A stretch of 37,358 nt of DNA from a virus: positions 1 to 37,358 of the IMG/VR virus record IMGVR_UViG_3300044729_002084, one strand, 5' to 3'. The translations under genes and the position numbers were made by a program. Below are positions 1-37,358 of the stretch, piece by piece. The notes beneath the pieces are model-generated. The model did no database searches, was not told the origin of the DNA, and saw nothing but the letters and a program-made list of their open reading frames with translations. Numbering within the stretch: the first letter of the stretch is position 1; each line of letters starts with the position of its first letter.

Positions 1-707
1 ATCATTTCATCATCAATTTCTAATTCTTCTTTTAGTCCTGCAATGAAGTTATAATCATCCATTGTCAGAACACCTTTGTCTCTGATATCAATAAGTCTTT
101 CTGTGATACGATGAAGTTCCATATCATCTTTAACATCTTCTCTTGCTAATTCTAACATACGAATCATTAGAGGAATGTTCAAGGTAATAACATCTTCTTT
201 ATCATTAACTTCATTGATGTATTGTTTGAATGATTTCATTGGTTCTCTTTCTTCTTTTACTGATCTCCAACCACCACCTTTAGACTTATACCACTTAGAT
301 GCCCAACCATTGGCATATGCGGAAGGATAAACATCAAACTTCGATCTTGCTAGTGATACTGCTCTGGACCAAAGTTTAGGATTTGTTGGTTTATTTTTTT
401 CGTTGAGTTCCATATCTTCGCTTAACTTTCCTTTGCCATAGCTTGACACATTGATAGGTGCACCTTTTCTTTCTGGATTAGGATCGTGTTTTCTTTTCGC
501 TCTAACCGCAGCAGCTCTTTCTTTTTTCGAAAGTTGTGCCCTCTTTTCTTTTGACATACATTTTGGTTTTGCTTCACCTGGTTCTCTTGCACAAGGGCCA
601 ACAACTTCACCTTTAGAATTAATTCTTTTCCAATCGCCTTTGGGGTGAGTTTTGCTGAACCACTGTCTCAAATCTTCATTCTGTAAGAAACCTTTTAGAG
701 TTTTCAT
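1..707 (-). CDS. Virion-module protein, C-terminus outside window
   Basis: The frame opens at the ATG at 707-705 and runs off the left edge, so at least 235 residues are seen. Residues 1-155 are basic and include a motif like YPSAYANGWASKWY, which resembles the DUF5872-type domain of marine T4-like phages (from memory). The N-terminus MKTLKGFLQNE resembles the T4 capsid-targeting peptide MKTYQEFIAE. A second such peptide, MKSFKQYINE, starts at an internal in-frame ATG at 239 (residue 157) and is followed by a helical acidic segment. The frame may therefore be a fusion of two packaged proteins, or two in-frame genes. The start overlaps the stop of the upstream gene (ATGA, 704-707), which implies translational coupling. 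Function unknown. Confidence 0.8.
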   Translation of the reverse strand, partial: MKTLKGFLQNEDLRQWFSKTHPKGDWKRINSKGEVVGPCAREPGEAKPKCMSKEKRAQLSKKERAAAVRAKRKHDPNPERKGAPINVSSYGKGKLSEDMELNEKNKPTNPKLWSRAVSLARSKFDVYPSAYANGWASKWYKSKGGGWRSVKEEREPMKSFKQYINEVNDKEDVITLNIPLMIRMLELAREDVKDDMELHRITERLIDIRDKGVLTMDDYNFIAGLKEELEIDDEM

Positions 708-1090
708 ATATTTCTTAATGTCTCTGCTATTTGTAAGTCAATCGAAATATCAGTTGTTATTATGTTTTTTCCTCTGATACCTCTAACCACTGAAGGCAAC
801 AGGTTGAGATACATCAAGAAAGTTTTCAAGACATCATAATCTTTTTCATCTATTCGGTAGAATAATATTCTTGTTGTAGCTTCTGCGCCGAACACATTAT
901 ACAATAATATAATGTGATTTAATATTAATCTTTCTTTCAATGTTTTTGTTACTTTATATCTACGAAAAAGTCTTTTTAAGTACTTTGTTCGTTTCAAATC
1001 TCCTTCAAACTCAGACATAATACAGTTAGGTTTCTCATAAGCCTTTACCGCATACATCATGAAATTTTCTTCATTCAAATCATCAAACAT
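704..1090 (-). CDS. Conserved T4-like phage hypothetical protein (128 aa)
   Basis: A compact, mostly helical protein of 128 residues with no signal peptide or membrane segment. The segment MMYAVKAYEKPNC and the basic run around residues 33-55 recall a small conserved family next to structural genes in marine T4-like phages (from memory; no function known). There is no good Shine-Dalgarno sequence directly before the ATG. A GGAGGAG lies in the loop of the hairpin at 1099-1122. The gene ends in an ATGA overlap with the next gene, so the two are probably translated together in the late module. Confidence 0.7.
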   Translation of the reverse strand: MFDDLNEENFMMYAVKAYEKPNCIMSEFEGDLKRTKYLKRLFRRYKVTKTLKERLILNHIILLYNVFGAEATTRILFYRIDEKDYDVLKTFLMYLNLLPSVVRGIRGKNIITTDISIDLQIAETLRNI

Positions 1091-1098
1091 GTATTGAA

Positions 1099-1122
1099 GT
1101 GGGGAAGATTTCTCCTCCCCAC
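1099..1122 (-). terminator. Hairpin after the Ig-like gene
   Basis: A 7-bp perfect stem (GTGGGGA/TCCCCAC) with a 10-nt loop sits 11 nt past the stop at 1133. On the minus strand it is followed by TTCAATAC and not a T-run, so it is a poor intrinsic terminator. It may instead mark an mRNA 3' end or control the next gene, because its loop contains GGAG. Confidence 0.4.
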
Positions 1123-1132
1123 ACTTTCAAAG

Positions 1133-1810
1133 TTAAGTTACTGTAATAGTGCTGTTTGACGATGTTGCTGAAACGCCTTGTACTGCGGCTGTTGCAGTGA
1201 CACGGAACTTGTAGCCATTGACAGTTGTATCTGCTGGCTTGACAAGCAGTGTTGTTGATGTTCCTCCAGTGTACTGAGTATTTGCTGGTGTTCCATTGAC
1301 AACGTTTGTCCATCCCAGTGAACCGGAAGGGTTGTTGACTTGCCACTGATATGTTAGAACTGCCGCTGTGTTTCCAACTAGTGTTGGTGTTACAACAAAT
1401 GATGCAGAGTTAGCATAGCTTGTATTAGCAACAACTGAAGCTGAAGTAGTTGTAGCCAATGTGATTGCTACGTTAGGTAGAAGCTGTGCATCACCATCGC
1501 TGATCATATTGGACAATGCAACTAGTGTTTCATATGTCACACGACCGGCACGACCACCCGAACCCGTTGTTTTAAGATTCCAACCAGTATGAGCACCAAC
1601 ATTATTTAATACTTCATCTTCATCTGGATCAACACCAAACAAACCAATAGTTTCTCCAGCAGTGTATACGTTAGCTGTCGTATTTGCATAAAGCAATGCT
1701 ACGTTAGCTGCTGTAGGTGCTGCTCTGTTTGGGTTTGCTGGTGCAATAGCTGAGTTTACTGCCCAGTAAGGTGCGTTTGCTGCGTTATCGTTATTACCCC
1801 ATGAGGACAT
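1133..1810 (-). CDS. Virion-type protein with C-terminal Ig-like domain
   Basis: A 225-residue protein rich in Ala, Thr, Val and Asn with almost no charge in its C-terminal half. Residues about 1-110 contain the segment GSGGRAGRVTYETL, seen from memory in small structural proteins of marine T4-like phages. Residues about 113-225 form one Ig-like beta-sandwich: LTYQWQV, then W, then YKFRVTATA as the Tyr-containing strand, ending in TITVT. Ig-like domains of this type decorate phage capsids and tails and bind surfaces weakly. The start is fixed by AAGGAG six bases before ATG. An AATAAATA late-type element lies about 30 nt upstream. A capsid decoration or tail role is inferred. Confidence 0.75.
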   Translation of the reverse strand: MSSWGNNDNAANAPYWAVNSAIAPANPNRAAPTAANVALLYANTTANVYTAGETIGLFGVDPDEDEVLNNVGAHTGWNLKTTGSGGRAGRVTYETLVALSNMISDGDAQLLPNVAITLATTTSASVVANTSYANSASFVVTPTLVGNTAAVLTYQWQVNNPSGSLGWTNVVNGTPANTQYTGGTSTTLLVKPADTTVNGYKFRVTATAAVQGVSATSSNSTITVT

Positions 1811-1837
1811 GTTTTTCTCCTTAAATATCCTATTTGT

Positions 1838-1849
1838 TATTTATTTATT
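1838..1849 (-). promoter_or_regulatory. Late-promoter-like AATAAATAAATA
   Basis: Two overlapping AATAAATA words (one mismatch to T4 TATAAATA) lie about 30 nt before the ATG of the Ig-like gene. In the word at 1842-1849 the internal TAA is the stop codon of the upstream gene, in the same register as the exact late promoters at 8421 and 19538. Confidence 0.4.
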
Positions 1850-2993
1850 GGCTTTTGTTATCGTCATCAGCGTCTTGGGCATCCTTATTTGGACGAAGTT
1901 TCATCCTAGGATCTAGCTCAACAATATCACGATTTTGTTTCGTTAGTGTTGTGCCTCCAGACAATACCGCAGCAGCATCAGACTCTTTTTTTACCTTACT
2001 TGCTTTATCATCAGACTTAGCAAACTTTGGTTGTTTTCCATAAGAGGAAGTATCTTTGTCGTCTTTTTCCCAATCGTAGGTATCTTCTTTTACGACACCT
2101 TTTCTTTTGTAGATTGATTTAATGATTCTTGCGGAACGAGACATTTCTTTTTTCTTTTCAGTAACTCTAGTCAATGTTCCTTTTGGATTATCATAGAGAA
2201 CAGACTCATTCATACCATCTTCATTATTGCTTTTCATATAATGTGCTACTGTGTCTAGATAATCTGACGCCAAAGTAATTTTCGATTGTACCCAAGCAGG
2301 AATCTGCATTTTAGGATCTTTGATTGCAGAACGCAAATCAGAAATTGCATCTTCTATAATGTCGAGTTGAGTTAGCACCATGCTTCCTTCATCATCAAGC
2401 TGTCTACCCATAGCGATAGCAACATGATCTTCTTTGACACTATATTTCTTTTTTATTTCTGATTGTTTTGCCATTCTTTCTTTATCATCCTCAATGTCAT
2501 ATGACTTACCTAGTTCTTTATAGTAATCAGGATGTGGTAATCCAGATTTCTTGCGTAGTTCTTGCTGACGGCTGTGTAACATATTTTGCACAGAAGCTTC
2601 ATCTAATTCGACTTCTTCTTTAGTAGTTGGCTTTTTACCAACAAGTCTTTGATGAGCAGCAGCAATACCTTTCATTCTTTTACCCATACCAGGTCTAGGC
2701 ATTCCTTCAATAGGATCTACTGTTTTGCTAAGATAGCTTTTTACAGTTTTCATGCTTACTTCATCAACCTGTTCAACTTCTTCTCGATTGACACGATTCA
2801 TTGCCCACTGTCTAAATGCTAAAGATTTCGAGTGAGCAATCTTCATATCTTTTGGCATATGTGCTGGGTTATAACCTCTTGCCATAAGATAAGCATCTAG
2901 TGTAGCACTAGCTTCTTCGATCCCGGCCTTTGTAGACCAGGGATCCCATGGGTTTTTACCAAAAGCTTCTTTGAAGGTTCTCTTATTCTTCAT
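1845..2993 (-). CDS. Lys/Glu-rich virion-associated protein (382 aa)
   Basis: A hydrophilic, highly charged protein with no membrane segment. It contains repeated acidic words (EEVEQVDE near residue 75, EEVELDE near 128) separating short basic helical modules. ELDE contains L-x-E, the recognition pattern of T4-type prohead protease gp21, so processing inside the prohead is plausible. The first 60 residues (NPWDPWSTKAGIEEA) look folded and the C-terminal 90 are disordered. It overlaps the upstream gene by 11 nt and shares its composition, so the two probably work together. Scaffold, core or internal head protein is an inference; no catalytic motif is visible. Confidence 0.7.
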   Translation of the reverse strand: MKNKRTFKEAFGKNPWDPWSTKAGIEEASATLDAYLMARGYNPAHMPKDMKIAHSKSLAFRQWAMNRVNREEVEQVDEVSMKTVKSYLSKTVDPIEGMPRPGMGKRMKGIAAAHQRLVGKKPTTKEEVELDEASVQNMLHSRQQELRKKSGLPHPDYYKELGKSYDIEDDKERMAKQSEIKKKYSVKEDHVAIAMGRQLDDEGSMVLTQLDIIEDAISDLRSAIKDPKMQIPAWVQSKITLASDYLDTVAHYMKSNNEDGMNESVLYDNPKGTLTRVTEKKKEMSRSARIIKSIYKRKGVVKEDTYDWEKDDKDTSSYGKQPKFAKSDDKASKVKKESDAAAVLSGGTTLTKQNRDIVELDPRMKLRPNKDAQDADDDNKSQ

Positions 2994-4167
2994 CTTTTTT
3001 CTCTGAAGTCATACCAGCTTTACCAAGCATTTCTTTTTTCATTGTTAAGAAAGATTTTAGTTTTCTTTCTTTCTTTTCGGTTCCTTCATCAAGTTCAACT
3101 TCTTCTTTCATTTTACTACCGTATTTTGCCGTAGCAATTGCTCTTGCAGCCTCACGTTCAGCACGACCTTTTCGAACTGCATCATCCGCTTTATTCATAG
3201 CAGCACCTATTTTTTTCGCAACTTCATCTCTATCATAAGGAGCTTTTTTCTTAGCTGCTTCATCAAGTTCTTCTTCCTTCAAAGCATCTTTCTTCACCAT
3301 CTTCTTGACTAGCTTTTTATCTTCTGCTTCGTCCTCATGTCCTTCATCTTCTTTCTCATTTTCTTTTTCTTCGTCCATTGGACCGCCTTTGAATTTCACC
3401 TTTGAGCTTCTGCCGTCTGCACCAGGACCAACATCATCTTTTCTGTTGGTTGGCTTATTTGCTCCAGTTAAAGCATCTTTTGTGCGAACATTAGGATCAA
3501 TTTCTTCTTCTACTTCAACTTCTTCGTTGTGAGTTTCTTTCATTGCTTGTTTTGTTGCAGTAGCATACATTACATCTTTCCAACGAGAACCGTAACGCTT
3601 CTTAAGACCTGCTGTGTCTTTTTTCATAGACATAACGATTTCTTCTTTTTTCTTTTTCTGAGCATCACTCATCTCTTTTTCGTCTAGAGGAAGTGCAGAC
3701 TTTTTACCATACATCGATTCGATCAGGTGTTCTGCAAATGCATATCCTTCTGTCATTTTCTTTTTCTTACTACGAAGGAGTTCAAAGTCATGTGCATCAA
3801 TTTTTCCATTTTTGTTAGCATCAATCTTATGTTGCTTACCTTTTAGTTCCTCTTGAACCTCATCTTCTTTGTATAGTTTGGTATCAGTGAAACGGGTTTT
3901 ACGAGCACCATATTTGGCTCTTTTTGCTGGTGTCTTTTCTCCTTCATCATCTTCTGGCTCATCAGCTTGCTTACCGCCACCATAGCGTGTACCTAGTTTG
4001 ATACCAGCGCCACCGCTAGGTTTTGGACCTGAAGCAGCAGCCATTCTTTTCTTAGCATCATCAACAGTTGGGAATGCCTCGTTTAGCTGTTCTTTAACTT
4101 CTTCTTTAGTGATGACTTTATTAACAGCATCAATTAGAGACTGCGACACTTTGTCTTTAGCGAACAT
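2983..4167 (-). CDS. Lys/Glu-rich protein with EF-hand-like loop (394 aa)
   Basis: Very charged, low-complexity protein made of basic helical stretches joined by acidic linkers (EVELDE, EEELDE, PLDEKE). Residues 116-127 (DANKNGKIDAHD) fit the 12-residue EF-hand calcium loop: D1, N3, N5, G6, I8, D9, D12. The N-terminal 30 residues form a helix ending in QLNEA, an L-x-E site of the kind cut by prohead protease. AGGAG seven bases before ATG fixes the start. Its 3' end overlaps the next gene. It resembles a family of abundant acidic/basic proteins of marine T4-like phages (from memory). Prohead core or internal protein is inferred. Confidence 0.7.
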   Translation of the reverse strand: MFAKDKVSQSLIDAVNKVITKEEVKEQLNEAFPTVDDAKKRMAAASGPKPSGGAGIKLGTRYGGGKQADEPEDDEGEKTPAKRAKYGARKTRFTDTKLYKEDEVQEELKGKQHKIDANKNGKIDAHDFELLRSKKKKMTEGYAFAEHLIESMYGKKSALPLDEKEMSDAQKKKKEEIVMSMKKDTAGLKKRYGSRWKDVMYATATKQAMKETHNEEVEVEEEIDPNVRTKDALTGANKPTNRKDDVGPGADGRSSKVKFKGGPMDEEKENEKEDEGHEDEAEDKKLVKKMVKKDALKEEELDEAAKKKAPYDRDEVAKKIGAAMNKADDAVRKGRAEREAARAIATAKYGSKMKEEVELDEGTEKKERKLKSFLTMKKEMLGKAGMTSEKKDEE

Positions 4168-4168
4168 G

Positions 4169-6037
4169 TTATTTCTCCTGTTTTTGTTTCTTGTTCTTTT
4201 TAATTAGCAGACCAACTGTTTTATCTTGATCCTTGTATGTTTGCATGGGTTCTTTGTTTGATGCTCCCATTAGAACACCACCAACTCCCATATCTACAGC
4301 ACCAGGATCGTCTATTGCTTCTTTTTGAGTTCTGAACTTGTTGAAACTTTTGCGAAGTCCTGCTGCGGTACCTTCCTTCATATATTTATCATGCGAAGGT
4401 TCTACATCCTCACGATAGGTCACATCTCCTAGACCAGACATAGGATATACAGTTCCTTGTTGTCTAGTGTCATATTCAGGTCCTATTCCTGCCACATTTC
4501 TCAGTCTTTGATTCTGTGTTGGGGAATCGACCAATCCTTTTTTCTTTACTTTTTCTTTGTCTTTGCTGAAGTTGCTTTCCTTGGGCGGCGGGCTGGCTTT
4601 GAGGGTGGGTCCTCTTCCTTCAACGTAGGTTCTGAAGATGTAACTGGAGTTACTGGCAACGTCTCCGTCTCTAACATCGTCTTGTCTTCCTGCTTTTCTG
4701 GTAATTTGGCAGCTTGGACAGTTGTTGTCAAAGAGGAGGCTTCCGTGTTTTCCACAACCTTTTGCTCTGATGTTGGCTTTTTGAATAGATTTAGAATCCA
4801 TTGAATCATTTTGTTGCTCCTTAAAAAGTAAAGAAACCTTCTCGTTAATATTTAATTTTTTATTTCTCATCAACCAATCAGTAGAGATTTCATTTAAACT
4901 ATCTTTATCTAAAAATTCGTTGATGTGATCGTAAACATCACTAATAGATTCCTCAACAACCTCTAAGTTATCATTGTTTTCAAATAGATTAAAATCATTG
5001 AACATATTGTAAAACTTAACTTTATTCTCTTGAGCTTTTACCCACTTTTCTTCACGAACTGATTCTGAGATCATTCTTTTCAGTCCAAGGTTTCTTTGAC
5101 GGCTAACTTCATTCAGAGTATCAACATATACCATCATTGTGGTATATCCAAGTTCTTCTAATTCTTCTTTGATTGTTGCTATGTTATCAAAGTTATCTGC
5201 TGTACCATTAATAATCAATGGAGAACGATTTCTAATAGCCTCTCTACGAAAATCTTTACTTTGCTCTGATAGTTTCTTTTTATCCATCAGATACTCAAAT
5301 GCTTGTATTGTGCTTAGTTCTACTGCTTTTTGTTCAGCAACACCTTCACGAATAACAATGTCTTTTCCTGAACCAGGTCCGCCAGTAATGAAGATTGCTT
5401 TGAACATTCCTCTACTTACATTTTCATTTAGACCCATTCCTTTGCGAACATCATGAAATAATTCTTTAGCGTGTTTATCATTCTTCTGCATATGAGAAGA
5501 TAGATTGCTCTTGAACGATTTGTAATCATTATTCTGTGCATGATTACGCATATCTGTTCCAGATACACCTTTCGTTCTTTCACCAGATGATGATACAGTT
5601 ATCTTTTTGAAGTTGAATGAACCATGCTTAAATGGTCTGCCAGCTTCATCATGAGTCTTTCCATTATAGTGATTGAGCAATCTTTTATATTCATCAACTC
5701 TATCTGCACCAGCAATAACATGAAGATGGGTGTAGCCTTTAGCATGTGCATCCGATGCATGATGCATAATGGTAGGCTTCTCTTTGCTTGATGTGATGAT
5801 ATTTGTACCAGGAAATGCTCTTTTTAAATGCTTCAGTTTGGTATCTGGTGATAAAGGATTCTTCTTTGCATCCTGCGAATGAGATGCAATCACTAGATGA
5901 TCTGATTTTTCTTTTTCTGCTGTTTGTTTTAGACCTTCAACATTCTCCTCATGACCTTTAGTGGGAGGATTCATACGACCAAACAACATCGTAAGTTTTT
6001 TCTGGTTTTCTTCTAGTAGTTGTGAAAATCTTTTCAT
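4169..6037 (-). CDS. Nucleotidyltransferase-P-loop kinase two-domain protein
   Basis: A 622-residue protein with three parts. Residues 15-205 are a cytidylyltransferase/NMNAT-like fold: GRMNPPTKGH (20-29, a TxGH version of the HxGH motif) and VSGTDMR (158-164, like the ISSTxxR motif). Residues 210-375 are a P-loop kinase of zeta-toxin/adenylate-kinase type, with Walker A GGPGSGKD at 219-226. Residues 376-622 are a disordered tail with a Cys cluster (CGKH, then CPSC, 428-443). The N-terminus MKRFSQLLEE matches the T4 capsid-targeting decapeptide, so the enzyme may be packaged and injected. Substrate unknown; an NAD- or nucleotide-related reaction is the family expectation. Codons 410-497 also contain a second gene in the +1 frame (4546-4809). 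Confidence 0.8.
   Translation of the reverse strand: MKRFSQLLEENQKKLTMLFGRMNPPTKGHEENVEGLKQTAEKEKSDHLVIASHSQDAKKNPLSPDTKLKHLKRAFPGTNIITSSKEKPTIMHHASDAHAKGYTHLHVIAGADRVDEYKRLLNHYNGKTHDEAGRPFKHGSFNFKKITVSSSGERTKGVSGTDMRNHAQNNDYKSFKSNLSSHMQKNDKHAKELFHDVRKGMGLNENVSRGMFKAIFITGGPGSGKDIVIREGVAEQKAVELSTIQAFEYLMDKKKLSEQSKDFRREAIRNRSPLIINGTADNFDNIATIKEELEELGYTTMMVYVDTLNEVSRQRNLGLKRMISESVREEKWVKAQENKVKFYNMFNDFNLFENNDNLEVVEESISDVYDHINEFLDKDSLNEISTDWLMRNKKLNINEKVSLLFKEQQNDSMDSKSIQKANIRAKGCGKHGSLLFDNNCPSCQITRKAGRQDDVRDGDVASNSSYIFRTYVEGRGPTLKASPPPKESNFSKDKEKVKKKGLVDSPTQNQRLRNVAGIGPEYDTRQQGTVYPMSGLGDVTYREDVEPSHDKYMKEGTAAGLRKSFNKFRTQKEAIDDPGAVDMGVGGVLMGASNKEPMQTYKDQDKTVGLLIKKNKKQKQEK
4546..4809 (-). CDS. Small basic-tailed protein nested in +1 frame of the NTase-kinase gene
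   Basis: An 87-residue frame lies wholly inside the 622-codon gene, shifted +1. It is preceded by AAGGAG with 7 nt to ATG, better than the host gene's own Shine-Dalgarno. The product starts MIQWILNLFKKP (amphipathic helix), continues as an acidic Thr/Pro/Glu-rich linker, and ends in PARRPRKATSAKTKKK, a nucleic-acid-binding type of tail. The local GC content is higher than in the flanks, as expected of dual coding. It is not a typical Rz1-like spanin, because no lipobox or signal peptide is seen. Function unknown; a small packaged DNA-binding protein is one guess. Confidence 0.6.
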   Translation of the reverse strand: MIQWILNLFKKPTSEQKVVENTEASSLTTTVQAAKLPEKQEDKTMLETETLPVTPVTSSEPTLKEEDPPSKPARRPRKATSAKTKKK

Positions 6038-6044
6038 TCTTTTT

Positions 6045-6650
6045 TTAATCTCCAGCGGTTTTACCAGAACCTTTAATTGAACTTAATGGATCACTTTGCG
6101 AACTGAATTTTACAGCGAGACCACCAAAAGCTTTTCCTTTGTGTTTAAAAGTTATAGTTGTTCCGCTATGATGGACCTCTATATGATGTGGATTGTTATA
6201 TATGTGAGCATGATGGGCACTCGGAACAATTGAATGATGACTATTGCTCCCATCTGATTTTGTATATGTTGTATGTCTAATGTGGTTATGTCCTTTTTTT
6301 TGCATTGGTGTTTCATGAGAATGCAAAATATTTTTTATATGATCAGCAAGTTCGTGTTTTGGAAGATTAGACAAATGTTCATGATATGTTTTTGCAATTT
6401 TGTGTAAAACTTCAGTATTCTTTTTTTTAACATGTTCCTTCATTGCAGGATTAGCTTTCATCATTTCTTTTCGTGTGTTTCTATTAGTAGCATGTTTTAG
6501 TTCAGGAAATTTTCTCAAAATGTGCTTACGGTGTGCTTCTAAGTGTTCTTTCGCACCATGAAAAGTCTTTTCTCCTGGATTAGAAACGGGAATATGTTTG
6601 TTAGATGAGTCTGTTACTTTCAGGCTGATTCCGTGATGAACTTCTTGCAT
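6045..6650 (-). CDS. His/Lys-rich protein; probable 3' half of a split PD-(D/E)XK-like gene
   Basis: A 201-residue protein unusually rich in His and Lys. Its opening MQEVHHGISLKVTD looks like the (E/Q/S)xK strand of a PD-(D/E)XK nuclease fold. The matching Asp strand (SSDIVVT) is at the very end of the preceding ORF. The two ORFs are separated by one base. Removing one A from the A7 tract at 6661-6667 joins them into a single frame with no stop. Independent translation is possible, because AAGG lies 8 nt before the ATG. The C-terminal half (GTTITFKHKGKAFGGLAVKF) is a beta-rich segment. Confidence 0.6.
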   Translation of the reverse strand: MQEVHHGISLKVTDSSNKHIPVSNPGEKTFHGAKEHLEAHRKHILRKFPELKHATNRNTRKEMMKANPAMKEHVKKKNTEVLHKIAKTYHEHLSNLPKHELADHIKNILHSHETPMQKKGHNHIRHTTYTKSDGSNSHHSIVPSAHHAHIYNNPHHIEVHHSGTTITFKHKGKAFGGLAVKFSSQSDPLSSIKGSGKTAGD

Positions 6651-6651
6651 T

Positions 6652-7203
6652 TTATTTACCTTTTTTTCTTGTTGTGACCACGATGTCAGAAGAATCTTGT
6701 TGCTGTGATGATTTTATTCCCGTTGAACGCTGTATATCACCAGGTTTTGAAGTCCAATGCACATCATGTATTTTATGTCCTCCAACTTCAACTTGTTTTC
6801 TAATATCTTCAGCCGCACTCTTTGCTCTTGCGTTAATTTTTTTGTAGTCTGTTGGATGTACAGTTTTCTTTAATTTATCATGAGCTTGTTTTGGTGAGTC
6901 GCCTTCTTTGTCTGGATGTTTAGACATATGCGAACCGCCTTTTAGATGATACCCTACAAGAAGTTCATGTAGTTTTCCTTTTGTGTCGGAAGAAACTTTT
7001 CCTTGTATTGGACCAGCATCTTCTTTTATATGTTCTTTTTTTTCATCTTCATCATCATTTTCATCGTCGCCTTCATGCCAACCTTTTTCTTTTTCCAAGT
7101 TGGACAAAATATTTTGAATTTCATCATCAGATATTTTTTCTTTTGGACTTTCTTCCAAAAGACCTGCTCTTTCTAACCAAATTTTTTTCTGTATCGATAA
7201 CAT
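6652..7203 (-). CDS. Probable 5' half of split PD-(D/E)XK-like virion-module protein
   Basis: 183 residues. The N-terminus IWLERAGLLEESP is followed by an acidic linker (residues 30-60). A globular part then starts at about 72 (GKLHELLVGYHLKGG) and ends SSDIVVTTRKKGK. HELL...(D)...DIVV is the first half of a nuclease-type fold whose Lys strand (GISLK) is encoded in the next ORF. From memory, homologues in aquatic phages are single proteins in which DhIVTTKxGEKHxVSLK is continuous, which supports a frameshift here. It sits 1 nt behind the ligase-like gene. A sequencing error in the A7 tract cannot be excluded. Confidence 0.6.
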   Translation of the reverse strand: MLSIQKKIWLERAGLLEESPKEKISDDEIQNILSNLEKEKGWHEGDDENDDEDEKKEHIKEDAGPIQGKVSSDTKGKLHELLVGYHLKGGSHMSKHPDKEGDSPKQAHDKLKKTVHPTDYKKINARAKSAAEDIRKQVEVGGHKIHDVHWTSKPGDIQRSTGIKSSQQQDSSDIVVTTRKKGK

Positions 7204-7204
7204 T

Positions 7205-8380
7205 TTATTTCTGCCTCGCTAAACGATTTAATCTATTGAACTCGTTTCTGTCGTTTAATTTTGACACTTGTCCTTCATGATTAACAACGAATCCTTCAGG
7301 TTTAACTGATTGTCCTTTTATTTCATGATCTAAGCCACCAGTATGTTGTGCTAACGTGTGAACAAGAACATCTTTTGCTTTTTGTAAATGCTGATGTACT
7401 TGTAAAACATTTTGTAGATTCTGTTTGTGTACATTGGTATGTTGAATTAAACCATTAAGCTGATCTTGATATTTCTTTTTACCAGCATCAGTTTTTTTCT
7501 TATCTATCTCTTTTGTTAATTTATTTTCAATATGTTTTTGTAGACCCGCAACTGTTGGTTTTTCTTGAGTGTCTACAGTTGAATTGATATAAGTTTTCAT
7601 ATGATCTCTAACGGGATCAATAGAATGATACATATGAGGATTTTTGTCATGTAATTTTTGTGCAGCAGCTACATGCTTTGCATATTCAGTATGATTAGTT
7701 TTAGTCATCACAACTTTTGATGTATCGTGTCCGGGTAGTCTGTGATAAACATCAGGATGATCCGCAAAGTGACTTAAATCTGGACTATAGTTGGCTGTCA
7801 TAGCTTTTGCTGTAGGACCAACATATTCAGTATGATTGTAGATACCAAATTTAGCTTTAGCTATCTTCTTGCCTTCTTCTGAGTTTTTATTTGCAGAATA
7901 TTTGATAACATTTGGGGTGAAGCTATATTTGTCACCTTCTTTTTTCTTATCTTTGTCAGAGAATAGAACATCTCCTTGAAACACGCCTTGCTTGGGTGTT
8001 ATTTTTGGTAGATGCGTCAATGCTGATTTTAGTTTCTCAACAAGACCTGGTGCATGACCATGATTCTGCTGAATGTCTTTTTCTGTATAATTAATCTTTG
8101 GGTTTTTGTTGAATGCTGACTTTGATGCAACAAAGAACTTGCCAGTCTCTGGATGATGTCCATAAACAATAGACGGTGAGCCATCATGCTTCATGGTGAG
8201 AGAAGAATCGTGGGCACCGGAAATGATATGATTGTGAACTTGGTCTAATGCGCCGACAGCATGTTCGAAGCCTTTGGCTCCGTCATTGATAGGATGGTCC
8301 TCTAGGTGCTCAATGTGCTTGAGCTTTTCGCCTTCTGGTTCTGTAGTTTCTTCTTTTAAAAATGTCTTGAATTTTAGCAT
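7205..8380 (-). CDS. Nucleic-acid ligase-fold nucleotidyltransferase (DUF6267-like)
   Basis: With the start at 8380 the protein has 391 residues. KHDG at 64-67 fits motif I of the covalent nucleotidyltransferases (Lys64 as the AMP/GMP acceptor). FGIYNHTEYVG resembles motif III/IIIa, EGFVV at 362-366 resembles motif IV, and SKLND with Lys374 motif V. This is the fold of ATP-dependent ligases and capping enzymes, and is close to DUF6267 of aquatic T4-like phages (from memory). GAGG five bases upstream selects ATG 8380 over the TTG at 8398, giving the N-terminus MLKFKTFLKE, which matches the T4 capsid-targeting peptide. It is the first gene behind the late promoter at 8421. The substrate (RNA, DNA or protein) cannot be told. 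Confidence 0.7.
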   Translation of the reverse strand: MLKFKTFLKEETTEPEGEKLKHIEHLEDHPINDGAKGFEHAVGALDQVHNHIISGAHDSSLTMKHDGSPSIVYGHHPETGKFFVASKSAFNKNPKINYTEKDIQQNHGHAPGLVEKLKSALTHLPKITPKQGVFQGDVLFSDKDKKKEGDKYSFTPNVIKYSANKNSEEGKKIAKAKFGIYNHTEYVGPTAKAMTANYSPDLSHFADHPDVYHRLPGHDTSKVVMTKTNHTEYAKHVAAAQKLHDKNPHMYHSIDPVRDHMKTYINSTVDTQEKPTVAGLQKHIENKLTKEIDKKKTDAGKKKYQDQLNGLIQHTNVHKQNLQNVLQVHQHLQKAKDVLVHTLAQHTGGLDHEIKGQSVKPEGFVVNHEGQVSKLNDRNEFNRLNRLARQK

Positions 8381-8420
8381 GAATTCCTCAATTGGCAATA
8401 CCCTGTGATTACCTATTGAG

Positions 8421-8428
8421 TATTTATA
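8421..8428 (-). promoter_or_regulatory. T4-type late promoter TATAAATA
   Basis: An exact TATAAATA on the minus strand, 41 nt before the ligase-like start. Its bases 3-5 (TAA) are the stop codon of the SDR gene upstream. It separates the glycan operon from the virion module and should be read by the phage late sigma factor (gp55-like). Confidence 0.7.
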
Positions 8429-9233
8429 TGATTAGTTCGTCTATAATATCATAAATCGTATAGTTCTGTACATAGCCTAATTGTTTAATCTTGGTAATAT
8501 CTAAGACCATATTGGTAGTCTGTACGACTTTGTGGAATTCAGCAGTTGCAACATTTTCCACGTTAGATGATGACGATAGTTTTTGTGCAGCATAGGTAAT
8601 AGCATCAACTAAACGAATAGGAATACCATTTCCTATGTTATAGATTTCGTTGATTTTTCCTTTTTGTAGGACTAGATTGATGGCACGAATTGCATCGGTG
8701 ACATAAATGTAGTCTCTGTAGGCTTCACCACCATCATATAGCTGAACTGTGTTTCCGGCTTGTAGTTCCTGTATCATGTACTGCAATGCATTCTTCTTTT
8801 TTGATACCTTTTTATCAGATGCACCCACGACATTTGCCAGTCTCAAAATTCTATATTTAATATTAAACGTTTCACAATATGAAATGAGTAACTGCTCTGC
8901 TGCTCGTTTGGTGATGCTGTAAAAGCCTTTAGGGTCGCAGTAGGCAGTCTCTTTAGCTGGCAAATCAACATTTCCGTATACAAACCAAGAACTTACAAAG
9001 TTAAATGTAACGTCTTTTCCTTTGCAAGTTTCTAGCGTCTTAATAAGTGTCGTTAGATTTGTATCGATGTCAATATAAGGGTCTGTCCAAACATTATAGT
9101 TGTCTACTGTTGAAATGAAGTAAAGAACCTCGTCAGACTTCACTTCATAGTCATTTCTCTCATTAACAATTACATTAGGAGTGAGTCTTGCATACTCACC
9201 ACCAACAAATCCAGCACCTAGAACATTTACCAT
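8424..9233 (-). CDS. Extended SDR sugar-nucleotide epimerase/reductase
   Basis: 269 residues when started at ATG 9233, which overlaps the stop of the dehydrase gene (ATGGTAA) and lies 10 nt from AAGGAG. Longer frames back to 9290 or 9242 are less likely. GAGFVGG at residues 5-11 is the NAD(P)-binding glycine motif. YSITK is the YxxxK catalytic pair and FVSSWFVYG supplies the Ser. The RDYIYVTDA and YNIGNG segments are typical of NDP-sugar epimerases/reductases. Last gene of the glycan operon, directly after a 3-dehydrase, so reduction or epimerisation of a keto-dideoxy sugar is a reasonable but unproven role. Confidence 0.85.
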   Translation of the reverse strand: MVNVLGAGFVGGEYARLTPNVIVNERNDYEVKSDEVLYFISTVDNYNVWTDPYIDIDTNLTTLIKTLETCKGKDVTFNFVSSWFVYGNVDLPAKETAYCDPKGFYSITKRAAEQLLISYCETFNIKYRILRLANVVGASDKKVSKKKNALQYMIQELQAGNTVQLYDGGEAYRDYIYVTDAIRAINLVLQKGKINEIYNIGNGIPIRLVDAITYAAQKLSSSSNVENVATAEFHKVVQTTNMVLDITKIKQLGYVQNYTIYDIIDELII

Positions 9234-10507
9234 TGTTGACATACTCCTTCGATATAATTCAAAACCTTTTCGTTGTATAAAGGAGAACATCCAATGAAGA
9301 ATACATTACTCAATGCTAGATTTGAGTTTGGATAATCTTTGTAATTATCTAAATGTTTATATCCGGGATGCAGTAAAATATTACCACTGAAATAGTTTCT
9401 AGTTTGAATTTTATTGTTTTCAAAGTGAGATACCATAAATTCTTTCATTTCTTGCGATTCGCAATAGATAGGTACCCCAAACCATGAAGGATCAGAACCT
9501 GGTGTTGCATTGATTACTCTTGCACCAGAAATATTATCTTCAATGAACGTCTGAATCTTTTCTTTGTATTCTCGGCGTTTGCTTTCAAGCATATCAAACT
9601 TTTTCAACTGCTCTAGTCCGATTGCACCTTGCAAGTCTAGAGGTTTTAGATTGTAACCAATATTAGTAAACAAATATTTGTGATCAATGACGCCATCATA
9701 ATCATCCAACCAGTTATCAAATCTTTTTCCACAAGTACCACATTCAAGTAGATTGTTTGCTCCTACACAGTAACAATCTCTACCCCACCAAGAAATGCTT
9801 CTTGCTTCTTTGATGAATGTTTCACTATTTGAACACACCATACCACCTTCACCCGTACTAATGTGATGTGCGGGATAGAACGATGTTGTCCATGCATCAT
9901 AATAGTCTGTAATCAGTTTGCCATTCCAAAGAGAACCCAAAGAATCACAATTATCACCTAATAGAGTTAGACCATATTTGTTACACAAAGCAACAATGAA
10001 ATCCATGTCTGGAGGATTACCCAAAACAGGAGAAACAAAAATAGCTCTTGTCTTTGACGTAATCTTTTCTTCTATTTTTAATACATCAAAGTTTAATGTG
10101 TCAAGTTCAATGTCAATGAAAATAGGTTTCATTCCATTTTGAATGATTGGTGCTATTGTAGTTGGAAATCCTACAGGAGATACAATGATTTCATCTCCAT
10201 CTTTCCAGTTATTATATTTTTTCGCAGCAGTTACCATCACAAGATTGGCTGAACTACCAGAGTTCACCATGTGGGAGTATTTGACATTGAATCGTTTGCT
10301 GAATGCATCTTGAAATTCAGACACTTTTTCACCAGAAACTATCCAAGAACCATTTAGCAATGTATCAATAGCTACTCTGATTTCATTATGATCCCAAAGT
10401 TGTCCAGAGTATTGCACAAATTGGCCCTCTTGATAATTATCGTAATTTTTCACATATTTTGGCTGCACTGATTTTGATAGTGCTTCAATCATTTCATTTG
10501 GTGTCAT
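9227..10507 (-). CDS. rfbH: RfbH/E1-type NDP-4-keto-6-deoxyhexose 3-dehydrase (PMP, iron-sulfur)
   Basis: 426 residues of the DegT/StrS aminotransferase fold, in which the PLP lysine is replaced by His: SFYPAHHISTGEGG, with His214 at the Lys position. This is the hallmark of the CDP-4-keto-6-deoxyglucose 3-dehydrase E1 (RfbH/DdhC). Four Cys (187, 245, 247, 256) give C-X57-C-X1-C-X8-C, nearly the published [2Fe-2S] motif C-X57-C-X1-C-X7-C of E1. The enzyme removes the C3 hydroxyl with PMP and electrons from a reductase. No reductase (E3) gene is seen in the window, so the host must supply one. It overlaps rmlB by 4 nt; GGAG 7 nt upstream fixes the start. The product would be a 3,6-dideoxyhexose precursor. 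Confidence 0.88.
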   Translation of the reverse strand: MTPNEMIEALSKSVQPKYVKNYDNYQEGQFVQYSGQLWDHNEIRVAIDTLLNGSWIVSGEKVSEFQDAFSKRFNVKYSHMVNSGSSANLVMVTAAKKYNNWKDGDEIIVSPVGFPTTIAPIIQNGMKPIFIDIELDTLNFDVLKIEEKITSKTRAIFVSPVLGNPPDMDFIVALCNKYGLTLLGDNCDSLGSLWNGKLITDYYDAWTTSFYPAHHISTGEGGMVCSNSETFIKEARSISWWGRDCYCVGANNLLECGTCGKRFDNWLDDYDGVIDHKYLFTNIGYNLKPLDLQGAIGLEQLKKFDMLESKRREYKEKIQTFIEDNISGARVINATPGSDPSWFGVPIYCESQEMKEFMVSHFENNKIQTRNYFSGNILLHPGYKHLDNYKDYPNSNLALSNVFFIGCSPLYNEKVLNYIEGVCQQW

Positions 10508-11451
10508 TTAGTTTCTCCGTACCATGGTAGTGTTTTTTGTATGCCTTGTTCTAACGTATAATTTGGTTTATATCCAAGTTCTTTTGTTATCTTGTCGCAA
10601 TTGATAGAGTATCTTCTGTCATGACCTGGTCTATCTGTCACATATTCTATCAGACTTTCGGGTTTATTCATAACATTTAGAATCATTTTTACCAGTTCTA
10701 TATTGGATACTTCTGTACCTCCACCAATATTATATTTTTCTCCAATTTTTCCTTTTTCACGAACTAAATTAATTCCATTGCAATGATCATGAACAAATAG
10801 CCAATCTCTGACATTTAACCCGTCACCATACACAGGAATTTTATGATTCTTTCTTGCTTTACTGATGATTGTTGGTATAAACTTTTCTTTATGCTGACCT
10901 GGACCATAATTGTTTGAGCAGTTCGTTATAATTGCCGGTACTCCATATGTTTTATGAAATGCTCTAACAAAATGATCACTTGCAGCTTTTGATGCTGAGT
11001 ATGGATTGTTTGGTTGATATTGTGTCAGTTCATGAAAGCTTTCATCTGAATCTAACTCTAAACTACCATAAACTTCATCAGTGGAAACATGAATAAACTT
11101 TTCTAAAGAATCTAAATTCATAGAGTGCTTTAGAAGATTAAGTGTTCCTAAAATGTTTGTATCAACAAAAGGAGTGTAATCGTTAATTGAATTATCAACA
11201 TGAGACTCTGCTGCAAAATTTATGATATGCTTTGGTTTATATTTGTCAAAGATTCTTTTAATATATTCTTCGTCTTTGATATCAGCAGGCTCAAAAGAAA
11301 TTCTTTCATTATCTACAAGAGGTTTAATGTAATCATAGTTTGATGCATACGTCAATTTGTCAACACAAACTATTTCATCATCTATTTTCCAAACTGTATT
11401 CCATAAATAATTGCCACCAATAAATCCTGCACCACCAGTTACTAAAATCAT
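10504..11451 (-). CDS. rmlB: dTDP-glucose 4,6-dehydratase (RmlB)
   Basis: 315 residues, usual length for the family. GGAGFIGGNY at 6-15 binds NAD. STDEVYG holds the Thr-Asp-Glu triad of RmlB, and PYSASKAASD the Tyr-x-x-x-Lys pair. CDP-glucose dehydratases lack the DEVYG motif, so dTDP-glucose is the likely substrate. It converts NDP-glucose to NDP-4-keto-6-deoxyglucose, the substrate class of the next enzyme in the operon. Starts and stops overlap the neighbours by 4 nt on both sides. GGAG 7 nt before ATG supports the start. No RmlA-type nucleotidyltransferase is seen. Confidence 0.92.
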   Translation of the reverse strand: MILVTGGAGFIGGNYLWNTVWKIDDEIVCVDKLTYASNYDYIKPLVDNERISFEPADIKDEEYIKRIFDKYKPKHIINFAAESHVDNSINDYTPFVDTNILGTLNLLKHSMNLDSLEKFIHVSTDEVYGSLELDSDESFHELTQYQPNNPYSASKAASDHFVRAFHKTYGVPAIITNCSNNYGPGQHKEKFIPTIISKARKNHKIPVYGDGLNVRDWLFVHDHCNGINLVREKGKIGEKYNIGGGTEVSNIELVKMILNVMNKPESLIEYVTDRPGHDRRYSINCDKITKELGYKPNYTLEQGIQKTLPWYGETK

Positions 11452-12119
11452 AACTCAACTCCATAATGTTTTGCTATACCATGTTTACCATGAAATCCTA
11501 GACTTTTACCTAGCCATGGTGAACTCATATTATGTTCTATACTAAATTTGTCTACAATATCACCTTCAGCAAATTTAATATTATACTTTTCTTCAAGTTC
11601 TTTTCTATGTATCTTGCAGATAATATTATCTTCAGGAATTACTTTATCACCATATGCATCAAACACATAGTTGTCTGGATTATCTATTACTTCTCGTGAA
11701 TAATCTGATGTTTTATACTTAACCTCTAGATTCAATAAAGCATCGTATAGTTTTCTACTTCTCAAACAGAATCCACCATTACCCACCATACCATTGTTCC
11801 ATCTAGCTCCAATATAATCATAATTTAAGAATGCTTCATCCCATGCATTTTGATTTACGGCAAAACCATCAGCATGAATTATTATGTTGTATGGTTCAGT
11901 AACAACATGAGGCACTAATTTTAAAGTTATAAAATTGTATTCGTCAGTATATCTTTTAAACTTTTCTATTTTAATCCAAGTTACAGGAAACTCATGTGAG
12001 ATTAGATTAGCATCACTAAACCAATATACTCTGCTTATAGGAATACATTTAATTGTGCTTCGTATTGCACGAATCGTTGGTTCGTAGTTTAAAGCATCAA
12101 TGCAGGTTAAACTAATCAT
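11448..12119 (-). CDS. DUF5672-type putative glycosyltransferase
   Basis: 223 residues. IIIHADGFAVN (about 76-86) and the segment IGARWNNGMVGNGGFCLRSR (about 102-121) resemble the DUF5672 family found in glycan gene clusters. HADG would be the metal/nucleotide site and VGNGGFCLRS the acceptor-binding loop as in GT-A enzymes. No membrane segment. It overlaps both neighbours by 4-8 nt and lacks a clear Shine-Dalgarno, so it is translated by coupling. Donor and acceptor unknown. Confidence 0.72.
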   Translation of the reverse strand: MISLTCIDALNYEPTIRAIRSTIKCIPISRVYWFSDANLISHEFPVTWIKIEKFKRYTDEYNFITLKLVPHVVTEPYNIIIHADGFAVNQNAWDEAFLNYDYIGARWNNGMVGNGGFCLRSRKLYDALLNLEVKYKTSDYSREVIDNPDNYVFDAYGDKVIPEDNIICKIHRKELEEKYNIKFAEGDIVDKFSIEHNMSSPWLGKSLGFHGKHGIAKHYGVEL

Positions 12120-12753
12120 ATGGATAAGGGTCTACACTAGTTCCTCCTGCATGTGCATATTGAAGAACATCATGGCCAAAGAAATTTCTGTATATATCTA
12201 ATATATGTACCTGATCTAAAAGACCTTTCTCGTTAACAGAATCAAACCAAACGTATTCTAAATCTTTTTCGCAACGATACAATTCATCCATCGACAATGT
12301 TTGATTGAAGAACTCGATTTCAGAGAAATACATTTGAGTTCCTAGAGTGATATCATTTCCCCACTTTGCTGTGACTGCTTTTTTAACAGTCTCTTTACAT
12401 TTTTGTATAATGTCATGATAATCTAAATCTGGTTTGTTATCATAGGCCATCTTCAGCAAATATTTGAATTCTTTAGGAATCAAATTGACTGCATTTCTCA
12501 TCAAAGTCAATTCTGCAACACCATGATTTGTTGTTCTTTGTGGTACACCATCAAATGAGAATCTATTATCTTTATCATAGATAAACACATCACAATAATC
12601 TTGTGTTTCAGCATCTATGGGTGAGTGAGTTGTGAGAATAACATAATGACCTTTTTCAGACAACATTTTGCAAAGTGTCTTGGTCATCTTTCTTTTTTCT
12701 TCTTGATGATTGCCTCCACAATAAGAGGTAACTATGATTGCTGTATCACTCAT
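12112..12753 (-). CDS. Putative glycosyltransferase-like protein
   Basis: 213 residues, opening with an alternating hydrophobic strand (TAIIVTSYCGG) like the first beta strand of a GT-A Rossmann-type fold. ILTTHSPID and DVFIYDKDN would be the next strands and LLKMAYDNKPD could hold the D-x-D-like acidic site. No family is recognised with certainty; the operon context suggests a glycan enzyme. Coupled to both neighbours by overlaps. Confidence 0.55.
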   Translation of the reverse strand: MSDTAIIVTSYCGGNHQEEKRKMTKTLCKMLSEKGHYVILTTHSPIDAETQDYCDVFIYDKDNRFSFDGVPQRTTNHGVAELTLMRNAVNLIPKEFKYLLKMAYDNKPDLDYHDIIQKCKETVKKAVTAKWGNDITLGTQMYFSEIEFFNQTLSMDELYRCEKDLEYVWFDSVNEKGLLDQVHILDIYRNFFGHDVLQYAHAGGTSVDPYPYD

Positions 12754-13457
12754 GCTGTTCTGTATATAAAAGTTTCTTGCATATCATCTCTATATGCTTC
12801 AGAAGGTAAATACCAACGATTTGTTTCACCAGGATGCATATCATATGCATTTGGATTACCACTACCGTGCCAGCATTCAAGGTCAAAACGATGATGCGGT
12901 TGATCTTCAAATTGTGGTTTGAACATGTTCTCTGGTGGAGTCTTTAATCTGCGGCACTTTCTAAGATACGATGCTTTTGCCCAATAAAAGTTACCCGCAT
13001 AGAAAGGATGAGGTGGGTTATTTAAAAATGCTGCACCACACATATCATAACCTTCGTCTAATTTAGCAACACATTCTTTCCATTTCTCAATGTTCCAGTA
13101 TTGCATATACTTTCGCCAGTTTTGATGACCTCCTGGTCCGTGACTAGCTCCTTTATGTGTTATAAAACACACATAGAATTCTTCATCATTAAGATGACAG
13201 TATTCTTGTAAATAGTTTACTGAAGTTGCTTCATACCATGGTTGAAAAGATTGATCATAATGTAATATATCAATATTCTTTCTATCTTTCCACCTTTCTT
13301 CTAACCAAGAATAATTTTCTTTGTCGTAGTGTGCAAAGAAATAACCATGCTCTATTTCATCAAGTAGACCAGTTTTTTCTAGCAGTTCTGTTTGTTCTAT
13401 TGTGATATCTTTACCGCAGCCAATATCTATCATATGGCTGAACAATTTAATTTTCAT
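12750..13457 (-). CDS. Putative glycosyltransferase with THKGA and NPPHPFYAGNFYW motifs
   Basis: 235 residues from ATG 13457, which has GGAG 7 nt upstream; an earlier in-frame ATG at 13481 lies inside the upstream gene. The FITHKGAS...NWRKYMQYW segment followed by NPPHPFYAGNFYWAKASYL resembles, from memory, sugar-transferase-like proteins of bacterial capsule clusters that contain a HTKG motif and an SGNFWWAK loop. Many Trp, His and Tyr suit a carbohydrate binder. No membrane segment. Donor and acceptor unknown. Confidence 0.65.
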   Translation of the reverse strand: MKIKLFSHMIDIGCGKDITIEQTELLEKTGLLDEIEHGYFFAHYDKENYSWLEERWKDRKNIDILHYDQSFQPWYEATSVNYLQEYCHLNDEEFYVCFITHKGASHGPGGHQNWRKYMQYWNIEKWKECVAKLDEGYDMCGAAFLNNPPHPFYAGNFYWAKASYLRKCRRLKTPPENMFKPQFEDQPHHRFDLECWHGSGNPNAYDMHPGETNRWYLPSEAYRDDMQETFIYRTA

Positions 13458-13458
13458 T

Positions 13459-14163
13459 TTAACTCCAAGTTGCTTGTTCAAAGTTATGCCAGTAATGAAT
13501 GACTCTTCCTTTTCCTAATGTAGAATAGAAAGGAGTTGTATGAATAAGGCCATGACCAGAATAGAAGTATAATATTTCACCTGGTCCGCTTTCTAACGCA
13601 CCAACAAAATGACTAGTTCCTGTATCACCACCAAAGAATATTTCACTTGTCATTATGTGATTTAAGTTTTCTAGAAAATCTGTAGATTCTTCCCACCCAT
13701 CAATATGACCTATCGTTGTTTCTGTACAAATAATTTTTCTATAATCTGAATATGCTTCACTTTTAAATCTCTCAAGCATTTTTTCAAAAATATGTTTCGG
13801 CCAATTTCTATATGTGTTGTATTGAGCATTAAACAAAGGACAGATAACTATCTTTTTTTCTGCTGTTTTGTTGTTTGGAATTTTTACTAAATCACCAGAC
13901 AATCCTCTGAAATCCCAGAGATTAATATTCTTCCATGATAACTCTTTTTCACCACGAACATCAGAAAAATAATTTGTGTTGTCTAACATAAATCTCAAAA
14001 ATTTCTGACAATAATCTGCTGGTGATACTGAGTCAGGTAACAGATGGAACTTTATGTTAGTATCTTCTACTTTTCTAAGATACTCAACGACATTTGCTAC
14101 GGCAACAATATCTCCATTTCTTAGAGGACCACCAAACGCACCGAGAGGAACATTAATTATCAT
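13459..14163 (-). CDS. GT9-like (heptosyltransferase-type) glycosyltransferase
   Basis: 234 residues. FFGGDTGTSHFVGAL near residue 178 is the nucleotide-binding loop of the heptosyltransferase/ADP-heptose family (D-T-G-x-x-H). IVICPLFNAQYNTYRNWPKHIFEKM is its typical strand-helix before the C-terminal domain. It is shorter than bacterial members (about 320-350 aa), so the N-terminal domain is reduced. Its 3' end is 2 nt from the next start. Confidence 0.68.
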   Translation of the reverse strand: MIINVPLGAFGGPLRNGDIVAVANVVEYLRKVEDTNIKFHLLPDSVSPADYCQKFLRFMLDNTNYFSDVRGEKELSWKNINLWDFRGLSGDLVKIPNNKTAEKKIVICPLFNAQYNTYRNWPKHIFEKMLERFKSEAYSDYRKIICTETTIGHIDGWEESTDFLENLNHIMTSEIFFGGDTGTSHFVGALESGPGEILYFYSGHGLIHTTPFYSTLGKGRVIHYWHNFEQATWS

Positions 14164-14893
14164 ACTTAAAATCTCTTATATAAACGAGTTTTGATTTTCT
14201 ATCTTGATAGTAGTGTAGTTTGTAATCCTGCTCTACACCCCAACCCTGCCAGTTTCTTATATCTTCATCCCATAGAATATAACAATCTTTTTTCATCAAA
14301 TCGGCAACGATACCTATTCCAGTAAATGTAGTGATGAATGGATTTGGATTATATTTAACAAGTGAACAATTATACACTAAATCTTTTTTGTAGTCAAGAT
14401 AAAAAGCTTTTTCTCTTGGTACAATTTCTGCATTTTGAATTAAATTGGAATATCGTCTAATATCAACATCTGGTGCATCATTAGGAGACCATCGATCACC
14501 AATAATGGATTTGCTAGTTTGAAAGTCGATGTCTAGTTTCGGCACTTGTAACTCAAAATCATCATCAATTTCAAAGTCTATTTTGTAATTATCTCTAATG
14601 AAATTGTAGAATCTGTGACAAACTATAGGACTATTACCATGATTCTTTTCCTCGCCCATGTCATCAATTATCATATACCTTTCGGGTATTCTCGTTTCTT
14701 CACGCATGAACTTGACTTCAAAAAACATTTCTTGGTTTAGAAGAAGTTCTTTTATGCCATTAAATCGTTCAAGTCTATCACAAATGACAAAAGACATTTT
14801 ATGATTAAGCTTCTTGTATAGACCAGACAATGCAGGGAGACAATGCATAAAGTCTCCTAGATTGTGAATTCTTGGTGAAATGACTTTAATCAT
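14153..14893 (-). CDS. GT9-like glycosyltransferase (paralogous type)
   Basis: 246 residues. HNLGDFMHCLPALSGLYKK at the N-terminus matches the GDxxxxxPxxxxL first motif of GT9 enzymes. FTGIGIVADLMKKDCYILWDED near residue 190 is the matching C-terminal loop, but without the usual D-T-G-x-x-H. This gene carries the N-terminal motif and its neighbour (13459-14163) the C-terminal one, so the two might form one functional enzyme; that is inference. They overlap by 11 nt. Confidence 0.6.
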   Translation of the reverse strand: MIKVISPRIHNLGDFMHCLPALSGLYKKLNHKMSFVICDRLERFNGIKELLLNQEMFFEVKFMREETRIPERYMIIDDMGEEKNHGNSPIVCHRFYNFIRDNYKIDFEIDDDFELQVPKLDIDFQTSKSIIGDRWSPNDAPDVDIRRYSNLIQNAEIVPREKAFYLDYKKDLVYNCSLVKYNPNPFITTFTGIGIVADLMKKDCYILWDEDIRNWQGWGVEQDYKLHYYQDRKSKLVYIRDFKYDN

Positions 14894-15714
14894 GCGTGAT
14901 CATTATATACTCTGAATATTCTAAACCAATCATTTAAATCTGCTGGATGCAATTCAAAATCTTGGGAGCTTGATAGGTATGACATCAGAAGAAGTGTTTG
15001 GTCATCATCAATTAGATTATTTTCAAGTAAAAGTTCTACATTCTTCAGCACAAGTTGTTTTAGTAGTTTCCATTTTTCAGTTCCAGCTACAATATGACAT
15101 CCTTGAATGTAAACATCTCCAGTATAGATGATGCTGTCTATTGGTCTACTTTTATCAATAGGATGTTGGTTGAAAAAATGTATCTTCTCTTTATTAAAAT
15201 CATAAGACCATTTATTTGTTGATGGTATTGTTGTATCGTTTCTTACATAACCAAAATCAATCCATGCAGTTAGATCATTATGAATCAAACCTTTTTCTAT
15301 AGCATCAACTGCATACCAAGATTTGAAAATATTTACAAGAACATAATCGGCATGCCAGTATTCAATCAGTTGAGGATTGACAACCTTATCATAATAGTTT
15401 GAATCATCCATCACCTTCTGAACCATTGCTTTTGTGAGTTCAAAGCCTTTAGGAAGATATGATTCTGTAGCCACAACCTTTGTTAGTTCTTCTAGTCCAT
15501 GATTTTTTCTTATTGTGTATATTCTATCTTCAAAATTTGGTGTCGTATAAATCACCATTTCATTTTGAAGTTTGGCTAATTTATTAAAGAAATCAAAATA
15601 AGTATCAACGCTTCTGTGTTGATACCAAGGTAGCTCTCTACCATGTTTTACTTTTGGTAAGTTACCTCTACCAATATCATAGAATGCTGTAACTACTGAT
15701 ATATCATTAGCCAT
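14890..15714 (-). CDS. HtrL/YibB (WlaTC)-type putative glycosyltransferase
   Basis: 274 residues from ATG 15714; GAGG six bases upstream selects it over the TTG at 15726. The opening SVVTAFYDIGRGN, followed by YFDFFNKLAKLQNEMVIYT, is the signature of the HtrL_YibB family, found in LPS and capsule clusters. DFGYVRN and IYTGDVYIQGCHIVAG follow as in the family. Near full length for this family. It overlaps both neighbours. Confidence 0.78.
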   Translation of the reverse strand: MANDISVVTAFYDIGRGNLPKVKHGRELPWYQHRSVDTYFDFFNKLAKLQNEMVIYTTPNFEDRIYTIRKNHGLEELTKVVATESYLPKGFELTKAMVQKVMDDSNYYDKVVNPQLIEYWHADYVLVNIFKSWYAVDAIEKGLIHNDLTAWIDFGYVRNDTTIPSTNKWSYDFNKEKIHFFNQHPIDKSRPIDSIIYTGDVYIQGCHIVAGTEKWKLLKQLVLKNVELLLENNLIDDDQTLLLMSYLSSSQDFELHPADLNDWFRIFRVYNDHA

Positions 15715-16555
15715 ATTTTGCCTCAATCTTTTCTTTCCATTCTGGCACTCTATTGTATTGATGCACCATTACGTATTTTTCACCTTTACTTGTATATACA
15801 TATTCCCCATCAAAAACAGGCTCAGGACTCAATAGATGGGGTCTGAACGTGTTTATTTTATGCGGGTCTACAGTAGTCCCACATTCACATGCCCAATTCG
15901 TATCATGGTCATTAAACTTTGTAATAGACTTATATGGTTCAATTGACAGCATGGCATTAACACCAGCTTGATCTGGAGTTGGATGTGGAACATTGTTAAT
16001 AGCTAAAGAAACAGCTAATGAAAAGTTTTTAAACATCTCAAATTCACCTGCCATCGATCCTGCATTGTAGATTGGTCTATCTTTCATATAATGGTATAAC
16101 TGAGGAAAACATTCCATCATGTTTTGATTTCCCCATGTTTCATTTTTGTATAGTAGACCTTCACATCCATAATTTAATTTTTTATCACCAAGATGATTTT
16201 CTAACCATATAGAAGGATCTAGTTGAAATACAACATCAGAAATATCTGTAGAAATAACATAACGAATATCTTTCATTTGAGACAAAATTGCCCAATAAAA
16301 ATAATGTCTAAGCATTGGTACTTGATAAGTTGTTCCTTTTGCGAACAAGTATCCATCATTTTTTTCGTTTCTTTGATCTGTTGTCAAATAGACTTCAACA
16401 CCTTCATGTTGTAATTTTTTAATTGTATTATCTGTGATATTAAACGCAACGATTCCAACTCTACCTTTAAAACCACATTTCTTGATTGAGTTCACCCAAT
16501 GTTTCATCCTGTCGTACTTATATTCCGACACGGCACTAATGATCATATCTTGCAT
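15707..16555 (-). CDS. Putative GT-A glycosyltransferase with STDISDVVFQ motif
   Basis: 282 residues. VISTDISDVVFQLDP near residue 100 is a D-x-x-D acidic site preceded by a hydrophobic strand, as in galactosyl/glucosyl transferases of GT-A fold. MIISAVSEYKYDRMKHWVNSI is the N-terminal strand-helix. The late segment RPHLLSPEPVFDGEYV suggests an acceptor loop. AGGA lies 8 nt before ATG 16555; a second ATG at 16546 overlaps the upstream stop (ATGA). Specificity unknown. Confidence 0.65.
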   Translation of the reverse strand: MQDMIISAVSEYKYDRMKHWVNSIKKCGFKGRVGIVAFNITDNTIKKLQHEGVEVYLTTDQRNEKNDGYLFAKGTTYQVPMLRHYFYWAILSQMKDIRYVISTDISDVVFQLDPSIWLENHLGDKKLNYGCEGLLYKNETWGNQNMMECFPQLYHYMKDRPIYNAGSMAGEFEMFKNFSLAVSLAINNVPHPTPDQAGVNAMLSIEPYKSITKFNDHDTNWACECGTTVDPHKINTFRPHLLSPEPVFDGEYVYTSKGEKYVMVHQYNRVPEWKEKIEAKYG

Positions 16556-17334
16556 AGTTTTTTTCCTAAATCTTCAATAATAGAAGTAATGTAAATTGGA
16601 TTAAAAAATACTCTTAGTTCTTCGGTGAGTTTTGTGTTGTCTATGATGAACTGTTCTTTGACAACATCACTGGTACATGAAAATTCACCTTTACCATAAC
16701 CACGAATTAAATTTTTTGCTACTTTACCTATTTCAAGTCCATGATTTGAACTTAAATTATATATTCCTGTCAATTTCTTTCTTGAGATTGAATCTAATAG
16801 AAAAGATGATGTGTATATATCAATAAAATCTCTTTTTGTGTTTTCTCCAATAGAGAATATAATCTTTTCACTATGCTTCAATTGATCCATACAGAAGCCC
16901 ATGAAGGACTGTCTGCCTAATTCGAATCCAAACAGATTAGATCCTCTGACTATGACTGCTCTATCTCCAAACTCATTTAAAATTTTATTCTCACAAATCA
17001 ATTTATTTTCACTATAAAAGTCAAATGGGTTTGTAGGACTTTCTTCGTTATACGTTTTTAATTCTGTTGATGAACCATAAACCTTTCTGGTTGATATCAT
17101 TATATAATGGCAGTTGTTTTCGTATGCGAACTTTGCCATCTCATAATCAACATCAATCTTCTCATCATATGTTTGAGTTTTGAATACTGGGTTCAATGCA
17201 CAATTAATGACACCCTCATACTGAGAAAAATCAACATGATGAATATCTTTGTATGCTACGATATCATAATTTTTCAGTTTAGCTAGTTCATTACCGATGA
17301 AGCTAGTTTTACCAACTATTAATTTTTTCGCCAA
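16543..17334 (-). CDS. Extended SDR NDP-sugar reductase/epimerase, TTG start
   Basis: 263 residues from a TTG at 17334; no ATG exists near the N-terminus, and AAGGA lies about 8 nt upstream. VGKTSFIGNELA is the dinucleotide-binding loop (GxxSFIG, Gly-poor as in some RmlD-like proteins). MISTRKVYG and YSENK provide the Ser/Thr and YxxxK. KRDFIDIYTS matches the late RDF(I/V)DxxD motif. A second sugar SDR in the operon; probable reductase or epimerase of a 4-keto sugar. It overlaps the GT2 gene by 16 nt. Confidence 0.75.
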   Translation of the reverse strand: MAKKLIVGKTSFIGNELAKLKNYDIVAYKDIHHVDFSQYEGVINCALNPVFKTQTYDEKIDVDYEMAKFAYENNCHYIMISTRKVYGSSTELKTYNEESPTNPFDFYSENKLICENKILNEFGDRAVIVRGSNLFGFELGRQSFMGFCMDQLKHSEKIIFSIGENTKRDFIDIYTSSFLLDSISRKKLTGIYNLSSNHGLEIGKVAKNLIRGYGKGEFSCTSDVVKEQFIIDNTKLTEELRVFFNPIYITSIIEDLGKKLCKI

Positions 17335-18029
17335 GGAAGTTTTCCTTTATAAAAATCATTCATTATTTTATTTCCTTGGTCAAAGAACTCTTTAGTTACT
17401 GATCCTTGATTACCATCAAGCATATAGTTTACGGTATACTCTTTTGTGCAATCCCACTCCTTGAAGTGTGTAGCAATGGTATGAAAGAACACTCTATCTT
17501 GACCCCAACCACCATGCCATGCTGATGCTAATTTTATCAAAACGTCACGGCGAACGCAATAGGTATTCGTATCAACATGGTGAGCATTAGTCCATGCTTG
17601 CCATTTGCCTAGACTCTCGCAATCATCATTACATAGGAAATTTCCTTCTTTATCTGTGATCTTTCTTAAACTGTATGCCCACTCCAAATTATTTTTTTGA
17701 ATTGTGTCTACGCAGGACTGAATGTGATTAGGTTCAAACCAACAATCTTGGTCTAAGAACGAAACATAATCTTCATTTACAAGATGAGAGAATGCCGCAT
17801 AGACTCTATGACCATAGAATCCGTTTGCCCCGACATTTTCTGGTAAAAAACAGACTTTGATATTTTTGTTTGATAGGTAGTTGTCTGTAATGACTTTGAC
17901 TTTACCTTTGAATTGATTACCGTCACAGACAACATAACAGGTTGTCGGATAGGTTTGAGATAAAACACTTTCAATGGAACGTCTTACTGTATCCGCTCCA
18001 GTAGTCGGAATAATTACCACTGCACTCAT
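17319..18029 (-). CDS. Glycosyltransferase family 2
   Basis: 236 residues. VVIIPTTGADTVRRSIESVLSQT is the canonical GT2 start. CDG at about 35-37 and the DQD near residue 97 (SFLDQDCWFEP) are the nucleotide- and metal-binding acids. WGQDRVFF supplies the E/D-x-R-like catalytic segment. No transmembrane helices, so soluble or peripheral. GAGG five bases before ATG. First gene of the glycan operon; only 7 nt separate it from the small membrane protein upstream. Confidence 0.85.
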   Translation of the reverse strand: MSAVVIIPTTGADTVRRSIESVLSQTYPTTCYVVCDGNQFKGKVKVITDNYLSNKNIKVCFLPENVGANGFYGHRVYAAFSHLVNEDYVSFLDQDCWFEPNHIQSCVDTIQKNNLEWAYSLRKITDKEGNFLCNDDCESLGKWQAWTNAHHVDTNTYCVRRDVLIKLASAWHGGWGQDRVFFHTIATHFKEWDCTKEYTVNYMLDGNQGSVTKEFFDQGNKIMNDFYKGKLPWRKN

Positions 18030-18036
18030 AATAACC

Positions 18037-18273
18037 TCACTTATCGCTTATGCAATACCCACCTTTAAATTTATAAACACCAGAAGTAATTGAAATCTGT
18101 TCATATATTTCATTATCATGGCACATGTAAGGATCTTTGTAGTTCTTTGTTACATAATACACCGCATATGCTATACCAGCTAACAGCATGATGATTGGAA
18201 TATACTTTATGTATTTCACAATCTCAGGCATCATACCTAAGATTTTAGGTAGTATTTCAAGTAGTTGTTTCAT
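18037..18273 (-). CDS. Small single-span membrane protein
   Basis: 78 residues. One hydrophobic segment at about 24-44 (YIPIIMLLAGIAYAVYYV) is followed by a short C-terminal domain with two Cys (MCHDNE... GGYC), which could form a disulfide if periplasmic. Start overlaps the upstream stop (ATGA). It sits just before the glycan operon. Function unknown. Confidence 0.65.
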   Translation of the reverse strand: MKQLLEILPKILGMMPEIVKYIKYIPIIMLLAGIAYAVYYVTKNYKDPYMCHDNEIYEQISITSGVYKFKGGYCISDK

Positions 18274-18473
18274 TTTCGGTTTCTTGATTTTACTGCATCA
18301 GCCAGCAATGACTTCATTATCAGTAGAACTCTTCCTTTTTCTCTTTCAGTCAATACTCTTACGAGCATTTGTTTATCTTCATAACTTTTTGCATTGTCTA
18401 GAAATTCTTCTGGTACTGTTAGTTTCTTTTTGTTTTTGTATTTTTTGAAATCTGGTTTGATATCGTCTGACAT
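18270..18473 (-). CDS. Small basic hypothetical protein (67 aa)
   Basis: Lys-rich, helical, no membrane segment. The product begins MSDDIKPDFKKYKNKKK and has a regular heptad-like C-terminal half (VLTEREKGRVLLIMKSLLADAV). AAAGG and AGGA lie before the ATG. Coupled to the next gene by ATGA. No family recognised. Confidence 0.6.
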   Translation of the reverse strand: MSDDIKPDFKKYKNKKKLTVPEEFLDNAKSYEDKQMLVRVLTEREKGRVLLIMKSLLADAVKSRNRK

Positions 18474-18495
18474 TTCCTATACCTTTAGGTTAACA

Positions 18496-18780
18496 TCATC
18501 CACGTGTGAGTTTTAATATCCTCTCAATTTGTTTTTCTATTACAGGCTTTCTGTTTGGCCAATAAATGTATTCTTTGTCTGCTGTTTGATATAACTTTTG
18601 TAAGAATGGTATGATAAGTTTCTCTACTTCATTCAATCTTGTTTTATAATCATCTGCTGTTTCTGCTGTTTTGTTTATTACTGAATTATATTCTTCTTCA
18701 GATACGGCAGAGAATCCAAAATCGTCACTAGCATTTTGATACTCTTTGAATACTTTATCAAAGTCATATGATAAACTCAT
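18496..18780 (-). CDS. Conserved T4-like phage hypothetical protein (94 aa)
   Basis: A helical 94-residue protein ending EYIYWPNRKPVIEKQIERIL, a segment seen from memory in short proteins of marine T4-like phages next to the nuclease-like gene. No catalytic motif. ATG overlaps the stop of the upstream gene (AAATGAG). Confidence 0.65.
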   Translation of the reverse strand: MSLSYDFDKVFKEYQNASDDFGFSAVSEEEYNSVINKTAETADDYKTRLNEVEKLIIPFLQKLYQTADKEYIYWPNRKPVIEKQIERILKLTRG

Positions 18781-19508
18781 TTCTTCATTCCCATAAATGG
18801 ATTTTCTTTTTTAGTTTTTGGTGCGATAGAGAAAGGACTGTTCGGCATTTTTTTGATTTTTATTTCTGCTTGTACTTCATAAAATTCAGAACGAGTTGCA
18901 ACACGAACTTTAAAATCTCCAGAGCCTTTAAGTAAAGGTATTGATGCATCAAGACCTAAAGGATTCTTGTTTGAGACTCTATAGAAATCATCGCCTGCTT
19001 GCATGTAATAGGCTGGTTCTGTTTTTCCTTCAGTATAGTGTTCTGTTACCAATTTACCCAAATCACGATTTTCGTCATTTGCAATATAACGATTAATTCC
19101 AGGCTGATCAAAAAAAGATTTCATGACATGAAGTGGCACCGCACCAGGTTCTTTTAGTCCTGATTTTGTAGTGGGAATTTTAATATCTTTTTTTGGTATA
19201 CCAGAATACTTAGAGATTGCTTCAATAAACTTTTTTGCTTCTTGAGACTTGTTCAGAATCTCTACAGCAGCAAAAGCAGTAGGTGTTTTGTATGTTGTTC
19301 TCCATTGACCTTTTTCATAATAAACTCTAGGGTTGGATAAATTGTCAGTATGCGACATTTTAACTTCAACCCAAGTCTTTATGTTTTTATATTCAACTTT
19401 AACATCTGAAAAATCTGTGCCTACTGATGGCCTAGAAGCTTTAATGCCTGGTAGCTTGTTTATTTCTTTTGCTACGTCTTGTTCAAATTTGTCTGATGCT
19501 GCACTCAT
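18777..19508 (-). CDS. PD-(D/E)XK-like putative endonuclease
   Basis: 243 residues. FSDVKVEYKNIKTWVEVK at 33-50 fits the catalytic core, with Asp35, then Glu48-Val-Lys50 thirteen residues later, on two beta strands after an alpha helix (KFEQDVAKEINKL). The rest (residues 100-240) is a larger domain without known motif. It is the first gene behind an exact late promoter at 19538-19545. No obvious Shine-Dalgarno is present. Possible roles are host DNA degradation or genome processing; the target is unknown. Confidence 0.65.
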   Translation of the reverse strand: MSAASDKFEQDVAKEINKLPGIKASRPSVGTDFSDVKVEYKNIKTWVEVKMSHTDNLSNPRVYYEKGQWRTTYKTPTAFAAVEILNKSQEAKKFIEAISKYSGIPKKDIKIPTTKSGLKEPGAVPLHVMKSFFDQPGINRYIANDENRDLGKLVTEHYTEGKTEPAYYMQAGDDFYRVSNKNPLGLDASIPLLKGSGDFKVRVATRSEFYEVQAEIKIKKMPNSPFSIAPKTKKENPFMGMKK

Positions 19509-19537
19509 ATCGTTTTATGAATTAGGTTATAATTAAA

Positions 19538-19545
19538 TATTTATA
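19538..19545 (-). promoter_or_regulatory. T4-type late promoter TATAAATA
   Basis: Exact TATAAATA on the minus strand, 30 nt before the nuclease-like start. Bases 3-5 (TAA) are the stop codon of the helicase gene, the same arrangement as at 8421-8428. Marks the switch from the replication operon to late genes. Confidence 0.7.
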
Positions 19546-20944
19546 CCTTGAAGCCACCAAACTTATTCTTCTGTTTTGACAGTCTTTCTCTATCACCAAA
19601 AGTATTCAGAGGTTTATCGTCAACTTTACCTGCATCAACGATACCATTTTGTGCTGCTTGTTCAACATCATACAATCTCATCTTTGATTTGTCAATACCA
19701 ACAGCAAATCTTTTATGTGTTGTAGGGTCGGAATATCGATTCTTCAACTGCTTGACCATGATCTGATTCAATGCTTCAAGTTCTTCGGATGTTATCAAAG
19801 CAAACATCAAGTCTGCGGTTGCTGGCAGACCAAAAGACTCACTTGTGTCCTCGAGCCCGGGATCAGATGAAGTAAATCCGCTTCTTGTAGTTTGTGTAGC
19901 ACTAACGATTGGTACTCCGTACTCAACTGCAAGACCTCGCAGTTCTTCGGCAATTGACTTGACATAGGTGTATGAATTGACATTTGCTCCTGCTTTGATT
20001 CTTGCGGAGGCACAAATATTAAGATAATCAATAAAAATAATGTCAGGAGTGAAGCTACGTTTGAGATGAAGTTCATTTAGAAGTGTCCTGAAATGTACAG
20101 TAGATGCTGCTGCGGTAGGATATTCTTTGATGATAAGTTTTCCTGTTGTATTATTTCTTACTCTTTGCACCTTCTTATCATACATTTCTTTAGGTAGTGT
20201 TGCAAGCTCATCAATCGTCACATTCAATAAGTTGGCGTCGATTCGTTCTGCAATTTTTTCTTCCGCCATCTCCATTGTGATGTAGAGGACATTCTTTCCT
20301 TGTACCATACAGCCAGCGGCCACATGACACATAAAAAGAGACTTACCAACACCGGTACCAGCCAGAGCGATATTAAGAGTCTTAGCTGGAAGGCCACCTT
20401 TTGTAATTTTGTTGAAGTATTCAAGATCAAATGGAATACGTTCTTCTTTTCTATGATAGAATTCATATCGCTCATCAGAATTTTCTAAGTAATCGTGACC
20501 AATGTTTGTATCAAAACCTACACCCAATGCATCAGCCAATATCTTGGGAATAGCTCCCTTCTCTTTAGATTTATCCTTTCCATCGAGAATAGAAATACTT
20601 TCCAAGACAGCATTATAAATAGCTTTTTCTTGACAAAATATTTCGGATTTGTCGAGGAGCCAAGCGATTTTGGTTTCATCCTTTGAAGTTTCCACAATTT
20701 CTTGTAGATACGTTTCACACTGCGCCACTTGGTCATCTGTAAGATTTTTCTTTTCTTTGACGGCAAGTGTAATAGCTTCAATCGTTGGCGTAGAGTTGTA
20801 AGATGATACGAATGATGATATTTCATTGAAAATTATTCTTTCAGTGCCATGTTGAAAATACTCTGCCTTTAGAAAAGGAATAACTTTTCGTAGATACTCA
20901 TCATTGTAAATCAGATTCTTTAATATCGTCTGTTCCAGTTTCAT
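19541..20944 (-). CDS. 41: Replicative DNA helicase, DnaB/gp41 type
   Basis: 467 residues from ATG 20944 (AGGA 8 nt upstream; the TTG just before it is not needed). An N-terminal DnaB-like helical domain (1-110, LEQTILKNLIYNDEYL) is followed by a RecA-like motor with Walker A AGTGVGKS at 195-202 and Walker B IIFIDYLN. SATQTTRSGF is the sensor region and KNRYSDPTTHKRF the arginine-finger region. It unwinds the fork ahead of the polymerase and works with a primase. It overlaps the upstream gene by 44 nt and ends inside a late promoter. Confidence 0.95.
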   Translation of the reverse strand: MKLEQTILKNLIYNDEYLRKVIPFLKAEYFQHGTERIIFNEISSFVSSYNSTPTIEAITLAVKEKKNLTDDQVAQCETYLQEIVETSKDETKIAWLLDKSEIFCQEKAIYNAVLESISILDGKDKSKEKGAIPKILADALGVGFDTNIGHDYLENSDERYEFYHRKEERIPFDLEYFNKITKGGLPAKTLNIALAGTGVGKSLFMCHVAAGCMVQGKNVLYITMEMAEEKIAERIDANLLNVTIDELATLPKEMYDKKVQRVRNNTTGKLIIKEYPTAAASTVHFRTLLNELHLKRSFTPDIIFIDYLNICASARIKAGANVNSYTYVKSIAEELRGLAVEYGVPIVSATQTTRSGFTSSDPGLEDTSESFGLPATADLMFALITSEELEALNQIMVKQLKNRYSDPTTHKRFAVGIDKSKMRLYDVEQAAQNGIVDAGKVDDKPLNTFGDRERLSKQKNKFGGFKV

Positions 20945-21224
20945 CAATTATATCCTGTTCAAGATTGCCCGACATGATCTCTACCAATAAATCACCTAAG
21001 TAATTTTTGAAGTCTATATCTTTTTCCAATTTCTTAGGTGTATCAACTGTAGATTCTAGCACATCATAAGCAAAAAGTAAATACACATTCCCATGTCTTT
21101 CTTCAAACTTTACCTTACCATATTTGAACACAGTATCTTTGTATTTACCATCTAACAGACGAACGTGTACAGATTGGGGTTCATCTTTGGGATAGATGAA
21201 GCAGTAGTCTATTCCTTCAGTCAT
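20901..21224 (-). CDS. Conserved hypothetical protein between uvsX and 41
   Basis: 107 residues with a beta-rich N-terminal part (YCFIYPKDEPQSVHVRLLDGKYKDTVFKYGKVKF) and an acidic helical tail. From memory, a protein with this opening occurs at the same place in aquatic T4-like phages. GGAG five bases before ATG. Expressed with the replication genes, so a replication or recombination accessory role is possible. Confidence 0.7.
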   Translation of the reverse strand: MTEGIDYCFIYPKDEPQSVHVRLLDGKYKDTVFKYGKVKFEERHGNVYLLFAYDVLESTVDTPKKLEKDIDFKNYLGDLLVEIMSGNLEQDIIDETGTDDIKESDLQ

Positions 21225-22295
21225 TTATGCTCCGTTTGTAGTTTCAACATCAAACACTTCTTCCACTTCATCATCAGAGATGATTTCTCCGTTTGCAATA
21301 CAGTATTTGCTTTCAATGAATTCACGGAAGGACTTTTGTTTCAATACAGGAAGCCAAAAATCTTTGGTATCTGTATCTTTCAGCCTATACTTTTTATCTT
21401 CGTATACGCCATCTTCATCACGACGAGAATACCAGCCGTTGCTTGGTTTAGTTACATGACCGCTTTCGAGTGCGATATCCAATAGACCAGACCACTTGCT
21501 AATGCCACCGTCAAAGGATACAGAAATAGGTATCTTTGATTTTTCTTTAACATATCTACTCTTTTCCACATTAATTATGAAATTATAACCGACAATTTCT
21601 TGTCCTTCTTTTTCTTGCTGTCTACCAATAATAAAGATATTATCAGCAGAATAGTATGATCCTGTACCACCACCAACAATATCTTTCGGGAACATACCGA
21701 TCTCTTTGTATGTATGATTCACCACAATCATGGGTATATCTTTCATTGTAAGATGTGGTGTCACCATGCGAAACAAAGATTTGATTTGTTTTGCTCTGCT
21801 CATATCAGCAACAGACTTTTGGTCCAATGCATCTTCTACTTCTTTCTTTGATGCAAGATTGCCAATAGAATCAATAACAATGATGACTTTATCATCACGT
21901 TCAAGATTTGTTAACTGATTCATAATATCAAACTTTAGCTGTTCAATATCAGTAATAGGAGTGTGAAGCACCCTATTGGTATCAATATTGAATGAGGTAA
22001 AATAAGATTGAGGAGTACCAAACTCAGAGTCATAAAACAAAAGTGCTGCATCTTCATATTTCTCCAAATAAGATTTAGCCATCAATAGACTGAAGGCAGT
22101 CTTGAAGTGTTTTGATGGTCCTGCCCACATAGTCAGACCAGGAGTCAATCCACCATCCAATTTACCACTCAATGCAATATTGATAGCTGGCACAGAAGTT
22201 GGTATCATATCCTTCTGTGTAAAAAACTTCGATTTAGATAGAATAGCAGATTCTTTGATACTACTATTCTTTTTAATTTTTTCCAAAATGCTCAT
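21225..22295 (-). CDS. uvsX: RecA-like recombinase UvsX
   Basis: 356 residues, slightly shorter than T4 UvsX (about 390). Walker A GPSKHFKT at 59-66 is the phage-specific version (T4: GPSKSFKS). VIVIDSIGNLASKKE is Walker B and the following loop, and GGGTGSYYSADNIFII holds the DNA-binding loop 2 region. It forms the presynaptic filament for recombination-dependent replication and repair. AAAGGA 6 nt before ATG. The gene lies between the membrane coiled-coil protein and gp41. Confidence 0.95.
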   Translation of the reverse strand: MSILEKIKKNSSIKESAILSKSKFFTQKDMIPTSVPAINIALSGKLDGGLTPGLTMWAGPSKHFKTAFSLLMAKSYLEKYEDAALLFYDSEFGTPQSYFTSFNIDTNRVLHTPITDIEQLKFDIMNQLTNLERDDKVIIVIDSIGNLASKKEVEDALDQKSVADMSRAKQIKSLFRMVTPHLTMKDIPMIVVNHTYKEIGMFPKDIVGGGTGSYYSADNIFIIGRQQEKEGQEIVGYNFIINVEKSRYVKEKSKIPISVSFDGGISKWSGLLDIALESGHVTKPSNGWYSRRDEDGVYEDKKYRLKDTDTKDFWLPVLKQKSFREFIESKYCIANGEIISDDEVEEVFDVETTNGA

Positions 22296-23407
22296 TTATT
22301 ATCCTTTTCTTTGAAGGCTAAAGGTTCATCGTAATCATATTTAGGTTCTAATTTTTTCACTGCAACATGTTCTACTTTAAACAAACCAGGTGCAATATGT
22401 GTTTCTACTTTTTCGTGGGTAGGTTCTTTAGAAATAGGTGGTATAGACTCACCAGATGCTTCATCTATGACAATGACATTTTCTTTACGAACTTGTACCA
22501 TTTCATCAGACCTTTCCTCATGTCCTGATTTTTCTTCCCTGGGTACTTCTTCCGTAGGCGGATCATTTCGTTCCTCAAGCTTCTTTTTTGCCTCTTGAAC
22601 TCTTTGATATACCGGGTTTTGATCTCTCTCATCGTCCTTCCTTTTTGCTTTCTTTTCTTCACGGACACCCATTGAAATGTTACTTGCAATCAATAATAAC
22701 ACAGCCAGAGGATCAAACACAATCATAATTAATATTATTACCAAACGAACTGCTTTGTCAATAATATCTTTTTCACCAGAACCATAGATGAGTTCAGCTA
22801 CGTATTTGATAGGACCAAAATCAGATTCAGCTTTTCTTAATTCCACACTAAGAGGTACTCGTTCTTCTGTTAGTTTTGCAATCTCTTTTTGTGTTTTGTT
22901 TATTTCTTCATTGAGTTGATTTCTTTCTTTTTGTTGTGACTTTCTGATTTGAATGGATCTTTCTGCTCCACGTTCAGAATCGGAACGAGTCATGACATTA
23001 TCAACAGCAGCATCTAGTTGATTTAGTGTTTTTCTATTTACCTCAATATTTTGTTTTAGTGTCTGTATCTTCTCATCAAGTACTGCAACTTTATCAGCCA
23101 CAGGACTAATGTCTGATGCATGTTCTAGGTGTGCTTTAGATAGATAGCCAAAAATACCCATCGATGTAATGAGCATTAAAATGGCTACAGCAGAAGTTAA
23201 ATACCATTTTAATATTCCTGGTGCTGTTTTCCAGTTACGATATAACCATGATGCAGTTACTAGTTTTGCAGATTCTAGAACTGAACCCATCAAAACAACT
23301 GGCCAGAATGAGCCTGGAAATATTGCAGCTAGTCCAATAACAGAGTAATATGCTGCTACGGCTGAAAGTAATATAGCATTAATAAAGGTAAAGGTAGCGG
23401 TAGTCAT
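22292..23407 (-). CDS. Membrane protein with long coiled coil (371 aa)
   Basis: Three hydrophobic spans in the first 90 residues (about 6-30, 34-55, 65-87) are followed by a coiled coil of about 100 residues (95-200, VLDEKIQTLKQNIEVNRKTL onward). A fourth span at about 218-243 (LVIILIMIVFDPLAVLLLIAS) precedes a charged disordered tail. This architecture is seen from memory as an uncharacterised gene beside the polymerase in marine T4-like phages. Both ends overlap neighbours by 4 nt. Possible membrane anchor of the replication complex; unproven. Confidence 0.75.
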   Translation of the reverse strand: MTTATFTFINAILLSAVAAYYSVIGLAAIFPGSFWPVVLMGSVLESAKLVTASWLYRNWKTAPGILKWYLTSAVAILMLITSMGIFGYLSKAHLEHASDISPVADKVAVLDEKIQTLKQNIEVNRKTLNQLDAAVDNVMTRSDSERGAERSIQIRKSQQKERNQLNEEINKTQKEIAKLTEERVPLSVELRKAESDFGPIKYVAELIYGSGEKDIIDKAVRLVIILIMIVFDPLAVLLLIASNISMGVREEKKAKRKDDERDQNPVYQRVQEAKKKLEERNDPPTEEVPREEKSGHEERSDEMVQVRKENVIVIDEASGESIPPISKEPTHEKVETHIAPGLFKVEHVAVKKLEPKYDYDEPLAFKEKDNK

Positions 23408-25941
23408 CCGAAGAAGTCCTCAAGTGTACTTTGCTTCTCAATATTCCAATTCATACAATCTAAAACAACTTTAATTGGTTCAACAAAAGCTTTCTCGAAT
23501 TGCATATCATAATCGATATACTTTTGTAAGTCAAACTCTTTGGGTAGAGTTACTGGAAAAGATATAACTGTTTCTTTGAATGGATTTGGTGTTTTCAAGT
23601 AAGAGAACTTGATTTTTTCTCCATCGTTGATGAGTGGATATTTTTTATCCAATCCTTTTTGTTTGAGAGCATTATTATATATGATTGCTCCCTTAACGTG
23701 AATCGGTGTTCCTTTGGTATATAAAGTAACAGAGTCGGAATATTTCTTGATGCCACGAATACCACGAGGGAACGAAATTTCTTCAGGCGAAAATTGCTTG
23801 AATTCTTCTTTGAAGTTGGCAACAAACTTCTGAACATCTTCTTCTGTACCATTCATCATCAACTTAATTGTTTCTTCCATCTTCTCACGAATAGGTGCTG
23901 GTGTTGATGATTTCACCATTTCAAGACCCATCACTTTCAAGTCAGGTTCAGCATATTGCACACCTTCGTTGTTGTATACATTCATGATGTATCGTTTCTT
24001 TGCAGTCCAGATTGCTTTGTCAGCCAAAGCTTCTCTTTTCATTTGCATCTTTTGGTCGTATGCGTGAACATAATCAGCAAGTTCCTGATAACTTTTGTCG
24101 ATATAAGGTTGAATCTTATCCTCACAGACCTTGTCCATGAAGGCGATAACTTTATCAGGTGACTGTAGTGGTTGAAAGACTTTGCCCACAAGTGAACCAA
24201 GCTTGAGATAAATCGAATCTGTATCTGACGCAATAACATAATCGACTCCTTCCGTTTTTATTAGTTTGTTCATATATTCGTTGAGTTTGTTTTCAATCCA
24301 ACGAATAGAAAGCTGACCTGCTGATGTAACTGCAAGAGCAATACGCAGATCATAGAAACGAAAATATTCATTACCCATTGCACCGTATGCAGAATTCAAA
24401 CATACTTTTTTAGCAAGTTGTAGATTGTTAAATCTTGCTATTCGTTTTTGTATTTCGAAATGTTTAGATTTGTTCTTCTCATTTTCAAGTTCTTGTTTTG
24501 CTTCAAGTGATTTCTTTTTATATTTCTTACGATCTTCATACATCTCAGCCATAAGCTTAGGAAGAAAACCTTGTTTGTCTGTCCTGAAGAATTGGCCGTT
24601 TGGAGTCAGAGTTACATTGTTTAATCCTGTTGTGTCGATTTCTTTCTTCAATAACTTATCTACAGAAACACGGCTGTTGATAATTCTCGACATTTCATCT
24701 GTGTAATCATCAGCATCAACAAGCATCTCTGGTGATAGATTGTACTGCATGATCAAATGTGGATATAGACTGTTCAAGTCAAACGATGCAACCCAATCAT
24801 GTTTACCCACTTGAGGTTCTTTGACATAAGCACCTTCAAATGCTTCTGATTTGCTTTTCTTTTCTGTTGGTGGAACAATTATGTTATCTCGGCGTAGAAA
24901 GTTATAGATGATAGTATCCCACATGCGAACTTGTGTGAAAACATCATCATAGTTTGTTTTACTGTCATACGCCAAAGTCAATGCAAGTTCAATCAACTTT
25001 AGTTTATCTTCTAGTTCTTCAATCAGAGAAACATCACCGATATTATACTCAATGAACTTTTGATAGTTTAGTTTATAGAGTTGGTGTAGGTTTTCATATT
25101 CAGAATAATCAACCTTGCGTTTATCCAATTCAACATGAGTAATATTATCTAGGCGATATGATTCTTGTGATGCACCACCAGGAGCATACTTACGATACAG
25201 TTCAATATAATCAAGCATAGGCAAACCAACAAACTCATAAACTGTATGAGCTTTTGCCATCAGAATTGCTGTTCTCTCTGAGACATAATTCCAAGGAGAA
25301 AGTGACTTTGCATCTTGCTCAGAAAGAATTCTATTGAATCGATTTACGAGGTATGGGAAGTCAAAGAACTTAATGTTCCAACCAGTTACAATATCGGGAT
25401 AGTTTTTTGTCCAGAACTCAAGAAACTTTTTACTTAATGTGTATTCATCACGACATTTGAAGTACGTAACATTCTCATCATTATTTTCAAAATCACCGCA
25501 ACCCCACACATAAGTCTTACCACCAAGGTACTTTACAGCAATAGCAGTAATTGGCTCTGATGCTTCATATGGGTCAGGGAATCCATTCTCAGAACCAACT
25601 TCAATGTCAATGATTGCAATTTGCAGATATGATTGATCCCAATCAACTTCATTGGGATGTTGCTCAGAGATATAATTGTATTCGAAACGAGTATTACCAT
25701 AAATCTTCTTATTAGTAACACCTTCGTTTTGTTTTAGGTAGTCTCTTGCTTCACGAATTGAATTGAATTTGAATTCATGTAAGTATTCTCCATTCAGTGT
25801 TTTGAATGGAGTTTCTTTTCTAACCATCTCATATAGAGTAGGTTGATATTGAAGCTTTTCTTTGATTCGTTTACCATTTTCTATCCCACGATAGAGAATG
25901 TTGTTACCGAAACATTGAACATTGGTATAGAATGTAGTCAT
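23404..25941 (-). CDS. 43: DNA polymerase, family B (gp43)
   Basis: 845 residues in one uninterrupted frame (T4 gp43 is 898). 3'-5' exonuclease: Exo I DIE at 112-114, Exo II in TGWNIKFFDFPYL, Exo III near YNIGDVSLIEEL. Polymerase: motif A SFDLNSLYPHL, motif B KKVCLNSAYGAMGN, motif C ASDTDSIYLKLG. The C-terminus MNWNIEKQSTLEDFFG is the clamp-binding peptide type. No intron, split or intein. Start overlaps the upstream stop (TGATG). Confidence 0.97.
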   Translation of the reverse strand: MTTFYTNVQCFGNNILYRGIENGKRIKEKLQYQPTLYEMVRKETPFKTLNGEYLHEFKFNSIREARDYLKQNEGVTNKKIYGNTRFEYNYISEQHPNEVDWDQSYLQIAIIDIEVGSENGFPDPYEASEPITAIAVKYLGGKTYVWGCGDFENNDENVTYFKCRDEYTLSKKFLEFWTKNYPDIVTGWNIKFFDFPYLVNRFNRILSEQDAKSLSPWNYVSERTAILMAKAHTVYEFVGLPMLDYIELYRKYAPGGASQESYRLDNITHVELDKRKVDYSEYENLHQLYKLNYQKFIEYNIGDVSLIEELEDKLKLIELALTLAYDSKTNYDDVFTQVRMWDTIIYNFLRRDNIIVPPTEKKSKSEAFEGAYVKEPQVGKHDWVASFDLNSLYPHLIMQYNLSPEMLVDADDYTDEMSRIINSRVSVDKLLKKEIDTTGLNNVTLTPNGQFFRTDKQGFLPKLMAEMYEDRKKYKKKSLEAKQELENEKNKSKHFEIQKRIARFNNLQLAKKVCLNSAYGAMGNEYFRFYDLRIALAVTSAGQLSIRWIENKLNEYMNKLIKTEGVDYVIASDTDSIYLKLGSLVGKVFQPLQSPDKVIAFMDKVCEDKIQPYIDKSYQELADYVHAYDQKMQMKREALADKAIWTAKKRYIMNVYNNEGVQYAEPDLKVMGLEMVKSSTPAPIREKMEETIKLMMNGTEEDVQKFVANFKEEFKQFSPEEISFPRGIRGIKKYSDSVTLYTKGTPIHVKGAIIYNNALKQKGLDKKYPLINDGEKIKFSYLKTPNPFKETVISFPVTLPKEFDLQKYIDYDMQFEKAFVEPIKVVLDCMNWNIEKQSTLEDFFG

Positions 25942-26252
25942 CAGCCAGTGATAAGTTGTTTGGTAGGAGGAAGGACAATTCCTGACCCAAAGATTTGATT
26001 ATAGTTGTTTAAGTATTCTTGTGCTGGCGTATATTCATAGACCACATGTTTTCTAGCAACAATAACTTCGTTATCTTTTTCTTGTTCAGAATGAATAGGC
26101 CATGGAGCAAAGCCAATGTTTGGTTGTCCATTTTGTCCAGGCATTACGGCGATACGAACAGGATTAGTCAGCCTGTATCCTAGTTCTCCAGACTCAATTT
26201 CTGCTAGAATTTCTTCTCCAGTTACCAGTTTTACGACTTTAATGTTTTCCAT
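25941..26252 (-). CDS. Conserved small beta-rich protein upstream of polymerase
   Basis: 103 residues. MENIKVVKLVTGEEILAEIE, then YRLTNPVRIAVMP and IGFAPWPIHS, gives a beta-barrel-like pattern (Sm/SH3-like guess) seen from memory in a conserved gene of T4-like cyanophages and pelagiphages. AAAGGA 7 nt before ATG. First gene of the polymerase-UvsX-gp41 operon, directly behind a sigma70-like promoter. Function unknown. Confidence 0.7.
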   Translation of the reverse strand: MENIKVVKLVTGEEILAEIESGELGYRLTNPVRIAVMPGQNGQPNIGFAPWPIHSEQEKDNEVIVARKHVVYEYTPAQEYLNNYNQIFGSGIVLPPTKQLITG

Positions 26253-26281
26253 GAATTTTCCTTTCAGATCAAATGTATATC

Positions 26282-26310
26282 ATTCTAACACGTTTTTCGA
26301 CATTAATCAA
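26282..26310 (-). promoter_or_regulatory. Sigma70-like promoter of the replication operon
   Basis: TTGATT (26305-26310), 17-bp spacer, TAGAAT (26282-26287) on the minus strand, about 30 nt before the first gene of the operon. Weaker match than the other promoters of this type in the window. Confidence 0.5.
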
Positions 26311-26322
26311 GAGGCTATGTGG

Positions 26323-26330
26323 CATAAATA
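26323..26330 (+). promoter_or_regulatory. Late-promoter-like CATAAATA (plus strand)
   Basis: One mismatch to TATAAATA, 31 nt before the ATG of the first plus-strand gene, in the divergent intergenic region of 108 bp. No better plus-strand promoter is seen there. Confidence 0.4.
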
Positions 26331-26360
26331 GTAAGTGTCCACTAAATTTTAAGGGTGAAA

Positions 26361-26594
26361 ATGTACTGGAACCCACAACCCGCATATACTTTTCCATATA
26401 CGATAAATGATTCGATGGATAAGTATACAACTTTCTTATGTGAATTTGTTGATTTAAAGAGAAATGGATATCATCATTTCACCAAAGCATATGACTCTCT
26501 TACTTATGGGTTTTGGGCGCCGTGGTTGAAACAATCCGACCAAACAGTTAACAATTTCGCCGATCATCTAAAATTGATTTTGAAGTTAAAATAA
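26361..26594 (+). CDS. Small hypothetical protein (77 aa)
   Basis: ATG 26361 has AAGGG six bases upstream and is preferred to the GTG at 26355. The product MYWNPQPAYTFPYTINDSMD is rich in Tyr, Trp and Phe, and soluble. No family recognised. It starts the only plus-strand block, away from the polymerase operon, behind a late-type element, so it may be a late gene. Confidence 0.6.
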   Translation: MYWNPQPAYTFPYTINDSMDKYTTFLCEFVDLKRNGYHHFTKAYDSLTYGFWAPWLKQSDQTVNNFADHLKLILKLK

Positions 26595-26638
26595 TACATT
26601 AGTTTTCTTCGTTATGCAACATTTAAACTGCGGAGAAA

Positions 26639-27427
26639 ATGGATCCATTAACACTATTTGCTTTAGCTAATGGTGCAGTACAAGCGGTCAAAAAAGGTTG
26701 TGAACTATATAAGGAAATAGCAGGTGCAGCAGGAGATGTTAAGGGTGTTCTCAATGATCTTGAAGAACAGTTTAACTTACGTCACAAAAATAACCCTCCT
26801 ACTACTGCTGAACGCAACCAGTATGTTGCGGAAAAAAATAGAGTAATTGAATTAAGCAAGCAACAACCAAACGATATCTACACTCAAATCGGTGAAGAAC
26901 TTGGCGTATATTTTGAAAACTACGCCAAGTGTACCGCTATCTTTGAAGAAGAAGAAAAACATGCTCAAGAAGTTTACACTGGAGAAACTAGTCTAGGTAA
27001 ACGAGCATTACAGCGTGTGCTTATGCAGAGCAGGCTGACTGCCATGGAAGCCGAACTTCGTGAACTCATGGTTTACAATTGTCCGCCAGAGCTAGGGGAT
27101 TTGTACACCCGTGTACATGCCATGATGGAGAAGATGAAGAAAGAGCAATCTGTTGCTTGGGCTAAGAAACGAGTACAGGATAAGATTGCTGCTACAAAGA
27201 AACGAAAAAGATTAAACCGTATCAGATGTGAAGCATGGAAGTATGGTATAGCTTTTGTAATTATCATATACTTAACTTGGTTGGTATGGGCTGTTGTTCA
27301 AATACGAATACAAGAACAACCAGAGCTTGGTCGCTGCCTGATCCCAAAAGGAACCTGGCCCTATGAGTACTATAACAATTTGAAATGGGTAGATTGTGAA
27401 ATTAAACTCAAGGGAGAAATTAAATGA
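26639..27427 (+). CDS. Late-type membrane protein with helical N-terminal domain
   Basis: 262 residues. Residues 1-195 are helical and charged; the opening LTLFALANGAVQAVKKGCEL is shared, from memory, with virion-associated proteins of marine T4-like phages. A basic patch (KKRKRLNRIR, 187-196) precedes one membrane span at about 203-222. The last 35 residues contain two Cys (GRCLIP, VDCEIK) that would be periplasmic. GGAG 4 nt before ATG. Followed by an exported protein in ATGA overlap, so the pair may act at the envelope. Confidence 0.7.
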   Translation: MDPLTLFALANGAVQAVKKGCELYKEIAGAAGDVKGVLNDLEEQFNLRHKNNPPTTAERNQYVAEKNRVIELSKQQPNDIYTQIGEELGVYFENYAKCTAIFEEEEKHAQEVYTGETSLGKRALQRVLMQSRLTAMEAELRELMVYNCPPELGDLYTRVHAMMEKMKKEQSVAWAKKRVQDKIAATKKRKRLNRIRCEAWKYGIAFVIIIYLTWLVWAVVQIRIQEQPELGRCLIPKGTWPYEYYNNLKWVDCEIKLKGEIK

Positions 27428-27714
27428 AAAAGATTTTACTTGTTGTACTGATGGCCTTCTCTACTTTTTCATACGCAGAAGAAAGACAAAAGCCAGTTGC
27501 TTGTTATCAGTTAAATGAGATGTTAGATAACTTGAAAACAAATTATGGTGAAAAGCTTGATTTTGTTGTTGAAAATCATATGTATAGAGAATTTGTAACC
27601 AAGATTGCTGTTTATAGAAATGAACATACAGGTTCATGGACTATAATTGAATTTGGTGAAAATTTTGAAGGTGAAGGTTGTATTTTGGGTTCAGGAAAAC
27701 AAACTGCTCTGTAA
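27424..27714 (+). CDS. Exported small protein with signal peptide
   Basis: 96 residues. MKKILLVVLMAFSTFSYA|EE is a typical Sec signal peptide. The mature part has two Cys (VACYQL, EGCILGSG) that could form a disulfide. The ending GEGCILGSGKQTAL recalls small periplasmic proteins found in aquatic T4-like phages (from memory). Starts in ATGA overlap with the membrane protein. Stop lies 2 nt from the 3' end of the convergent tRNA array. Role in the periplasm unknown. Confidence 0.75.
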   Translation: MKKILLVVLMAFSTFSYAEERQKPVACYQLNEMLDNLKTNYGEKLDFVVENHMYREFVTKIAVYRNEHTGSWTIIEFGENFEGEGCILGSGKQTAL

Positions 27715-27715
27715 C

Positions 27716-27789
27716 TGGTTGCGGGCCCAAGAGTCGAACAAGGAACTGAGGATTATGAGTCCTCTGTGATACCATTTCACCAACCCGCC
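27716..27789 (-). tRNA. tRNA with anticodon CAT (Met-type), degenerate
   Basis: Anticodon loop CTCATAA on a perfect GAGGA/TCCTC stem, CCA encoded. Position 1:72 is a G-A mismatch, as initiator tRNAs lack a 1:72 pair, but the T stem has two T-T mismatches. It may be an initiator-like, Ile2-type or decaying tRNA. Last gene of the array. Confidence 0.7.
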
Positions 27790-27799
27790 ATTTATTTAG

Positions 27800-27884
27800 T
27801 GGTGCGAGTAGACGGACTTGAACCGTCACGCCTTGCGGCGGCAGATTTTAAGTCTGCTGTGTATACCGATTTCACCATACTCGC
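27800..27884 (-). tRNA. tRNA-Leu (TAA)
   Basis: Acceptor GCGAGTA/TACTCGC, loop CTTAAAA, long class II variable arm, encoded CCA. Confidence 0.95.
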
Positions 27885-27886
27885 AT

Positions 27887-27969
27887 TGGTGCCCCAAGAG
27901 AGACTCGAACTCTCACGCCGAAGCACTGGCTTCTAAGACCAGCGTGTCTACCAATTCCACCATCGGGGC
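27887..27969 (-). tRNA. tRNA-Leu (TAG)
   Basis: Acceptor GCCCCGA pairs with the 3' strand, loop CTTAGAA, long variable arm, encoded CCA. 2 nt from the next tRNA. Confidence 0.95.
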
Positions 27970-27981
27970 ATAAATATTTTC

Positions 27982-28161
27982 ATGGATAACACTTATTACG
28001 TTAGAACATTTTATCGTCATGCGTTGCCCATAGGTACTACAGAAAATAAAAATTTCACTCCTATGTATAATGATATCACTAAAGAGTACCTTGAGTTTGT
28101 TCCTATAGATTGGACAAGCCAAGGTGATTTATTTGGTGCACCCTCTAGGAATCGAACCTAG
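27982..28161 (+). CDS. Possible small plus-strand protein (59 aa)
   Basis: An uninterrupted frame MDNTYYVRTFYRHALP... ending GAPSRNRT, in the only long gap among the tRNAs (27970-28133). The aromatic-rich composition looks protein-like. Its last nine codons and stop run antisense through the tRNA-Phe gene. No Shine-Dalgarno; a CATAAATA lies only 6 nt before the ATG. Could be an undisrupted spacer. Confidence 0.35.
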   Translation: MDNTYYVRTFYRHALPIGTTENKNFTPMYNDITKEYLEFVPIDWTSQGDLFGAPSRNRT

Positions 28162-28209
28162 TTCATCGGTTCTTCAAACCGTTGCTATGACCACATCAGC
28201 TAAAGGTGC
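28134..28209 (-). tRNA. tRNA-Phe (GAA)
   Basis: Acceptor GCACCTT/AGGGTGC, loop TTGAAGA with anticodon GAA, T arm CTAGG-TTCGATT-CCTAG, encoded CCA. One mismatch at 27:43. Confidence 0.88.
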
Positions 28210-28210
28210 T

Positions 28211-28285
28211 TGGTGCATCGTGATGGATTCGAACCACCGACAACCTGCTTGTAAGGCAGGGATTCTACCACTGAACTAACGATGC
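28211..28285 (-). tRNA. tRNA-Val (TAC)
   Basis: Acceptor GCATCGT, perfect stem CCTGC/GCAGG around loop CTTACAA, encoded CCA; one base from tRNA-Phe. Confidence 0.95.
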
Positions 28286-28291
28286 ATTACT

Positions 28292-28367
28292 TGGGGTAAC
28301 CTATGAGGATCGAACTCATACTTTCTCGGTCACAGCGAGAAGTGCAGACCACTACACTAAGGTTACC
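28292..28367 (-). tRNA. tRNA-His (GTG)
   Basis: Loop CTGTGAC on TCTCG/CGAGA. The encoded G at -1 (28367) can pair with C73, the identity pair of tRNA-His. CCA encoded. Confidence 0.95.
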
Positions 28368-28374
28368 ATTGAAA

Positions 28375-28845
28375 CTATACTGCTAAAACTTGTTTCAACC
28401 TATCTGCTGCATAAGAAGCCGCAAATGCTCTTGGTTTAACCATAGGTATCACATTACATGTACCACGAATATAACCAACTGCTTGTTGAATGACACAAGA
28501 TGATCCATGCATTTCATTTGGGTTAATATCTAAGTGTACTTCAACATAACGATCTTCTAAAACTTCAGCAAGATTTTGAAACAGTTCTGATACTTTATAT
28601 ACTTCGTTCATCAATCGCATAGAAGGACGATCCTTACGTTGGTCGTAATCTCTTTCTCTTGTGACTTCACCGAAGATTTTACATCCATGACGACCATCTA
28701 TGTGTACAACAATTGCTGTTGTGTAATCTGCATACCAAACACCATCCATATTAAATCTTTCGGAATCAGCACCAAGATAAATTTTAGTTTCAGGTGATTG
28801 TGCTAGAATGTAGTTTTTTACTTCCTCAAGATTTAATTTTTTCAT
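28375..28845 (-). CDS. RNase H-like protein of the YkuK (DUF458) type
   Basis: 156 residues. IYLGADSER near residue 22 gives the first strand with the catalytic-type Asp. TTAIVVHIDGRHGCKIFGE is the following hairpin, and VEVHLDINPNE supplies the next acidic positions, as in the RNase H-fold YkuK family. AAAAGGAG before ATG is a strong Shine-Dalgarno. Inserted among tRNAs (His downstream, Trp upstream). A role in RNA turnover or tRNA processing is possible but unproven. Confidence 0.78.
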   Translation of the reverse strand: MKKLNLEEVKNYILAQSPETKIYLGADSERFNMDGVWYADYTTAIVVHIDGRHGCKIFGEVTRERDYDQRKDRPSMRLMNEVYKVSELFQNLAEVLEDRYVEVHLDINPNEMHGSSCVIQQAVGYIRGTCNVIPMVKPRAFAASYAADRLKQVLAV

Positions 28846-28864
28846 TTTTTCTCCTTTTAGTTGT

Positions 28865-28938
28865 TGGCCCCGGAGGAGAGAATCGAACTCCCACTAACGG
28901 TTTTGGAGACCGCCGCACTGCCATTATACTACTCCGGG
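28865..28938 (-). tRNA. tRNA-Trp (CCA)
   Basis: Acceptor CCCGGAG/CTCCGGG, G73, loop CTCCAAA, encoded CCA. Its first seven bases are also the final codons of the 73-aa gene upstream. Confidence 0.95.
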
Positions 28939-29150
28939 TTATTTTTAGAAATGTCGATTTCATTAGTAATGTAATCACCACACTCATCACTAACTCTATT
29001 CATTTCTTTCAATGCATCAAGCACACAATCTTCTGTACTCAAAACATCTTGATAATTGTTTTTCTTAAAAATTTTATCCCAATTACTATCAAATGTTTTT
29101 TGATCTACACTAAAAGGTCTGGGATTGCTTCCTTTACCTCCGTCTGACAT
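28929..29150 (-). CDS. Small conserved phage protein, MSDGGKGS type (73 aa)
   Basis: Starts at ATG 29150 with AGGAG six bases upstream; the longer frame to 29198 would read through tRNA-Ile sequence. The opening MSDGGKGSNPRPFSVDQKTF...NWDKIF is a small family that recurs, from memory, in many T4-like and other phages. The last codons and TAG stop (28929-28938) lie inside the acceptor stem of tRNA-Trp, so mRNA and tRNA cannot both mature from the same transcript copy. Function unknown. Confidence 0.8.
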   Translation of the reverse strand: MSDGGKGSNPRPFSVDQKTFDSNWDKIFKKNNYQDVLSTEDCVLDALKEMNRVSDECGDYITNEIDISKNNPE

Positions 29151-29167
29151 ATCTACTCCTGTTATAT

Positions 29168-29244
29168 TGGTCCTCACTCTTGGAATCGAACCAAGCACCC
29201 CCGCCTTATCAAGACGATGCTCTAACCTACTGAGCTAAGTGAGG
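29168..29244 (-). tRNA. tRNA-Ile (GAT)
   Basis: Acceptor CCTCACT/AGTGAGG, A73, loop TTGATAA, encoded CCA. D arm TAGCTCAGTAGGTTAGAGC is canonical. Confidence 0.93.
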
Positions 29245-29251
29245 ATAAAAC

Positions 29252-29327
29252 TGGCCGGTCCTGAAGGAATCGAACCTCCACTTGATGGTCCGTAGCCATC
29301 CGTAATCATCCATTTTACTAAGGACCG
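29252..29327 (-). tRNA. tRNA-Arg (ACG)
   Basis: Acceptor CGGTCCT/AGGACCG, G73, loop CTACGGA on GATGG/CCATC, encoded CCA. ACG needs TadA editing to inosine to read CGC and CGA. Confidence 0.95.
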
Positions 29328-29329
29328 TT

Positions 29330-29404
29330 TGGTGGTAATGGAGAGACTCGAACTCCCAACACACACCGTATGAAGGTGCTGCACTACCATTGTGCTACAT
29401 TACC
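29330..29404 (-). tRNA. tRNA-Met (CAT)
   Basis: Acceptor GGTAATG/CATTACC fully paired including 1:72, so elongator type. Loop TTCATAC on GCACC/GGTGT, encoded CCA. Confidence 0.92.
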
Positions 29405-29418
29405 TAAACCTTAAACTA

Positions 29419-30012
29419 TTATTCTGAATATGGAGAATAATGTAAGTATGTTGACAACAAATATTTCTCTCCTGAAATTGGTTTTTCTCCAATATGAGGA
29501 AACATCCAATTAGAAGGAAATATGACTAACTTACCTTTCTCTGGTTTTATTGAAACATCTAAACTTGGAAATGTTGTATGTCCACCTTCTTCTATATCAT
29601 TCAAATATACAAACATCGATAAAAATCTTGATCCAGCTTCCTGTGTATAAGCATCAATATGTAAAGGAAATTCATCTTCTCCGTTAAGAAGATATTTCTT
29701 AACTCTCAACTTTTCATTAAGTGGATTAGGTGGAAATGTTTTTTCTAACCCAAGTTCATTTACATACTTGTATGCTTGTGCATTAATATCTCTAGCAACT
29801 TCATTGGTTATTTTTTCGTTTGGTTTCCAATATGGTGTATTGTAGAAAAAATCCGTATATACAATTTGATTAAATGTTGGTTGCCATCTTCGATTGTTAC
29901 CTTCAAATCGTTGTGCGGCTCCCACATTTGTATCATAAAAATCAATAAAGTAATCACACATCTCATTAGAAAGAGTGTTGGGAACTTCTTTAATAAAGTT
30001 TTTTAAATTCAT
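29419..30012 (-). CDS. 2OG-Fe(II) oxygenase (prolyl 4-hydroxylase-like)
   Basis: 197 residues forming one cupin-type domain. His118-x-Asp120 (PLHIDAY) and His173 (FPHIG) are the iron ligands. Lys183 follows at the position that binds 2-oxoglutarate. FLSMFVYLND and GGHTTFP are the conserved core strands. Hydroxylates a protein or small molecule using O2 and 2-oxoglutarate; the substrate is unknown. Such genes are frequent in aquatic T4-like phages. Lies between tRNA-Met and tRNA-Pro without a clear Shine-Dalgarno. Confidence 0.88.
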   Translation of the reverse strand: MNLKNFIKEVPNTLSNEMCDYFIDFYDTNVGAAQRFEGNNRRWQPTFNQIVYTDFFYNTPYWKPNEKITNEVARDINAQAYKYVNELGLEKTFPPNPLNEKLRVKKYLLNGEDEFPLHIDAYTQEAGSRFLSMFVYLNDIEEGGHTTFPSLDVSIKPEKGKLVIFPSNWMFPHIGEKPISGEKYLLSTYLHYSPYSE

Positions 30013-30026
30013 AATCAGTTATATGA

Positions 30027-30103
30027 TGGTCTGAGTGGAGAGGATCGAACTCCCGACCTCCTGCTCCCAAAGCAGGCATTCTACCAGGCTGAACTACACT
30101 CAG
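30027..30103 (-). tRNA. tRNA-Pro (TGG)
   Basis: Acceptor CTGAGTG/CACTCAG, A73, loop TTTGGGA on CCTGC/GCAGG, encoded CCA. Confidence 0.95.
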
Positions 30104-30105
30104 AA

Positions 30106-31047
30106 TTATATTACAATACTTGCAAATTGATTTTTGATTAATTCAACATATTGATCTTTTATTTCTTCACCTTGATCTTTGTATAAGTCACATGCACAAT
30201 ACGCACAATTTTTTCCAGTCACAAGATAGTTCATTACTATGTTTTTATAGACCTGATTTATTGTGTTGTATTTAAACAATTCACTTACATCAATATTATT
30301 TAATCGTAAAAGTTCAACGGCATTAAACACAAAAGATCGATCATCAATGTGCTGCAAATTATTTACATTTAAAAACTTAAAATATTTTCCAGAATCTTTT
30401 TTCGCAAGGCTATACAACACAGAATATACTGTTCCTATTTTGTGAGAAAGTGTATTTGAAACAAACAAGTCTGCAACATCACTTACTGTTCCTTTATCAC
30501 TTATGTCCTTAATAGCAGCTTTATCCCAAAGAAAATTCCAATCATTAACTATCATGTAATCCAAAAGTTCTCTTAGTTTTTTTGGATCTTCTTCATCGGT
30601 CAAATATGACTTTCTGTCACAACTATAGTTCATCAAATAGTAATACTGGTCATTCTCTTTGTCGTAGTTTATACAATCTAAAATCTCAACAGAAGATTTC
30701 TCAAATGACATCGAGTTTAATACTACAGTACCTTCTTTAACACCACAAGTTCCTATAAAGTCAGAAAAAAATGGTTGAAATCTTTCTTGAAATATTCCAG
30801 TTTTATTTTTAAAACATTTTTTTACAACATAGTATCCAGAATAGAAAACAGGATGCTTTCCAATGTTCTCATATTCTTCATCATTTACATTTAAAATGGC
30901 GTGAAAAAAATATGGTACGCCTATGCCTTTATAATAACAATTTTTACCTTTGTACACCCTAGTATCTGGAATGTATTCAAGGTCATCTTTGATGATGATT
31001 TCATTTACATCAACACCGCTTGAATTGTAAATTATAATTTTTTGCAT
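30106..31047 (-). CDS. Unknown soluble protein (313 aa) within tRNA array
   Basis: MQKIIIYNSSGVDVNEIIIKDD at the N-terminus is beta-rich, followed by a mixed domain with many Tyr, Asn and Asp. A Cys group near the C-terminus (NCAYCACDLYKDQ, about residue 284) could bind a metal. No signal peptide or membrane span, and no family recognised. The ATG lacks a good Shine-Dalgarno. Stop is 3 nt from tRNA-Pro and the start lies 14 nt after tRNA-Gly, so it looks inserted between tRNAs. Its AT-rich codons match the phage. Confidence 0.65.
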   Translation of the reverse strand: MQKIIIYNSSGVDVNEIIIKDDLEYIPDTRVYKGKNCYYKGIGVPYFFHAILNVNDEEYENIGKHPVFYSGYYVVKKCFKNKTGIFQERFQPFFSDFIGTCGVKEGTVVLNSMSFEKSSVEILDCINYDKENDQYYYLMNYSCDRKSYLTDEEDPKKLRELLDYMIVNDWNFLWDKAAIKDISDKGTVSDVADLFVSNTLSHKIGTVYSVLYSLAKKDSGKYFKFLNVNNLQHIDDRSFVFNAVELLRLNNIDVSELFKYNTINQVYKNIVMNYLVTGKNCAYCACDLYKDQGEEIKDQYVELIKNQFASIVI

Positions 31048-31060
31048 ATATCATGTTAGT

Positions 31061-31133
31061 TGGAGCGGGTAGTCGGATTCGAACCGGCTTCTTTAGCTTG
31101 GAAGGCTAAGTCCTCTCCCAGGAGAATACCCGC
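31061..31133 (-). tRNA. tRNA-Gly (TCC)
   Basis: Acceptor GCGGGTA/TACCCGC, T73, loop CTTCCAA on TTAGC/GCTAA, encoded CCA. Confidence 0.95.
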
Positions 31134-31140
31134 ATGTAAT

Positions 31141-31342
31141 CTTGTCTAGCTACTAGTCCTCACTAGCCCTAAACTGAGTTGTTACCCTGTCCAACACTAT
31201 TGACTTATGGTCGGTTGTGTTTCCTACCTACGATTTTTCTATCACCCATATAGGCGGGCTTTGAGGCTCAGATCGTATGCGCCCTGGCGTTTTGGTGAAG
31301 CCAATCACCCCCATTCTTAACGAAGTTGGGCCTCCGAGGTTC
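31141..31342 (-). ncRNA. Structured RNA A (paralogue of RNA B)
   Basis: A 200-nt spacer between tRNA-Thr and tRNA-Gly with no ORF but dense pairing. It shares a 21-nt identical block (31173-31193, plus-strand ACTGAGTTGTTACCCTGTCC+A) and CGGTTGTGT (31212-31220) with the spacer at 32757-32949. The 3' domain folds as outer helix 31145-31149/31069-type partner at 31169-31173, internal loop (GG/TAG on the RNA), then inner helix CTAGT/ACTAG with a 4-nt loop. The same architecture with different bases occurs in RNA B. The outer helix uses a G-U pair only if the minus strand is transcribed. Function unknown. Confidence 0.65.
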
Positions 31343-31416
31343 TGGTGCCGATTGATGGAATCGAACCAACGATTGATGCTTACAAGGCAACTGTTATACC
31401 ATTTAACTAAACCGGC
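31343..31416 (-). tRNA. tRNA-Thr (TGT)
   Basis: Acceptor GCCGGTT/AATCGGC, A73, loop CTTGTAA, encoded CCA; one mismatch each in the anticodon and T stems. Its 5' base overlaps the stop codon of the peptidase gene. Confidence 0.9.
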
Positions 31417-32159
31417 TATAGTCTTTCAATAATCTTTCTACCTACTCTTTGCACACTCTGTGTATTTCGTTCACCAAGAATTACTATTGTATATTTTTCG
31501 CCATGCTTTGTCAAGTACATTACTAGACATTTACCAGCAGCATTAGTAAATCCTGTTTTCGAAATTGCAATTTCCTTATACTCTTTTAATAAATTAAAAT
31601 TAGTGTTGTTTACTTTTACTACTCTAGGTTTTCTTTTCTTTTTACTAACACTTTCAATATCAAAACTTTCTAATGCGGATAAATCACGCATGGTATTATA
31701 ATTATATGCATAGGTCAATAACAATGAAAGATCCTTTGCATTACTTAAGTTGTTTCTACCTATACCTGACGGATCTTCATATACTGTTTTTGTCATGCCT
31801 AACTGATTTGCTTTGTAATTCATATTTGCAATAAAGGCACTTCTACCGCCAGTATAACTTTTCGCTAAAGCTTCTGCTGCATTATTGTCACTTTTCACTA
31901 AAAGCAATTTTAGTAATTGCTCTCTAGTCATTTCTTTTCTACCTGCAAAACCTCTATACGGTACTTTTTCATACAATGAAGCACCACTTTCTATTACAAC
32001 AATTGCAGTCATTAATTTTGTAACACTTGCAATCGGTCGTATTCTTTCTGATGCATATTCTTCAACTACTTCATCCTTTGTCACATTGTAAACATAAGTT
32101 GTTGCAGCGTTTACATTTAATGAGAATAATAAAAATAAAGTTAAAAATAATTGTTTCAT
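31416..32159 (-). CDS. Exported D-Ala-D-Ala peptidase (peptidase S11, PBP7-like)
   Basis: 247 residues. Signal peptide about 1-19 (MKQLFLTLFLLFSLNVNA). The three penicillin-binding motifs are present in order: SVTK 45-48 (nucleophile Ser45), SDN 90-92, KTG 201-203. It lacks the C-terminal membrane-anchor domain of PBP5, so it resembles the soluble endopeptidase/carboxypeptidase PBP7 type. In the periplasm it would trim or cut peptidoglycan cross-links, which could aid lysis or block superinfection. A CATAAATA late-like element lies 29 nt upstream, so it may be a late gene inside the tRNA array. Confidence 0.92.
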   Translation of the reverse strand: MKQLFLTLFLLFSLNVNAATTYVYNVTKDEVVEEYASERIRPIASVTKLMTAIVVIESGASLYEKVPYRGFAGRKEMTREQLLKLLLVKSDNNAAEALAKSYTGGRSAFIANMNYKANQLGMTKTVYEDPSGIGRNNLSNAKDLSLLLTYAYNYNTMRDLSALESFDIESVSKKKRKPRVVKVNNTNFNLLKEYKEIAISKTGFTNAAGKCLVMYLTKHGEKYTIVILGERNTQSVQRVGRKIIERL

Positions 32160-32187
32160 TTGATTCTCTGTGTAATGTGTAAAGAAA

Positions 32188-32195
32188 TATTTATG
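32188..32195 (-). promoter_or_regulatory. Late-promoter-like CATAAATA before the peptidase
   Basis: One mismatch to TATAAATA, 29 nt before the peptidase ATG. Its first bases are the CA of the tRNA-Ala CCA end. Confidence 0.4.
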
Positions 32196-32269
32196 GTGGA
32201 GGATAGCGGATTCGAACCGCTTACTCAGCCTTGCAAGGGCCGTGTGTTCCCAATTAGCACCAATCCCCC
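32194..32269 (-). tRNA. tRNA-Ala (TGC)
   Basis: Acceptor GGGGGAT/ATCCTCC with one G-T, A73, loop CTTGCAA on CGGCC/GGCTG, encoded CCA. Confidence 0.92.
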
Positions 32270-32289
32270 GCCCGCCTCACACGCTACTC

Positions 32290-32376
32290 TGGTGGGTGCT
32301 CTCCGATTCGAACAGAGAAGGTCTAAGACAAATGATTTACAGTCATCCCCCGATACCGTTACGGGACTAAACACCC
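32290..32376 (-). tRNA. tRNA-Tyr (GTA)
   Basis: Acceptor GGGTGTT/AGCACCC, A73, loop CTGTAAA, class II variable arm, encoded CCA. Confidence 0.95.
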
Positions 32377-32383
32377 TAAAACT

Positions 32384-32460
32384 TGGCTGACCAGGTAGGG
32401 TTCGAACCTACGACATCCTGATTAACAGTCAGGTGCAACTACCGGCTGTGCTACTGGTCA
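32384..32460 (-). tRNA. tRNA-Asn (GTT)
   Basis: Acceptor TGACCAG/CTGGTCA, G73, loop CTGTTAA on CCTGA/TCAGG, encoded CCA. Confidence 0.95.
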
Positions 32461-32467
32461 ATAAATT

Positions 32468-32544
32468 TGGCGACACTTAGGGAACTCGAATCCCTGACCT
32501 CTGCCGTGACAGGGCAGCGTTCTAACCAACTGAACTAAAGTGCC
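32468..32544 (-). tRNA. tRNA-Asp (GTC)
   Basis: Acceptor GGCACTT/AAGTGTC, G73, loop CTGTCAC on CTGCC/GGCAG, encoded CCA. Its first two G residues also pair in the long helix of the spacer upstream. Confidence 0.95.
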
Positions 32545-32623
32545 ATATAGAAACACACTCAATACTCTTATACGCCCGTGCCTTGCATGCCGTTAAAATA
32601 TAAGCGAATGTGTTTTTATATGG
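32543..32623 (-). ncRNA. Long-hairpin element 1 between tRNA-Lys and tRNA-Asp
   Basis: The spacer is closed by an 18-bp helix with one A-C mismatch (CCATATAAAAACACATTC with GAGTGTGTTTCTATATGG). The 5' CCA of the helix is the CCA end of tRNA-Lys and the 3' GG is the start of tRNA-Asp. Inside, CTTATA/TATAAG forms a second helix around a GC-rich loop. The helix is homologous to that at 32950-33028, sharing GAAACACACTC on the plus strand. Confidence 0.6.
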
Positions 32624-32695
32624 TAGGTGCGGAGAATTTCGAAATCTCGACTTACCGGTTAAAAGCCGGTTACTCTGCCTCTGAGTTACGCACCC
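32621..32695 (-). tRNA. tRNA-Lys (TTT)
   Basis: Acceptor GGGTGCG/CGCACCT with G1-T72, A73, loop CTTTTAA on ACCGG/CCGGT, encoded CCA. Confidence 0.93.
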
Positions 32696-32724
32696 ATTTG
32701 TTTACCACTCTTGTCACTATCCAT
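32686..32724 (-). CDS. Candidate 12-codon micro-ORF before tRNA-Lys
   Basis: ATG 32724 is preceded by AAAGGAG at 7 nt, among the best Shine-Dalgarno sequences in the window. The frame reads MDSDKSGKQMGA and stops at a TAA inside the tRNA-Lys acceptor region. It could be a leader peptide, a relic of a displaced gene, or chance. Confidence 0.3.
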   Translation of the reverse strand: MDSDKSGKQMGA

Positions 32725-32756
32725 GACAGGACTCCTTTATAAAAAAATGAATTCTT

Positions 32757-32949
32757 GCTAAGGCTACTTGTTTTCCAGGCAAGCCCCTTACTGAGTTGTT
32801 ACCCTGTCCACATTTGTTTCAGCGTATCGTGCTACCGGTTGTGTCCGGATATCTAGGTGCTCTGCTCTGCATTGCGCTAACGGTAGCCTAGCCGACCGGT
32901 CTAACTAACGTGTGACACCCGGCACTTTCAGGAAAGTGCTAACCGGAAA
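32757..32949 (-). ncRNA. Structured RNA B (paralogue of RNA A)
   Basis: A 193-nt spacer with no ORF. It has the 21-nt block shared with RNA A (32790-32810) and CGGTTGTGT (32836-32844). The 3' domain has outer helix AAGG/CCTT (32760-32763 with 32886-type partner at 32786-32789), internal loop, and inner helix CTTG/CAAG, covarying with RNA A. Upstream there is an 8-bp hairpin GCACTTTC/GAAAGTGC (32922-32939). Helix 32831-32837/32881-32887 (7 bp) crosses helix 32853-32857/32887-32891, a possible pseudoknot. Not recognised as a known class. Confidence 0.65.
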
Positions 32950-33028
32950 CCATATTGAAACACACTCTTTGGAATCGAACCAATGGGCGCCTTACCCACC
33001 AGGGTACTATAAATGTGCTTCAATATGG
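32950..33028 (-). ncRNA. Long-hairpin tRNA-like element 2 after tRNA-Glu
   Basis: Closed by an unbroken 18-bp helix, three pairs of which are G-U only on the minus-strand RNA. It encloses a T arm TTGG-TTCGATT-CCAA stacked directly on the helix, and a small arm TACCC-TGGT-GGGTA whose loop has GG like a D loop. There is no anticodon arm; AAGGCGCCCA links the arms. This elbow-only layout recalls the tRNA-like domain of tmRNA. Its 5' CCA is also the CCA end of tRNA-Glu. Confidence 0.6.
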
Positions 33029-33100
33029 TAGACCGTAGGAGAATCGAACTCCTCTTACTGCCGTGAAAGGGCAATGTCCTAACCGATAGACGAACGGTCC
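33026..33100 (-). tRNA. tRNA-Glu (TTC)
   Basis: Acceptor GGACCGT/ACGGTCT with G1-T72, A73, loop CTTTCAC on TTGCC/GGCAG, encoded CCA. First tRNA after the promoter at 33144-33172. Confidence 0.95.
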
Positions 33101-33143
33101 ACTGAAACTTAAATTGTTAAAGAAACTCAACTACAGAAACATC

Positions 33144-33172
33144 ATTGTACACTGGCTCAATCGTTTTGTCAA
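33144..33172 (-). promoter_or_regulatory. Sigma70 promoter of the distal tRNA array
   Basis: Exact TTGACA (33167-33172), 17-bp spacer, TACAAT (33144-33149) on the minus strand. Start expected near 33137, about 37 nt before tRNA-Glu. Expected to drive Glu, both hairpin elements, RNA B, Lys and onward. Confidence 0.82.
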
Positions 33173-33211
33173 GCGTGTTGTACAAATACAACATGTTACT
33201 ACTTTTGCAAC

Positions 33212-33289
33212 TGGAGGTAAGGGTCGGATTTGAACCGACGGTTTTACAGTTTTGCAGACTGCTGCTTTGGGCCACTCAGCCACCTTACC
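33212..33289 (-). tRNA. tRNA-Cys (GCA)
   Basis: Acceptor GGTAAGG/CCTTACC, T73, loop CTGCAAA on GCAGT/ACTGT, T arm GTCGG/CCGAC, encoded CCA. Confidence 0.92.
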
Positions 33290-33296
33290 TTTGTTC

Positions 33297-33386
33297 TGGT
33301 CCTTCGGTGTGGAGTCGAACCACATCCTGGGTCTTATCTGGACAAATGCTTATAAGGCATCCTGCTCTACCGTGAGCTACCGAAGG
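33297..33386 (-). tRNA. tRNA with anticodon TAT (Ile, AUA) and long variable region
   Basis: Acceptor CCTTCGG/CCGAAGG, A73, encoded CCA, T arm TGTGG/CCACA, loop CTTATAA on GATGC/GCATT. The variable region is 20 nt with possible GTC/GAC or TCC/GGA pairing, as in class II tRNAs. The D arm (GCTC/GAGC) is of class I type. Bacterial AUA is normally read by a modified CAU tRNA, so TAT is unusual. Confidence 0.82.
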
Positions 33387-33445
33387 TCTTTCTTAAACAC
33401 CCAATAAAGGAATGCAAAAATGAAAACTACAACTATCGCAGCCAT
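33377..33445 (-). CDS. 22-aa single-span membrane micro-protein
   Basis: MAAIVVVFIFAFLYWVFKKDLR: a hydrophobic helix followed by a positive tail, ending in TAG inside tRNA-Ile(TAT). AAAGGAG lies 9 nt before ATG 33445. A second frame from ATG 33449 gives only a Cys-rich 18-mer. It fills the spacer between tRNA-Ser(GCT) and tRNA-Ile(TAT). Small hydrophobic phage peptides can act on the host membrane; function unknown. Confidence 0.5.
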   Translation of the reverse strand: MAAIVVVFIFAFLYWVFKKDLR

Positions 33446-33468
33446 TCATATGTACTCCTTTCTTAATT

Positions 33469-33561
33469 TGGTGGAGACAGTTGGATTCGAACCAACGGAT
33501 CAGATTTTGTCCAATCAACTTCTTAGCAGGAAGCCGCTTTCGACCACTCAGCCATGTCTCC
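33469..33561 (-). tRNA. tRNA-Ser (GCT)
   Basis: Acceptor GGAGACA/TGTCTCC, loop CTGCTAA, long variable arm, encoded CCA. Its 5' part is also the 3' end of the 47-aa membrane ORF. Confidence 0.95.
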
Positions 33562-33666
33562 GATTATTACAGCAAACTTATAAAACAAAAACATCATAGC
33601 AGCCACAGAAAAACCCATTGCTATCCAATAACCTAATATTGTTAACAGTATGATTGCTATATTCAT
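33523..33666 (-). CDS. 47-aa hydrophobic micro-protein overlapping tRNA-Ser
   Basis: ATG 33666 follows AGGAG by 5 nt. The product MNIAIILLTILGYWIAMGFS... is hydrophobic from residue 2 to about 35 (one or two spans). The last 12 residues (GDMAEWSKAASC) and TAA are encoded by the 5' part of tRNA-Ser(GCT), so the gene and the tRNA share 39 nt. The same design (strong Shine-Dalgarno, hydrophobic core, stop in a tRNA) occurs at 33377-33445. Possibly a small holin-like or inhibitor peptide; unproven. Confidence 0.55.
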   Translation of the reverse strand: MNIAIILLTILGYWIAMGFSVAAMMFLFYKFAVIIGDMAEWSKAASC

Positions 33667-33679
33667 TTCTTCTCCTATC

Positions 33680-33767
33680 TGGCGGAAGCGGTGAGATTCG
33701 AACTCACGGACCTTTTACAGCCGGCAGTTTTCAAGACTGCTGATTTAAACCACTCATCCACACTTCC
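33680..33767 (-). tRNA. tRNA-Ser (TGA)
   Basis: Acceptor GGAAGTG/CGCTTCC, G73, loop CTTGAAA on GCAGT/ACTGC, long variable arm, encoded CCA. Confidence 0.95.
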
Positions 33768-33775
33768 TTAAAATT

Positions 33776-33849
33776 TGGCAGGGATACTAGGATTTGAACC
33801 TAGACTAACAGAGTCAAAGTCTGCGGTGCTGCCGTTACACTATATCCCA
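33776..33849 (-). tRNA. tRNA-Gln (TTG)
   Basis: Acceptor TGGGATA/TATCCCT with an unpaired 1:72 (T-T), fitting the weak 1:72 end preferred by GlnRS. G73, loop CTTTGAC on GCAGA/TCTGT, encoded CCA. Confidence 0.93.
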
Positions 33850-33855
33850 ACAGTA

Positions 33856-33888
33856 AACAAAAAACCCCTAACTTTTCGGCTAGGGGTC
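33856..33888 (-). terminator. Intrinsic terminator of the 31-codon unit
   Basis: Stem ACCCCTA/TAGGGGT with a 10-nt loop followed by six T on the minus strand. It lies between the micro-ORF 33915-34010 and tRNA-Gln, so downstream tRNAs depend on read-through or another promoter. Confidence 0.8.
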
Positions 33889-33914
33889 TTGTGTTTAGAG
33901 TTTAGATTTCTTGT

Positions 33915-34010
33915 CTATACACGGACCCCGAGGGTAAACCATGACGCATCGCCGCAATTAATTGTGCGATACTCTGGCTGACTTGTTATGGGTTTATGTA
34001 TGGACAACAT
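33915..34010 (-). CDS. 31-aa micro-ORF in its own transcription unit
   Basis: MLSIHKPITSQPEYRTINCG...FTLGVRV, from ATG 34010 with AGGA 8 nt upstream, ending TAG. It is bracketed by a near-consensus sigma70 promoter (34044-34072) and an intrinsic terminator (33856-33888), giving an RNA of about 180 nt. Soluble, with one Cys. If not translated, the unit would be a small RNA. No family recognised. Confidence 0.5.
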   Translation of the reverse strand: MLSIHKPITSQPEYRTINCGDASWFTLGVRV

Positions 34011-34043
34011 TTCGTGCTTCCTAAGTAAATTTAATATTCTAAG

Positions 34044-34072
34044 AGTATATAGTAAACTTTTTGATTTGTCAA
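34044..34072 (-). promoter_or_regulatory. Sigma70 promoter before the 31-codon unit
   Basis: Exact TTGACA (34067-34072), 17-bp spacer, TATACT (34044-34049) on the minus strand. Start expected near 34037. Confidence 0.85.
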
Positions 34073-34090
34073 GGGCTTTTTTGTTGTTTT

Positions 34091-34600
34091 TTAACTAATT
34101 TTCCATCTTATCGGAATTGAAACTATTGGTTCAGTAGGATTCTTGAATTCTGTAAATACATTCCATAATTGATGCATCACAGTAAATCTATACAATAAAC
34201 CTTGCTCTCTACCATAGGCATCTATTTCCCATGGGTGATCCCAATAGTCAACCTTCTCTGAATTTATCTTCTTATTTTTCCATCTAGTCAAGCCATCATC
34301 TGTTTCATTCATGATATATTGTTTGACATGTATCATTTCATGAGCCAGAGTTTCTAATATACTTCTTGCTCCTATTCCTGGATGTATCTCTATCAGGAAT
34401 TGTCTAGGCTGTTTTCTGCTGTTAAATTTCTGAATACTGGCATAACCATATTCGTTTAGTTTAGAATTGAACTTAATGGTAACTTTACAGTTATTTCTGA
34501 TTCTTGTGCTTGGAATGAGTTGCTCGGCAAAATAGTGGGCTGCTCCAAGAACATATGGCCTGAAGTCTTTTTCCGGACATTTTTTGATTCTGAATTGCAT
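34091..34600 (-). CDS. SprT-like zinc metallopeptidase
   Basis: 169 residues. HEMIH at 87-91 gives the two His and the catalytic Glu88; Glu125 in DHPWEIDAYG is the likely third zinc ligand. The HExxH...E layout and length match SprT/Spartan-like proteases of aquatic T4-like phages, without a DNA-binding zinc ribbon. Spartan relatives remove DNA-protein crosslinks; a phage target is unknown. It follows an exact late promoter at 34633-34640, so it may be a late gene. Confidence 0.82.
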   Translation of the reverse strand: MQFRIKKCPEKDFRPYVLGAAHYFAEQLIPSTRIRNNCKVTIKFNSKLNEYGYASIQKFNSRKQPRQFLIEIHPGIGARSILETLAHEMIHVKQYIMNETDDGLTRWKNKKINSEKVDYWDHPWEIDAYGREQGLLYRFTVMHQLWNVFTEFKNPTEPIVSIPIRWKIS

Positions 34601-34632
34601 GGGTTTTCCTTTAGTTACCCACTACGCATCAG

Positions 34633-34640
34633 TATTTATA
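34633..34640 (-). promoter_or_regulatory. T4-type late promoter TATAAATA before SprT-like gene
   Basis: Exact TATAAATA on the minus strand, 33 nt before the ATG and 3 nt past the dCMP deaminase stop. Confidence 0.65.
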
Positions 34641-34642
34641 TT

Positions 34643-35089
34643 TTAACCTCTCTCCGACCCCTCTGACGGCTCTGGTGTGTATATAATGTTTACACCACAT
34701 TTTCTTAGAAACTCTAATCCATCAATAGAACGGTATTCCTGAGCATAGTAAACAGTATTAATACCAGCAGTAAAAATCTGCTTGGCACAGTCAATACATG
34801 GTGCATGAGTAAGAAACATGGTAGAATCTTTACCAGATTCCGTGCTTTTTGCTAGTTTGGCTATAGCATTGGCTTCGGCATGAATCACTTCTGGCTTAGT
34901 TTTTAGTGTTCCTTCTTCCGTAACATCTTCGCATATATTTGACCAGCCTGGTGGCATGCCATTATAACCAATAGAAATGATCCTGTCATCTTTGACTATA
35001 ATGGCGCCGACATGTAGCCGTTTTGCTGACGATAATTCAGCAAATCGTTTTGCTACATCCATGTATGCTCTAATATATTTTTGTTTCAT
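34643..35089 (-). CDS. cd: dCMP deaminase
   Basis: 148 residues. His70-Ala-Glu72 (HAEANAI) and Pro97-Cys98-Ile-Asp-Cys101 bind the zinc and activate water. VGAIIVKDDRIISIGYNGMPPG is the typical N-terminal substrate strand-loop, with NGMP binding dCMP. It makes dUMP for thymidylate synthesis, raising dTTP for an AT-rich phage genome. Shorter than T4 Cd (193 aa). Starts 7 nt after a tRNA CCA end without a clear Shine-Dalgarno. Confidence 0.93.
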   Translation of the reverse strand: MKQKYIRAYMDVAKRFAELSSAKRLHVGAIIVKDDRIISIGYNGMPPGWSNICEDVTEEGTLKTKPEVIHAEANAIAKLAKSTESGKDSTMFLTHAPCIDCAKQIFTAGINTVYYAQEYRSIDGLEFLRKCGVNIIYTPEPSEGSERG

Positions 35090-35095
35090 ATTTGT

Positions 35096-35172
35096 TGGTG
35101 GGCCGGGAGAGATTCGAACTCTCTGTCCCCCGATTATGAGTCGGACGCTTATACCAGTTAAGCTTCCGGCCC
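35096..35172 (-). tRNA. tRNA with anticodon CAT (Met or Ile2)
   Basis: Acceptor GGGCCGG/CCGGCCC, A73, loop CTCATAA on TCCGA/TCGGG, encoded CCA. With a second, clearly Met-elongator CAT tRNA at 29330, this may be the Ile2 type (lysidine-modified); the sequence alone does not decide. Confidence 0.9.
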
Positions 35173-35176
35173 TACT

Positions 35177-35251
35177 TGGTCCGGCGTCCAGGACTCGAAC
35201 CTGGATCAGAGGCTTAGAAGGCCACTGTACTATCCCTTGTACTAACGCCAG
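35177..35251 (-). tRNA. tRNA-Arg (TCT)
   Basis: Acceptor CTGGCGT/ACGCCGG, A73, loop CTTCTAA, encoded CCA; one mismatch in the anticodon stem. Touches the stop codon of the gene upstream. Confidence 0.92.
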
Positions 35252-35527
35252 TTATTCTTCGTAGTTTATCGTATTAACGAATGAAAATTTCTTTTCGTTA
35301 TCCCATTCTTTGAGATATTCATTATCCATATCAAACATCTCAAGGTATTCTTGATCATCCTCAAGTTCAGCAACAGACCAAATATTCTCATCTACATGGA
35401 ATTGAGAAAACTCTTTTAGAGTTTCTCTACCGCAAATAACTTCATCACAGGCATGATCTGATTCTTTGGCTTCAACAACATAACGATGCCGAAAAATGCT
35501 CACAGTTTCAACCATATATCGTTTCAT
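35252..35527 (-). CDS. Conserved small acidic phage protein (91 aa)
   Basis: MKRYMVETVSIFRHRYVVEAKESDHACDEV has a strand-helix-strand start seen from memory in many T4-like phages, followed by an acidic tail (DDQEYLEMFDMDNEYLKEW). AGGA before ATG. Ends at the first base of tRNA-Arg. Function unknown. Confidence 0.7.
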   Translation of the reverse strand: MKRYMVETVSIFRHRYVVEAKESDHACDEVICGRETLKEFSQFHVDENIWSVAELEDDQEYLEMFDMDNEYLKEWDNEKKFSFVNTINYEE

Positions 35528-35742
35528 ATCAATTCTTTCCTATCTGCATTGAACATGTTTCTGACAATCTTATCTTTAATCATTGCAGGTACACTTTGAT
35601 ATGGCCATTCAAGCCAGAATGGGCAACCATTCTCCCACTTGCTGTTACGAATAAAATAACCATATGCATCTAGGTCTTTTCTATTCTTAGGATTAAAGAT
35701 TCTGCGACTATACATTGCCTGTGATAATTTGTTTAAAATCAT
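35524..35742 (-). CDS. Small conserved hypothetical protein (72 aa)
   Basis: Aromatic-rich helical protein (YGYFIRNSKWENGCPFWLEWPYQSVPAMIKDKIV). GGAG 8 nt before ATG. Overlaps the next gene by 4 nt. Similar short proteins occur in aquatic phages from memory, without known function. Confidence 0.65.
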   Translation of the reverse strand: MILNKLSQAMYSRRIFNPKNRKDLDAYGYFIRNSKWENGCPFWLEWPYQSVPAMIKDKIVRNMFNADRKELI

Positions 35743-35939
35743 TTGACATACTCCAAGTTATCTTTACGCATATAAAAAACCTTTGGGTGCTCGGTTATTT
35801 CCTTGATAATAGGAAGGAATGCAACACCATCAATGTCCTTTGTGGGCCAATGAGAGTAGGTGTAATAGACCTCATCAACATGAAGCCGATTACGGACCTT
35901 TTGCAAGATTTCTTTGGGTTTTTGAACAGTTTTTTTCAT
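35739..35939 (-). CDS. Small hypothetical protein (66 aa), near-leaderless
   Basis: MKKTVQKPKEILQKVRNRLHVDEVYYTYSHWP is basic at the start, with aromatics in the middle. No Shine-Dalgarno is present: the ATG lies only about 3 nt after the start expected from the promoter at 35949-35977. Overlaps the next gene by 4 nt. First gene of a three-gene early unit. Confidence 0.62.
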   Translation of the reverse strand: MKKTVQKPKEILQKVRNRLHVDEVYYTYSHWPTKDIDGVAFLPIIKEITEHPKVFYMRKDNLEYVK

Positions 35940-35948
35940 GATGTATGT

Positions 35949-35977
35949 AGTATATCAAAGTGAATCTCAATTGTCAA
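35949..35977 (-). promoter_or_regulatory. Sigma70 promoter of the three-gene early unit
   Basis: Exact TTGACA (35972-35977), 17-bp spacer, TATACT (35949-35954) on the minus strand. Start expected near 35942, three bases before the ATG. Confidence 0.85.
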
Positions 35978-35979
35978 GA

Positions 35980-36000
35980 GGTGGGGCATTGCACCCCACC
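35980..36000 (-). terminator. Hairpin after the Hsp20 gene
   Basis: 7-bp GC-rich perfect stem GGTGGGG/CCCCACC with a 7-nt loop, 10 nt past the Hsp20 stop. The following minus-strand bases TCTTGACA are the -35 of the next promoter and not a T-run, so termination may be partial. Confidence 0.5.
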
Positions 36001-36010
36001 ATTATTGCCA

Positions 36011-36466
36011 TTACTCAGATTTGGTATCTGTAGCGTCTTTAATTGCAATTTTCTTAACAGTTTCTTGAGTTTGGTAGAGATTTTCTAGCCATACTCTTAG
36101 CATTCCGTTAACAATTTCTGCATCTTTGATTTCTACTTTATCGGCAATAGTGAAGGTGCGTTGAAATGCACGATTAGCAATTCCTTTGAATAGGTAATCT
36201 TCTGCTTCATTATCTTGAGAAGCACCCTTGATAACAAGCTTGTTTCCTTCTACGGTAACTTCAATATCAGATTTAGCAAAACCAGCAACTGCCATTTCGA
36301 TGACATATTTGTTGTCTTTTACTTTCTTGATATTGTATGGTGGCCAGTTTGGAGCATTTTTTGCAATGTTGTTTGCAGTATCTTGAAGCTGGTCAAATAG
36401 CTTGTCGAAACCAACAGTAAATGGCTCATAAACGGAACGAGAAGGGAATAGATTGGCGAGAGTCAT
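36011..36466 (-). CDS. Small heat-shock protein, Hsp20/alpha-crystallin
   Basis: 151 residues from ATG 36466, which has AAGGAG 7 nt upstream; the longer frame to 36517 lies in the leader. The alpha-crystallin domain runs from about 45 to 140: YNIKKVKDNKYVIEMAVAGFAKSDIEVTVE... to RAFQRTFTIADKVE and GMLRVWLEN (the G-x-L motif). It is an ATP-independent holdase, probably protecting phage or host proteins or assisting assembly. Its promoter region has both a sigma70 -35/-10 and an overlapping TATAAATA. Confidence 0.93.
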   Translation of the reverse strand: MTLANLFPSRSVYEPFTVGFDKLFDQLQDTANNIAKNAPNWPPYNIKKVKDNKYVIEMAVAGFAKSDIEVTVEGNKLVIKGASQDNEAEDYLFKGIANRAFQRTFTIADKVEIKDAEIVNGMLRVWLENLYQTQETVKKIAIKDATDTKSE

Positions 36467-36526
36467 GAAAGTCTCCTTAGTTAAGCGAGTTAATAAAAGT
36501 GTAGACCCCAAAGGCATCTACACTCA

Positions 36527-36557
36527 TATTTATATCACACTAAGGATTTTTTGTCAA
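36527..36557 (-). promoter_or_regulatory. Combined sigma70 and late promoter of Hsp20
   Basis: TTGACA (36552-36557), 17-bp spacer, TATAAA (36529-36534) on the minus strand. The -10 is part of an exact TATAAATA (36527-36534). Leader of about 56 nt to the ATG. Confidence 0.78.
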
Positions 36558-36958
36558 TCTTTTTTTGCTTTCTTGCCAATGTTGTACTTTGGTACTAGTT
36601 GCCATTCGTCTTTTTCACGGAAACCAATAATCTTGATTTGTGATAAGCTGACTTGTAGATCCTCTGATTTTTTTGCATTTACAAGTTTTAGGAGTCCCCA
36701 ATCTTCTAGTAGCAAAGCAATCGTATTCCTACGTGCCAGATCGTTCTCCGTAATATCCGTAGGCTTGCCATCTAACGCAAACAATTCTTTGAAATGTACG
36801 ATATAGTACTTTCCTTGCTTGTGTAGAATGTGGCAAGATTGATAGAGCAACTTTTCTTTTTTGGATGCAACACCAATGCGAGTCAATGTTTCACGAATCT
36901 TCAGAAAATCATCTTTCTCATTTAGCGTCACTTCAACCATATCTTCTATACGAATCAT
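36554..36958 (-). CDS. regA: Translational repressor RegA
   Basis: 134 residues, close to T4 RegA (122). MVEVTLNEKDDFLKIRETLTRIG and LYQSCHILHKQGKYYIVHFKE and LLLEDWGL and WQLVPKYNIG align by eye with T4 RegA, including the C-terminal VPKY. It binds ribosome-binding regions of early mRNAs. The first six residues are extra relative to T4; GAGG 5 nt before ATG 36958 supports the longer start, but ATG 36940 is possible. Start overlaps the gp62 stop (TAATG). Confidence 0.95.
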   Translation of the reverse strand: MIRIEDMVEVTLNEKDDFLKIRETLTRIGVASKKEKLLYQSCHILHKQGKYYIVHFKELFALDGKPTDITENDLARRNTIALLLEDWGLLKLVNAKKSEDLQVSLSQIKIIGFREKDEWQLVPKYNIGKKAKKD

Positions 36959-37347
36959 TATTTCCTCACTCCGCCTTTATCTGTTTTTGTTTTTATATAA
37001 GCGATTTGTTCATCAGATAAGATCCGGAGAGCCTCTTTGGCTTTGCTGTTAGAGTACCCAAAATACTCTTTCACACAAGCAAGATTCTTATCTTCCTCAG
37101 ACTTCTGCCACGGTTGGAACTTCCGTTTCATCTGTCTGATACTATTTAGAAGATAGTGGTACTGTAGTTTTTTATCGACAAAATGAACCTGGTTTATCTG
37201 ATTCGCATACGGAACACAGTCTAAATGATAAGATAGTGCCCGATTGACGATATACGGATTATAGTCTTTTTCGTCATGTTCTTCCACCAAGACATTCTGT
37301 TTGGTCTGAAGAATCGACGGTACGATATCTTTGAACAGATCAGGCAT
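36958..37347 (-). CDS. 62: Clamp-loader small subunit gp62
   Basis: 129 residues, shorter than T4 gp62 (187). EKDYNPYIVNRALSYHLDCVPYANQIN is the conserved N-terminal block, and WQKSEEDKNLACVKEYFGYSNSKAKEALRIL the C-terminal one. It forms the clamp loader with gp44. The eleven bases upstream (37348-37358, minus TTTGTATAATG) place its start on a TAA that may be the stop of gp44, fitting the T4 order 44-62-regA. Confidence 0.93.
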   Translation of the reverse strand: MPDLFKDIVPSILQTKQNVLVEEHDEKDYNPYIVNRALSYHLDCVPYANQINQVHFVDKKLQYHYLLNSIRQMKRKFQPWQKSEEDKNLACVKEYFGYSNSKAKEALRILSDEQIAYIKTKTDKGGVRK

Positions 37348-37358
37348 TATACAAACTC

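What the first reader, a model, noticed from the sequence alone, without database searches (positions are those of the whole stretch)
1..8380. Shared capsid-targeting-like decapeptide on several enzymes of the late module
Four start sites encode a similar N-terminal ten-mer: MKSFKQYINE (239), MKRFSQLLEE (6037), MLKFKTFLKE (8380), and the looser MKTLKGFLQNE (707). T4 internal head proteins begin MKTYQEFIAE, a signal that targets them to the prohead and is cut by gp21 after (I/L)-x-E. All three exact ten-mers here end (I/L)-x-E. The proteins behind them include a nucleotidyltransferase-kinase and a ligase-fold enzyme, so this phage may package and inject a set of enzymes. I am not aware of this being described for these families.
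Basis: partly seen in the sequence, partly recalled or inferred. Interest (0 to 1): 0.8.

Follow-up and report, generated by a model that had tools for sequence, protein, structure and literature searches.

The report
Capsid-loading tag on phage enzymes
Several enzymes of this T4-like aquatic phage start with the same ten-residue address label that phage T4 uses to load proteins into its head, so the phage probably packs these enzymes into its particle and injects them with its DNA; relatives of one of them have already been found in virus particles.

Summary
The decapeptides are real. Three of the four lie at genuine starts (8380, 6037, 707); the one at 239 is an internal Met, in frame inside the ORF that starts at 707. 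Residue classes sit at positions 4, 7, 8 and 10, the four that mutagenesis of the T4 IPIII capsid-targeting sequence (CTS) found to matter. In the window and six relatives this arrangement ranks first of 3,960 permuted ones (16 genes; mean 0.47). In DUF6267 these positions are the most conserved of residues 2-18, residues 1-19 are predicted disordered, and cyanophage homologues lack the extension. Relatives encode gp21, and their gp23 has an L-x-E site where T4 gp23 is cut. In the published S-CREM2 virion proteome, 4 of the 5 strictly tagged ORFs are virion proteins (SAM hydrolase, kinase, cytidylyltransferase, one small protein). Cytidylyltransferases are also reported in virions of S-SM1 and S-SZBM1. 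A CTS-like DNA pattern hit ORF starts in 80 of 84 matches across viral contigs, on SAM lyases, ADP-ribosyltransferase and internal head proteins. Best explanation: a T4-type CTS loading enzymes into the prohead. Packaging, cleavage and injection in this phage itself remain unshown.

The parts
8351..8380 (-). CTS-like tag MLKFKTFLKE on DUF6267 protein
   Evidence: Positions 4/7/8/10 have the lowest entropies (1.24/1.39/1.04/0.69 bits) among residues 2-18 of 60 distinct N-termini; E10 invariant in 47 sequences; residues 1-3 and 5-19 pLDDT<50
7205..8380 (-). DUF6267 protein, 391 aa; motifs KxDG (64-67) and EG (362-363) of covalent nucleotidyltransferase type
   Evidence: PF19782 E=1.3e-88; invariant K64 D66 G67 E362 G363
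8421..8428 (-). T4-type late promoter TATAAATA upstream of the DUF6267 start
   Evidence: all 4 minus-strand copies begin 17-48 nt upstream of gene starts, 6.1% of positions qualify
6008..6037 (-). CTS-like tag MKRFSQLLEE on nucleotidyltransferase-kinase
   Evidence: F4 invariant; positions 7 and 8 looser in relatives
4169..6037 (-). Cytidylyltransferase/NMNAT-like + P-loop kinase protein, 622 aa
   Evidence: phrog_3041 E=2e-49, Zeta_toxin PF06414; fold search: ATP sulfurylase, P-loop kinases, polynucleotide kinase; related cytidylyltransferases in cyanophage virions
675..707 (-). Looser tag MKTLKGFLQNE at start of the ORF leaving the window
   Evidence: relatives carry varied tag-like N-termini
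1..707 (-). Partial two-domain ORF (phrog_727 domain + second domain)
   Evidence: phrog_727 E=1.7e-17; phrog_727 is the commonest family among independently found tagged proteins, 10 of 80
210..239 (-). Internal tag MKSFKQYINE between the two domains; probable processing junction, not an established start
   Evidence: In frame with 707; junction P1=Glu in 30/32 relatives, P3 V/I/M/L/F in 28/32; standalone tagged versions L039, L069, L072; L083 keeps the motif with ATA in place of ATG

Best explanation
The decapeptide is a T4-type capsid-targeting sequence (CTS). In the late phase the tagged proteins, here the DUF6267 protein, the nucleotidyltransferase-kinase and probably the ORF707 protein, bind the prohead core through the hydrophobic residues at positions 4 and 7 (inferred from T4). 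The prohead protease gp21 then cuts after (L/I)-x-E at residue 10 (inferred), releasing the mature enzyme inside the head, and it is ejected with the DNA (inferred). Shown here: the tag, its position-specific conservation, its modular gain and loss, gp21 and its likely L-x-E specificity in relatives, and co-occurrence of the tag with virion localisation in a related phage. Not shown: packaging, cleavage or injection in this phage.
For: T4 mutagenesis: the first 10 residues suffice; 4 and 7 target, 8 and 10 process; gp21 motif L/I-X-E (PMC9026906). The same four positions are the most conserved of residues 2-18 in DUF6267, and E10 is as invariant as the KxDG lysine. Arrangement 4-7-8-10: 16 genes, rank 1 of 3,960, mean 0.47. 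Tagged non-homologous genes 3-4 per relative genome against about 0.2. Cyanophage DUF6267 lacks the extension. gp21 in 7/7 relatives; gp23 of the six relatives compared and of HTVC008M has L-x-E at the T4 gp23 cut site. S-CREM2: 4 of 5 strictly tagged ORFs detected in virions; non-structural virion proteins against the rest Fisher p=7e-4. S-SZBM1: tagged cytidylyltransferase MRFRQFIIEA listed in the virion, untagged DUF6267 neighbour not mentioned in the paper. Pattern scan: 80/84 matches begin ORFs of at least 50 aa, including internal head protein phrogs. T4 control recovers ipII and ipIII.
Against: No proteome of this phage. No published detection of DUF6267 in virions was found. Some cytidyltransferase relatives have T at 8 or K at 7. 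T4 IPI and Alt do not fit the strict regex, so it is neither necessary nor fully specific; a 2OG-Fe oxygenase matches probably by chance. HTVC008M has no strict hit and Syn9 one. The S-CREM2 authors warn of possible co-purification. The window holds no head genes, and G000 is only this fragment.
Confidence: 0.86

Rival explanations
1. The tag targets proteins to the prohead core for an assembly or scaffold role; they are not injected as enzymes.
For: In relatives a gene next to gp21 also starts MKSLKDFI. T4 IPIII affects head assembly (PMC9026906).
Against: Cargo includes SAM lyase, HAD phosphatase, nucleotidyltransferase-kinase and ADP-ribosyltransferase, which are host-directed activities rather than scaffolds.
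Confidence: 0.08
2. The decapeptide is an ordinary N-terminal helix inherited with each domain (folding or dimerisation), not a signal.
For: AF2 predicts a short helix at 4-13; homologues share it by descent.
Against: Same pattern on unrelated families; residues 1-19 low confidence and joined by a variable linker; absent from cyanophage DUF6267; E10 invariant.
Confidence: 0.03
3. Chance or compositional bias of phage N-termini.
For: Short motif; one window match (2OG-Fe oxygenase) probably is chance.
Against: 0/200 shuffles reach the strict-regex counts in the window and in all six relatives; rank 1 of 3,960 arrangements; 80/84 database matches at ORF starts.
Confidence: 0.01
4. Codon-level effect: an A-rich start raises translation of late genes.
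For: Tags often begin ATGAAA.
Against: DUF6267 tags begin ML or MI more often than MK; conservation is at residues 4, 7, 8 and 10, and the motif persists internally with ATA for ATG in L083.
Confidence: 0.02

Closest known systems
T4 internal proteins IPII/IPIII and their capsid-targeting sequence (MKTYQEFIAE)
   Same: N-terminal ten-mer; aromatic or Leu at 4 and 7, aliphatic at 8, Glu at 10; relatives encode gp21; several non-homologous cargoes per genome
   Different: Cargo here is large enzymes, not small basic proteins; the tag is more degenerate; one copy is internal to a fused protein; cleavage and injection untested
T4 Alt (virion ADP-ribosyltransferase, MELITELFDE)
   Same: Enzyme carried in the head with a gp21-cut N-terminal propeptide
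   Different: Different activity; Alt's propeptide does not fit the strict pattern
Virion-associated cytidylyltransferase/NMNAT of cyanophages (T4-GC190 in S-SM1; S-CREM2 ORF154; S-SZBM1_140)
   Same: Homologous nucleotidyltransferase domain; S-CREM2 and S-SZBM1 copies carry the tag (MKNFSSFLTE, MRFRQFIIE) and are reported in virions
   Different: Window protein adds a P-loop kinase domain; the papers read here did not report the targeting signal
phiKZ/SPN3US propeptides cut by gp21-like proteases
   Same: Head proteins cut after a short motif ending in Glu
   Different: Different motif and cargo; taken from a review (PMC9026906), not tested here

Membership tests
T4-type CTS-bearing internal protein | N-terminal ten-mer with hydrophobic 4 and 7 | tested here: met
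   8380 and 6037: F4/F7 and F4/L7; 707: L4/F7
T4-type CTS-bearing internal protein | (L/I)-x-E at 8-10 | tested here: met
   LKE and LEE in DUF6267 and the nucleotidyltransferase-kinase; at 707 it is FLQNE, one residue longer, so inexact
T4-type CTS-bearing internal protein | Phage encodes prohead protease gp21 | tested here: inconclusive
   Not in the 37-kb window; present in 7/7 relative genomes
T4-type CTS-bearing internal protein | Protein present in the virion | tested here: inconclusive
   Not measured here; tagged relatives present in S-CREM2 and S-SZBM1 virions by published MS
T4-type CTS-bearing internal protein | Cleaved after residue 10 by gp21 | not testable with these tools
   Needs N-terminal mass spectrometry
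T4-type CTS-bearing internal protein | Ejected into the host | not testable with these tools
   Needs infection assay
Covalent nucleotidyltransferase (ligase) superfamily, for DUF6267 | Motif I KxDG and downstream EG motif | tested here: met
   Invariant K64 D66 G67, E362 G363 in 47 sequences
Covalent nucleotidyltransferase (ligase) superfamily, for DUF6267 | Ligase fold | tested here: inconclusive
   AF2 pLDDT 90.5 but no significant PDB match; RNA editing ligase 1xdn only rank 9, E=2.2
NadR-like nucleotidyltransferase-kinase | HxGH-type nucleotidyltransferase plus P-loop kinase in one chain | tested here: met
   GRMNPPTKGH and GGPGSGKD conserved; fold matches to ATP sulfurylase and P-loop kinases. 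Substrate unknown

The most novel reading that the evidence does not exclude
T4-superfamily phages of aquatic bacteria use one short, interchangeable address tag to load a phage-specific 'injectome' of enzymes (SAM lyases, ADP-ribosyltransferases, nucleotidyltransferase-kinases, DUF6267 ligase-like enzymes, a Cas9-like nuclease), and internal copies of the tag make fused cargo into a polyprotein cut inside the head.
Probability: 0.45. Interest if true: 0.8.

Novelty: new member of a known kind. Interest (0 to 1): 0.7.

Why it matters
It offers a sequence rule that predicts which proteins marine and freshwater T4-like phages carry into the cell. That would explain why cytidylyltransferases, SAM hydrolases and kinases keep turning up in cyanophage virion proteomes, and it speaks to the doubt in those papers about contamination. 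It also points to a role for DUF6267 (late-made, packaged, next to a nucleotidyltransferase-kinase) and is testable by one mass-spectrometry run.

Tried and rejected
Site 239 as an independent start: rejected as stated, it lies in frame within ORF 707. Extra (L/I)-x-E sites in the KEEVELDEA-repeat proteins (1845-4167) as polyprotein sites: not enriched over shuffles (6 vs 3.9 and 4 vs 2.9). TATAAATA as a window-wide excess: not significant by number (5 vs 3.3); only its placement is. PDB sequence and fold search for DUF6267: no significant match. The whole genome of the window could not be obtained: G000 is the 37-kb fragment itself. Connected clusters of the 83 tagged proteins were over-linked, so I used family scans instead. 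A first DNA pattern had too few fixed bases. One search timed out and was rerun. The script stopped after its main output; the shuffle expectation for S-CREM2 was not obtained. Literature searches for DUF6267, for the CTS in cyanophages and for the T4 peptide returned nothing beyond PMC9026906.

Full report
Observation. The window is a 37,358-base viral record and the only sequence held for its genome. The four peptides are encoded where stated. MLKFKTFLKE (8380), MKRFSQLLEE (6037) and MKTLKGFLQNE (707) start ORFs. MKSFKQYINE (239) does not: the frame is open from 707 through 239 to the window edge, so it is an internal tag.

Chance. With a regex taken from the T4 internal proteins and the window tags, 3 window genes match against 0.08 expected from shuffled N-termini, and six relatives have 3-4 matches each against about 0.12-0.20; none of 200 shuffles reaches these counts. 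The window count includes a 2OG-Fe oxygenase that is probably chance. A stricter control permuted the residue classes over positions 2-12: the T4 arrangement 4-7-8-10 ranks first of 3,960 with 16 genes, mean 0.47, sd 0.78, among 1,064 distinct N-termini. Two of the 16 are the window's own tags, which suggested the pattern. As a positive control T4 gives ipII, ipIII and the 54-aa 61.1, but not IPI or Alt.

Why a targeting signal. In T4 IPIII the first ten residues suffice for head incorporation; residues 4 and 7 carry targeting, 8 and 10 processing, and gp21 cuts after L/I-X-E (PMC9026906). In 60 distinct DUF6267 N-termini the four lowest entropies of residues 2-18 are at exactly 4, 7, 8 and 10. 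Glu10 is invariant in 47 aligned sequences, like the KxDG lysine, although the residues that follow it vary. AlphaFold gives the domain high confidence and residues 1-3 and 5-19 below 50. The same domain lacks the extension in S-RIM44, S-PM2, S-SZBM1, Syn9 and HTVC008M but has one in Stenotrophomonas phage DLP6, MMKFTQFLAE. The extension is therefore modular.

Cargo. Tagged proteins of relatives are largely not homologous to each other: DUF6267, nucleotidyltransferase-kinase, a HAD phosphatase related to polynucleotide kinase, a SAM lyase, a DUF6321 protein, and a gene next to gp21. These proteins include SAM lyases, DUF5661, DUF6321, an ADP-ribosyltransferase, a GNAT, cytidyltransferases, and three PHROG families annotated as internal head or internal virion proteins.

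Head machinery. All seven relative genomes searched encode gp21 (PF03420). In the six compared, and in HTVC008M, gp23 carries L-x-E at the position of the T4 gp23 cleavage site, so the protease specificity is probably the same. The DUF6267 operon has TATAAATA just upstream; all four minus-strand copies in the window begin 17-48 nt upstream of gene starts, where 6.1% of positions qualify. Tagged genes more often have ATAAATA within 120 nt upstream (7/25 against 141/1,319, p=0.015).

Virion evidence from relatives. The published S-CREM2 virion proteome (PMC10665884) lists SAM hydrolase, APH-like kinase, cytidylyltransferase and ORF13. Their starts are MKDFDSFLEE, MKRFDAFLTE, MKNFSSFLTE and MKDLHSFLTE. 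Of 219 ORFs five fit the strict pattern and four of these were detected; for non-structural virion proteins against the rest p=7e-4. None of the 24 structural proteins fits. The Cas9-like ORF12 has LRFASFMAEA from residue 17. S-SZBM1 lists its tagged cytidylyltransferase, while its untagged DUF6267 neighbour is not mentioned in the paper. Cytidylyltransferase-type proteins are also reported in S-SM1 (PMC3037559), S-SCSM1 and S-CBWM1 virions (PMC9602691). The authors noted co-purification as a possibility; the tag argues against it.

Internal tag. The second domain of ORF707 is preceded by Glu in 30 of 32 relatives and by V/I/M/L/F at P3 in 28 of 32, whatever lies upstream. It stands alone with its own tag in L039, L069 and L072, and L083 keeps the internal motif with ATA instead of ATG. 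This looks like a conserved processing junction; cleavage is inferred.

Function of the cargo. DUF6267 has the KxDG and EG signatures of covalent nucleotidyltransferases, but a ligase fold could not be confirmed. Its viral structure matches include a longer S-PM2 protein named as cytidyltransferase-like, which suggests a natural fusion of the two enzymes. The second enzyme resembles nucleotidyltransferase plus P-loop kinase proteins. NAD synthesis or RNA end repair are plausible roles, and both are inference.

Limits. No proteomic or infection data exist here for this phage. Cytidyltransferase tags are looser in some relatives, and the regex is neither complete nor fully specific.

Noticed in passing
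window 1-707 (-); L039, L069, L072, L083: Second domain of ORF707 is nearly always preceded by a gp21-like junction (Glu at P1), standalone or fused; internal tag survives without a start codon in L083.
   Followed up: yes
window 8421-8428, 19538-19545, 34633-34640, 36527-36534 (-): All four minus-strand TATAAATA copies sit 17-48 nt upstream of gene starts; probable T4-type late promoters.
   Followed up: partly
L213 18966-19130 (T4 gene 61.1): The 54-aa T4 gene 61.1 product begins MKTFKEFIKE, a CTS-like start; candidate internal protein.
   Followed up: no
L214 7704-10313 (S-CREM2 ORF12): Virion-detected Cas9-like nuclease has a tag-like LRFASFMAEA from residue 17, after a non-matching start.
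   Followed up: partly
L164:137-634 (-), L207:1350-1844 (-): Gene next to gp21 begins MKSLKDFIAD or MKSLKDFIDE; in T4 an Asp at position 10 allows targeting but blocks cutting.
   Followed up: partly
L203:11153-11701 (+): SAM lyase with tag MKTYKEFVQE: a likely injected anti-restriction enzyme.
   Followed up: partly
window 1845-4167 (-): Two acidic low-complexity proteins with KEEVELDEA-type repeats; LxE sites not above chance; function unknown.
   Followed up: partly
window 29419-30012 (-): 2OG-Fe oxygenase starts MNLKNFIKE; matches the regex but most relatives do not; probably chance.
   Followed up: partly
window 27716-35251: 25 tRNA genes clustered on the minus strand.
   Followed up: no
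window 8424-18029 (-): Sugar/glycan gene cluster (epimerases, aminotransferase, glycosyltransferase-like ORFs) directly upstream of the tagged operon.
   Followed up: no

Follow-up and report, generated by a model that had tools for sequence, protein, structure and literature searches.

The window analyzed here, a 37,358-base IMG/VR virus record, encodes a gp43-type polymerase (53% identity to cyanophages), UvsX, RegA and a clamp-loader subunit, and its encoded proteins place the carrier among the T4-superfamily myoviruses. ARAGORN called 25 tRNAs, all on the minus strand (25/25), and two spacers of this array are occupied by the structured RNAs A and B (Table 1). The array also encodes an RNase H-like protein (PF04308; 28375–28845, minus strand) and a D-Ala-D-Ala carboxypeptidase-like protein (31416–32159, minus strand), as well as a tRNA-Tyr(GTA) with a long variable arm (32291–32376, minus strand) that looks complete by eye and was missed by both ARAGORN and Rfam. 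Two further short spacer RNAs (32950–33028 and 32545–32620, both minus strand) possess a long, near-perfect closing stem (fold z-scores of –5.8 and –5.5, respectively). The former contains a T-arm-like GGTTCGATTCC without a recognizable anticodon arm, returned a sub-threshold Rfam tRNA-Sec match and was read either as the relic of a tRNA-like RNA that lacks this arm or as a small RNA of another kind. A scan for promoters and terminators remained near the shuffled expectation.

Table 1. Coordinates of RNAs A and B, their structural elements and the tRNAs flanking RNA A within the window
Feature	Position	Strand	Description	Support
tRNA-Gly(TCC)	31061..31133	–	directly 3′ of RNA A	ARAGORN
RNA A	31143..31341	–	A-subfamily triple-pseudoknot RNA, 199 nt, between tRNA-Thr and tRNA-Gly	CM R1 162.9 bits, E 7e-54
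A: 3′ two-part hairpin P8/P9	31143..31174	–		95.9% of cells paired; double changes in 6/11 pairs
A: core	31173..31192	–	GGACAGGGUAACAACUCAGU; mini-hairpin 5-16, 6-15, G.A 7.14, loop GUAACN	
A: PK3	31193..31228	–	P7; loop AACAC pairs GUGUU	permutation p < 5e-5
A: PK2	31229..31284	–	P4 GGGC/GCCU; loop UACGAU pairs AUCGUA; encloses P6	permutation p < 5e-5
A: hairpin P3	31285..31303	–	UGGC/GCCA	covariation
A: PK1	31309..31336	–	CGGAG/CUUCG, with P1 CCCA/UGGG	P1 strong covariation, PK1 weaker
tRNA-Thr(TGT)	31343..31416	–	directly 5′ of RNA A	ARAGORN
RNA B	32756..32950	–	B-subfamily triple-pseudoknot RNA, between tRNA-Glu and tRNA-Lys	CM R1 48.5 bits
B: 3′ two-part hairpin	32756..32789	–	outer AAGG/CCUU, inner CUUG/CAAG	
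B: core	32790..32809	–	GGACAGGGUAACAACUCAGU	
B: PK3	32809..32848	–	P7 CCGG/CCGG; loop CACA pairs UGUG	B-subfamily alignment
B: PK2	32853..32898	–	P4 CGGU/ACCG; loop CUAGG pairs CCUAG	B-subfamily alignment
B: PK1	32922..32945	–	CGG/CUG, with P1 GCACUUU/AAAGUGC	P1 covariation

Both spacers contain the 21-nt block ACTGAGTTGTTACCCTGTCCA (plus strand) and CGGTTGTGT, and a search for the 20-mer with up to three mismatches gave no chance match in 100 shuffles of the window. The covariance model (CM) R1, built from 34 A-type sequences with RNA A included and RNA B left out, recovered RNA B (48.5 bits, E 2.1e-15), which extends the homology of A and B past the short shared block; a second model (R2), built with B included, scored B at 154 bits. 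A and B are homologous minus-strand RNA genes of one family, in agreement with the sequence-only reading, which had taken the two spacers for related RNAs. When folded as single sequences, neither was more stable than its shuffles (z-scores of –0.4 and –0.6 for A and B, respectively), and the evidence for structure is therefore comparative rather than energetic.

Along the minus strand, in the 5′ to 3′ direction, the elements are PK1, the hairpin P3, PK2, PK3, the core and the two-part 3′ hairpin P8/P9. As judged from covariation, the RNAs contain three H-type pseudoknots in series: PK1 forms around stem P1, PK2 arises from pairing of the P4 loop with downstream sequence, with hairpin P6 in between, and PK3 from pairing of the P7 loop immediately upstream of the core. 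In A, the opening G-U of P8/P9 coincides with the final two core bases. The sequence-only reading had described the pairing of the 3′ domain correctly (it forms best on the minus-strand RNA, which has the orientation of all 25 tRNAs) and had glimpsed one possible pseudoknot, yet its account of the structure was incomplete, as there are three pseudoknots and additional hairpins.

The covariation that had been proposed from A and B alone proved strong once more homologues were aligned. In a sequence-only MAFFT alignment of the A-type RNAs, 252 cells were double-changed compared to 96.5 ± 8.1 when shuffled, and the covariation score (0.414 vs. 0.167 shuffled) collapsed when partners were slid by one column. 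The B subfamily, aligned on its own, contained 80 double-changed cells vs. 32 ± 4, with its P1 stem being 99.4% paired and double changes present in six of the seven pairs. A permutation test, in which strands were swapped between sequences and which is independent of the alignment register inside the two regions, yielded p < 5e-5 for P3, P4, PK2 and PK3 irrespective of the thinning level. For P9, p was ≤ 1e-4. PK1 has the least support of all elements (p from 0.0004 to 0.016 across thinning) and comprises only 3 bp in B. Pairing was kept across diverse variants of the PK2 helix (UACGAU/AUCGUA, GAUUGU/ACAAUC, ACGGU/ACCGU, GCUAUG/CAUAGC, GCAAU/AUUGC) and of the PK3 helix (AUCACA/UGUGAU, ACUGUA/UACAGU, GCAAC/GUUGC). 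A kissing interaction between the P3 and P9 loops, read by eye, was dropped for lack of covariation across subfamilies. In the L118–L169 set, near-identical 5′ modules were joined to different PK3 or 3′ modules in different elements, and this mixing suggests recombination between RNA copies.

Among 95 representatives, not all of which had been picked by the 20-mer, the core was nearly invariant at positions 1–4 (GGAC), 8 (G), 10–12 (AAC) and 17–19 (CAG). The pairs 5-16 and 6-15 were kept in 95/95 sequences, including changes from A-U to G-C and from G-C to U-A, and the non-canonical 7.14 was G.A in 57 and A.G in 35 of the 95. Taken together, these pairings define the core as a mini-hairpin of two base pairs and a G.A pair, capped by a GUAACN loop and flanked by unpaired GGAC and CAGU. 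The alternative hairpin register GGGU/ACUC was ruled out by the covariation at 5-16, 6-15 and 7.14 in homologues not selected by the 20-mer. Since some homologues were found via core patterns, part of the core conservation is imposed by the search; however, the set collected with a P4–P6 pattern, which is free of this bias, displayed the same conservation along with a few strongly diverged cores. Being the part least free to vary, the core is presumed, by inference, to be the contact surface.

A tRNA lay within 1.2 kb of 171 of the 178 distinct elements, and neighboring tRNAs were encoded exclusively on the element's strand (992 vs. none on the opposite one). For the 135 elements with an upstream tRNA in reach, the median gap to this tRNA was 3 nt. 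On the 3′ side, the neighbor was often a second structured spacer instead of a tRNA, and the elements of one large clade start a few nucleotides after a ~190-aa ORF, not a tRNA. The protein concerned (MNISLRKANAIQNNIND...LLQAEGLL) ends a few nucleotides before the RNA 5′ end at L041:8880-9452 and ~30 other loci; its function is unknown, with marginal PHROG matches only, and it is a possible partner protein. In several phages (L058:7305-7440, L009, L021 and others), an apparent second structured RNA of ~130 nt, featuring a TACTTGTCAATGTCGACCA block and a long closing stem (fold z-score of –2.5), sits directly 3′ of the A-type RNA and was found in 40 IMG/VR contigs. The family does not qualify as protein-coding: almost every frame is interrupted, with an average of 3.8–4.2 stops per sense-strand frame over 108 homologues, and element lengths were not in a register of three.

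At the Thr-Gly junction, A is present in the window and in L043, whereas L020 and L051 have only five bases there (Thr-CCA-AACAT-Gly); this empty site marks A as a discrete cassette. In a tree of 108 elements, RNA B of the window fell into a 22-member clade (support 0.999) apart from A, and six of the seven two-copy loci combined one B-clade with one A-side copy. A and B thus represent two old subfamilies, found side by side in further phages as well, and this bears out their earlier description as paralogous.

The exact 20-mer, which reads GGACAGGGTAACAACTCAGT on the minus strand, was present in 70 IMG/VR contigs, and 50 distinct flanks aligned over ~200 nt. A further 27 contigs contained the 20-mer with its last base changed, the P4–P6 pattern, independent of the 20-mer, occurred in 102 contigs and a core-variant pattern in at least >120. 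Among the collected loci, the core together with the 3′ domain was found in 237 contigs, representing 191 distinct elements. R1 matched 47/47 and 47/48 of the virus records tested, mostly with one copy and in 13 records with two. A T4-type Gp23 capsid was encoded by 15 of 34 large-carrier records. The capsid of one tested carrier of the ~160–172 kb class was 79% identical to that of DLP_6, and that of one tested carrier of the ~220–365 kb jumbo-phage class was 65–70% identical to those of PA5oct, CBB and Phosso. Among cultured phages, the closest capsids belong to Stenotrophomonas phage DLP_6, methylophage Melnitz and Pseudomonas jumbo phage PA5oct.

Searches of reference collections revealed no counterpart. 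None of the 4227 families of Rfam 15 (including ribozymes, RNase P, introns, manA and wcaG) matched A or B, be it at the gathering threshold or, for the A/B region, at E values up to 5, so that the RNAs remain without a known class, as initially stated. Blastn searches of 50,697 GenBank phages with A, two other subfamily sequences and the 3′ half yielded no real match. No genome among those of 84,980 prokaryote species contained the exact 20-mer and five prokaryotic matches to the second pattern failed the CM, which disposes of a host-chromosome RNA. In 19 isolates (including T4, phiKZ, phage G, PA5oct, CBB, DLP_6 and Melnitz) searched with R1 and/or R2, only weak matches of ≤12 bits were obtained, e.g. 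in phage G (12 bits) and HTVC008M (8 bits); the matches in Vibrio phage 2.275 and PA5oct fall within coding sequences and were taken as noise. No described family shares sequence with A or B in Rfam 15 and none was recognized in the literature, of which most subscription papers and bioRxiv remained out of reach. A and B belong to a large, apparently undescribed family of ~200-nt RNAs in T4-related and jumbo phages. As the family is present in more than 200 uncultivated phage contigs and in none of the cultured phages tested, it seems that an RNA widespread among phages, its role unknown, has been overlooked.

Beyond the observed homology, minus-strand orientation, fold, operon context, division into two subfamilies and cassette character, what these RNAs do has to be inferred. 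Overall, we consider it somewhat probable that they are ~200-nt noncoding RNA genes residing in the tRNA operons of T4-superfamily myoviruses, which are excised by tRNA processing and act in trans, their core docking on a conserved partner. A and B would be transcribed together with the tRNAs, although expression data are lacking, and be released by tRNA-processing nucleases; this excision is deduced from the 5′ end lying a median of 3 nt past the CCA end of the upstream tRNA. As the 3′ side often lacks a tRNA and one clade follows an ORF, such release is not universal. The liberated RNA is predicted to fold into a compact string of PK1, hairpin, PK2, PK3, core and 3′ hairpin, with the pseudoknot helices, whose sequences drift freely while pairing is kept, serving as a scaffold. 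Action in trans is inferred from one or two copies serving arrays of 10–34 tRNAs and from array positions differing among phages. The near-invariant, mostly unpaired GGAC/GUAAC/CAGU core would be where a conserved partner is likely to dock, and this partner might be bound so as to protect or adapt phage translation. It is possible, and we put it no higher, that these trans-acting phage RNAs, with their triple-pseudoknot scaffold, invariant GGAC-GUAAC-CAGU core and two co-occurring subfamilies, form a new class that acts from inside the tRNA operon to remodel or protect host translation and that many uncultivated T4-superfamily and jumbo phages carry. That the core partner is a host translation or RNA-processing component, the candidate we favor, is a guess, and a rather doubtful one; no partner has been identified computationally.

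The same data may be read differently. Strict linkage to tRNA arrays and fast-drifting pseudoknot sequences around a fixed core would also fit a decoy or inhibitor RNA directed against host defenses that attack tRNAs or translation (anticodon nucleases, retron/PARIS effectors) and carried along with replacement tRNAs; phage tRNAs themselves are reported to escape tRNA-targeting defenses (PMC10264068, PMC11555353). We nevertheless deem a decoy unlikely, given that A and B lack a tRNA-like domain, that the core hardly varies even between very divergent phages, which is not what an arms-race surface typically shows, and that the partner is not known. A self-assembling scaffold, i.e. a homo-oligomer or A/B hetero-oligomer resembling the GOLLD and ROOL nanocages, would account for the recurrence of A and B as a pair as well as for the genomic niche and the ornate pseudoknotted folds, both as in GOLLD and ROOL (PMC12286853). 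However, at ~200 nt, the RNAs are short compared to GOLLD and ROOL (several hundred to >800 nt), match neither in Rfam and occur in single copy in most records, within the stretch examined, leaving this option quite unlikely.

The element could also work in cis, as a self-cleaving ribozyme or as a processing signal of the polycistronic tRNA transcript. Ribozymes typically combine pseudoknots with an unpaired core that hardly varies, and the element almost always adjoins tRNAs on the sense strand, yet arrays of 10–34 tRNAs contain only one or two copies, the syntenic Thr-Gly junction of L020 lacks the element while its tRNAs are intact, and no Rfam ribozyme matched; we regard this function as very unlikely. 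Barely credible is a selfish or relic element (a degenerate intron, a duplicated tmRNA fragment or other junk): its cassette-like presence and absence would fit, but covariation is strong, the core stays near-invariant when the full 20-mer is not required, neither an intron nor an RNase P or tmRNA match was obtained at A or B, and tmRNA genes coexist with the element on two contigs. Neither the defense decoy nor the self-assembling scaffold nor the ribozyme is excluded. What is new here is the family and its fold, not a proven new mechanism.

For decades, no role has been established for the orphan stable RNAs of T4-type tRNA clusters: a 2010 review of T4 listed the roles of RNAC and RNAD as unknown and no small trans-acting T4 RNA as functionally characterized (PMC3014915). 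A and B represent a second such pair, unrelated to T4 RNAs C and D and with hundreds of homologues. Since covariation supports the fold and the near-invariant core has been pinpointed, function can be tested with helix-breaking and helix-restoring mutants. The family being common in environmental phages and missing from the cultured phages tested, much structured phage RNA evidently escapes both Rfam and collections of isolates.

Orphan RNAs beside phage tRNAs constitute an already known category that includes GOLLD, ROOL and T4 RNAs C and D, to none of which homology tests assigned A or B. T4 RNAs C and D (species 1 and 2), likewise a pair of stable RNAs that a T4-type phage encodes among its clustered tRNAs and whose role is unknown (PMC3014915, PMC9697503), measure 139 and 119 nt and are adjacent to each other, unlike A and B. 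The initial analogy to this pair holds for position and not for homology: neither R1 nor R2 matched the T4 genome and, with filters off, R1 was blank at rnaC and rnaD, its best hit (5 bits) falling on the T4 tRNA-Pro gene. With tmRNA, which can occur in phage genomes, A and B share a compact architecture of serial H-type pseudoknots, but they have neither a tRNA-like domain nor a tag reading frame, and neither ARAGORN nor Rfam called a tmRNA at A or B. Replacement of tmRNA is rejected because, in L009 and L040, ARAGORN tmRNAs share a contig with the family RNA. GOLLD and ROOL, phage and prophage RNAs that form nanocages (PMC12286853), resemble A and B as ornate structured orphan RNAs with pseudoknots, often beside tRNA islands, yet span several hundred to >800 nt vs. 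~200 nt, and their Rfam models did not match the A/B region at the gathering threshold, nor when E values as high as 5 were allowed. The ToxI antitoxin RNA of type III toxin–antitoxin systems is also reported to be a small pseudoknotted RNA that acts in trans on a protein, but consists of one short pseudoknot repeated in tandem, whereas the A/B family combines three different pseudoknots with a core.
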